Positions 1 through 28,171 of a DNA stretch of 28,171 bases are shown in pieces. The notes under the pieces were generated by a model that saw only the letters and a program-made list of their open reading frames with translations, did not search any database and had not been told where the DNA came from. The first letter of the stretch is position 1, and each line of letters opens with the position of its first letter. Source of the stretch: a virus; the IMG/VR virus record IMGVR_UViG_3300025840_000188, positions 1 through 28,171 of that record, one strand, 5' to 3'. A program made the translations under genes and the position numbers.

Positions 1-185
1 GCATCAAGTGCACGCTGATCAGTAAAGTAAAGGTTGGTGATGCCCTCTGCTACATCGTCAGTCTCTAGGGCATCTGCATGTGCTACAGCGGCAGCAGAGG
101 CAGAAGCAATAACTCCTGCTGTAGCATTAAGTGCACGTTGATCAGTAAAGTAAAGGTTGGTGATGCCCTCTGCTAAATCATCTGT
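1..185 (-). repeat. Two direct copies of a 62-bp coding repeat in the tail-fibre gene
   Basis: Bases 1-62 and 124-185 are nearly identical and lie in the same frame, 123 bp (41 codons) apart. Each encodes the fibre motif around EGITNLYFTDQRAL. The first copy touches the window edge, so more units may follow outside. Confidence 0.85.
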
Positions 186-2078
186 TTTCTTAGCTGAGAA
201 CGTGGTATCAAAATCTACTAAGTCGTAGTATGTAGATCCGTCATTGGTAAATTGCCATACATCAGATGTTTCATTCCACTTGATATATACATTTGATGCG
301 CTACCTCTTTGTACCTCAATACCAGCATCTAGAAGTGGTGCAGAAGCACTAGAATTAAGGGTAACAATATTATCTTCAATCAAAAGTTCTGTAGTATTTA
401 CATAAGTAACAGAACCACTTACTGTTAGATTTCCTACTACAGTTAAATCATTTGAAATTGTTACGTCATCAGGGAGTCCAACGGTATAAATATTGCTAGC
501 AGAAGTTACTTCTACTTCATTTGTTGTACCTTGAACATCTGCAACAGCACCGACAACGTTAAAGCTTAGAGAATTAGCATTGTCATCATAGTCAATAGTT
601 AGATTGGTCTGTGTTCCATTAGAAATCATGGTAGCGATAGCGTCCTGTGCTCGCTCATCAAAACTTTCATTCATCCACAATGAGGATGCAGAATTGTAAA
701 TTGCTATGTCACCATCAGACAAACTTGTTAGCTTTACATCTGCTTCTTCACCAAATTTATGAGAGTTTATCATTCTGGCATAAATTCGACCACTATTTTG
801 ATGTTCTCTAAGAACAATGGCAACGGGTGTGCGAATATCTGGTGCTTCTCCTGCACTTGCAGACAATGTTCCTGCAGAAGCAGAGTTAGGATAAAGAGTT
901 GTTCCAACAGGCCAGCCTTGGGTATTTACATTAGTAATTGTTCCATTAATAACAACAAGTCCTGTTTCTGAACCGTTTTCAATATTTTGTGCAGCAAAAC
1001 CAATCATATATTCTGGATCTACAGATCCATCTGTTACTGCCTTAGCAATAGTAATTCTTTCCCCTTGAGCACCTGTTGCCATAACAAAAGAACCCTTGGG
1101 AATGTCTACACCACTATTATTTTTTGTTGGCGGCATAAATAATTTCATGCCTATAGAATGAAGAACGTCGTCACTCATTCCAAGATCTAGGGTGTTTTCC
1201 TCTGAATTCCAATATAATGTTCCAGGTGATACAGCAGAGGGGCTAGCAGATACATCAAAGTTAATACCACTAATATCAAAGGTGCTATCTGTATCTCTAG
1301 AAACTAGAGCAGAGGCGGTATTTAGTGGAGTAGCATTAGTAGAAATATCAATGGTATTAGATCCAGAACCAGATACTAATATACCGTTGCTTTCTGAAAT
1401 AGTTAGAGTATCGTTATAAACGGTTGCTACTGGATCAGTCCCTGAAGGCAAATCAATAGTAACAAAAGCTTCTGTTACTGCTTCTACAGCAGTTTCAAAG
1501 TCTGTAATATTTGAGGCAACGTGATTATGTGAGTTATCTGCAATAGAAGTAGAAATATTTATACTTGCAAGATTTGTTACTGTGGCACTTCCTGAAACAT
1601 CACCAGATAGTACAACATCAAAATTATTAATATCAAAGTCTAAAGTATTATCAACATCGTCATATGTAACAGAAATTCCATTTTCAATATTAGAAGTTAC
1701 CATATTCCCAACAGTATCTGCTACTGCTTCAGCAAAATCTGTAATAGTAGACGACGTATGATTATGAGAGTCATCCTGAATAACTACTGTAACGCTAGCA
1801 CTTGAAAGGTTTTGTATAGTTGTGCTACCAGAGGCATCACCAACAAGAGTTATGTTAAAATCTTGTACATCAAAGTTTAATATATTGCTAGTGTCATCAT
1901 ATGTTACTGATATGCCATTTTCTGTATTCTCATTGACCATATCACCGACAGTATCGGCAATAATTTCTCCCAAGTTATTGTCAATATCCTCTGCTAAAGA
2001 CTGAATATCTCCAGCGAAGTCTACTGGATCTGTATCCTGTGGATAAGGGAATCCATAATTATTTGTGGTTAATGCCAT
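1..2078 (-). CDS. Phage tail fibre / tail-tip structural protein (3' end outside window)
   Basis: The reading frame opens at an ATG at 2078 and stays open for about 692 codons to the left edge, so the C-terminus is missing. The protein is rich in Ser, Thr, Asn, Asp and Val, as phage fibres made of beta repeats are. It carries two copies of a unit of about 78 residues (ENGISVTYDD, then DxSHNHxxS, then ITDF), and near the left edge two copies of the fibre motif EGITNLYFTDQRALNA, close to the widespread EGxTNLYYTDxR motif of tail fibres. A module with GTTNEV and VGLPDDVTI is shared with the protein at 11119-11934. It likely forms a host-contacting fibre. Which phage structural family it belongs to cannot be fixed without alignment. 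Confidence 0.85.
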   Translation of the reverse strand, partial: MALTTNNYGFPYPQDTDPVDFAGDIQSLAEDIDNNLGEIIADTVGDMVNENTENGISVTYDDTSNILNFDVQDFNITLVGDASGSTTIQNLSSASVTVVIQDDSHNHTSSTITDFAEAVADTVGNMVTSNIENGISVTYDDVDNTLDFDINNFDVVLSGDVSGSATVTNLASINISTSIADNSHNHVASNITDFETAVEAVTEAFVTIDLPSGTDPVATVYNDTLTISESNGILVSGSGSNTIDISTNATPLNTASALVSRDTDSTFDISGINFDVSASPSAVSPGTLYWNSEENTLDLGMSDDVLHSIGMKLFMPPTKNNSGVDIPKGSFVMATGAQGERITIAKAVTDGSVDPEYMIGFAAQNIENGSETGLVVINGTITNVNTQGWPVGTTLYPNSASAGTLSASAGEAPDIRTPVAIVLREHQNSGRIYARMINSHKFGEEADVKLTSLSDGDIAIYNSASSLWMNESFDERAQDAIATMISNGTQTNLTIDYDDNANSLSFNVVGAVADVQGTTNEVEVTSASNIYTVGLPDDVTISNDLTVVGNLTVSGSVTYVNTTELLIEDNIVTLNSSASAPLLDAGIEVQRGSASNVYIKWNETSDVWQFTNDGSTYYDLVDFDTTFSAKKTDDLAEGITNLYFTDQRALNATAGVIASASAAAVAHADALETDDVAEGITNLYFTDQRALD
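1491..1924 (-). repeat. Diverged 78-codon tandem repeat in the tail-fibre gene
   Basis: On the minus strand the coding units starting near 1924 and 1690 are 234 bp apart and encode parallel segments: ENGISVTYDD, NxLxFD, GDxSGSxT, DxSHNHxxS and ITDF. The second unit loses similarity towards 1491. DNA identity is moderate, which points to an old duplication. Confidence 0.7.
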
Positions 2079-2095
2079 TAATTTTCACCAGTTTT

Positions 2096-2104
2096 ATTAT
2101 ATCA
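2096..2104 (-). promoter_or_regulatory. Extended -10 promoter TGATATAAT upstream of the tail fibre
   Basis: The minus strand reads TGATATAAT, ending 18 nt before the ATG at 2078. The same TGnTATAAT box recurs ahead of other left-arm genes at 7277, 10124, 11101 and 12651. No good -35 hexamer is visible, as is usual for extended -10 promoters. Confidence 0.6.
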
Positions 2105-2120
2105 TTATTAGACAGACTAA

Positions 2121-2139
2121 TCCCCGCTCAATGGCGGGA
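2121..2139 (-). terminator. Hairpin between holin-like gene and tail fibre
   Basis: CCCGC and GCGGG arms around a 6-nt loop lie just after the stop of the holin-like gene on the minus strand. There is no U-tract, so the terminator call is tentative. Confidence 0.4.
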
Positions 2140-2153
2140 ATCAATCTATAAAA

Positions 2154-2366
2154 CTACTCTGCGTTCTTTCCCCAACGATGATCGCTAGGGTCAAGGGCAG
2201 TAAGAACTAGTGGAATAACAGAGGCTAGGCCAGCTGCCAACCAGGATCTTATATCTGTCATATCAACAGCAAATACATCTGCTCCGTCAGCAAGAAACAT
2301 GCCGAGAACTACAGAAATAAAAACCTTGACATAAGACTTTATTAAGTTTACATACTTAGTATCCAA
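2154..2366 (-). CDS. Small membrane protein, holin-like
   Basis: A 70-residue protein begins at a TTG codon at 2366; a strong GGAGG six bases upstream supports this start. Two hydrophobic stretches (about residues 14-25, with VFISVVLGMFL, and 41-57, with WLAAGLASVIPLVLTAL) are separated by a short acidic segment, and the end is charged (DPSDHRWGKN). Size, two membrane segments and position beside tail genes fit a phage holin, which would let the endolysin reach the cell wall. No endolysin is next to it in this window, so holin is an inference from topology and context. Confidence 0.6.
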   Translation of the reverse strand: MDTKYVNLIKSYVKVFISVVLGMFLADGADVFAVDMTDIRSWLAAGLASVIPLVLTALDPSDHRWGKNAE

Positions 2367-2397
2367 TTTGCACCTCCAAACTAGGTAATATTGTACA

Positions 2398-3063
2398 CTA
2401 CTTTCTACTATTTATGTGGTTCACTTCTAAATAATTTATGTTCACATGGCTTGGCAACTCAGATATCCAATATATTATTTCAGCCATATCTTTACCCGTT
2501 ATTGCAGACTCCCTTTTTTCTCCTTCTACCGTGTCTATGGTTCCTGGACATAATTCAACTATCTTTATTCCATATTGTGGATATTCAAGCCTCATCGTAT
2601 CTACTAGGCCACCTATACCTCTTTTTGCATTTGTATAATTGCCACCTCCTGGATAGGCAAATTTTCCACCGAGGGACGATACAAAAATTATTGTTGCATT
2701 ATCAGACTTTTCCATATTGTTTGTAAATAGTTTAGAAAGATACATCGGTCCACTTACATTTAAACTATATGCATAATTAAAGTTTTCTGGCCTTTCATTT
2801 ATTATTTGTGTTGGGCTTGCTCCCCCACCAGCATTATTAACAAGGAGGTCTAACTTTATATCTTTATATTTTTCAAAAAATTTTTCTATTTCTTGAAAAT
2901 TGGTTATGTCCATTTTATATGTCTCTATATTTTCAGACTGTAGAGGAATCATTTTATCTATATTTCTAGAGACAGCTATTACCCTGTATCCATTTTCAGA
3001 TAGAAATTTGCAGGTTTGATAGCCAACCCCTTTGCTTGCCCCTGTTACAATAGCAGTTTTCAT
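2398..3063 (-). CDS. Short-chain dehydrogenase/reductase (SDR family)
   Basis: A 221-residue classical SDR. The Rossmann motif TGASKGVG is at residues 7-14, NNAG at 76-79, the catalytic Ser at about 129-130, and YxxxK with Tyr143 and Lys147. The family uses NAD(P)H to reduce or oxidise carbonyl and hydroxyl groups; the substrate is unknown. Its ATG overlaps the stop of the oxygenase gene before it (TAATG), so it is the last gene of the coupled cassette 2398-8423. SDR enzymes are common in sugar and lipid modification, which fits a cassette that alters a phage or host surface molecule, but this is inference. Confidence 0.9.
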   Translation of the reverse strand: MKTAIVTGASKGVGYQTCKFLSENGYRVIAVSRNIDKMIPLQSENIETYKMDITNFQEIEKFFEKYKDIKLDLLVNNAGGGASPTQIINERPENFNYAYSLNVSGPMYLSKLFTNNMEKSDNATIIFVSSLGGKFAYPGGGNYTNAKRGIGGLVDTMRLEYPQYGIKIVELCPGTIDTVEGEKRESAITGKDMAEIIYWISELPSHVNINYLEVNHINSRK

Positions 3064-3746
3064 TAGCTACGATATTCTTTAACATGATCGGGGTTATATG
3101 GATCATAACCCTCAACAAATATAAATGAGGTTGACATATATTTTTCACCAGAGATTATTGGGTGCGATTGATGAAAGTACGGATAGGTTGATGGAAATAT
3201 TATTGCAGATCCAGGTTCTGGCTTTACCCAAAAATCTATAGCAGGGTCTTGTATATTTGTTGTGGGCCTTCTCTCATCTTCATTAATTGCGAAAGATATT
3301 TGACCACCCCTATAATTATCATTGAAGTACATTACGATAGAATACATCAGGCTTCTATCTCCATCTAAACCATCATAATGTGGTCCAAGATTTCCACCCC
3401 TTGTATATTTGCACATGTCAAGGAATGGAGATATGTTTGGCTCAATGTCTAGTTCCCTATCTTTTACAAAAGAGTAGCATATTCTTTCTACGCCTTGCCT
3501 CATTGTCTCTATTACCTCAGAAACTAGCCGATTGTCTACAGAGTCCTTATTACGATAGTAGAGATCTTTTTTTTCACCGAAGCAATCTTCATTATTATTG
3601 CTGGCAAGCCATGGGTACCACTTTGTTATCGCTGAGTATGTTTGCTCATCATCATCTAATGAGTTTAACGAATCTATTATCCATTGAGGGTTTTCAAATA
3701 CATTTGTATAATAATAAACATTTTCATGAAGCCTTGTTAGTTCCAT
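3063..3746 (-). CDS. Fe(II)/2-oxoglutarate oxygenase, prolyl-4-hydroxylase-like
   Basis: A 227-residue protein with the double-stranded beta-helix core. Iron ligands are visible as His123-x-Asp125 (PHYDG) and His195; the 2-oxoglutarate-binding basic residue is Lys202 in SGEKYM. The segment MYFNDNYRGGQISF is typical of P4H-like enzymes (YLNDxxxGGE). Such enzymes hydroxylate proline or other residues using O2 and 2-oxoglutarate. It is one of four homologues in this cassette. Start and stop overlap its neighbours by TAATG, which indicates one transcript. The true substrate is unknown. Confidence 0.88.
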   Translation of the reverse strand: MELTRLHENVYYYTNVFENPQWIIDSLNSLDDDEQTYSAITKWYPWLASNNNEDCFGEKKDLYYRNKDSVDNRLVSEVIETMRQGVERICYSFVKDRELDIEPNISPFLDMCKYTRGGNLGPHYDGLDGDRSLMYSIVMYFNDNYRGGQISFAINEDERRPTTNIQDPAIDFWVKPEPGSAIIFPSTYPYFHQSHPIISGEKYMSTSFIFVEGYDPYNPDHVKEYRS

Positions 3747-4477
3747 TACGATACTTCACCCATCTTATATTTTCTACCTTGCTGATCTATTTTATATCCT
3801 TTTTTCAAAAGACTCTGCCACTCTTCTTTTTCTACCCTTTGCTGCTCTCTGGTCTTTTCCATTTCCTCTTTCCAACTCTCTTTTAATTCTTCTGGATACG
3901 CTGATTCATCTCTATCATCCCAAAAAGATCCGATTGTATATCTTACGCCAGACTTTAGTAATGTTACTTCATGCATATTTTCAAAGCTTCCAGAAAATGA
4001 AGCAAGTAGTCCAGTTTTAGGGGGTATTTCTATATTTTGCTTTACAAATCTTAAAATGCCGCCATCAAAATCATCATTTAAATATAAAAAGGAGGCATAT
4101 CTGCTTCTTTCGAATGCTCCAAAATTACCCATTTCGTCAGTATTATCTGAATGTGGCCTAGCATAAGCTCCTGGCTCCCATTTTTGAGTATGGAATCCTA
4201 TTTTAAATATGGTTTCTACTTCTAGATCATGTACCTCTGCAACAGTTTTTTTCATTTTGTCTTCTAAAATTTCAAAATAATTAGAAGGCAAATCAAGTTT
4301 TTCTAGCTCCTTGTCTTCTTTTGGCAAAGAAGAAGAGTATGATTCATAAAAAGATATTGGCATCCACTCCATCTTTTCGGATTCCGCTTGATTGTCTAGA
4401 AACTTTATGACAGAATCACACTCTCTCTTGGAGATAAAATTATCATATGTGATAATGTCTTTTGTATATCTATGCAT
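3746..4477 (-). CDS. Fe(II)/2-oxoglutarate oxygenase, prolyl-4-hydroxylase-like
   Basis: A 243-residue protein. The ATG at 4477 is chosen because AAGGAG lies seven bases upstream; an in-frame TTG at 4483 has no proper spacing. The core shows His109-x-Asp111 (RPHSDN), His169 (NMHEV) and Arg179 (SGVRYTIG), with FLYLNDDFDGGIL between them. The C-terminal 40 residues are charged and helical (KEEMEKTREQQRVEKEEW), an extension the sister enzymes lack. The sequence is clearly diverged from the other three oxygenases, so they probably act on different targets. Confidence 0.88.
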   Translation of the reverse strand: MHRYTKDIITYDNFISKRECDSVIKFLDNQAESEKMEWMPISFYESYSSSLPKEDKELEKLDLPSNYFEILEDKMKKTVAEVHDLEVETIFKIGFHTQKWEPGAYARPHSDNTDEMGNFGAFERSRYASFLYLNDDFDGGILRFVKQNIEIPPKTGLLASFSGSFENMHEVTLLKSGVRYTIGSFWDDRDESAYPEELKESWKEEMEKTREQQRVEKEEWQSLLKKGYKIDQQGRKYKMGEVS

Positions 4478-5132
4478 CTCCAAGCTCCTTTATTGTCCAA
4501 AAAAACGGACAGGTAAATCTAACTCCACTCTTTATTTCTGTAACTCCATGTATATAATTCATATCTCCAGGGAAGAAATAAGCAGCACCACGCTTCGGTT
4601 TAAACTGAATACCTTGTTTAGGAAAATAAAGCTCGCCGCCCTCATAGTCATCATTTAAATAAAATAGGCTGGCTAGATCATAATATGGAAAATCATTTGG
4701 CTTCCCCGCGTTTTCTCCTTCGTGCAACTCTTTATCTGCATGTGGGTGTTGATATTGACCTGGCAACCATTTAACTATGGTTGGTCCAGTTGCTTGTATT
4801 TTTACATTAAAATGTTCTTCAACTGGAACCTTTAATCTATCCATCATTTTTGTAATCATCAGAGGTATTTGTGGATTTACAGATCTTAAAGTTTCAAAAG
4901 TAGCAACCCTGTCTTTCCAATATTCTGACTCATATATCACAACGCCGTCCTCATCATAATGTGTTTCTGTTTGATCCCAGGTTGTGAGATTTTTAGCAAA
5001 GTTTGATAACGTGTCTAATTCTTTTTCTGTCATAAAGTTTTCTAGCTCAACAATATTGCTTGCGTCCATACCAAAATACCCAGAGGGTGTTATAGATACT
5101 GGTTTTTGTAAATTTTGAGGATTGGTAATCAT
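4470..5132 (-). CDS. Fe(II)/2-oxoglutarate oxygenase, prolyl-4-hydroxylase-like
   Basis: A 220-residue protein. The ATG at 5132 is preferred: AAGG precedes it and it lies just after the upstream stop, whereas the longer frame from a TTG at 5171 would overlap that gene. Iron ligands His131-x-Asp133 (HPHADKE) and His195 (YIHGV), and Arg205 (SGVRF) for 2-oxoglutarate, are all present, with LFYLNDDYEGGELYF between them. It resembles the 3746-4477 product most closely (PKxGxxxxF, SGVR endings). It overlaps the next gene by 8 bases. Confidence 0.88.
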   Translation of the reverse strand: MITNPQNLQKPVSITPSGYFGMDASNIVELENFMTEKELDTLSNFAKNLTTWDQTETHYDEDGVVIYESEYWKDRVATFETLRSVNPQIPLMITKMMDRLKVPVEEHFNVKIQATGPTIVKWLPGQYQHPHADKELHEGENAGKPNDFPYYDLASLFYLNDDYEGGELYFPKQGIQFKPKRGAAYFFPGDMNYIHGVTEIKSGVRFTCPFFWTIKELGDA

Positions 5133-5146
5133 GACAAAATTGTACC

Positions 5147-5914
5147 TTATTTGTAAGATCTTCTCTTCCAAATTTTATTCTTATACACCCCACCATTTTT
5201 TACTCTAAATCTAAGGGTGTTAATCATATTTTTTGTGTACATTCTTTCTGGGTTTTCTATTTTTATGTCTGATGACCAGTTTTCTCTTTTGAATGGAAAA
5301 AGCTGAGAATACGGTGTTCCAGCAGGCAAAACTCCAGTCCACCCTTTAAATAGAAAGAACGGAATGGTTCCAGCAATAAGCACCTTATCACTATCAACCA
5401 CACCACTTGTAGTAATAAATGGAAGATCAAACCTGTTCATAGGGTGTGTGTACAAAACACTATACCCTTCTGGTACAGTCACGGCCCAATTCATCCACCA
5501 AGCAAAATGGTTGTCATCGTACCCCATGGGGGTTACAAACTGGGGCATTGGAGATCTTTCATCAATAAAGTCTTTGTTTTGTTTATCTAAAACTTTGGCT
5601 CTAATCCTATTATTGTCGTAATAAAATTCTATGTCACAAGGCGTTCTTAAAACGTAGCCTGAAGACATAACATCTAACAATGCAGGACACGACTTCCATG
5701 TAGGTATTTTCCCACCATCTTGTGGATCAATATATGGCTTATTTGTTTGTGGATCAATCGCATATATGTCTGCATCTTTATACCACTTAGGAATCGTTTT
5801 TACGGAAGAAACTGGACATGACGGATGATTTTCTGTTAGATGATGCCTATTAGATGTAAAGATTATGCTTTTATCATTCACTTTTTGTTGTAAGCTTGAT
5901 TGTTCTTGATTCAT
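5147..5914 (-). CDS. DUF6065-like protein (paralogue of the next upstream gene)
   Basis: A 255-residue cytosolic-looking protein. The middle (about 95-205) has the order WAVTVPEGYSVLYTHPMNR, SGVVDSD, IPFFLF, LPAGTPYSQLFPF. This matches in order the segments of the 5874-6569 product and resembles my recollection of DUF6065, a family of unknown function. The N-terminus has WYKDAD and SCPALLD. The gene overlaps the upstream one by 41 bases. No catalytic motif is recognised. Presence beside the oxygenases suggests a shared pathway. Confidence 0.55.
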   Translation of the reverse strand: MNQEQSSLQQKVNDKSIIFTSNRHHLTENHPSCPVSSVKTIPKWYKDADIYAIDPQTNKPYIDPQDGGKIPTWKSCPALLDVMSSGYVLRTPCDIEFYYDNNRIRAKVLDKQNKDFIDERSPMPQFVTPMGYDDNHFAWWMNWAVTVPEGYSVLYTHPMNRFDLPFITTSGVVDSDKVLIAGTIPFFLFKGWTGVLPAGTPYSQLFPFKRENWSSDIKIENPERMYTKNMINTLRFRVKNGGVYKNKIWKRRSYK

Positions 5915-6569
5915 GACTTCCCACAGACTCCCCTCTACTATTCTCTGCTTTTCTATAAAGGTTTGTAAATTTTCCTAGTTTGCTAACTTTTTTATAAAAT
6001 TCAAAGTCTTCCTTAACTTGCTCTTTATTAATTGGATAAGGCTTATTTTGTATTTTTACCTCAAACTCTTGCAGAGCACCTAATGATATTGGAACAATGG
6101 TGGCAACAGGCGTACCTGCTGGTATTATTATTTCTACATTGGGCTTTGTTATCCTCCATGCGATAGGAATAGATGACTTAAAAAATGAGGTACTTATTAG
6201 GTTAGTAAAGCATTGAGCATTTTCATTAAATTCATTTGGAACGGGCATTACTAAAGTAGTAACACTTTCTTCTGTTACAACAGTAAGATATGTATTAAAG
6301 CTTATAGTAGCATTGCCTCTAGATGTAAAACAATACTTATTTCCGCTTATTACCTTAACGTGATCTGCGGTTGTATCACAAATTCCGTCCCAAATAAAGG
6401 ATATGTCCTCTGGAAAAGATATTCCCCATCCCAATGAGTTTGCCAGGGATAGGGGCATACATTGATATGCATGTTTGTTTGGCGTTTCATCCATCCATAA
6501 TCTTTTTACTTGTAGCTGTTCTATATTGGCAGATTTATCTATTTCTTTATGAACATGTATTGATCTCAT
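5874..6569 (-). CDS. DUF6065-like protein
   Basis: A 231-residue protein with DUF6065 hallmarks as I remember the family: AYQCMPLSLANSLGW at about 35-49, then ISFIWDG, then a beta-rich core with VMPVPNEF and IPIAWRITKPN, ending IPAGTPVATIVPIS. The family has no established function. The ATG overlaps the upstream oxygenase stop (ATGA), so translation is coupled. The 5147-5914 protein looks like a diverged duplicate. Partnership with the 2-oxoglutarate oxygenases is inferred only from gene order. Confidence 0.7.
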   Translation of the reverse strand: MRSIHVHKEIDKSANIEQLQVKRLWMDETPNKHAYQCMPLSLANSLGWGISFPEDISFIWDGICDTTADHVKVISGNKYCFTSRGNATISFNTYLTVVTEESVTTLVMPVPNEFNENAQCFTNLISTSFFKSSIPIAWRITKPNVEIIIPAGTPVATIVPISLGALQEFEVKIQNKPYPINKEQVKEDFEFYKKVSKLGKFTNLYRKAENSRGESVGSHESRTIKLTTKSE

Positions 6570-7255
6570 GACCCTGTTTCCTGATAAAACTCTGGGCTAT
6601 GGAACTTGTCTGAATAATCAAGCATTGTTACTAGTGAATATTTAGTTCCACTAATTACTGGCATAGCTCTATGAGGATACATAAAGTTTGATGGGAAAAC
6701 AAATAGATCCCCCGCTTCTGGCTTTACCTGTAGGTTTTGTAGTCTAAAAGATATTTCTCCACCTTCATAATTATCATTTAAATAAAGAACAAGAGATACT
6801 GTGCAGTTATATGAATATCCATGGTCGTGATGATATTCAAAGTGCTCTCCAGGGCCGTACTTAACAAGATTCATTGCCTCCCAATATCTAAGCTCCCCGA
6901 TGTTGTAATGTTTGGCATAGTCTTTTACAGGCTGCAACTGTCTATAGTGTAGTTCTGAATATATTTGGTTTATTGTCTGAACACCTGGAATATTTTCTGG
7001 TAATTGACCAGGCTTATATTTAAAGTCATGGCAATCTCTGTATTCAGGCATAAGCTCCTGATATCCCACATATGCTGGCATCCAACTTAGTGATGGGTTC
7101 CATGACCTATCTAAAATTTTTGAAATCTTTTCTACTATTTCATTTCCGTTACTTACAACGTTTTTATATACCCATATTCCATCTTTTAGTTCTTCAGAAT
7201 CTGTCCAAGTTTGTTCTTCAATTTCGTACCATGGACCTTGTGTTATTTTTTCCAT
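6566..7255 (-). CDS. Fe(II)/2-oxoglutarate oxygenase, prolyl-4-hydroxylase-like
   Basis: A 229-residue protein. The ATG at 7255 has GGAG seven bases upstream and is chosen over an in-frame TTG at 7270. Ligands are His142-x-Asp144 (YHHDHG) and His195 (YPHRAM), with Lys205 (SGTKYS) in the 2-oxoglutarate position; LVLYLNDNYEGGEISF lies between. Lys at that position is shared with the 3063-3746 enzyme and with prolyl-4-hydroxylases, while the other two have Arg, so the four split into two pairs. It has its own extended -10 at 7277-7285. Confidence 0.9.
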   Translation of the reverse strand: MEKITQGPWYEIEEQTWTDSEELKDGIWVYKNVVSNGNEIVEKISKILDRSWNPSLSWMPAYVGYQELMPEYRDCHDFKYKPGQLPENIPGVQTINQIYSELHYRQLQPVKDYAKHYNIGELRYWEAMNLVKYGPGEHFEYHHDHGYSYNCTVSLVLYLNDNYEGGEISFRLQNLQVKPEAGDLFVFPSNFMYPHRAMPVISGTKYSLVTMLDYSDKFHSPEFYQETGS

Positions 7256-7276
7256 TAATGCTCCAATCAAAGGAAA

Positions 7277-7285
7277 ATTATATCA
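7277..7285 (-). promoter_or_regulatory. Extended -10 promoter TGATATAAT ahead of the oxygenase gene
   Basis: TGATATAAT on the minus strand ends 21 nt before the ATG at 7255 and overlaps the stop of the preceding gene. It could start a separate transcript for the 7255-2398 part of the cassette. Confidence 0.55.
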
Positions 7286-7885
7286 CAGCAGAATTGGCAT
7301 CCATTTTTGAGGATATTGATCAGGTATTCTACTCAGGGTAGATAGATTAAAGGATATTGCTTTTTCTATATTCCTAAGTTGTATGTCTACTCCCGACTCA
7401 AACACTACTATAGTTCCAATAACTACCTCTGTTTCAGTTGAGTTTATTTTTATGCTAGCATCTTCATTTGCCTGTAGTATCCAGTATCCAGAAAATGAAG
7501 GGGCACCACCTCCACCTGTGTCATATAGTACATCATCTCTAAAAGATTCTTCATACTCAGATGTTAAATAGTACTTATTTTTTACTGTATTAATTTCTCT
7601 CTTACCACTAATTATTGATAACAGAGACACTACCTCTTTAAAACAAAGATACACAGATTCGTTATAAAGCTGAAAATAATTAAAAGATAGGTCGTTAACA
7701 CATGATCTATCATAAACAAAGCTTGCTCTATCTCCACCATTAAAAAGATAAACTTCCTCTTTGCTATTTCTTATAAAATCAATATCTTCTATTACATTTT
7801 TTGGAATAATTTCAGAGGTTAAAACAAGATTGCTGCGCTTTATTTTTTCAAACAAAACACTCTCTTTATGAGCATTAGTTTTCAT
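7283..7885 (-). CDS. Unknown protein, possible cupin/beta-helix fold without iron ligands
   Basis: A 200-residue protein that I do not recognise. The C-terminal half has the rhythm of a cupin or oxygenase jelly-roll: SGYWILQANEDASIKI, then VVIGTIVVFESGVDIQL, then ISFNLSTL. The second piece resembles the DLFVFPSxxxH strand of the neighbouring oxygenases, but no HxD or distal His is present. It may be a catalytically dead relative acting as a partner subunit, or unrelated. A Gly-rich GGGGAPSF loop precedes the jelly-roll. It overlaps the upstream gene by 11 bases. Confidence 0.5.
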   Translation of the reverse strand: MKTNAHKESVLFEKIKRSNLVLTSEIIPKNVIEDIDFIRNSKEEVYLFNGGDRASFVYDRSCVNDLSFNYFQLYNESVYLCFKEVVSLLSIISGKREINTVKNKYYLTSEYEESFRDDVLYDTGGGGAPSFSGYWILQANEDASIKINSTETEVVIGTIVVFESGVDIQLRNIEKAISFNLSTLSRIPDQYPQKWMPILL

Positions 7886-8423
7886 TTTTTATCCTTTTAG
7901 AAATTCTGTTATTTTGCCATGAATAAGGAAATGCTGGATCTCTAGGCATCTCCTCATCTGGATAATCCATCCTACCATTATTTTTTGTTTTTAATTCTTG
8001 ACCAATACCCTTTGTAGCTTTTTGATAAAAAGATTCCATTTTAGTATTTCTGTCGGGGGTAACATCTACATGAATACCAAATGTTCCCCACATAATAACT
8101 CTTGTCATATATCCATACCATGTCCACCACTTTTTACCACGATGTATTGGATTGATACTAGCCCTCTCACCATAATATATTCCATCTTCATTAGGACGGG
8201 AATATACGGAGTATACGTCTGGATACTTATGATACATATACGGAGAAGAAATTACTGTCCCTGCAGGAAAATCTTGATTGTGATACATAGAAATAAAGAA
8301 AGAATGAAGGCCACCACTTTTAAATTTGTGAGTAAATATCCAACTGTCGCCTAACTCTATTGGAAAACATTCAAAGTCTGCAGTAGCGACACCATTATCA
8401 TCCTTTGCTACAAAGCTTGTCAT
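7875..8423 (-). CDS. Hypothetical protein of the oxygenase cassette
   Basis: A 182-residue protein with no family recognised. It is rich in Tyr and Trp (HRGKKWWTWYGYMTR at about 92-106) and has beta-like segments at the N-terminus (GDSWIFTHKF, GLHSFFISMY, FPAGTVISSPYMYH). FPAGTVI echoes the IPAGTP turn of the DUF6065-like proteins, so it could belong to the same fold. The C-terminus is charged and probably disordered. Its ATG overlaps the stop of the Hint-protein gene (ATGA), which links the cassette to the structural genes. Confidence 0.6.
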   Translation of the reverse strand: MTSFVAKDDNGVATADFECFPIELGDSWIFTHKFKSGGLHSFFISMYHNQDFPAGTVISSPYMYHKYPDVYSVYSRPNEDGIYYGERASINPIHRGKKWWTWYGYMTRVIMWGTFGIHVDVTPDRNTKMESFYQKATKGIGQELKTKNNGRMDYPDEEMPRDPAFPYSWQNNRISKRIKNEN

Positions 8424-9346
8424 TCGTAACCGATGTTTTCTATCTCGCGCATGGAATGACTGTCATGTACCAGCATGTGTTCTGTAAAGAACACATCATA
8501 TGGCTCTACGTTAATACAAACTACCTCATGTGGTGATTCTATAAACTCAAGAAGCGTTATCTCTTCAAATGAGGAAGTTTGATATGAATAGATAAGGTCT
8601 GTTTCTACAACATTAAGAACTTCAATAAATTTTGCCTCACCGTCTCTCATTACAAGGATAAAGTGGGTGTCAGAAAATATGTCATCGTTGATTACAATTG
8701 CCCACTCTGTAGTTCTGGTTACTATTCCAACAACTGTTGATTCCTTATAAGTTATTTGTGGATCTTCACTCGTCCAATCAAGTGCCTGTTGATTTGATTC
8801 TTCCGTCCACATATACGGGAATCCTTCAATTTCTGCAGAAATAAGGGTGTCTCCATACTCTAAATCGCCTGCAGCAACAAGACCGTCTGGTGTCCTAATT
8901 AGTGTGTCAACTCCAACGGATTTGTAGAGGTGATGGGGGGGAGGCTTGAAATATGGTGGGAAGAACGGTGGGAAGAACGGTGGGAAGAAAGGGAACGATG
9001 GTGGGAAAAACGGTGGGAAGAAGGGGCCAAAAGATGGTGGGAAGAAAGGGAACGATGGTGGGAAAAACGGTGGGAAGAAGGGTGGGAAGAAAGGAGCAAC
9101 ATATTGATAGTAATTATAGTCAACAGCACCGCCTGGGGTAGTTTGTTCATTTGCTAATGGGTTTTGACTAATAATTTGTTGATCCAAGCTAGTATTTGTT
9201 GTCGTTGTGGATGTTTCTGTGCCAACAACAAGACCAGCTTCATTTAATTTTGTTGCTGCATTTGTTCTAGTTTGTCCAATAATATTTGGAACAAATTTTC
9301 TAATTCCTCTACCGATGGGACCGAATATGTCAGAAAGAAATGCCAT
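8420..9346 (-). CDS. PASTA-like / Phe-Pro-repeat / Hint (intein-like) protein
   Basis: A 308-residue mosaic. Residues about 17-80 look like a PASTA domain (VPNIIGQTRTNAATKLNEAG, with QNPLANEQ later); these usually bind peptidoglycan. Residues 85-138 are almost only Phe and Pro in FFPP and SFPFFPP units. Residues 143-295 form a Hint domain: Ser143 in the first-residue position (SVGVDTLI), RTPDG, GDTLIS, a block-B-like SDTH at 225-228, and the C-terminal FFTEHMLVHDS with His294, Asp295 and Ser296. Canonical inteins have Cys1 or Ser1 and end HN plus Cys/Ser/Thr, so splicing or self-cleavage is possible but not certain. A cell-wall-contacting virion protein that self-processes is the best inference. 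Confidence 0.8.
   Translation of the reverse strand: MAFLSDIFGPIGRGIRKFVPNIIGQTRTNAATKLNEAGLVVGTETSTTTTNTSLDQQIISQNPLANEQTTPGGAVDYNYYQYVAPFFPPFFPPFFPPSFPFFPPSFGPFFPPFFPPSFPFFPPFFPPFFPPYFKPPPHHLYKSVGVDTLIRTPDGLVAAGDLEYGDTLISAEIEGFPYMWTEESNQQALDWTSEDPQITYKESTVVGIVTRTTEWAIVINDDIFSDTHFILVMRDGEAKFIEVLNVVETDLIYSYQTSSFEEITLLEFIESPHEVVCINVEPYDVFFTEHMLVHDSHSMREIENIGYE
8935..9100 (-). repeat. Tandem repeat encoding FFPP / SFPFFPP units
   Basis: The plus strand shows many copies of GGTGGGAAGAA(A/C)GG-type units of 12-15 bp. They encode Phe-Pro repeats in the Hint protein. The repetition makes length change by slippage likely. Confidence 0.9.
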
Positions 9347-9354
9347 GTTATTCC

Positions 9355-10107
9355 CTAAAAATTAAGCGAGGCTTGGGCCAAGACTGTCCAAGAGCTTGAC
9401 TGACGGATAAGAGTAAAGCTAAAAATATCAATTTTATTAGCTGTTGGTGTAGGGGTGATGCCTGCAACCCATCGTATAGTTTGTGCTGAACCATTTATAT
9501 TAAAAGCAGATGGGATTCCTCCTGTACTCCCCTGAGTTACAATGATAGTTATATTAATGACTTTATCATTATCTAGTGGAACATTGATTGCATCAATGCT
9601 AAAGTTCGCACTTGGAGAAGAAAGAGATACATTAGCTCCTGTTGCGTAATCAATTGTTAAAGTTCCAGCAGATAATAGTTCTGAAGATAGTGATTCCCTG
9701 ACTGATTGAACATCAAAGTCTCCTGTGACATTAATACTTTCTGTTACATTAAAAGTGCCCGTGACATTAAAATCCCCAGTAACTGTTGAAGTTCCAGTAA
9801 TTGTTGGAGAAGAAAGTGTTGCAGAAGAAAGTGTTTTATTTGTCAATGTTTGAGTGGATGTTGTTCCTACAAGATTACCTGATTCTACTCCGTGCACTCC
9901 AGTTGTCGATGATGCGTGAGTAGAAAGGTCTTGTTCTATCCCAGCAAGGTGGCCTTCCATACCTCCTGGATCACCATTGCCATCATAGTCTGCACCATAA
10001 TGATACTCTGTAAAGGCTTGAATAATGTTGGCAACATCTGTTTGCTCAGGAACACCTACGTCATAGTTTGTAGTAAAGTTATTGGTGTCTGATATATTTT
10101 GTGCCAT
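9355..10107 (-). CDS. Tail fibre / appendage protein
   Basis: A 250-residue protein. The ATG at 10107 has GGAG seven bases upstream; the in-frame GTG at 10119 is that ribosome-binding region itself. The N-terminus has an acidic segment (YGADYDGNGDPGGMEGH). Then comes TSTQTLTNKTL, a motif widespread in phage fibres, and a run of short beta repeats (TVTGDFNVTGTFNVTESINV). The C-terminal 90 residues are a beta-rich cap. Likely a virion appendage; the exact position in the tail is unknown. Confidence 0.75.
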   Translation of the reverse strand: MAQNISDTNNFTTNYDVGVPEQTDVANIIQAFTEYHYGADYDGNGDPGGMEGHLAGIEQDLSTHASSTTGVHGVESGNLVGTTSTQTLTNKTLSSATLSSPTITGTSTVTGDFNVTGTFNVTESINVTGDFDVQSVRESLSSELLSAGTLTIDYATGANVSLSSPSANFSIDAINVPLDNDKVINITIIVTQGSTGGIPSAFNINGSAQTIRWVAGITPTPTANKIDIFSFTLIRQSSSWTVLAQASLNF

Positions 10108-10123
10108 TTTTTTCTCCACTTTT

Positions 10124-10132
10124 ATTATATCA
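10124..10132 (-). promoter_or_regulatory. Extended -10 promoter TGATATAAT
   Basis: TGATATAAT on the minus strand sits just past the stop of the preceding gene and 17 nt before the ATG at 10107, with the SD in between. Confidence 0.6.
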
Positions 10133-10738
10133 TCAAGCGAGCAATGATATTGTTATGTGATGCTTTGCTGATGAATCTGTTAGGTCTAACCATTGTGCAG
10201 ATGCTGAATTATAGTATAAAGAATAAAAATCAACATTTATAAAGTTTGTTATATTATTTACTGATTTTGTTTTAAGACTGGTAACTACAGGAGCGTCTTC
10301 AAATTCAGTAGAGATTTGAATGCTTAGATTATTTTCAGAAATAGAGGTTGCGCTATATTCAGAAAAAGCCTCCGCTATACTAACCCCATATGTATAAATA
10401 CCCCCGCTTGCACTAATATTCCCTACACTAGCACTTAATGATGCAACGTCACTATAAATAGATGGCTTTAGTGAGCCAATTTTTTCCCATTGAAATCCAC
10501 CAGCACCATCAGATAAGTATTGATATAGATATCCTTCTGTCTGTCCCTGGCTTTCTCTAATAAATAAGTCATTTAAAAGAATACTAGCGTCTGGTGGAGC
10601 TACGTTTGGATCATCAAATCCACTAAATATCTGACTACCCCTTTGCCCTGTAGCACCAACATCTAATTGTATATCTATAGTAGCAGGAGGGCCAATGACA
10701 GATATTTCTGGAGTATTTAGCAACACCTCTATGCTCAT
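10133..10738 (-). CDS. Tail/baseplate-associated protein with short collagen-like turn
   Basis: A 201-residue protein. The N-terminus reads PPATIDIQLDVGATGQRG, with a short collagen-like Gly-x-y piece, as in the 11951-12277 product (SGPQGPKGEDG). Then comes a segment typical of fibre linkers (NDLFIRES, GYLYQYLSDGAGGFQWEKIG) and a Ser-rich C-terminal half. The start overlaps the upstream stop (ATGA). Probably structural; no specific family recognised. Confidence 0.65.
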   Translation of the reverse strand: MSIEVLLNTPEISVIGPPATIDIQLDVGATGQRGSQIFSGFDDPNVAPPDASILLNDLFIRESQGQTEGYLYQYLSDGAGGFQWEKIGSLKPSIYSDVASLSASVGNISASGGIYTYGVSIAEAFSEYSATSISENNLSIQISTEFEDAPVVTSLKTKSVNNITNFINVDFYSLYYNSASAQWLDLTDSSAKHHITISLLA

Positions 10739-11094
10739 GTTATTCTACCGCTAATATCATTAGTCACTGTTATTGTTCCTGCAAGTAAGGTATAAACATT
10801 GTCATCATTCTTAATCTCTACGTCATAAACATACGATGTGCCCTGTGCTAAATTCTCACCGTCCTCTGGAGCAATGACACAACTGATATATGATTCTGCA
10901 GAGTTAATTGTTATATCTCCGTTAAAAACAAAAGTATCTGTTCCCCCAGATCGTGATGCTATGGTAAATGTTGCACTTGCAGACAAATAATCTGATAAAT
11001 CAAATGCTGTTCCATCAGCATTTTTGGGCTGAACAACAAACTCAAAAGAGTCTCCACGATAATATGAGAAGTTATAAGTTGCAGGAAAAGCCAT
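10735..11094 (-). CDS. Baseplate/tail Ig-like domain protein (BppU-N-like)
   Basis: A 119-residue all-beta protein. FSYYRGDSFEFVV, DLSDYLSASATFTI and YVYDVEIKNDDNVYTLLAGTITV follow the pattern of small Ig-like domains found at the start of phage upper-baseplate proteins. It parallels the protein at 12277-12618 (QGSTFTRTLTY, DLTGYEARLQV, YVYDLELVV), so the two are paralogues, each followed by a collagen-motif protein gene. The mRNA seems leaderless: the -10 TATAAT ends six bases before the ATG. Confidence 0.65.
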   Translation of the reverse strand: MAFPATYNFSYYRGDSFEFVVQPKNADGTAFDLSDYLSASATFTIASRSGGTDTFVFNGDITINSAESYISCVIAPEDGENLAQGTSYVYDVEIKNDDNVYTLLAGTITVTNDISGRIT

Positions 11095-11100
11095 ATCTAG

Positions 11101-11109
11101 ATTATATCA
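11101..11109 (-). promoter_or_regulatory. Extended -10 promoter TGATATAAT giving a leaderless start
   Basis: TATAAT ends at 11101 and the ATG begins at 11094, so transcription would start on the A of the start codon. There is no SD upstream of this ATG, which agrees with a leaderless transcript. Confidence 0.6.
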
Positions 11110-11118
11110 TGTAGGACT

Positions 11119-11934
11119 TTAGTTTCCTGTATAGTAATATGGTATTTTTATTTCGTTTCCACCAACATCGGCCAAAAGATAGCCATCGGGACCGTTTTGA
11201 AACTCTAAATATGTTGCACTAGCCGCAGATGCTGTATTTAAATTATTATAGTTCAAATATCCATCAACACTTAGGTCACCAGCAATTGTTACATCGTCAG
11301 GTAAGCCAAGGGTGACTGATCCAGCAGAAGCTGAAACATTTACCTCATTAGTTGTACCTGCAAGAGAAGTAACACCTGTATTTGTTACCTCAACAGATGC
11401 TCCCTCTCCTGTTCCTGTAACAGAAATGCCTGCTCCAGCAGTTACATTAGCAACGTAATCACCCGTTGTATCTGTGCCTAATGCAACAGAATCTGCTGCT
11501 ACTGCATTTGCTGTTCCAGCAGTTACAGCATATGTTGCACTTGCTGCTGTTCCTGAAATATCTACTGCTACTGTACTAGGCAAGCCAATAGTTACTGCTC
11601 CAGCAGAAGCAGAAACGGTAACCTCATTGCTTGTTCCTGTTAGGCTTGTAACGCCTGTATTTGCAATAGTGAGTGAATTTCCATCATCATCATAATCAAC
11701 AGAAATTCCTCCACCAGCGGTAATTAGACCATTGATGTAGTCTTCAATCTCTTCTTGTGTATTGCCTACGGTAGTCCAAGATGCTCCGTTGTAAACTTTC
11801 AACTTTGAATCATTTGTGTTGTAGTAAATCTGTCCTGATGCGGGGCTTTCTGGATCAGTAGCAAGATTCTGAATAGCTGCGTTTTGCAGTTCTAATTTGT
11901 TCAGATTGATAGGCGTAAGAAAATTTCTTGCCAT
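11119..11934 (-). CDS. Tail fibre protein with repeated GTSNEVxVSASAGxVTxGLP units
   Basis: A 271-residue protein. The N-terminal part (ARNFLTPINLNKLELQNAAIQN, then SGQIYYNTNDSKLKVYNGASW) is typical of phage fibre N-termini that attach to the tail and contact the shaft. It is followed by two parallel units of the form TGVTSLxGTxNEVxVSASAG, separated by Ala/Thr-rich repeats. The sequence after the second unit (LPDDVTIAGDLSVDG) matches part of the first gene of the window, so fibre modules have been shuffled. An AAGGAAAAGA-type SD lies before the ATG. Confidence 0.85.
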   Translation of the reverse strand: MARNFLTPINLNKLELQNAAIQNLATDPESPASGQIYYNTNDSKLKVYNGASWTTVGNTQEEIEDYINGLITAGGGISVDYDDDGNSLTIANTGVTSLTGTSNEVTVSASAGAVTIGLPSTVAVDISGTAASATYAVTAGTANAVAADSVALGTDTTGDYVANVTAGAGISVTGTGEGASVEVTNTGVTSLAGTTNEVNVSASAGSVTLGLPDDVTIAGDLSVDGYLNYNNLNTASAASATYLEFQNGPDGYLLADVGGNEIKIPYYYTGN

Positions 11935-11950
11935 TATTTATCTTTTCCTT

Positions 11951-12277
11951 TCATGATAAATACGCCTTTCCAGAGAGAGGTACTGAAAAGCTTGCAACCA
12001 CAGTATTTGCATCTGGGTAGTTATATGACCCCTCAACGACTGTTCCTGCTGAATCTACTATAGTTATGCCTGGTATAAATTTAAGTCCGTGTGTTATTGT
12101 CCAAGTATTTGATGCAACAGATTGTGTATGAACATAAGAAAGATCAGCAAATAAAACTTCTCCATCTTCACCTTTTGGACCTTGTGGGCCAGATGTTCCA
12201 AGATCAACGGTAACCTTGTCATCTGTAGTTTCTATAGATGCAACACTTTCTATAATTTCTACAGTAACATCTGCCAT
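11951..12277 (-). CDS. Small tail fibre protein with collagen-like turn
   Basis: A 108-residue protein. SGPQGPKGEDGEV at about 29-41 is a short collagen-like stretch. The C-terminal half (NTWTITHGLKFIPGITIVDS, then TVVASFSVPLSGKAYLS) is a common small fibre-tip module in phages. It overlaps the upstream gene by one base. Pro residues in GPQGPKG could be hydroxylation targets; that is speculation. Confidence 0.7.
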   Translation of the reverse strand: MADVTVEIIESVASIETTDDKVTVDLGTSGPQGPKGEDGEVLFADLSYVHTQSVASNTWTITHGLKFIPGITIVDSAGTVVEGSYNYPDANTVVASFSVPLSGKAYLS

Positions 12278-12618
12278 TACCTAGTCACCTCTGGGGTTAC
12301 AGTAAATTTACCTTCTACTAGTCTTGTTACCGTGCTGCCAACTACTAACTCTAAGTCATAAACATAACTTCCTGGAACTAGATCTTGGGTAGTAGTTGCA
12401 TCAATAACAATGTCAATTGTTCCTGCGCTGCCACCAAGCGTAATGCCATCGTTATCTGTAAGATTAACTACAAAATCATCTGAATAATGATATTCACGAA
12501 CCTGGAGCCTTGCTTCATACCCTGTCAAATCCACAGGGGAGTCATCAATTTTATAAGTAAGAGTACGAGTAAACGTGCTTCCCTGGGGACATAAAAAATT
12601 AGCTTTGCCTGGGGTCAT
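12277..12618 (-). CDS. Baseplate/tail Ig-like domain protein (BppU-N-like)
   Basis: A 113-residue all-beta protein with QGSTFTRTLTYKID, PVDLTGYEARLQVRE and VPGSYVYDLELVVGSTVTRLVEGKFTV, the pattern of small Ig-like tail domains. It is paralogous to the 10735-11094 protein. An AGGAG precedes the ATG, and a TGTTATAAT promoter lies further upstream. Likely a virion part; which complex it joins is unknown. Confidence 0.65.
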   Translation of the reverse strand: MTPGKANFLCPQGSTFTRTLTYKIDDSPVDLTGYEARLQVREYHYSDDFVVNLTDNDGITLGGSAGTIDIVIDATTTQDLVPGSYVYDLELVVGSTVTRLVEGKFTVTPEVTR

Positions 12619-12650
12619 TTAGCGGCACTCCTATTTATATTTCTAATTAG

Positions 12651-12659
12651 ATTATAACA
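12651..12659 (-). promoter_or_regulatory. Extended -10 promoter TGTTATAAT
   Basis: TGTTATAAT on the minus strand begins right after the stop region of the DUF2746-like gene. It is followed by an AGGAG and the ATG at 12618. It would start the tail-fibre transcript. Confidence 0.6.
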
Positions 12660-12938
12660 TTAGTTATCAAGGTGCCATTGAATATGGTCGTCTACTTTTT
12701 CCCTGATGTTCTTAGCATCATCTTTAATTTCTTCTTGAGCTTTCTCAATTCTATTGATAGCATCTCTCATAGAAGACCCACCATTAGGATGAAGTTCTTG
12801 ATTTATTTTTTCTAACTTATCTGCCATTTTTTTAAAGAATAATTTATATGCAATGGCCCCAACGCCTGAGATTGCAATGATTGCGGCAGATATTTGGCCT
12901 AACATTATTACCAGATCGTCTATTTGCGGCGTATCCAT
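12660..12938 (-). CDS. DUF2746-like membrane/coiled-coil protein (possible holin partner)
   Basis: A 92-residue protein. One transmembrane helix spans about residues 14-35 (GQISAAIIAISGVGAIAYKLFF). Then comes a lysine-rich turn and a coiled coil (about 36-85). LHPNGGSSMRDAINRIE is close to the NGGSSLRDAxDRI signature of DUF2746-type proteins of actinobacteriophages, often suggested as holin or anti-holin. It is the first minus-strand gene of the left arm. Function is inferred from family and topology only. Confidence 0.65.
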   Translation of the reverse strand: MDTPQIDDLVIMLGQISAAIIAISGVGAIAYKLFFKKMADKLEKINQELHPNGGSSMRDAINRIEKAQEEIKDDAKNIREKVDDHIQWHLDN

Positions 12939-12997
12939 ATTCAGTTGTAAATTCTCCCCAAAAGATTTATAACTATTTTATCACATTGTTAAATGTA

Positions 12998-13026
12998 TTG
13001 ACTATGTTATGCAACGATGGTAAAAT
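12998..13026 (+). promoter_or_regulatory. Sigma70-type promoter for the rightward arm
   Basis: TTGACT at 12998-13003, a 17-bp spacer ending TGG (extended -10), and TAAAAT at 13021-13026. It lies in the only divergent gap between the left block and the rightward tRNA/small-gene block. Confidence 0.75.
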
Positions 13027-13068
13027 ATATTTATTGCAGGCCGCTGTTAAATATGGATGGGAGTAAAA

Positions 13069-13287
13069 ATGAAAACTATGGAAAAACAAAAAACTCGGAC
13101 ACTCAGTATACAAGATAGGTGTGATCGTTGCAATGCCCAGGCTTGGGTGGAAGCAAAGGGTATAGAAGGAAGTCTATTATTTTGTGGCCATGACTTTACA
13201 AAGCATGAGGAAGCCCTGTATAATTGGGCATACGAAATTGTAGATGAAAGAGAATTTATAAACGAAAAGTCCCAGTCAAGTGCATAG
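13069..13287 (+). CDS. DUF7455-type zinc-ribbon protein
   Basis: A 72-residue protein. The ATG at 13069 follows GGGAG by six bases; an in-frame ATG at 13057 lacks a site. CDRCNAQAWVEA and LLFCGHDFTKHEE match the CDRCGAQAxV / LLFCxHHxxK pattern of DUF7455, small proteins typical of actinobacteria and their phages. Cys and His residues are placed for one zinc ion. Function is unknown. First gene after the promoter at 12998. Confidence 0.75.
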   Translation: MKTMEKQKTRTLSIQDRCDRCNAQAWVEAKGIEGSLLFCGHDFTKHEEALYNWAYEIVDEREFINEKSQSSA

Positions 13288-13299
13288 GTCGTAAGACCT

Positions 13300-13371
13300 T
13301 GGCGTGTGGCGCAATGGCAGCGCAATCGGCTGTTAACCGATGGGTTGTAGGTTCGAATCCTACCACGCCAG
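13300..13371 (+). tRNA. tRNA-Asn (GTT)
   Basis: Acceptor TGGCGTG pairs with CACGCCA. The anticodon stem ATCGG/CCGAT closes loop CTGTTAA (anticodon GTT), and the T-arm is TGTAG-GTTCGAATC-type. The discriminator base is G and CCA is not encoded. Confidence 0.93.
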
Positions 13372-13374
13372 CTA

Positions 13375-13419
13375 GGGGAGGCAGCGACTCCACCCACCAC
13401 CCATCCCCGCTGTCTCCCC
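13375..13419 (+). other. Long hairpin between tRNA-Asn and tRNA-Thr
   Basis: GGGGAGGCAGCG (13375-13386) and CGCTGTCTCCCC (13408-13419) pair with one wobble over 12 bp, around a 21-nt C-rich loop. It fills the space between the tRNAs exactly. It may be a processing signal or an attenuator; no U-tract follows. Confidence 0.6.
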
Positions 13420-13423
13420 GTTC

Positions 13424-13495
13424 GCCTCAATAGCTCAGGGGTAGAGCACTCGCCTTGTAAGCGAGCGGTCAACAGTTCAAATCTGTTTTGAGGCT
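13424..13495 (+). tRNA. tRNA-Thr (TGT)
   Basis: Acceptor GCCTCAA pairs with TTGAGGC. Anticodon loop CTTGTAA gives TGT. The T-loop is TTCAAAT and the discriminator is T; CCA is not encoded. The next gene's SD (AGGAGG) starts right after it. Confidence 0.93.
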
Positions 13496-13506
13496 CAGGA
13501 GGAGAT

Positions 13507-13689
13507 ATGCCAACATATACATATTCCTGCAATAAATGCGGGGTACAAGAAATATATCAATCTATAACTGAAAATAACTTGACAAAGTGCCCCATATGCG
13601 ATAGCATACATTTCAATAAAATATATAATGCTGTTGGAGTACAATTCAAGGGTAAAGGATTTTACTCCACCGACACAAGAAAGAAGTAG
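13507..13689 (+). CDS. FmdB-type zinc-ribbon protein
   Basis: A 60-residue protein with the FmdB signature: PTYTYSCNKCG at the start, KCPICDS in the middle, and VQFKGKGFYSTDTRKK at the end. Two CxxC pairs bind one zinc. FmdB-family proteins are called regulatory, but the molecular role is not established. AGGAGG gives a strong start. It is transcribed together with the flanking tRNAs, so the primary RNA must be cut by tRNA-processing enzymes to free it. Confidence 0.85.
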   Translation: MPTYTYSCNKCGVQEIYQSITENNLTKCPICDSIHFNKIYNAVGVQFKGKGFYSTDTRKK

Positions 13690-13692
13690 GGG

Positions 13693-13887
13693 ATGGATAA
13701 AGAAATATATTACGAAGTAATTACCGCCTTAGAAAAACTCAATGAGGTATATGACCACATTGATAATGCTATGAATATGGCAAAAGCAGGATCTTTTCTT
13801 CAAGACACCCTTCATGTTGCACAACGCAATATTGCAACAACACATATTAAATTAGAAGTTGCTAGAGATCTAACAGAAACTATATAA
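13693..13887 (+). CDS. Small helical protein, unknown
   Basis: A 64-residue protein, all predicted helix (YEVITALEKLNEVYDHIDNA, then LHVAQRNIATTHIKLEVARD). No family recognised. It starts 3 bases after the FmdB stop with GGGG just before it, so it is probably coupled. It lacks Cys, signal peptide and membrane segment; a small dimeric regulator or inhibitor is possible but unsupported. Confidence 0.65.
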   Translation: MDKEIYYEVITALEKLNEVYDHIDNAMNMAKAGSFLQDTLHVAQRNIATTHIKLEVARDLTETI

Positions 13888-13895
13888 TGACACTT

Positions 13896-13968
13896 GCCCT
13901 TGTAGCTCAGAGGATAGAGCGTCGGACTTCTAATCCGTTGGTCGCAGGTTCGACTCCTGCCAAGGGCG
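13896..13968 (+). tRNA. tRNA-Arg (TCT)
   Basis: Acceptor GCCCTTG pairs with CAAGGGC. The anticodon stem CGGA/TCCG closes loop CTTCTAA (anticodon TCT). The T-loop is TTCGACT and the discriminator is G. It reads AGA codons, frequent in AT-rich phage genes. Confidence 0.93.
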
Positions 13969-13972
13969 CGTA

Positions 13973-14137
13973 ATGCCTAAAAAGAAAAGGAAGATAGAAG
14001 ATGATTGGCCGATTCCAACGCCTGAAAGACAACTTACTACCCCCTCAGGATGGTGTTCTACTGGGCATCATAGTGATTGTAGGTACAGTTTCTCTTTTGG
14101 AAAATGTGGTTGCACCTGCCATAAGAAGAATGTATAA
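13973..14137 (+). CDS. Small basic Cys/His protein
   Basis: A 54-residue protein starting 5 bases after the tRNA-Arg. The N-terminus is basic (MPKKKRKIEDDWP). The C-terminal half has Cys28, His32, His33, Cys36, Cys45, Cys47, Cys49 and His50 (WCSTGHHSDC, KCGCTCH), enough for one or two zinc sites. DNA or RNA binding is possible. No SD is evident because the tRNA 3' end occupies that place, which leaves the start less certain. Confidence 0.6.
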   Translation: MPKKKRKIEDDWPIPTPERQLTTPSGWCSTGHHSDCRYSFSFGKCGCTCHKKNV

Positions 14138-14148
14138 TGGTAAATGAC

Positions 14149-14411
14149 GGGGCCGAATTAGATTCGATTTCGTTGGAAGACTATCTTGGCAACTAACTAA
14201 ATATAAACGGCAAGACACAAAACGCCTACGCACTAGCTGTATAAACAAGTCGCAGAAGTGCCGCCTTCTAGACAGGTGGGAACAGAAGTCTAGGTTGGAT
14301 AATCCAGCAATTGCAGGTCGGAAACCAAAATTGCTACAAACAAATTAATATGGTTGTATATCTAAGATAGAGGGAAAACGAAAGACCAGGGTGCAACTCC
14401 CTGCGGCTCCA
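14149..14411 (+). ncRNA. ssrA: tmRNA (transfer-messenger RNA)
   Basis: The ends form the tmRNA acceptor: GGGGCCG at 14149-14155 pairs with CGGCTCC at 14404-14410, including the typical G-U pair. A coding stretch at 14209-14244 would encode the tag GKTQNAYALAV and a TAA stop. The tag ends ALAV, close to the usual ALAA degron. Downstream GC stems fit pseudoknots. The T-arm stem CAGGG/CCCTG holds a loop TGCAACT, where G replaces the usual second U. CCA is not encoded. It would rescue stalled ribosomes and tag products for proteolysis. Phage-borne tmRNAs are known but uncommon. Confidence 0.88.
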
Positions 14412-14427
14412 CAACAGAAAGGTAGTA

Positions 14428-15120
14428 ATGAAAAAAGTATTAGATCATGGATATGTTCGCACAGTAAACACCATGGGTAGTGATTTAGATGTTGTTAATG
14501 CTGCCCGTGCCTCTTTTGATAAAGAAATTCAAGAGTTAGATAGTAGAGATCAAAAGCTTATTGGTTTTCTTGTCAAGCACAAGCATGATTCAGTATTACG
14601 ACATTGTGCCATGACATTTGAAGTCTATGCACCGTTGATGATTGCTAGACAATGGTACAAGCACGCTGTTGCCTCTACTCACCTTGACGATCAAATGGGG
14701 TGGAATGAGTCCTCTCGTAGGTATGTCACAGAAAATGAAGAGTTTTACATCCCTGGCGTTAATCAATGGAGAAGTTCGCCTGAAAATCGCAAGCAGGGCA
14801 GCGGAGAACCCGTAGAAGACTTTCTTGGTGCAAAATATACCAGAAGAATGCAAAAGCTTGTCCAGGAGGCTCACGACCTTTATAGAGAGGCAATGATGGA
14901 TGGTGTTGCTCCAGAGCAGGCACGGCTTCTTCTTCCTGCCTACGCCATGTACGTTAGGTGGCGGTGGACAGCAAGCCTTAACTCACTTCTTCACTTTATA
15001 TCATTACGAATGCACTCAGAAGCACAGTCTGAGATTCAGGCTTATGCAGATGCAGTATTTATAGAGGTGCAACAGGCATTTCCTATTACAACACAAGAAT
15101 GGTTGGCACACAGAGTTTAG
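14428..15120 (+). CDS. thyX: Flavin-dependent thymidylate synthase
   Basis: A 230-residue ThyX. It makes dTMP from dUMP with FAD, NADPH and methylene-tetrahydrofolate, supplying dTTP for phage DNA. Visible motifs: LRHCAMTFEVYAP, ARQWYKH at 73-79, NESSRRY at 93-99, and the C-terminal LLHFISLRMHSEAQSEI that carries the dUMP-activating Arg. The usual RHRxxSxNExSxRY motif is altered: KHAVASTHLDDQMGWNESSR has several extra residues between the His and the NExS part, a variant I have seen in phage ThyX proteins. An AAAGG lies before the ATG. It follows the tmRNA directly and ends overlapping the convergent gene. Confidence 0.93.
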   Translation: MKKVLDHGYVRTVNTMGSDLDVVNAARASFDKEIQELDSRDQKLIGFLVKHKHDSVLRHCAMTFEVYAPLMIARQWYKHAVASTHLDDQMGWNESSRRYVTENEEFYIPGVNQWRSSPENRKQGSGEPVEDFLGAKYTRRMQKLVQEAHDLYREAMMDGVAPEQARLLLPAYAMYVRWRWTASLNSLLHFISLRMHSEAQSEIQAYADAVFIEVQQAFPITTQEWLAHRV

Positions 15121-15410
15121 GCAACTCTAAACGTACCTGATTTTTCTGCAAGCATTCTTAGTTCGGCATCAGTAAGCCTACCCGTAATCGGGGTATCAAT
15201 ATCTTGCTGAAACTTCTTAACAGCCTTTTCCATAAATACATCGTAGCTATAATCATCCTTATCATTAGGATGGGGGTACATGGAATGCAACACATCTTTC
15301 ACAATCTTGACATGATAATTCTCTTTGCCAGGTTTAATATTAATAAGCTTAACCTGATCTAATTGTTGCCTTTGATAATTTTTAAACTCTAATGGCTCAA
15401 ATGTACTCAT
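15117..15410 (-). CDS. Peptidoglycan-binding-domain-like protein
   Basis: A 97-residue protein. The C-terminal two thirds fit a PG_binding_1 fold: VKIVKDVLHSMY, then FMEKAVKKFQQDIDTPITG and RLTDAELRMLAE, where AVxxFQ and xxTGxxxxxxxxxL are the family pattern. Such domains bind cell-wall peptidoglycan and usually accompany lysins, but no catalytic domain is attached. It could be a detached cell-wall-binding subunit. No signal peptide. It converges on thyX with a 4-base overlap. Confidence 0.65.
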   Translation of the reverse strand: MSTFEPLEFKNYQRQQLDQVKLINIKPGKENYHVKIVKDVLHSMYPHPNDKDDYSYDVFMEKAVKKFQQDIDTPITGRLTDAELRMLAEKSGTFRVA

Positions 15411-15418
15411 TTAGTTAA

Positions 15419-15556
15419 TCATCCTTTACGCAGCTCTTTCGCGGCGGGTGAAATAGTACCCTTATCCATCTCCATCTTTCTTTCCTCTTCACACTTTGCA
15501 CATCCATACGACTTATTAAAGTCCATATGTGCACATGTGTAGTTTATTTCCTTCAT
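15419..15556 (-). CDS. Small Cys-containing protein
   Basis: A 45-residue protein. The ATG at 15556 is chosen because GGAG lies seven bases upstream; a longer frame from 15601 or 15700 would run into the previous gene's coding end. Cys8, His10 and YGCAKCEEER suggest a single zinc site. No family recognised. It lies between two minus-strand genes in an apparent three-gene operon ending at 15117. Confidence 0.6.
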   Translation of the reverse strand: MKEINYTCAHMDFNKSYGCAKCEEERKMEMDKGTISPAAKELRKG

Positions 15557-15578
15557 GATTTCACTCCATTCAATTCCT

Positions 15579-16037
15579 TCATAAAATCTCTCCAAACTCA
15601 TTTTGATAGGGGGTATCTTTGACAAGGCTTTGTATGGGGTCTGGCATGGGATCTGGCACGGGATCTGGTACAACTTCTGGTACAAGATCTGGTACAACAT
15701 CTTTAATGGTTATATCGTCTAGACTCATTTGACCTTCTAGTTGTTCCTCGGACAAAGCTTCAATTTGTTCTTCTATAAAGTCATTGATATCTTCTGCAGG
15801 TTCGGGGGTAGAAATGGGGGTATTGTTAGATTCTTCAATATGTCTTGGTGCATCCTGTGAATTTTTCATTGTTCGTGAAATAGATTCACATAATAAAAAG
15901 ATATTAAGACGAGTGTGTTCTTCAGGGGACATTCCACCTGTATTCATACCCTTTTTTTGGTAATATTTCTTTACCTTGTCGTGTTCGGCTTTAATTTCAT
16001 CAGCGATGAGATTACGCCAATAGCGTTCTTGGTTCAT
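15579..16037 (-). CDS. Acidic protein with Pro-Asp-Val repeat tail
   Basis: A 152-residue protein. The N-terminus (RYWRNLIADEIKAEH) resembles the N-terminus of the divergent gene at 16072 (YYRQLIADDIDNS), so the two share a helical motif. The middle is acidic (DINDFIEEQIEALSEEQLEG). The tail is a repeat of PDLVPEVVPDPVPDPMPDP, likely extended and disordered. AGGGG precedes the ATG. Function unknown; the shared helix hints at a common partner for both divergent genes. Confidence 0.65.
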   Translation of the reverse strand: MNQERYWRNLIADEIKAEHDKVKKYYQKKGMNTGGMSPEEHTRLNIFLLCESISRTMKNSQDAPRHIEESNNTPISTPEPAEDINDFIEEQIEALSEEQLEGQMSLDDITIKDVVPDLVPEVVPDPVPDPMPDPIQSLVKDTPYQNEFGEIL

Positions 16038-16055
16038 TTTTTACCCCTCGTTTCT

Positions 16056-16073
16056 ATAGTACCATTGTACTAT
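16056..16073. promoter_or_regulatory. Palindromic operator-like site between divergent genes
   Basis: ATAGTAC, 4 bases, GTACTAT: a perfect 7-bp inverted repeat covering the ATG of the rightward gene. A minus-strand extended -10 (TGGTACTAT) lies inside it. A regulator bound here could control both divergent genes. Confidence 0.55.
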
Positions 16074-16257
16074 GGATGATTACACCGATATTGAAAAGTC
16101 TATGGAGAACTACTATCGCCAGCTAATAGCTGACGATATTGATAATTCTTTATACCGTCGCAATAGCCCTGAATCTATATCAGATGAACAGATCTATTGG
16201 TTTAATAATGGAATGCGTATGGCTGCAATGATTGCTAGATATGGCGATTTTGAATAA
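16072..16257 (+). CDS. Small acidic protein, unknown
   Basis: A 61-residue protein with the motif ENYYRQLIADDIDNS at about 12-26, shared with the divergent gene, and NNGMRMAAMIARYGDFE at the end. No SD is visible because the palindrome occupies the upstream bases. The mRNA may therefore be nearly leaderless, or a later start may be used. Rich in Asp and Tyr. Function unknown. Confidence 0.6.
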   Translation: MDDYTDIEKSMENYYRQLIADDIDNSLYRRNSPESISDEQIYWFNNGMRMAAMIARYGDFE

Positions 16258-16362
16258 ATTTTAATAATTTTTTGTGGAGCCTATTTTTTGTATACCCCGC
16301 ATTTCCAATTTTGAGAAAATTTTAATATTTTGGAGATGTGTATGGTGCGGCATACAGTAAGA

Positions 16363-16384
16363 GCGCACTTTTTTATTAGTGCGC
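16363..16384. terminator. Hairpin in the convergent gap 16258-16397
   Basis: GCGCAC and GTGCGC around a 10-nt TTTTTTATTA loop, with weaker outer pairing (GTATGG with CCATAC at 16385-16390). It lies between converging genes, so it may stop both. The rest of the 140-base gap is AT-rich and shows no coding frame. Confidence 0.45.
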
Positions 16385-16397
16385 CCATACCATAGTT

Positions 16398-16613
16398 TTA
16401 CTGCAAAGGTTGCCAAGTGTAAAGATAGTCACCATTCTTATCAATAAATGGGCAATCATTTCGTAATGCCAATTCCCAATCTTGTGATGCTTGATAGTCT
16501 GCACAAGTTGGATTGGGTTGTGTTTCTATTGCACCCGCGATGCCAATCAGTGCAAGCAAGCAAAGCACAAAGAAAGTGCCGACAACAAATTCACCACGCT
16601 TGGTTAGTTTCAT
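16398..16613 (-). CDS. Small single-pass membrane protein
   Basis: A 71-residue protein starting at the ATG at 16613, which overlaps the upstream stop (TAATG), with GAAGGG ahead. A basic start (MKLTKRGEF) leads into one hydrophobic helix (about 10-29, VVGTFFVLCLLALIGIAGAI). A small outer domain follows with two Cys (PTCADYQ, RNDCPFID) that could form a disulfide outside the membrane. Topology suggests an envelope protein with its C-terminus out. Function unknown; superinfection exclusion or lysis are possibilities. Confidence 0.65.
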   Translation of the reverse strand: MKLTKRGEFVVGTFFVLCLLALIGIAGAIETQPNPTCADYQASQDWELALRNDCPFIDKNGDYLYTWQPLQ

Positions 16614-16870
16614 TAGACTAGACCCTTCTGCATGAGATCGAATTCGATATCTACCGCTGCATTCTCCCAAGTGTCAGGGACTAGAACGGTAACCATTTCA
16701 TCAACGGGAATGTTGATAACTTGATTGTCTTTGATTGACTTTGCATACACATAGTCAAGATCCCAATCAACAATCTCGAAAGGGTATTCAGTAGTACCCA
16801 CGCGAACATCGAAAGTATCGGGAAGGTCGATAGCCTTCATGGTCTTGATTTGCTTTACTGATTCGATCAT
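16613..16870 (-). CDS. Small beta-rich protein, unknown
   Basis: An 85-residue acidic protein (DTFDVRVGTTEYPFEIVDWDLDYVYAKSIKDNQVINIPVDEM). Strand-turn pattern suggests a small beta barrel, similar in style to the products at 20540-20677 and 20715-20924. No family recognised. It is transcribed from the TGTCAGACCCC promoter at 16899-16920 with a short leader holding only a weak AGAAAG site. Confidence 0.65.
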   Translation of the reverse strand: MIESVKQIKTMKAIDLPDTFDVRVGTTEYPFEIVDWDLDYVYAKSIKDNQVINIPVDEMVTVLVPDTWENAAVDIEFDLMQKGLV

Positions 16871-16898
16871 CTTTCTATCTTTCTACTAGGTTAGTTGG

Positions 16899-16920
16899 AC
16901 AATACCATGGGGGTCTGACA
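16899..16920 (-). promoter_or_regulatory. TGTCAGACCCC-type promoter/operator
   Basis: On the minus strand TGTCAGACCCCC is followed by ATGG and TATTGT (extended -10). It starts immediately after the stop codon of the gene at 16921-17058. Confidence 0.7.
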
Positions 16921-17058
16921 CTACCCCCGATGGGGGCAGTATTGAGGATCATGCCTATTCAGACACCCTGAGCAGTAGGTGGTGTCGAAAGCCTCTTCGA
17001 CAACCTTTGCGTAGTTGGCAACCGCTAGGGCGATTGCGTTTGCTTTGCGTGTAGCCAT
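16921..17058 (-). CDS. Small zinc-binding protein
   Basis: A 45-residue protein. ATG at 17058 with AAAGGTTAGG upstream. The N-terminal helix (ANAIALAVANYAKVVEEAF) is shared with the product at 19162-19398 (NPMAQAIANYTRVVNDCF), so they are paralogues. The second half has CSGC and CPH ligands. The last codons, CCC CAT CGG GGG TAG, form a GC hairpin on the RNA, so gene end, hairpin and next promoter are packed into about 40 bases. Confidence 0.65.
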   Translation of the reverse strand: MATRKANAIALAVANYAKVVEEAFDTTYCSGCLNRHDPQYCPHRG

Positions 17059-17091
17059 TGTGACCACCTAACCTTTCTTTCTATGTCTCCG

Positions 17092-17113
17092 ACTCTACCA
17101 TAGGGGTCTGACA
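17092..17113 (-). promoter_or_regulatory. TGTCAGACCCC-type promoter/operator
   Basis: TGTCAGACCCC, then TATGG and TAGAGT as extended -10, on the minus strand. It drives the 17058 gene; the leader contains AAAGG. Confidence 0.7.
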
Positions 17114-17185
17114 TTGGGCCTCGCTAGAATACCTACAAATACTACCAATTCGGACATTTGCGAATGTCACAGTATTGTCGCAAAG

Positions 17186-17229
17186 ATATCCACAAAGTTA
17201 TCAACAGTTGTGGACAAGGTTGTGGATAA
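17186..17229. other. DnaA-box cluster, candidate replication origin A
   Basis: Four 9-mers in 44 bases: ATATCCACA (17186-17194), TTATCAACA (17198-17206), TTGTCCACA on the minus strand (17209-17217) and a perfect TTATCCACA on the minus strand (17221-17229). TTGTCCACA is the form common in high-GC actinobacteria. It lies in a 199-base gene-free gap next to a copy of the GC/TTACGAA repeat. Bases 17130-17185 also match the region before the second cluster at 19634. Confidence 0.7.
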
Positions 17230-17282
17230 CGCCGCGCCCCATCGTTACCCTATTGTTACGAAGGTTACGAAATATCCTGGGT
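17230..17282 (+). repeat. GC-core/GTTACGAA/CCTGG intergenic element, copy a
   Basis: GCCGCGCCCC core at 17231-17240, GTTACGAA at 17255-17262 and 17264-17271, and CCTGG at 17276-17280. It directly adjoins the DnaA boxes. Genes on both sides run on the minus strand, yet the element has the same orientation as all others. Confidence 0.8.
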
Positions 17283-17305
17283 TTTTTTGGAAAGCTGAAA
17301 AACCC
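17279..17305 (-). terminator. Terminator after the 17313-18037 operon
   Basis: GGGTTTTT and AAAAACCC arms (8 bp) around an 11-nt loop, seven bases after the stop at 17313 on the minus strand. A/T-rich arms give it intrinsic-terminator character. Confidence 0.6.
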
Positions 17306-17312
17306 TTTATTA

Positions 17313-17591
17313 TCAACGGATTTTCGATACCGCGTGGTGCGTTAGAAAGTTTGCTAACACTTCCTTGGGAATGTAGCGATAGACTCTTGTCTCCCCTGCC
17401 TCTGGCTCTGCGTAAGGCTCAAACTCTCCCATGAGATCCGTTACCCACTCACCCTCAAAAAAGAATGCAGCCTCATAGTGATTGGTGTCTAATGGTTCGA
17501 TGAAGAAACTAATCTCGTCTGCTTGCACATGATCCAAGCGGGTACGGCGTGGGTTACCAATGTATCCTAACTTGCCAAAGTTCTCAGACAT
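17313..17591 (-). CDS. Unknown protein with beta-rich core
   Basis: A 92-residue protein from the ATG at 17591 (MSENFGKLG); a longer frame to 17624 would only repeat upstream coding sequence. Segments DEISFFIEPL, YEAAFFFEGEWVTDLMGEF and TRVYRYIPKEVLANFL suggest a small alpha/beta fold. No family recognised. It overlaps the upstream gene by 8 bases. It is the last gene before the terminator and origin A. Confidence 0.65.
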   Translation of the reverse strand: MSENFGKLGYIGNPRRTRLDHVQADEISFFIEPLDTNHYEAAFFFEGEWVTDLMGEFEPYAEPEAGETRVYRYIPKEVLANFLTHHAVSKIR

Positions 17592-17814
17592 TTGCGCTCT
17601 CTCTCTTTGCTTTTGCCTTTGCACGACGAACCTCGTTTCGTGCTGATGGTGGGCGGTATCCGTTGCGACTACGTTCTAACCTTGCTGCATATGATGGAAG
17701 GCTCTTGTAGCAATTTTTGCACCAAATATCTAGGCCAAATGGCTTTGACTTATTCTTCCAGAATTCGCTAACAGGAAGATCCTCGCCGCAATGCTGGCAA
17801 TTATGCGTCAGCAT
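17584..17814 (-). CDS. Zinc-finger protein, Endo-VII-N-like
   Basis: A 76-residue protein. The ATG at 17814 has GGAG seven bases upstream. CQHCGEDLPVSEFWKNKSKP then GLDIWCKNCY form a CxxC...CxxC ribbon of the kind found at the start of recombination-endonuclease-VII-like and HNH proteins. The rest is very basic (ERSRNGYRPP, RRAKAKAKRE), suggesting nucleic-acid binding. No nuclease active site is present, so it is likely a stand-alone binder. Confidence 0.65.
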   Translation of the reverse strand: MLTHNCQHCGEDLPVSEFWKNKSKPFGLDIWCKNCYKSLPSYAARLERSRNGYRPPSARNEVRRAKAKAKRESANV

Positions 17815-18037
17815 ATTCCTTCTCCTCAAAGTAGTAGTCAATGAAGTTTACAGCAGCATCTAGAAAGTCTGCCATGTTGGGATTGTTCTTCTCCCATGCG
17901 AAGGAGAACTCATCTACAATACGTCCCCCGCCGTTGTAGCAGTAGGCATAGTGGGTCTTCTTGAGCCATTCGATATGCTCACCAAAGGGCAACCCGTGAA
18001 TGGTAACGGTGTCGCGGTCTGTGGTCATTGTCAGCAT
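17801..18037 (-). CDS. Small protein, unknown
   Basis: A 78-residue protein. ATG at 18037 with AAAGGA five bases before; an in-frame ATG three codons later is the alternative. Contains GLPFGEHIEWLKKTHYAYCY, GGGRIVDEFSF and an acidic helical end (MADFLDAAVNFIDYYFEEKE). No family recognised. First gene of a three-gene operon from the promoter at 18061-18082. Confidence 0.65.
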   Translation of the reverse strand: MLTMTTDRDTVTIHGLPFGEHIEWLKKTHYAYCYNGGGRIVDEFSFAWEKNNPNMADFLDAAVNFIDYYFEEKEYADA

Positions 18038-18060
18038 GTGCTTTCCTTTCGTTTGATCTG

Positions 18061-18082
18061 ATCCTAGCATGGGGGTCTGACA
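18061..18082 (-). promoter_or_regulatory. TGTCAGACCCC-type promoter/operator
   Basis: TGTCAGACCCCC, then ATGC and TAGGAT on the minus strand, starting 5 bases after the stop of the gene at 18088. Confidence 0.72.
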
Positions 18083-18087
18083 CTCGC

Positions 18088-18225
18088 CTAGTGGCGGGTG
18101 CAGAATGAATGCCCACGGCGGCACTCAAAGTATTCATCGCACATTTCGCAAATGTTGCGGTAGCCATACTGAGGAACGAACTCCTTCTTGCAATGAACGC
18201 AGAAGCCCTTGTTATCGTTGGTCAT
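18088..18225 (-). CDS. Small zinc-finger protein
   Basis: A 45-residue protein starting at the ATG at 18225 (AGGAG nine bases before). CVHCKKEF, ICEMCDEYFEC and GHSFCTRH supply two CxxC pairs plus extra Cys/His, enough for two zinc ions. No family recognised beyond zinc-ribbon style. It has a promoter on each side of it, so it is expressed as a single gene. Confidence 0.7.
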   Translation of the reverse strand: MTNDNKGFCVHCKKEFVPQYGYRNICEMCDEYFECRRGHSFCTRH

Positions 18226-18257
18226 CGTCGCCAACTCCTTTCGATTTCGATACCCCG

Positions 18258-18287
18258 ACCTTATCATATGGGTCTGATATTTGTCAA
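18258..18287 (-). promoter_or_regulatory. TTGACA + TCAGACCC promoter/operator
   Basis: Minus strand: TTGACA (18287-18282), an 18-bp spacer containing ATATCAGACCC and ATGA, and TAAGGT (18263-18258). This copy shows clearly that the conserved block lies between -35 and -10. Confidence 0.8.
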
Positions 18288-18322
18288 GACTATTTGACAT
18301 ATTTATTGTAACAATTTGATAA

Positions 18323-18374
18323 CGGGGCGCGGCCCTTTCAGCTCTTGTTACGAATGGTTACGAATTTCCCTGAG
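18323..18374 (+). repeat. GC-core/GTTACGAA/CCCTGAG element, copy b
   Basis: GGGGCGCGGCC core, GTTACGAA at 18347-18354 and 18358-18365, and CCCTGAG at 18368. It overlaps the last 9 codons of the minus-strand gene at 18348-18509, whose stop TAA lies inside the first GTTACGAA. Confidence 0.8.
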
Positions 18375-18509
18375 TTTCCAAATACAATCTGCAAGGTCTG
18401 ACATGATTGCAAGTGTTTCGTTGTCATGTATTTCGAACAATGCTCTGATTGCTTCATCAATGTTGTTGATTGCAATTCTAAGATTTGCGTCCCTGTTTAT
18501 TTCTTTCAT
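18348..18509 (-). CDS. Small helical protein, unknown
   Basis: A 53-residue protein. The ATG at 18509 overlaps the stop of the membrane-protein gene (ATGA), with GGAGG upstream. It is one long helix pair (DANLRIAINNIDEAIRALFE, then AIMSDLADCIWKLREIRNHS). The C-terminal IRNHS and stop are encoded by the reverse complement of the GTTACGAA repeat, so element b has captured the gene end. Last gene of the 19528-18348 operon. Confidence 0.65.
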   Translation of the reverse strand: MKEINRDANLRIAINNIDEAIRALFEIHDNETLAIMSDLADCIWKLREIRNHS

Positions 18510-18604
18510 ATTTGTCTCACCGCCTCCACAAAAAACAAAATAAAAATAATAATAGAGGGTACAAGAACAAGCATGTAGATAAAAAAGTTTGGATCGTCGT
18601 TCAC
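18506..18604 (-). CDS. 32-residue single-pass membrane protein
   Basis: Starts at a GTG at 18604 that overlaps the upstream stop (GTGA) and ends overlapping the next ATG (ATGA). The coding is NDDPNFFIYMLVLVPSIIII-like: a short acidic start, then about 20 hydrophobic residues and a short tail (VEAVRQI). Both overlaps in a chain of coupled genes support that this tiny frame is real. Confidence 0.6.
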   Translation of the reverse strand: MNDDPNFFIYMLVLVPSIIIFILFFVEAVRQI

Positions 18605-18750
18605 TTGTTCACCTTATACATACACTCCAACACTTCACCTACACATGCCTCAACATGATTGTAATCACCATCAGACAATGCAAGTGCAGCACGCTTGAGA
18701 TTATTCATTGCAATAAATTCATAGTCATTTAGTTCTAGATTAGATCTCAT
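18601..18750 (-). CDS. Small helical protein, unknown
   Basis: A 49-residue protein from the ATG at 18750, with AGGAGG nine bases before. Sequence LNDYEFIAMNNLKRAALALS and HVEACVGEVLECMYKVNK forms two helices. No family recognised. The longer frame up to 18843 is rejected because it overlaps the gene at 18740-18862. Confidence 0.65.
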   Translation of the reverse strand: MRSNLELNDYEFIAMNNLKRAALALSDGDYNHVEACVGEVLECMYKVNK

Positions 18751-18862
18751 CTGGTAATTCCTCCTGACATTTAGAACAATACACTTGATACCCTTCCCAA
18801 TAGGCAGGGCGACCGCAATGTTGCCATGAAACATCGCCGTCAATCATTTCCCATTTAGACAT
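18740..18862 (-). CDS. Small Cys-containing protein
   Basis: A 40-residue protein. The ATG at 18862 overlaps the end of the upstream gene by 8 bases. WQHCGRPAYWEGYQVYCSKC gives three Cys and one His for a zinc site; the end is acidic (QEELPDEI). No family recognised. Part of the coupled minus-strand chain. Confidence 0.6.
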   Translation of the reverse strand: MSKWEMIDGDVSWQHCGRPAYWEGYQVYCSKCQEELPDEI

Positions 18863-19013
18863 TGGTAACTCTTTCAGTAAATTCATATTGATCTTCATTT
18901 ACATCTGCCCCGCATTCTACACACACTTGCAGTTCGCAGGTATCGCATTCATCGCAATCAAGCCAACGAACAAATGCGTTGCAACATTCTGAGATTAGAC
19001 CGTCAATGATCAT
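18855..19013 (-). CDS. Small zinc-ribbon protein
   Basis: A 52-residue protein. ATG at 19013, GGAGG upstream, overlapping the prior stop (TAATG). ISECCNAFV, LDCDECDTCELQ and CVECGADV provide at least seven Cys. The pattern, with CC near the start and CxxC-G at the end, is common in small zinc ribbons of actinobacteriophages. Likely a nucleic-acid or protein-interaction ribbon; no specific role. Confidence 0.68.
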   Translation of the reverse strand: MIIDGLISECCNAFVRWLDCDECDTCELQVCVECGADVNEDQYEFTERVTNV

Positions 19014-19162
19014 TAGAAAGGAACCTCCGCATAGGTGACCATCTTGGAACCGTTCCACAGTTGGATAGTTCCATCATTGTCGTTGTAGAAAGGCTTTCCA
19101 ACATAGTCGAAAGCGTTATCGGGGAAGGCTGCGTACACGCTCGCCCATGCATCATTCAGCAT
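19013..19162 (-). CDS. Small protein, unknown
   Basis: A 49-residue protein beginning at the ATG at 19162, joined to the upstream stop by TAATG. Sequence LNDAWASVYAAFPDNAFDYV and FYNDNDGTIQLWNGSKMVTY is rich in aromatic residues. No family recognised. Confidence 0.62.
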   Translation of the reverse strand: MLNDAWASVYAAFPDNAFDYVGKPFYNDNDGTIQLWNGSKMVTYAEVPF

Positions 19163-19398
19163 TAGTCCATCATCTCCATCATGCGTTCGTAGTTGCAATC
19201 TGCACATAGCGGTTGTCCAGAGGTGGACACGCTCCAAGCCTTGCGGCCTTCCACAAGCATACGCTCACGGGTATCACATACAATGCAATCATTTACCATG
19301 GTGCTAACACTAGCATAGGGGTCTGACACTCCCCCGAAACAATCATTGACTACACGGGTGTAGTTGGCGATGGCTTGAGCCATTGGATTAGACCGCAT
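19162..19398 (-). CDS. Small Cys-containing protein with an internal promoter
   Basis: A 78-residue protein from the ATG at 19398 (GGGGAGG ten bases before). Residues 1-22 are homologous to the start of the 16921-17058 product. A TGTCAGACCCC promoter lies inside the frame at 19307-19328 and encodes VSDPYASV. The -10 places transcription start at the in-frame ATG at 19299, giving a leaderless 45-residue form (MVNDCIVCDTRERM to MMEMMD) that carries the CxxC and CADC ligands. Either one gene with two products, or a fusion of two small genes through a lost stop codon. Confidence 0.6.
   Translation of the reverse strand: MRSNPMAQAIANYTRVVNDCFGGVSDPYASVSTMVNDCIVCDTRERMLVEGRKAWSVSTSGQPLCADCNYERMMEMMD
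19307..19328 (-). promoter_or_regulatory. Intragenic TGTCAGACCCC-type promoter, leaderless start
   Basis: TGTCAGACCCC, ATGC, TAGTGT on the minus strand. The ATG at 19299 is 7-8 bases after the -10. Located inside an open reading frame. Confidence 0.65.
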
Positions 19399-19528
19399 GG
19401 AGATCAGCCTCCCCAAGGGTTTCCACGTTAGCAACGCGGCCCCAGAAAGTGGGGTGATCAGTAGGGTCACCAGCGGTGGTGACACGGGTCACGAACCCGT
19501 CATTCGTGGTAACGAGATAAACAAACAT
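19388..19528 (-). CDS. Small protein, unknown
   Basis: A 46-residue protein, ATG at 19528 with AAAGGAG six bases before. Beta-like start (FVYLVTTNDGFVTRVTTAG) then WGRVANVETLGEADLHAV. No family recognised. First gene of the long minus-strand operon from the promoter at 19554-19575. Confidence 0.65.
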   Translation of the reverse strand: MFVYLVTTNDGFVTRVTTAGDPTDHPTFWGRVANVETLGEADLHAV

Positions 19529-19553
19529 CGTTACTCCTTTCTAACTTGCCCCA

Positions 19554-19575
19554 AGGCTATCATGGGGGTCTGACA
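19554..19575 (-). promoter_or_regulatory. TGTCAGACCCC-type promoter/operator
   Basis: TGTCAGACCCCC, ATGA, TAGCCT on the minus strand; it drives the 19528-18348 gene chain. Confidence 0.7.
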
Positions 19576-19633
19576 TTCAGGCTCTGGAAATGCATACAAA
19601 TCGGACAGGTTTTATAACGAATATGTCACGAAG

Positions 19634-19653
19634 ATATTCACAAGTTATCCACA
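19634..19653 (+). other. DnaA boxes, candidate replication origin B
   Basis: ATATTCACA (19634-19642, one mismatch) and a perfect TTATCCACA (19645-19653). The 60 bases before and including them (TCGGACA, CGAATxTGTCAC, GATATxCACAA) match the region at 17150-17206, so origin A and B are diverged copies. The gap between divergent genes is 19529-19766. Confidence 0.6.
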
Positions 19654-19708
19654 GGCGGGGCGCGGCCTGAAGCTCTTGCGTTACGAAGGTTACGAAACCA
19701 CCCTGGAA
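19654..19708 (+). repeat. GC-core/GTTACGAA/CCCTGGAA element, copy c
   Basis: GGCGGGGCGCGGCC core, GTTACGAA at 19680-19687 and 19689-19696, CCCTGGAA at 19701-19708. It adjoins DnaA boxes on the left and a TGTCAGACCC promoter on the right. Confidence 0.85.
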
Positions 19709-19716
19709 TTTGCGAT

Positions 19717-19738
19717 TGTCAGACCCATCTGATATGGT
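19717..19738 (+). promoter_or_regulatory. TGTCAGACCC-type promoter/operator (plus strand)
   Basis: TTGCGA at 19710-19715 as weak -35, TGTCAGACCC at 19717-19726, then CTGA and TATGGT (19733-19738). Divergent from the 19554 promoter. Confidence 0.72.
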
Positions 19739-19766
19739 TTCACCACCTACTAGTTGAGGAGATCAC

Positions 19767-19901
19767 ATGGCTAAGATCAAGGACACCATCTGCGTCGATA
19801 CCCCTGAGTTTGAGGATTTCATTGACTTTGAGGTGGGCTTTGAGGATGCTGATCCTGGAATGCTCGCATGGACTGAGGCCCAACTGTCCCGCTGGGACTA
19901 G
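19767..19901 (+). CDS. Small acidic protein, unknown
   Basis: A 44-residue very acidic protein (TPEFEDFIDFEVGFEDADPG, then WTEAQLSRWD). GAGGAG lies eight bases before the ATG. Its stop codon TAG merges with the GC hairpin of element d. Small acidic phage proteins can act as DNA mimics or inhibitors, but nothing specific supports that here. Confidence 0.65.
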   Translation: MAKIKDTICVDTPEFEDFIDFEVGFEDADPGMLAWTEAQLSRWD

Positions 19902-19955
19902 GGGGCCGCGCCCCCAAGCTGACCTTGTTACGAACCTTACGAAGAAACCCTGGAA
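19901..19955 (+). repeat. GC-core/GTTACGAA/CCCTGGAA element, copy d
   Basis: GGGGGCCGCGCCCCC core overlapping the preceding stop codon, GTTACGAA at 19927-19934, CTTACGAA at 19936-19943, CCCTGGAA at 19948-19955. It touches the next promoter directly. Confidence 0.88.
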
Positions 19956-19977
19956 TGTCAGAGGGGTGTGGTATGGT
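19956..19977 (+). promoter_or_regulatory. TGTCAGA-type promoter (plus strand)
   Basis: TGTCAGAGGGG, TGTGG and TATGGT at 19972-19977 (extended -10). CCCTGGAA of element d is where a -35 would be. Confidence 0.65.
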
Positions 19978-20005
19978 TTGGCTACCAACAACGAGAGGAC
20001 ACCTC

Positions 20006-20137
20006 ATGGCCCGATGCGAAGACTACCCCTGCTGCGGTCACACCGATGGCCTTGGCTGCAACTACGTCCCTGACATGGACTACTACTATGCCCGTGCTGC
20101 TCGCATGGACTATGACGACTACTATGACGAGCCGTGA
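20006..20137 (+). CDS. Small Cys/Tyr/Asp-rich protein
   Basis: A 43-residue protein. ATG at 20006 with GAGAGG upstream. CEDYPCCGHTDGLGC has four Cys and one His for zinc, followed by a Tyr/Asp-rich tail (DMDYYYARAARMDYDDYYDE). Small proteins with CxxYPCCGH and acidic tails occur in actinobacteriophages, to my recollection; role unknown. Stop merges with element e. Confidence 0.68.
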   Translation: MARCEDYPCCGHTDGLGCNYVPDMDYYYARAARMDYDDYYDEP

Positions 20138-20191
20138 GGGGCCGCGCCCCCGTTACCACATTGTTACGAACCTTTAAGAATTACCCTGGAA
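20137..20191 (+). repeat. GC-core/GTTACGAA/CCCTGGAA element, copy e
   Basis: GGGGCCGCGCCCCC core after the stop, GTTACGAA at 20163-20170, a decayed second copy (TTTAAGAA) and CCCTGGAA at 20184-20191. No promoter follows; the tRNA-like region does. Confidence 0.82.
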
Positions 20192-20205
20192 TATTCCCAA
20201 AAAAA

Positions 20206-20378
20206 TGTGAGCAGTTTTTTGTCATGCTCAGGACTTATGCTATTTAGATAGCGCACCCCATCTAGGAATCGAACCTAGCGAGACAAGTTTTGGAGGCTCG
20301 TCTGTGCCCAGCACCTGAGGCATATTTTTTATTTTATCATGAGAAGTTGAGCAGTTTTATATCATGCTCAGGATATTA
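20206..20378. repeat. Direct repeats (hairpin-forming) flanking the tRNA-like gene
   Basis: GTGAGCAGTTTT...TCATGCTCAGGA near 20206-20232 and TTGAGCAGTTTT...TCATGCTCAGGA at 20347-20373 are about 28 bp each. Each can fold through TGAGCA/TGCTCA. They bracket the tRNA-like sequence at 20254-20321. Confidence 0.7.
20254..20321 (-). tRNA. tRNA-Trp-like (CCA) with shortened D-arm
   Basis: Minus strand: T-arm CTAGG-TTCGATT-CCTAG is perfect, variable loop TCTCG is standard, and the anticodon loop CTCCAAA is that of tRNA-Trp. The anticodon stem CGAGC/ACTTG has one mismatch. The acceptor GCCTCAG pairs with ATGGGGT using two G-U pairs and one mismatch. The D-arm is only about 13 nt, too short for a normal arm. 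Functional tRNA, degenerate copy or tRNA-mimic are all possible. Confidence 0.5.
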
Positions 20379-20397
20379 GACATATGGTTACCCTGCT

Positions 20398-20484
20398 ATG
20401 TACGTCAAGGTTTACAGTCACGCTGTCTATGACTTAGACTGTCCCTATGTCTATTTGGGAAAGCAAGTCGATGTAGTTTCATGA
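20398..20484 (+). CDS. Possible 28-residue protein
   Basis: An ATG frame encoding YVKVYSHAVYDLDCPYVYLG and ending VDVVS fills much of the 20380-20540 gap. A 20-codon frame starts at its ATGA overlap. There is no clear SD or promoter. Codon use looks coding-like, but the evidence is weak; the gap otherwise shows nothing. Confidence 0.25.
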   Translation: MYVKVYSHAVYDLDCPYVYLGKQVDVVS

Positions 20485-20539
20485 ACCAGAAAGGAAATAA
20501 AGAAATCATGAACCTACGGTTGCATATTCCCAAGATTAG

Positions 20540-20677
20540 TTAGACGGTTGTAAATCTTTCTACCCCGTCCACATCAAGACGCAGGACATAGCCAAACGGC
20601 TTTTCGATAATCTCCTGCACAACTCCCGTCACGCCTGACTTGCGAGTGGTGTATTCGGAACCAACGGTGATCGTCAT
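20540..20677 (-). CDS. Small beta-barrel-like protein
   Basis: A 45-residue protein. ATG at 20677, AAAGG eight bases before. ITVGSEYTTRKSGVTGVVQE, then GYVLRLDVDGVERF has the pattern of a KOW/SH3-like small barrel, in the same style as the 20715-20924 product. No family recognised. Confidence 0.62.
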   Translation of the reverse strand: MTITVGSEYTTRKSGVTGVVQEIIEKPFGYVLRLDVDGVERFTTV

Positions 20678-20714
20678 AGTGTTACCTTTCGTTTGTTGTT
20701 GTACCTTGTTTATC

Positions 20715-20924
20715 TTAGCCTATTGCTGAGAGAAAGTCAATAACCACGGGCAACTTTTCTGTGTCCTCTACTGTGAGATACTTCACATCGCCTTCCTCGT
20801 CAATCAAGCGGAAGCGGTATCCCTCATCTGTTGGATCAATGCCAACCACGCGGTAGACAGAACCATTGACAAAGATCTGATCTTGTTCCTCTAGGGCATA
20901 TGCCTCAATGCGTTCGATTGTCAT
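20715..20924 (-). CDS. Small beta-barrel-like protein
   Basis: A 69-residue protein. ATG at 20924 overlaps the upstream stop (ATGA). YALEEQDQIFVNGSVYRVVG and YRFRLIDEEGDVKYLTVED look like an SH3-like barrel with turn-separated strands, then a hydrophobic end (PVVIDFLSAIG). Similar small proteins are frequent in actinobacteriophages. Function unknown. Confidence 0.65.
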   Translation of the reverse strand: MTIERIEAYALEEQDQIFVNGSVYRVVGIDPTDEGYRFRLIDEEGDVKYLTVEDTEKLPVVIDFLSAIG

Positions 20925-21118
20925 TGCACATTCACCCACGCCATGCAAGTACGCAGCAAATGATTGTAGTCGCCACTCATGGCCTCATCTTGGAAGGCAA
21001 CAACATCTGTCTTACTGCCACCAGCATCAAGGATACCCTTTGACACCTTGCCCATGAGGGCAAAAGCATTTCCATCTGTGCCTGTCAATTGCACATCAAT
21101 ATCAAACTTAGTTGACAT
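20921..21118 (-). CDS. Small protein, unknown
   Basis: A 65-residue protein from the ATG at 21118, with AAAGGAG seven bases before. STKFDIDVQLTGTDGNAFAL then MGKVSKGILDAGGSKTDVVA and LLRTCMAWVNVQ. The start (DIDVQLTGxDGNAFxLMG) is a pattern I recall in small phage proteins of unknown function. First gene of the two-gene operon from the promoter at 21151-21172. Confidence 0.68.
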   Translation of the reverse strand: MSTKFDIDVQLTGTDGNAFALMGKVSKGILDAGGSKTDVVAFQDEAMSGDYNHLLRTCMAWVNVQ

Positions 21119-21150
21119 TTTTGCTCTCCTTTTTCTATTTCCGTGGCTTG

Positions 21151-21172
21151 ACCTTACCATACCCATCTGACA
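21151..21172 (-). promoter_or_regulatory. TGTCAGA-type promoter (minus strand)
   Basis: TGTCAGATGGGT, then ATGG and TAAGGT on the minus strand. The CCC run of the consensus is replaced by TGGG, as in the 19956 copy (GGGG). Confidence 0.65.
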
Positions 21173-21228
21173 TTGTATAGGGTTATTTAATAACAAAATG
21201 GTAACAGGTATGTAACAGAATGGTTGCT

Positions 21229-21281
21229 GCCGCGCCCCGCCGTTATCATATCGTTACGAAGACCCCTTGATTTCCCTGGAA
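21229..21281 (+). repeat. GC-core/GTTACGAA/CCCTGGAA element, copy f
   Basis: GCCGCGCCCCGCC core, one GTTACGAA at 21253-21260, CCCTGGAA at 21274-21281. It lies between divergent genes. To its left are a GTTAT-TTA-ATAAC palindrome (21182-21194) and two GTAACAG repeats. Confidence 0.8.
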
Positions 21282-21295
21282 ATATCTGCTAAGTT
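21267..21295 (+). promoter_or_regulatory. Promoter overlapping element f, leaderless start
   Basis: TTGATT (21267-21272), 17-bp spacer holding CCCTGGAA and ending TGC, TAAGTT (21290-21295). The ATG at 21302 is the predicted first transcribed base. Confidence 0.7.
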
Positions 21296-21301
21296 TATCT
21301 C

Positions 21302-21439
21302 ATGAAAACATCACGCCGTAGCAACGGTCATCAGCGTAGGGTCATGGACATTCGTCGTTCTAATGCTGCCCAGCCTCACAAGAATAAGAAAAAGTATTCT
21401 AGAAAAAATAAGCATAAGTCCTTGACATTCTCCGACTAG
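21302..21439 (+). CDS. Small highly basic protein
   Basis: A 45-residue protein, mostly Arg, Lys, Asn, His and Ser (KTSRRSNGHQRRVMDIRRSN, then KNKKKYSRKNKHK). Likely binds DNA or RNA. No SD; start is set by the promoter, as a leaderless mRNA. The last codons contain the -35 TTGACA of the next promoter. No family recognised. Confidence 0.6.
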   Translation: MKTSRRSNGHQRRVMDIRRSNAAQPHKNKKKYSRKNKHKSLTFSD

Positions 21440-21450
21440 TTTGATAGGTT
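21422..21450 (+). promoter_or_regulatory. Sigma70-type promoter with leaderless start
   Basis: TTGACA, 17 bp, TAGGTT, then six bases and the ATG at 21457. Transcription would start at the ATG. It lies over the end of the preceding gene. Confidence 0.8.
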
Positions 21451-21456
21451 TCTCTC

Positions 21457-22005
21457 ATGAACACAATTATTCATCCCATGGAAATAACTACCGCCGAGTA
21501 CCTGTATAACAACTGCATTCTACAGGCTACCCTCGCACAAGTTGAGCAGGCATCTGTGTGGTACTTTGAGGCACAAGAGGTTGCCGAGGACGTTGCTGAG
21601 ATTCTTGGAACCTCACTTGAGGTTGGTGCATCTATTGTTAGTGCATTCTCTCCCCGTGAGCGTTGGGCATCTAACGTTGCTAAAGCATATGCGTTTGCTA
21701 ATGGCAAGCCTGTCGCGGGTCTATCAAATAATCTGAAAATGGCTAATGCTGCATTGGAACAAGGTTTCGATGCTCTGAAAGGACAAAAGACTAATGCATT
21801 CGCTAGGGCTATCGCTGGCGACACTAACGCTGTCGTTATTGACGTTTGGATGTGCAGGGCTGCTAATGCTCCGACCGACTCACCCTCCAAGGGTCTATAT
21901 AATACTTTGTCTGACGCTGTTACCTCTGTGGCTAATGAACACGGTCTTAGTCCTCGTACTGCTCAGGCTTTGATCTGGATTGTGAAGCGAGGGAGTGCAG
22001 AGTGA
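21457..22005 (+). CDS. DUF7178-like protein, possible HhH-GPD relative
   Basis: A 182-residue protein. VSAFSPRERWASNVAKAYAF (about 61-80), LKGQKTNAFARAIAGDTNAV, VIDVWMCRAAN and GLSPRTAQALIWIVKRGSAE match the pattern I recall for DUF7178, common in actinobacteriophages. The order resembles HhH-GPD DNA-repair proteins, with GDxxAVxxDVW where the family has its Asp-containing helix, but catalytic residues cannot be assigned. It could act on phage or host DNA. No SD precedes the ATG; the promoter geometry indicates a leaderless mRNA. Confidence 0.65.
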   Translation: MNTIIHPMEITTAEYLYNNCILQATLAQVEQASVWYFEAQEVAEDVAEILGTSLEVGASIVSAFSPRERWASNVAKAYAFANGKPVAGLSNNLKMANAALEQGFDALKGQKTNAFARAIAGDTNAVVIDVWMCRAANAPTDSPSKGLYNTLSDAVTSVANEHGLSPRTAQALIWIVKRGSAE

Positions 22006-22112
22006 TAACACTTACCATATCTAAATCAGACTACAATTACATTTTGACTACCATGCAAATCGAACATGGATCAGAGGTAGTAGAAAGAATAAAGGCGGGT
22101 GTAGTAAAGTGA
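22002..22112 (+). CDS. Small protein, unknown
   Basis: A 36-residue protein with a GTG start at 22002, GGGAG six bases upstream, overlapping the previous stop. ITLTISKSDYNYILTTMQIE then VVERIKAGVVK. Coupled to the next gene by GTGA. The overlaps on both sides support translation. Confidence 0.55.
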   Translation: MITLTISKSDYNYILTTMQIEHGSEVVERIKAGVVK

Positions 22113-22240
22113 AACACATTGATCAAGCCCCTATCAAACCTCTAGTGCAATATAAATACCTTTGCCAAGAGTGTGGAGATATTGTAACTCTGACAGAAAC
22201 TAAATACCTTTTTGATGTGCGATGTAGGTGGTGTGGGTGA
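22109..22240 (+). CDS. Small zinc-ribbon protein
   Basis: A 43-residue protein with a GTG start at 22109 coupled to the previous stop. YKYLCQECGDIVTLTETKYL and VRCRWCG give two CxxC pairs in the FmdB / rubredoxin-knuckle style. It ends 5 bases before element g. Binding partner unknown. Confidence 0.65.
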   Translation: MKHIDQAPIKPLVQYKYLCQECGDIVTLTETKYLFDVRCRWCG

Positions 22241-22244
22241 GCTA

Positions 22245-22321
22245 GGGGCCGCGCCCCGCCACGCCCTATTTACGAAGCATGTTCTAATTTCCCGAAAAGT
22301 CTAATAAAAAATTATCTGGAA
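22245..22321 (+). repeat. GC-core/TTACGAA/CTGGAA element, copy g
   Basis: GGGGCCGCGCCCC at 22245-22257, TTACGAA at 22270-22276, a CCCGAAAA variant near 22291, then CTGGAA at 22316-22321. This copy is stretched and may be two merged units. Confidence 0.75.
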
Positions 22322-22325
22322 ACTC

Positions 22326-22355
22326 TTGACAACTGTCAGACCCGTGGTGTATTGT
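22326..22355 (+). promoter_or_regulatory. TTGACA + TGTCAGACCC promoter/operator
   Basis: TTGACA (22326-22331), 18-bp spacer with TGTCAGACCC (22334-22343) and GTGGTG, TATTGT (22350-22355). A strong-looking promoter for the DUF932 gene. Confidence 0.82.
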
Positions 22356-22387
22356 TATCTTATCAACAACAACGATAGGAGATAGAT

Positions 22388-23383
22388 ATGGGTCACATGT
22401 TGGAGCAGTACGGCGACATGGCTTCCTTTGCTTCCCTGCGGGAACCCGCTTGGCATGGCTTGGGAACTGTCATTGACGAGGCTGTCAGCACTCAGGAAAT
22501 GCTGGAACTCGCACACTTGGCAGGCTGGAATGTACGCCTAGAGGCTGTAGACCTTCCTGGCCGTTCGCATCGTGATTACTTTGCGACTGTTCGTACCAAC
22601 CCGTTTGACGGCGAGGACGATGTGCTTGGTCTGGTCGGTGAGCGTTACAACGTTCTCCAGAACGAGGAACTGTTCACCTTTGGTGACAACCTTCTTGACG
22701 GTGGTCGCTGGGAAACCGCTGGCAGTATCAAGAACGGAACCGTTGTGTTCGGTTCACTCGCCCTTGAGCGTCAGACTGACCTTGACCCCAAGGGTCGTGG
22801 TGACAAGGTGAACAACTACCTGTTGGTTCACACCTCGCATGATGGTTCGCTTGCTATTCAGGCTAGTGTTACCCCTGTGCGTGTTGTCTGCCAGAACACT
22901 CTCAACGCTGCCGTTGGTCGCAAGGGTAATCGTGCAAAGCAGTCCTTCCGTATCCGTCACACTCAGACTGTGCAGGGTAAGGTTGCCGCTGCACGCGAGG
23001 CTCTTGGTCTGACTCACAAGTACCTTGATGAGTTTGACAAGATGGCTAGTGAAATGATTTCCAAGGAGATCAACGACAAGCAATTCTTTGAGATCATCAC
23101 GGCTGTTTACCCCAAGCCTGAGAAGGACGCAAAGGGTAGCATGACCAAGTGGGAGAACAAGATTGACACTCTCAATGATATCTACAATGGTCCTACCTGC
23201 GTGAATATCAAAGGTACTGCGTGGGGTGCATACAACGCACTCACGGAGCGTCTGGATTGGTATCGCAATCCTCGCGGTGGTAATGCAGAGGGTGTCCTTG
23301 CTGCTGCGTCTGGCTTTGATGCCACGACCACTAGTGCAAAGAACAACATTTTGCGTACTGTGAAAGAAGTTGCATTCGCATAA
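22388..23383 (+). CDS. DUF932 / TIGR03299 phage-plasmid protein
   Basis: A 331-residue protein of the DUF932 family (TIGR03299, phage/plasmid-like). Typical parts: PAWHGLGTVIDEAVSTQEML near residue 20-39, GLVGERYNVLQNEELF, LLVHTSHDGSLAIQASVTPV, RVVCQNTLNAA, FRIRHT, and the C-terminal KGTAWGAYNALTERLDWYR. Members are found in many phages and plasmids; the molecular function is not established, though links to DNA replication or recombination have been proposed. AGGAG precedes the ATG. It is clearly richer in G+C, with optimal-type codons (GGT, CGT, AAC, AAG), which suggests high expression. Confidence 0.9.
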   Translation: MGHMLEQYGDMASFASLREPAWHGLGTVIDEAVSTQEMLELAHLAGWNVRLEAVDLPGRSHRDYFATVRTNPFDGEDDVLGLVGERYNVLQNEELFTFGDNLLDGGRWETAGSIKNGTVVFGSLALERQTDLDPKGRGDKVNNYLLVHTSHDGSLAIQASVTPVRVVCQNTLNAAVGRKGNRAKQSFRIRHTQTVQGKVAAAREALGLTHKYLDEFDKMASEMISKEINDKQFFEIITAVYPKPEKDAKGSMTKWENKIDTLNDIYNGPTCVNIKGTAWGAYNALTERLDWYRNPRGGNAEGVLAAASGFDATTTSAKNNILRTVKEVAFA

Positions 23384-23418
23384 TTGCTAGTCCTGGGCAT
23401 GACAATAAACTGCCCCCT

Positions 23419-23494
23419 GGCCCTGTAGAGCAGCGGAGTGCTCGCCACCCTGTCACGGTGGAGGTCGTGGGTTCAAATCCCATCAGGGTCGCCA
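23419..23494 (+). tRNA. tRNA-Asp (GTC), CCA encoded
   Basis: Acceptor GGCCCTG pairs with CAGGGTC. Anticodon loop CTGTCAC (GTC). T-loop TTCAAAT, discriminator G and encoded CCA at 23492-23494, unlike the other tRNAs here. Confidence 0.92.
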
Positions 23495-23497
23495 AAA

Positions 23498-23598
23498 CGG
23501 GGCGCGTCACAAAGAGCTTAGTTACGATGGAACATAAAAATTCCTGGAACGCGCCCCCACAACCCCTCTTTTACGATGAACCAAAAATATTCCTGGAA
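23498..23598 (+). repeat. Two tandem copies of the GC/TTACGA/CCTGGAA element (h1, h2)
   Basis: h1: CGGGGCGCG, GTTACGAT at 23521, CCTGGAA at 23543-23549. h2: CGCGCCCCC at 23550-23558, TTACGATGAA at 23571, CCTGGAA at 23592-23598. The tandem copies carry TTACGAT in place of TTACGAA. Confidence 0.78.
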
Positions 23599-23602
23599 AC
23601 TC

Positions 23603-23631
23603 TTGACACCTTCTATATTCTGTTATAGGAT
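23603..23631 (+). promoter_or_regulatory. Sigma70-type promoter without operator block
   Basis: TTGACA, 17-bp spacer, TAGGAT. The spacer lacks TGTCAGACCC, so this operon is probably outside the regulon. It drives the long small-gene operon from 23661. Confidence 0.8.
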
Positions 23632-23660
23632 CATGTCTATTAACTAGTGAAAGGTATGTC

Positions 23661-24071
23661 ATGGAAACTACAACTATCAATCCTTATACCCCCCAATATA
23701 TGCAAAACAAGATTGAGGAACTGCAAAACGAACTTGATAAGGTCTGCAAGAGCCTTTCTAGCATCGTTGATACCAAGATCTACTTGGAGCGTCAGATCGA
23801 ATCCTTCATGGAAGGTTTGATGCAATTCGTTGTTGATGATGAGATTGAGGAAGCGGTTGGTGAAGAACTGGCTGGTTACTTTAATCGTGAACTGAATCGC
23901 AGGGTTAGTATTCATGTCCGTGCCGAGGGTGATGTGGAAGTGAAGGTTCCCCTGGGATACAACATTGATGAACTTGAGAGTGATCTGAGTGTTGTCATTG
24001 ACAACATAAATTACAGCGACATTAATATTGAGTATGCAGATATCCAACTTGTAGAGGTGGAGGTTCAGTAA
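23661..24071 (+). CDS. Coiled-coil protein, unknown
   Basis: A 136-residue protein. AAAGG lies before the ATG. Residues 14-55 form a coiled coil (QNKIEELQNELDKVCKSLSS, then IYLERQIESF). The second half is acidic and beta-rich (RRVSIHVRAEGDVEVKVPLG, then INYSDINIEYADIQLVEVEV). No family recognised. First gene of a chain of eight coupled genes (23661-25640). Confidence 0.72.
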   Translation: METTTINPYTPQYMQNKIEELQNELDKVCKSLSSIVDTKIYLERQIESFMEGLMQFVVDDEIEEAVGEELAGYFNRELNRRVSIHVRAEGDVEVKVPLGYNIDELESDLSVVIDNINYSDINIEYADIQLVEVEVQ

Positions 24072-24266
24072 ATGGGTACCTATTCATTTGAGGGTGTCAT
24101 GACTGTATGTGACACTATTGACATTGAGGCTGAATCATATCAGGAAGCATTGGAAATGGCACAGTTGGAGTTTGATGGTGACTATTATGCTGTCATGCCT
24201 GCTGGCTTTTCTATTCCCTGGGATAATGTTGATGTATCTTGTGTCTCTGAGCCTGAGGAGGACTAA
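24072..24266 (+). CDS. Small acidic protein, paralogue group A
   Basis: A 64-residue protein. YSFEGVMTVCDTIDIEAESY followed by QEALEMAQLEFDGDYYAV. The strand-then-IEAxSxxEALExA pattern is shared with the products at 25467-25640 and 26505-26714. GGAGG before the ATG. Function unknown. Confidence 0.7.
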   Translation: MGTYSFEGVMTVCDTIDIEAESYQEALEMAQLEFDGDYYAVMPAGFSIPWDNVDVSCVSEPEED

Positions 24267-24490
24267 TGCAATATCACTATATGCTGATGTTTGATGATGC
24301 AACTAAGATGTGGTCTATTGACAACGATACCCTGCGTGCTGTCATGACTGATGGAACTATCTATGATAAGAATGTGTTCCCAGGTTGGCATTGGCCTGAG
24401 GAGGGTAGTGATGAGGAGGCACTTGACTTTAGCCTCCATTTCGTGCTAACATCTGTCCTTGATACCCTGCCCGTACCCCAGGAGGCATAA
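24266..24490 (+). CDS. Small acidic protein, unknown
   Basis: A 74-residue protein joined by TAATG to the previous stop, with GAGGAGG as SD. YHYMLMFDDATKMWSIDNDT, then FPGWHWPEEGSDEEALDFSL. No family recognised. Confidence 0.7.
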   Translation: MQYHYMLMFDDATKMWSIDNDTLRAVMTDGTIYDKNVFPGWHWPEEGSDEEALDFSLHFVLTSVLDTLPVPQEA

Positions 24491-24777
24491 TGCATAACGG
24501 TAGAGTTCTAGACCATGATGGTGAGATGTATGTGTCCATGGAGGATTATCTCAATATGATGATTGACAAGGTTACTGCTCTTGGCATGGAACTAGATGTT
24601 TACATGGATGACTTTACACCCGCTGAATATCAAACTAATGTAGACTTCATCAAGGGGTTTACTGCTGCCACAAGAATGCTGGCGGTTGATCTTGCGTCCT
24701 TGACAGATGACCCTAATCGTAGTAGATTCTTCCAAGCACTTGCAAACAAGATGGTAGATATCCAGGAGGCAAAGTGA
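24490..24777 (+). CDS. Small helical protein, unknown
   Basis: A 95-residue protein, ATG coupled by TAATG with AGGAGG before. GRVLDHDGEMYVSMEDYLNM then helices (VDFIKGFTAATRMLAVDLAS, FFQALANKMVDIQE). No family recognised. Confidence 0.7.
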   Translation: MHNGRVLDHDGEMYVSMEDYLNMMIDKVTALGMELDVYMDDFTPAEYQTNVDFIKGFTAATRMLAVDLASLTDDPNRSRFFQALANKMVDIQEAK

Positions 24778-24980
24778 ACACCTTACCCGAACGCATCAAC
24801 GTTATCAAGACCGTTACTTATCATGTACCGTCCATTATCCAGGACCTGAATCAGGATAATGCAGAATGGATTCCACAAGATGTGGACGATGTTCTAGAAT
24901 TCATTCTGGAATGGGTGGCAGAGGACTTTGGTGGTCTGTCTAACCTTATCTTCCAAGATGAGAATGGAAATGAACTGTGA
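24774..24980 (+). CDS. Small acidic protein, unknown
   Basis: A 68-residue protein with a GTG start overlapping the previous stop (GTGA), with AGGAGG upstream. INVIKTVTYHVPSIIQDLNQ and VLEFILEWVAEDFGGLSNLI. No family recognised. Confidence 0.68.
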   Translation: MNTLPERINVIKTVTYHVPSIIQDLNQDNAEWIPQDVDDVLEFILEWVAEDFGGLSNLIFQDENGNEL

Positions 24981-25180
24981 TCAAACTATATGAAATAGAT
25001 TGGGGAGCAGAGCCTTTCTATTGGGACGTATATGACTCTCAAGATAATTTCTTGAGGGTAGTTGAGGCAGATGAATTAGACGACTACCTTGACACCCTGC
25101 GGTCTGATGATGTAGACTTTGTGCTCTACACACAAGATTGGTATCAGTATAACCTAGCCATGGGAGGCGCAGTAGCATGA
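24977..25180 (+). CDS. Small acidic protein, unknown
   Basis: A 67-residue protein with a GTG start overlapping the previous stop (GTGA). IKLYEIDWGAEPFYWDVYDS, EADELDDYLDTLRSDDVDFV. Rich in Asp, Tyr and Trp. No family recognised and only a weak SD; coupling seems the likely way it is translated. Confidence 0.66.
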   Translation: MIKLYEIDWGAEPFYWDVYDSQDNFLRVVEADELDDYLDTLRSDDVDFVLYTQDWYQYNLAMGGAVA

Positions 25181-25467
25181 ACACAGACTATTGGACATAC
25201 CGCCCTAGCAAGCGTCCTAGTGTCAAGCAAGTTTCGGAATGGAAAACTATCTTTACAGACGAGATTGAGGAGGATTGGCGAGGTATGTATGGTGGATCAG
25301 TCATCGTACAATTTGGCTACCCCTTCCCTGACTTCTACAAGGTGAGATACAAGATGGGTAAAGATTCCAAGTGGCAGCAAAAGTTATTCTATGGCGAGAC
25401 AGCATGGAATGACTCAGAGCGTTTTGTCTATGACCTTGGTTTTCGTGATGTATTGGGGAGAATCTAA
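25177..25467 (+). CDS. Small protein, unknown
   Basis: A 96-residue protein coupled by ATGA, with GGGAGG before. Aromatic, mixed charge (WTYRPSKRPSVKQVSEWKTI, then VQFGYPFPDFYKVRYKMGKD). Ends SERFVYDLGFRDVLGRI. No family recognised. Confidence 0.7.
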   Translation: MNTDYWTYRPSKRPSVKQVSEWKTIFTDEIEEDWRGMYGGSVIVQFGYPFPDFYKVRYKMGKDSKWQQKLFYGETAWNDSERFVYDLGFRDVLGRI

Positions 25468-25640
25468 TGGCTCAGTACCTATTGACCTGGCAAGAGGTTG
25501 ACACTATCAATCTAGTTATTGAGGCAGACAACAAACGGGATGCTCTGAATAAATGGATATCTCATGACTTTGATAGTGAAGATGCACAGACTATAGGTGT
25601 AGAACTAGATGAAGAGTCTCTAGAGATAGAGATAATCTAG
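25467..25640 (+). CDS. Small acidic protein, paralogue group A
   Basis: A 57-residue protein, ATG coupled by TAATG with GGGGAG as SD. YLLTWQEVDTINLVIEADNK then RDALNKWISHDFDSEDAQ follows the same strand/IEAxxxxxAL pattern as the 24072 and 26505 genes. The terminal LDEESLEIEII is acidic. It ends 6 bases before tRNA-Ile. Confidence 0.68.
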   Translation: MAQYLLTWQEVDTINLVIEADNKRDALNKWISHDFDSEDAQTIGVELDEESLEIEII

Positions 25641-25646
25641 TTCCCC

Positions 25647-25720
25647 TGGGCGGTAGCTCAGCAGGTTAGAGCATCAGTCTTATATACTGACGGTCGTGGG
25701 TTCAAGTCCCACCCGCCCAA
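25647..25720 (+). tRNA. tRNA-Ile (TAT)
   Basis: Acceptor TGGGCGG pairs with CCGCCCA. Anticodon stem TCAGT/ACTGA closes loop CTTATAT, anticodon TAT, reading AUA without lysidine modification. AUA is abundant in the AT-rich left arm. Confidence 0.9.
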
Positions 25721-25726
25721 CTTCTA

Positions 25727-25799
25727 GCCCCTATAGCTCAGTTGGTAGAGCTACGGACTTTTAATCCGCAGGTCGCAGGTTCAAGTCCTGCTGGGGGCA
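25727..25799 (+). tRNA. tRNA-Lys (TTT)
   Basis: Acceptor GCCCCTA pairs with TGGGGGC. Anticodon loop CTTTTAA (TTT). T-loop TTCAAGT, discriminator A. The next promoter starts two bases after. Confidence 0.93.
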
Positions 25800-25800
25800 C

Positions 25801-25829
25801 TTGACAACTCAATAGTGGAATGGTAGAGT
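25801..25829 (+). promoter_or_regulatory. Sigma70-type promoter after tRNA-Lys
   Basis: TTGACA (25801-25806), 17-bp spacer ending TGG (extended -10), TAGAGT (25824-25829). Confidence 0.8.
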
Positions 25830-25858
25830 ACCCCTATCAACTAATGGATGGAGTGGTT

Positions 25859-26524
25859 ATGCCTAACTGGGTCTACAATTCATTGCATTGTCACGGTAGC
25901 AAGGAAGACCTTGACAAGTTGCAAGAGTTCCTGCGTATGGAAATCAGGATCAACAAGTGGGATAAAGAAACAAGGACTGATTACTATGATATTGAGCCTG
26001 TGGAATTTACATACATGTCCCTTCGTAATCCCTTTCTTCCCCCCTACAATGTGAGTGAAGAGGAATACTATGGCACTAATGGAACTATCAAAGGTGAGCG
26101 TGTTGGTAATACTGCTGGCAACTGGTACAACTGGAACAATACTCATTGGGGCGTGAAGTGGGACGCTTCTAGGGTAGACATGGAGAGGTGTCCAGACGGA
26201 GAGGGCAGAGGGCAACTCACTTATCATTTTGAGTCCCCGTGGGGGCCACCGTGGGATGAAATGATGCTGGAACTGTCTGAGCAATTCCCCACCGTTTCAT
26301 TCACTCATCGCTACGATGAAGAGCAGGGCTGGGGTGGTGAGTATGAATTCCAGAATGGTGAAATAACTAGTTGGGAAGAGTGGGATATTCCAGAAAGCCA
26401 CGCAGATCATGAAGCATTGGATACCACCTGTGTTTGCAAATTCTTCCCTGATGATGTAGAATACATGTTTGATGATTGTCCAGCCAAGATGGAGGCTCTA
26501 GCCAATGCGCAAGTATCTAGTTAG
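25859..26524 (+). CDS. DUF1281 / Api92-like protein
   Basis: A 221-residue protein. The ATG at 25859 with GGAG five bases upstream is chosen; the longer frame begins inside the promoter. MPNWVYNSLHCHGSKEDL is the typical opening. NWNNTHWGVKWDASRV and FESPWGPPWDEMMLELSEQF, then TVSFTHRYDEEQGWGGEYEF form the ferredoxin-like region known from DUF1281 and Api92 proteins of phages and plasmids. The C-terminal part is acidic. Molecular function is unknown. Confidence 0.8.
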   Translation: MPNWVYNSLHCHGSKEDLDKLQEFLRMEIRINKWDKETRTDYYDIEPVEFTYMSLRNPFLPPYNVSEEEYYGTNGTIKGERVGNTAGNWYNWNNTHWGVKWDASRVDMERCPDGEGRGQLTYHFESPWGPPWDEMMLELSEQFPTVSFTHRYDEEQGWGGEYEFQNGEITSWEEWDIPESHADHEALDTTCVCKFFPDDVEYMFDDCPAKMEALANAQVSS

Positions 26525-26714
26525 TTATCAAATGCTGAATGACTTTCAGGTTGTAGTCTTAGCAGAGGACGAGGATCAGGCAAAGGATCTAGTTGCTTCC
26601 TCTGCCACGCCAACCTCCTACATAGAGGATGCCGAGGGTTTTGAGTGTGAGCCTGATTGGATACAATCAGATATCTACTATGACAGCATGGATGTAATGG
26701 AGGTAGAGGCATGA
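26505..26714 (+). CDS. Small acidic protein, paralogue group A
   Basis: A 69-residue protein overlapping the previous gene by 20 bases, with GGAGG before the ATG. YLVSYQMLNDFQVVVLAEDE then DQAKDLVASSATP has the group-A pattern (strand, then Ala-Glu turn and short helix) seen at 24072 and 25467. A very acidic tail follows. Confidence 0.68.
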   Translation: MRKYLVSYQMLNDFQVVVLAEDEDQAKDLVASSATPTSYIEDAEGFECEPDWIQSDIYYDSMDVMEVEA

Positions 26715-27136
26715 GCACTCGTTCATGTGTAGCAAGGCGAACTGCTGACAATGGTTGGGAGGGTCGCTATGTTCACTTTGACGGATACCCCGAGGCTAGA
26801 GTGCCAGTCTTGTTAGACTTGATCTATCGCAAGGGTGTTGATCGTGTTCGCAATGTCGTCATAGACTGGAACCCTCAGGGCTGGTCTGTGTTGTCAGGTG
26901 AGCGTGAAACTCTCAATGAATGGCAGCAAGATGGTAGGTTCGCTGTTGTATCTGACTATGGCATTGCCTACCGTGATAGTGATCCACTAACTATCTCATC
27001 TAATGATATTCCAGATTGTTTTATCGAATATGTTTACATTCTGGATGATGAGTCAATGACAGTATTGGAATACAAAGATGGTCAGCATGTATTCCATTCA
27101 CAAATTTCCTACCCGCAGGTATTGACAGCGGTCTAG
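26711..27136 (+). CDS. Actinophage-type hypothetical protein (STRSxVAxRT family)
   Basis: A 141-residue protein coupled by ATGA. It opens STRSCVARRTADNGWEGRYV and HFDGYPEARVPVLL, an opening I recall from small actinobacteriophage proteins (MSTRSxIAxxTxxGWxGxYxHWDGYP). Then comes GVDRVRNVVIDWNPQGW, and a C-terminal beta part. Function unknown. The last codons hold the -35 and part of the spacer of the next promoter. Confidence 0.75.
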   Translation: MSTRSCVARRTADNGWEGRYVHFDGYPEARVPVLLDLIYRKGVDRVRNVVIDWNPQGWSVLSGERETLNEWQQDGRFAVVSDYGIAYRDSDPLTISSNDIPDCFIEYVYILDDESMTVLEYKDGQHVFHSQISYPQVLTAV

Positions 27137-27150
27137 GGATACAGTAGAAT
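27122..27150 (+). promoter_or_regulatory. Sigma70-type promoter
   Basis: TTGACA, 17-bp spacer, TAGAAT; it overlaps the end of the previous gene. Confidence 0.82.
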
Positions 27151-27186
27151 ATCACCTGTAAGTAATTACTACAAAAGGAGAAACAC

Positions 27187-27345
27187 ATGTCAAAGCGCAA
27201 CAACCGTCGTACCTACGCCTACCTTGAGAAGTGGGACACCCGTTTCGGTTCGTCTGACCGCGTGGTGATCCGTGACCAGGGTCGGTTCGTGGACAACGTT
27301 TCGCTTACCGCTCTGCGGAAGGCTCCCAAGATCACTTCCAAGTAG
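27187..27345 (+). CDS. Small basic protein, unknown
   Basis: A 52-residue basic protein (SKRNNRRTYAYLEKWDTRFG, SSDRVVIRDQGRFVDNVSLT, ALRKAPKITSK). AAAAGGAG precedes the ATG. Codon use is rich in GC-ending optimal codons (CGT, ACC, AAG), unlike its neighbours, so expression may be high. It sits alone between a strong promoter and a strong terminator. DNA or RNA binding is possible. Confidence 0.7.
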   Translation: MSKRNNRRTYAYLEKWDTRFGSSDRVVIRDQGRFVDNVSLTALRKAPKITSK

Positions 27346-27360
27346 ATCACCTTTCTAGTG

Positions 27361-27388
27361 GGGGCTGGCACTTGATTGTGTCAGCCCC
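27361..27388 (+). terminator. Strong hairpin terminator, loop equals a -35 box
   Basis: GGGGCTGGCAC pairs with GTGTCAGCCCC (11 bp, one G-U) around the loop TTGATT; TTGG follows. It terminates the 27187 gene. Confidence 0.75.
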
Positions 27389-27400
27389 TTGGTGTATCAT
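27372..27400 (+). promoter_or_regulatory. TGTCAGCCCC-type promoter built into the terminator
   Basis: TTGATT (the hairpin loop), 17-bp spacer with GTGTCAGCCCCTTGGTG, TATCAT. The spacer is close to the operator block at 22334-22349 (TGTCAGACCCGTGGTG). Confidence 0.65.
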
Positions 27401-27419
27401 CTACTCAGGAGGTGGGTCT

Positions 27420-27668
27420 ATGGCAACATGGATAAATGCCAAGTCTATTGCATACAAGTTGATAGACATATTCGCAGATAACAGGGTAATGCCAAGTGAA
27501 TGGAAGTATCAGATACCACTATTCATAGTGCAGCAACCCAAGCAGTTAGTTTGGAACGCAAGAAACCTAGCAGACGGGATAGATCATAATATGGAACTCT
27601 ACGGAGTAGATATGCCCGATGACAAGGCAGCGTTCGACCCATACAGCAAAGACTATCTGCTAGACTAA
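27420..27668 (+). CDS. Small protein, unknown
   Basis: An 82-residue protein. ATG at 27420 after AGGAGGTGG. ATWINAKSIAYKLIDIFADN, VWNARNLADGIDHNMELYG, ending PYSKDYLLD. The helical first half is amphipathic. No family recognised. The longer in-frame start at 27372 lies inside the terminator and is rejected. Confidence 0.68.
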   Translation: MATWINAKSIAYKLIDIFADNRVMPSEWKYQIPLFIVQQPKQLVWNARNLADGIDHNMELYGVDMPDDKAAFDPYSKDYLLD

Positions 27669-27679
27669 CAACAGAGTGT

Positions 27680-27705
27680 CCCCCACGGAGTATGGGCCGT
27701 GGGGG
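27680..27705 (+). terminator. GC-rich hairpin
   Basis: CCCCCACGG and CCGTGGGGG (9 bp) around AGTATGGG, 11 bases after the stop at 27668. No U-tract, as in many actinobacterial terminators. Confidence 0.65.
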
Positions 27706-27726
27706 GCATTCGCCAAGGGAGTAATA

Positions 27727-27936
27727 ATGGTGATGGTAACAGCAAGAGGAACAGCGGGGGCATCAGTAGAAGTTGGCCCTATTGATCCTAAACTTCTCAA
27801 AGATCAACTACAAGAACTAATAGAACTTATCTGGGATGACGGGGATAATATCTTGTGGGGTATTGTCAACATGCTAGAAGATATTGCAGATGAAATAGAA
27901 ATGGATAGGATCAACAATGATCTTCACACAACATGA
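27727..27936 (+). CDS. Small acidic helical protein, unknown
   Basis: A 69-residue protein. ATG at 27727 with AAGGGAG five bases before. TARGTAGASVEVGPIDPKLL then a long acidic helix (KDQLQELIELIWDDGDNILW, GIVNMLEDIADEIEMDRIN). No family recognised. Confidence 0.66.
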   Translation: MVMVTARGTAGASVEVGPIDPKLLKDQLQELIELIWDDGDNILWGIVNMLEDIADEIEMDRINNDLHTT

Positions 27937-28018
27937 GATTGATACATATTGCCTAGATGAATTTGTGGCAGCAGAATATTGTGCAAGGGAAAAATATCAT
28001 GATGGGGAATGTGGGTGA
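27917..28018 (+). CDS. 33-residue protein with three Cys
   Basis: Starts 20 bases inside the previous gene (AGGA six bases before the ATG), similar to the overlap at 26505. IFTQHEIDTYCLDEFVAAEY, then CAREKYHDGECG. Cys and His residues could bind zinc. It ends just before element i, as other small genes end at these elements. Confidence 0.5.
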   Translation: MIFTQHEIDTYCLDEFVAAEYCAREKYHDGECG

Positions 28019-28021
28019 GGA

Positions 28022-28136
28022 GCGGGGCGCGGCACCCCAAATAGAACTATTACGAAGAATGTCCAAAATTCCTGGAAAGTTCTACGCGCCCCAATATACA
28101 AAAGGGGATTACGAAGGACTTGTAAAATTCCTGGAA
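28022..28136 (+). repeat. Two tandem copies of the GC/TTACGAA/CCTGGAA element (i1, i2)
   Basis: i1: GCGGGGCGCGGC at 28022-28033, TTACGAA at 28050-28056, CCTGGAA at 28071-28077. i2: CGCGCCCC at 28085-28092, TTACGAA at 28109-28115, CCTGGAA at 28130-28136. AAAATTCCTGGAAAG is identical in both. Confidence 0.82.
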
Positions 28137-28148
28137 AGCTGGTAGAAT
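28120..28148 (+). promoter_or_regulatory. Promoter overlapping element i2
   Basis: TTGTAA (28120-28125), 17-bp spacer containing CCTGGAA and ending TGG, TAGAAT (28143-28148). Confidence 0.7.
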
Positions 28149-28164
28149 TTGCTAGGGAGGATAT

Positions 28165-28171
28165 ATGCAAA
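28165..28171 (+). CDS. Start of a gene cut by the window edge
   Basis: GGGAGG then ATATATGCAAA: an ATG at 28165 with a good SD, downstream of the promoter at 28120-28148. Only two codons are visible, so the product is unknown. Confidence 0.5.

Follow-up and report, generated by a model that had tools for sequence, protein, structure and literature searches.

Aquatic phages commonly carry 2-oxoglutarate (2OG) oxygenases as extra genes, and the viral record IMGVR_UViG_3300025840_000188 has four of them within its tail block, which raises the question of what so many related enzymes act upon. The window considered here is the whole 28,171-nucleotide stretch of this record, and the oxygenases lie in it next to a gene whose product contains a long Phe-Pro repeat. 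The favoured answer, with a probability of about 0.7, is that these enzymes belong to a system devoted to the post-translational modification of one of the phage's own virion proteins, in the tail or a surface fibre; here the linkage between repeat and enzymes is observed, and the substrate and the chemistry are predicted.

Organization of the locus

The initial annotation described a coupled cassette of four Fe(II)/2OG oxygenases, a short-chain dehydrogenase (SDR), two DUF6065-like paralogues, and two unknowns, starting at the end of a gene with about 50 residues of FFPP repeats. The nine genes and the array gene were all found in place on the minus strand, with successive genes separated by -41 to +12 bp and an array of 49 residues. 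From the array gene onward, the overlapping genes comprise the two unknowns, the four oxygenases, the DUF6065 gene with its distant paralogue, and the SDR. The features are as follows.

9355-12618, minus strand: upstream genes for tail or fibre proteins, oriented alike (virion structural, tail, and tail-fibre families matched in PHROG)
8420-9346, minus: array protein, PASTA-(FFPP)n-Hint, 308 aa, the proposed substrate (PASTA E 2.4e-7; array residues 84-132; Hint family against PDB inteins E 4e-9)
9122-9292, minus: PASTA domain, residues 19-75 (Pfam match; PASTA or Fn3 at the equivalent position in other array proteins)
8951-9097, minus: FFPP array, 49 residues (22 Pro, 21 Phe), of a type that recurs in other loci
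8423-8920 (extent approximate), minus: Hint (intein-like) domain, Ser143 at the nucleophile position (family alignment and PDB profile match)
7875-8423, minus: UNK9, with relatives in three other array loci (L029, L033, L034)
7283-7885, minus: UNK8, which co-occurs with UNK9 in shared array loci
6566-7270, minus: OX1, prolyl-hydroxylase-like 2OG oxygenase, the usual first type after the array (PF13640 E 3e-15; model pLDDT 90.5)
5874-6569, minus: DUFa, DUF6065 protein (PF19541 E 5e-28; 39-sequence alignment)
5147-5914, minus: DUFb, distant DUF6065 paralogue with a predicted dUTPase-like fold (phrog_7084 E 2e-35; model pLDDT 88.5)
4470-5171, minus: OX2, 2OG oxygenase with an Arg-type 2OG site (PF13640 E 9e-9)
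3746-4483, minus: OX3, 2OG oxygenase with an Arg-type 2OG site (PF13640 E 6e-8)
3063-3746, minus: OX4, 2OG oxygenase with a Lys-type 2OG site (PF13640 E 3e-10)
2398-3063, minus: SDR, an optional cassette member (PF00106 E 1e-39; also in cassettes such as L054, L076, L102)
3-2078, minus: fibre-like gene downstream, truncated where the contig ends (PHROG structural matches)

UNK9 gave no Pfam or PHROG match in profile searches, and the idea that UNK8 is a degenerate 2OG oxygenase was ruled out, as it has no profile similarity to the OX1 family. The collagen-like fibres reported nearby were overstated for the window, where the sole such segment noted is one short GPQGPKGED stretch within 11951-12277; longer GxY stretches occur downstream, in the fibre genes beside the cassettes of relatives.

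The array is the constant part of its protein family, in which Fn3 or PASTA domains precede it and Hint, a Cys-rich segment, or nothing follows. Phe is encoded by TTC in 82% of cases in the array against 19% in the cassette genes, and because of this difference the array appears to be selected as protein. The PASTA domain (E 2e-7), to be added to the earlier description of a Phe-Pro-repeat Hint protein, is a possible cell-wall-binding module. The Hint assignment is firm for the family, whose profile matches inteins in the PDB (5bkh, E 4e-9; 2lwy BIL, E 7e-9), and weak for the window protein alone (E 0.05). Most rows of the Hint alignment have Cys or Ser at the nucleophile position, and many relatives end in His-Asn, where the window protein has HD. 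The domain probably cleaves itself off the array protein. Splicing is unlikely since little or nothing follows Hint in most members, and the domain could therefore only release or transfer the array C-terminus.

The oxygenases and the DUF6065 pair

All four oxygenases score above the PF13640 cut-off, and the claim that their iron and 2OG residues are intact was borne out by the HxD...H...K/R pattern in OX1 (H147, D149, H200, K210), OX2 (H144, D146, H208, R218), OX3 (H111, D113, H171, R181), and OX4 (H123, D125, H192, K202). The iron triad and the 2OG residue are kept in 249/251 members of the OX1 family, 186/191 of OX2, 106/111 of OX3, and 161/166 of OX4, i.e., the catalytic residues are conserved in about 95-99% of 719 sequences from the four families. 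The PHROG labels ‘DNA endonuclease’ and ‘ferrochelatase’ for these proteins are apparent mislabels, the domain being PF13640, and phmmer pairs OX1 with designed Armadillo proteins through a repeat artefact, each stretch contributing about 5 bits.

The top PDB matches of the OX1 model (Foldseek, VIA-align) are nearly all prolyl hydroxylases, including 2jig, 3gze, 4iw3, 5c5t, and PHD2. For example, the model aligns with an algal prolyl 4-hydroxylase (P4H) carrying a (Ser-Pro)5 peptide at Z 19.7 over 173 residues and with a Chlorella-virus P4H at Z 17.1, and the Pseudomonas putida P4H bound to EF-Tu is also among its closest folds. The model thus suggests that OX1 is prolyl-hydroxylase-like, with predicted hydroxylation of peptidyl proline. 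OX2 to OX4 share 23-30% identity with OX1 and could act on a different substrate, as the modelled oxygenase was OX1.

The two proteins first described as DUF6065-like are not equivalent. DUFa exceeds the curated DUF6065 cut-off (98.6 bits vs 26.6), so that this half of the claim stands; DUFb is only a distant paralogue, related through a profile-profile match to the DUF6065 alignment (E 1e-5), with a DUF6065 match at the curated cut-off in 0/30 members of its family. A sequence search of the PDB with DUFb gave no match. By its model, DUFb has the beta-barrel fold of dUTPases (P. falciparum dUTPase, Z 10.7, 2.5 A over 119 residues, 13% identity; Foldseek probability 1.00, E 1e-3). The only dUTPase-motif-like pattern invariant in its family is GxxDxD, which by eye we take to resemble dUTPase motif 3. 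At E 1e-3, none of 50,697 phage records holds a relative of DUFa, and the relatives of DUFb among those records are confined to haloviruses, where they adjoin thymidylate synthase; hence the search yielded no isolated phage that carries the complete cassette. Bacterial DUF6065 genes adjoin repetitive surface proteins in 3/3 loci inspected.

Linkage of array and cassette, and the predicted target

In the samples searched, the linkage of array and cassette comes close to one-to-one whichever of the two is taken as the starting point. In an unbiased DNA-pattern search for PFFPPFFP, array genes with enough downstream sequence were counted: of the 62 array ORFs among the matches listed, 54 are followed on the same strand, within 6 kb, by one or more cassette genes and 52 by three or more (45/53 and 43/53 after dereplication). 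By contrast, collagen-repeat (GPxGPxGP) genes, taken as the control, had at least one cassette gene in 1/96 cases and at least three in 0/96 (Fisher p about 1e-28, again among the matches listed). The survey proposed at the outset, that of DUF6065 and 2OG oxygenases in gene neighbourhoods, came out in favour of the association. In the converse direction, the cassette was not seen away from a Pro-rich structural protein, as all 35 of the listed DUF6065 loci for which 6 kb or more of upstream sequence was available (about 21 sequence clusters) have an FF(x)PP array there. A motif without FFAPP and FFSPP had counted 14/35 of them as array-less; eight of those 14, and L409, when read by eye all proved to have FFAPP/FFSPP arrays.

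The median gap from the array to the first oxygenase is 96 bp, this oxygenase is of the OX1 type in 92/104 loci, and cassettes mostly hold four to eight oxygenases in conserved order. Several array proteins with no adjacent cassette have one elsewhere on their contig, and the few array contigs with none (L155, L059, L064, and others) are all fragments. A scan of bacterial genomes for FFPP gave at least 117 stretches. A Verrucomicrobiales MAG contig (L369) has a PASTA-FFPP array with a cassette and probably represents viral sequence that ended up in the MAG through binning; the bacterial proteins L343 and L401, with several FFP units, do not look like array proteins. Many uncultured phages thus appear to encode a surface or tail-fibre FFPP-repeat protein that is almost always followed by about four to eight prolyl-hydroxylase-like enzymes.

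What is observed is an operon of several active-looking oxygenases and a DUF6065-type pair, led by an FFPP/FFP array that is grafted on Fn3 or PASTA domains. In the favoured scheme, the prolyl-hydroxylase-like oxygenases would hydroxylate the array prolines, each paralogue probably having its own position or target, perhaps including Phe, by which a strongly hydrophobic repeat would become a stiff and soluble rod. The DUF6065 pair may serve as an adaptor or scaffold for the repeat instead of acting on nucleotides, optional SDR, sulfotransferase, or AspH-type enzymes might elaborate the new hydroxyls, and Hint, where present, would cleave itself, freeing or transferring the array C-terminus. 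Against the scheme count, besides the possible other substrates of OX2 to OX4 and the array contigs that show no cassette, the proline spacing of the type II arrays (FFAPP/FFSPP), which differs from that of FFPP, and the predicted dUTPase-like fold, unexpected in protein modification. More tentative is the proposal of a novel fibre material, in which (FFPP)n/(FFxPP)n arrays, oxidised at several Pro and Phe positions by three to eleven 2OG oxygenases under the guidance of dUTPase-fold adaptors, would then be freed or covalently attached via Hint. Neither a polymer nor an enzyme team of this kind is known to us; the literature searched gave no description of an array-cassette system and nothing on FFPPFFPP or DUF6065.

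Phages often carry sugar genes beside fibre genes, and some cassettes include SDR and sulfotransferase-like genes, so the enzymes might instead act in the synthesis or modification of a surface sugar or a small molecule, with the array gene a mere neighbour in a tail-fibre module inherited as a block. This is rather unlikely, given that the array stays constant while its flanking domains vary, that the collagen-repeat fibre genes listed go without the cassette in all but one of 96 cases, that no glycosyltransferase family occurs among the recurrent neighbours inspected, and that OX1 models as a peptidyl-prolyl hydroxylase. The two targets of the initial annotation have accordingly fared differently: the virion protein is well supported at the sequence level, and the surface sugar has gained no support.

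Hypermodification of DNA or nucleotides by TET/JBP-like oxygenases and a dUTPase-like protein would suit the modelled fold of DUFb with its invariant GxxDxD, its halovirus relatives beside thymidylate synthase, and a weak Tet_JBP match of OX2 (E 4e-4, below cut-off), but it is made highly improbable by the near-perfect linkage to a protein repeat within the tail block, the prolyl hydroxylases nearest to the OX1 model, and the surface-protein neighbours of bacterial DUF6065 in the three loci inspected. Similarly, there is little chance that the enzymes act on the collagen-like fibre next door rather than on the FFPP array: collagen-like stretches do occur in fibre genes beside many cassettes, and in cyanophages 2OG genes come after collagen-like fibres, yet among the matches listed the cassette is predicted by FF(x)PP arrays (54/62; 35/35) and not by collagen repeats alone (1/96). 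Hydroxylation of host proteins (e.g., EF-Tu, by comparison with the Pseudomonas P4H among the closest OX1 folds) or alteration of host 2OG metabolism, the role predicted for cyanophage 2OG genes (PMC9602691), is very unlikely, as it leaves unexplained the array gene before the cassette and the mostly four to eight enzymes in conserved order.

With modification of the phage's own fibre as the preferred reading, a candidate substrate for phage 2OG oxygenases is named from sequence alone, DUF6065 gains its first functional context, and new candidate hydroxylases for repeat proteins become available. If true, phages operate a maturation line of their own for fibre proteins, comparable to that of collagen, and the modified residues would tend to escape tryptic proteomics of virions, since the array is almost devoid of Lys and Arg.

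Comparison with known systems

The phage Hint family resembles intein-like self-processing domains (BIL, Hedgehog Hint, pretoxin-HINT) in the Cys or Ser that most of its aligned rows show at the nucleophile position and in the C-terminal His-Asn of many relatives (HD in the window protein); it differs from them in mostly having little or no downstream sequence. Likewise, DUFb by its model shares the dUTPase/dCTP deaminase fold, whereas it has 255 aa with extra elements and lies beside putative protein-modifying enzymes.

The cyanophage 2OG-Fe(II) oxygenases (phrog_61) belong to the same superfamily as those of the cassette. Cyanophage S-SCSM1 has 24 copies of such genes, which have been read as host-metabolism genes, their viral function not having been specifically investigated (PMC9602691). 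In S-PRM1 and S-CAM9 the 2OG genes directly follow a collagen-like fibre; the five cyanophage or marine-virus loci examined lack both an FF(x)PP array and DUF6065.

Hydroxyproline-rich glycoproteins, such as extensins and the Chlamydomonas mastigoneme shaft, carry long Pro repeats in an extracellular filament and are modified by P4Hs (PMC11015965). These are eukaryotic and O-glycosylated, whereas Phe makes up about half of the phage array and the cassette has no glycosyltransferase as a typical member.

Collagen-type P4Hs (animal C-P4H, PBCV-1 vCPH, algal P4H) share the HxD...H motif and the basic 2OG residue, the peptide-bound algal enzyme and vCPH of Chlorella virus PBCV-1 are among the best structural matches of OX1, and their substrate class is likewise a Pro-rich repeat, as is the putative phage substrate. 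The phage operon, known here from its genes, differs in its mostly four to eight paralogues, its DUF6065 partners, and its Phe-Pro repeat in place of Gly-X-Y or Ser-Pro; the candidate substrate is FF(x)PP, not the Gly-X-Y of a collagen-modification system. The viral use of prolyl 4-hydroxylase ‘remains cryptic’ (PMC9301287), and by analogy the cassette suggests a fibre modification akin to that of animal collagen and plant cell-wall proteins.

Gene content of the cassette and its likely host

The cassette is encoded on the minus strand of a virus record of 28,171 bases, and the genes flanking it on both sides match phage structural or tail families. The features are as follows.

9346 down to 2398, minus strand: cassette in the order array protein, UNK9, UNK8 (both without an assigned family), OX1, DUFa, DUFb, OX2, OX3, OX4, SDR (a short-chain dehydrogenase)
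8420-9346, minus strand: array protein, with a PASTA match (Pfam), FFPP repeats and a Hint domain
13300-13969, 14428-15120, 22388-23383 and 23419-25800: six tRNA genes, ThyX and a DUF932-like gene

Neighbouring genes overlap or almost touch (gaps of -41 to +12 bp), PF13640 is matched in all four oxygenases and the SDR domain in its gene, which bears out the tightly coupled set of four oxygenases, an SDR and two unknowns described in the initial annotation. The two DUF6065-like paralogues proposed there stand in part; DUFa matches DUF6065 in Pfam, and DUFb is only its distant homologue. The nearest relatives of the DUF932-like gene and ThyX are in Streptomyces phages, e.g. Yaboi and Faust, and together with the six tRNA genes they indicate that the window phage is probably a large actinophage.

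Linkage between the array and the cassette

IMG/VR contigs, which are fragments, were scanned for DNA encoding PFFPPFFP irrespective of neighbours, yielding at least 120 stretches. Wherever a contig continued for 4 kb or more downstream of an array ORF, cassette genes were sought on the strand of the array, up to 6 kb away. Among the matches listed, at least one was found near 54 of 62 ORFs, at least three near 52, and a DUF6065-type gene was included at 53; after dereplication the counts were 45/53 and 43/53 for at least one and at least three. A collagen pattern under the identical procedure gave 1/96 and 0/96 among the matches listed (Fisher p about 1e-28), and because this control was drawn from a broader virus set than the arrays, the converse test and the domain swapping around the array matter. 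Contigs found by DUFa alignment alone, with at least 6 kb upstream, carried an FF(x)PP array upstream at 35/35 loci (about 21 DUFa sequence clusters) among the matches listed. This neighbourhood survey, suggested earlier, speaks against a cassette occurring routinely away from a proline-rich protein. Fourteen of the 35 lay outside the initial motif, and the eight types inspected, along with L409, proved to be FFAPP/FFSPP, a second repeat type (type II). At the level of sequence, the link is real in both directions.

Eight dereplicated array loci, among the matches listed, had no neighbouring cassette. L061 and L156 have oxygenases and DUFa elsewhere on their contig, L092 has eight oxygenase matches, and L094 shares its contig with the cassette-bearing L076. 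L155 (38 kb) and L157 (27 kb) gave no or one weak oxygenase match, and the short contigs of L080 and L089 gave none. L055 and L129, not among the eight, likewise carry oxygenases and DUFa elsewhere. The separation at L061, L055, L156 and L129 suggests action in trans.

The conserved feature is the array, not its context. Its N-terminal partner may be Fn3, PASTA or sequence without a Pfam match, and its C-terminal part is Hint (42/104), a Cys-rich tail (26/104) or neither (36/104). The first oxygenase follows after a median gap of 96 bp and is OX1-type in 92/104. Cassettes hold 3-11 oxygenases, most commonly six, and 50 of 62 have two DUF6065-type genes; DUFb is absent with 10/21 type II arrays versus 11/83 others (p 0.001, a statistic that ignores relatedness). 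Phe codons are 82% TTC in arrays (window 8951-9097 and related loci) against 81% TTT in cassette genes, and TTTTTT pairs fall from 54% to 2%. This points to selection on the repeat at the protein level, with slippery T runs avoided. A PASTA-FFPP array with cassette also lies on a very-low-coverage contig of a Verrucomicrobiales MAG (L369, DUCD01000215.1), probably a viral contig binned there.

Predicted functions of the components

The iron- and 2-oxoglutarate-binding residues (HxD, second His, Lys/Arg) are present in OX1, OX2, OX3 and OX4, as had been claimed, and intact in 249/251, 186/191, 106/111 and 161/166 of their respective relatives, the exceptions being mostly alignment gaps; all four look active. 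Structures were predicted for OX1 and DUFb. The OX1 model (pLDDT 90.5) is nearest to algal, P. putida and Chlorella-virus P4H and PHD2 (Z 19.7 and 2.3 A over 173 residues for 3gze, which contains a (Ser-Pro)5 peptide; 4iw3, Z 18.9; 5c5t, Z 17.1). Nearly all of its top 50 matches are prolyl hydroxylases, so the predicted fold is prolyl-hydroxylase-like, a fold being no proof of substrate.

The fold predicted for DUFb (pLDDT 88.5) is like that of dUTPases (Foldseek probability 1.00, E 1e-3; VIA-align Z 10.7, 2.5 A, 119 residues), and the invariant G-x-x-D-x-D of DUFb resembles dUTPase motif 3. In haloviruses (L048, L049 and 47 further records) a single DUFb relative lies downstream of thymidylate synthase; the two loci read have neither oxygenases nor array. 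On three of three alphaproteobacterial plasmids (L486, L487, L488), DUF6065 genes adjoin repetitive surface proteins: one is an RTX-like repeat protein, one an autotransporter, and one is outer-membrane-like and has a collagen-like C-terminus. DUF6065 proteins are tentatively seen as adaptors or scaffolds.

The window Hint alone matches weakly; the family of 26 members to which it belongs finds inteins and BIL domains among PDB entries, many members match Pfam intein and Hint families, and most have Cys or Ser at the nucleophile position. Since little or nothing follows Hint in most members, release or transfer of the array C-terminus is more likely than splicing.

Proposed mechanism and known systems

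Sequences and models establish which genes are present, that they are conserved and linked, that the catalytic residues are intact, and what fold is predicted. The oxygenases probably hydroxylate the array, most likely at Pro and possibly at Phe, and different paralogues would act at different positions. By analogy with hydroxyproline-rich filaments (PMC11015965), this would turn a hydrophobic repeat soluble and stiff, and the modified fibre would be displayed on the virion. Optional SDR, sulfotransferase-like (23 loci, e.g. L460:831-1538) and AspH-like aspartyl/asparaginyl hydroxylase (19 loci, e.g. L011:4570-5178) genes in or beside the cassette could elaborate the hydroxyls.

FFPPFFPP and DUF6065 found no mention in the PubMed Central literature, beyond which lie most subscription papers and preprints, where a description of the system is possible. 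Viral prolyl hydroxylation is already known from Chlorella virus PBCV-1 (Eriksson 1999, as cited in PMC9301287), and the system is thus a variation on a known theme. In Synechococcus phages S-PRM1 and S-CAM9 (L484 4812-8192; L485), two 2OG oxygenases and a protein of 614 aa come after a collagen-like GPTGPTG tail fibre. This protein combines GT_PLOD and Glyco_transf_25 domains with a 2OG-like match and so resembles a collagen lysyl hydroxylase/glycosyltransferase. This fibre and 2OG set is a cultivated parallel to the cassette of the window.
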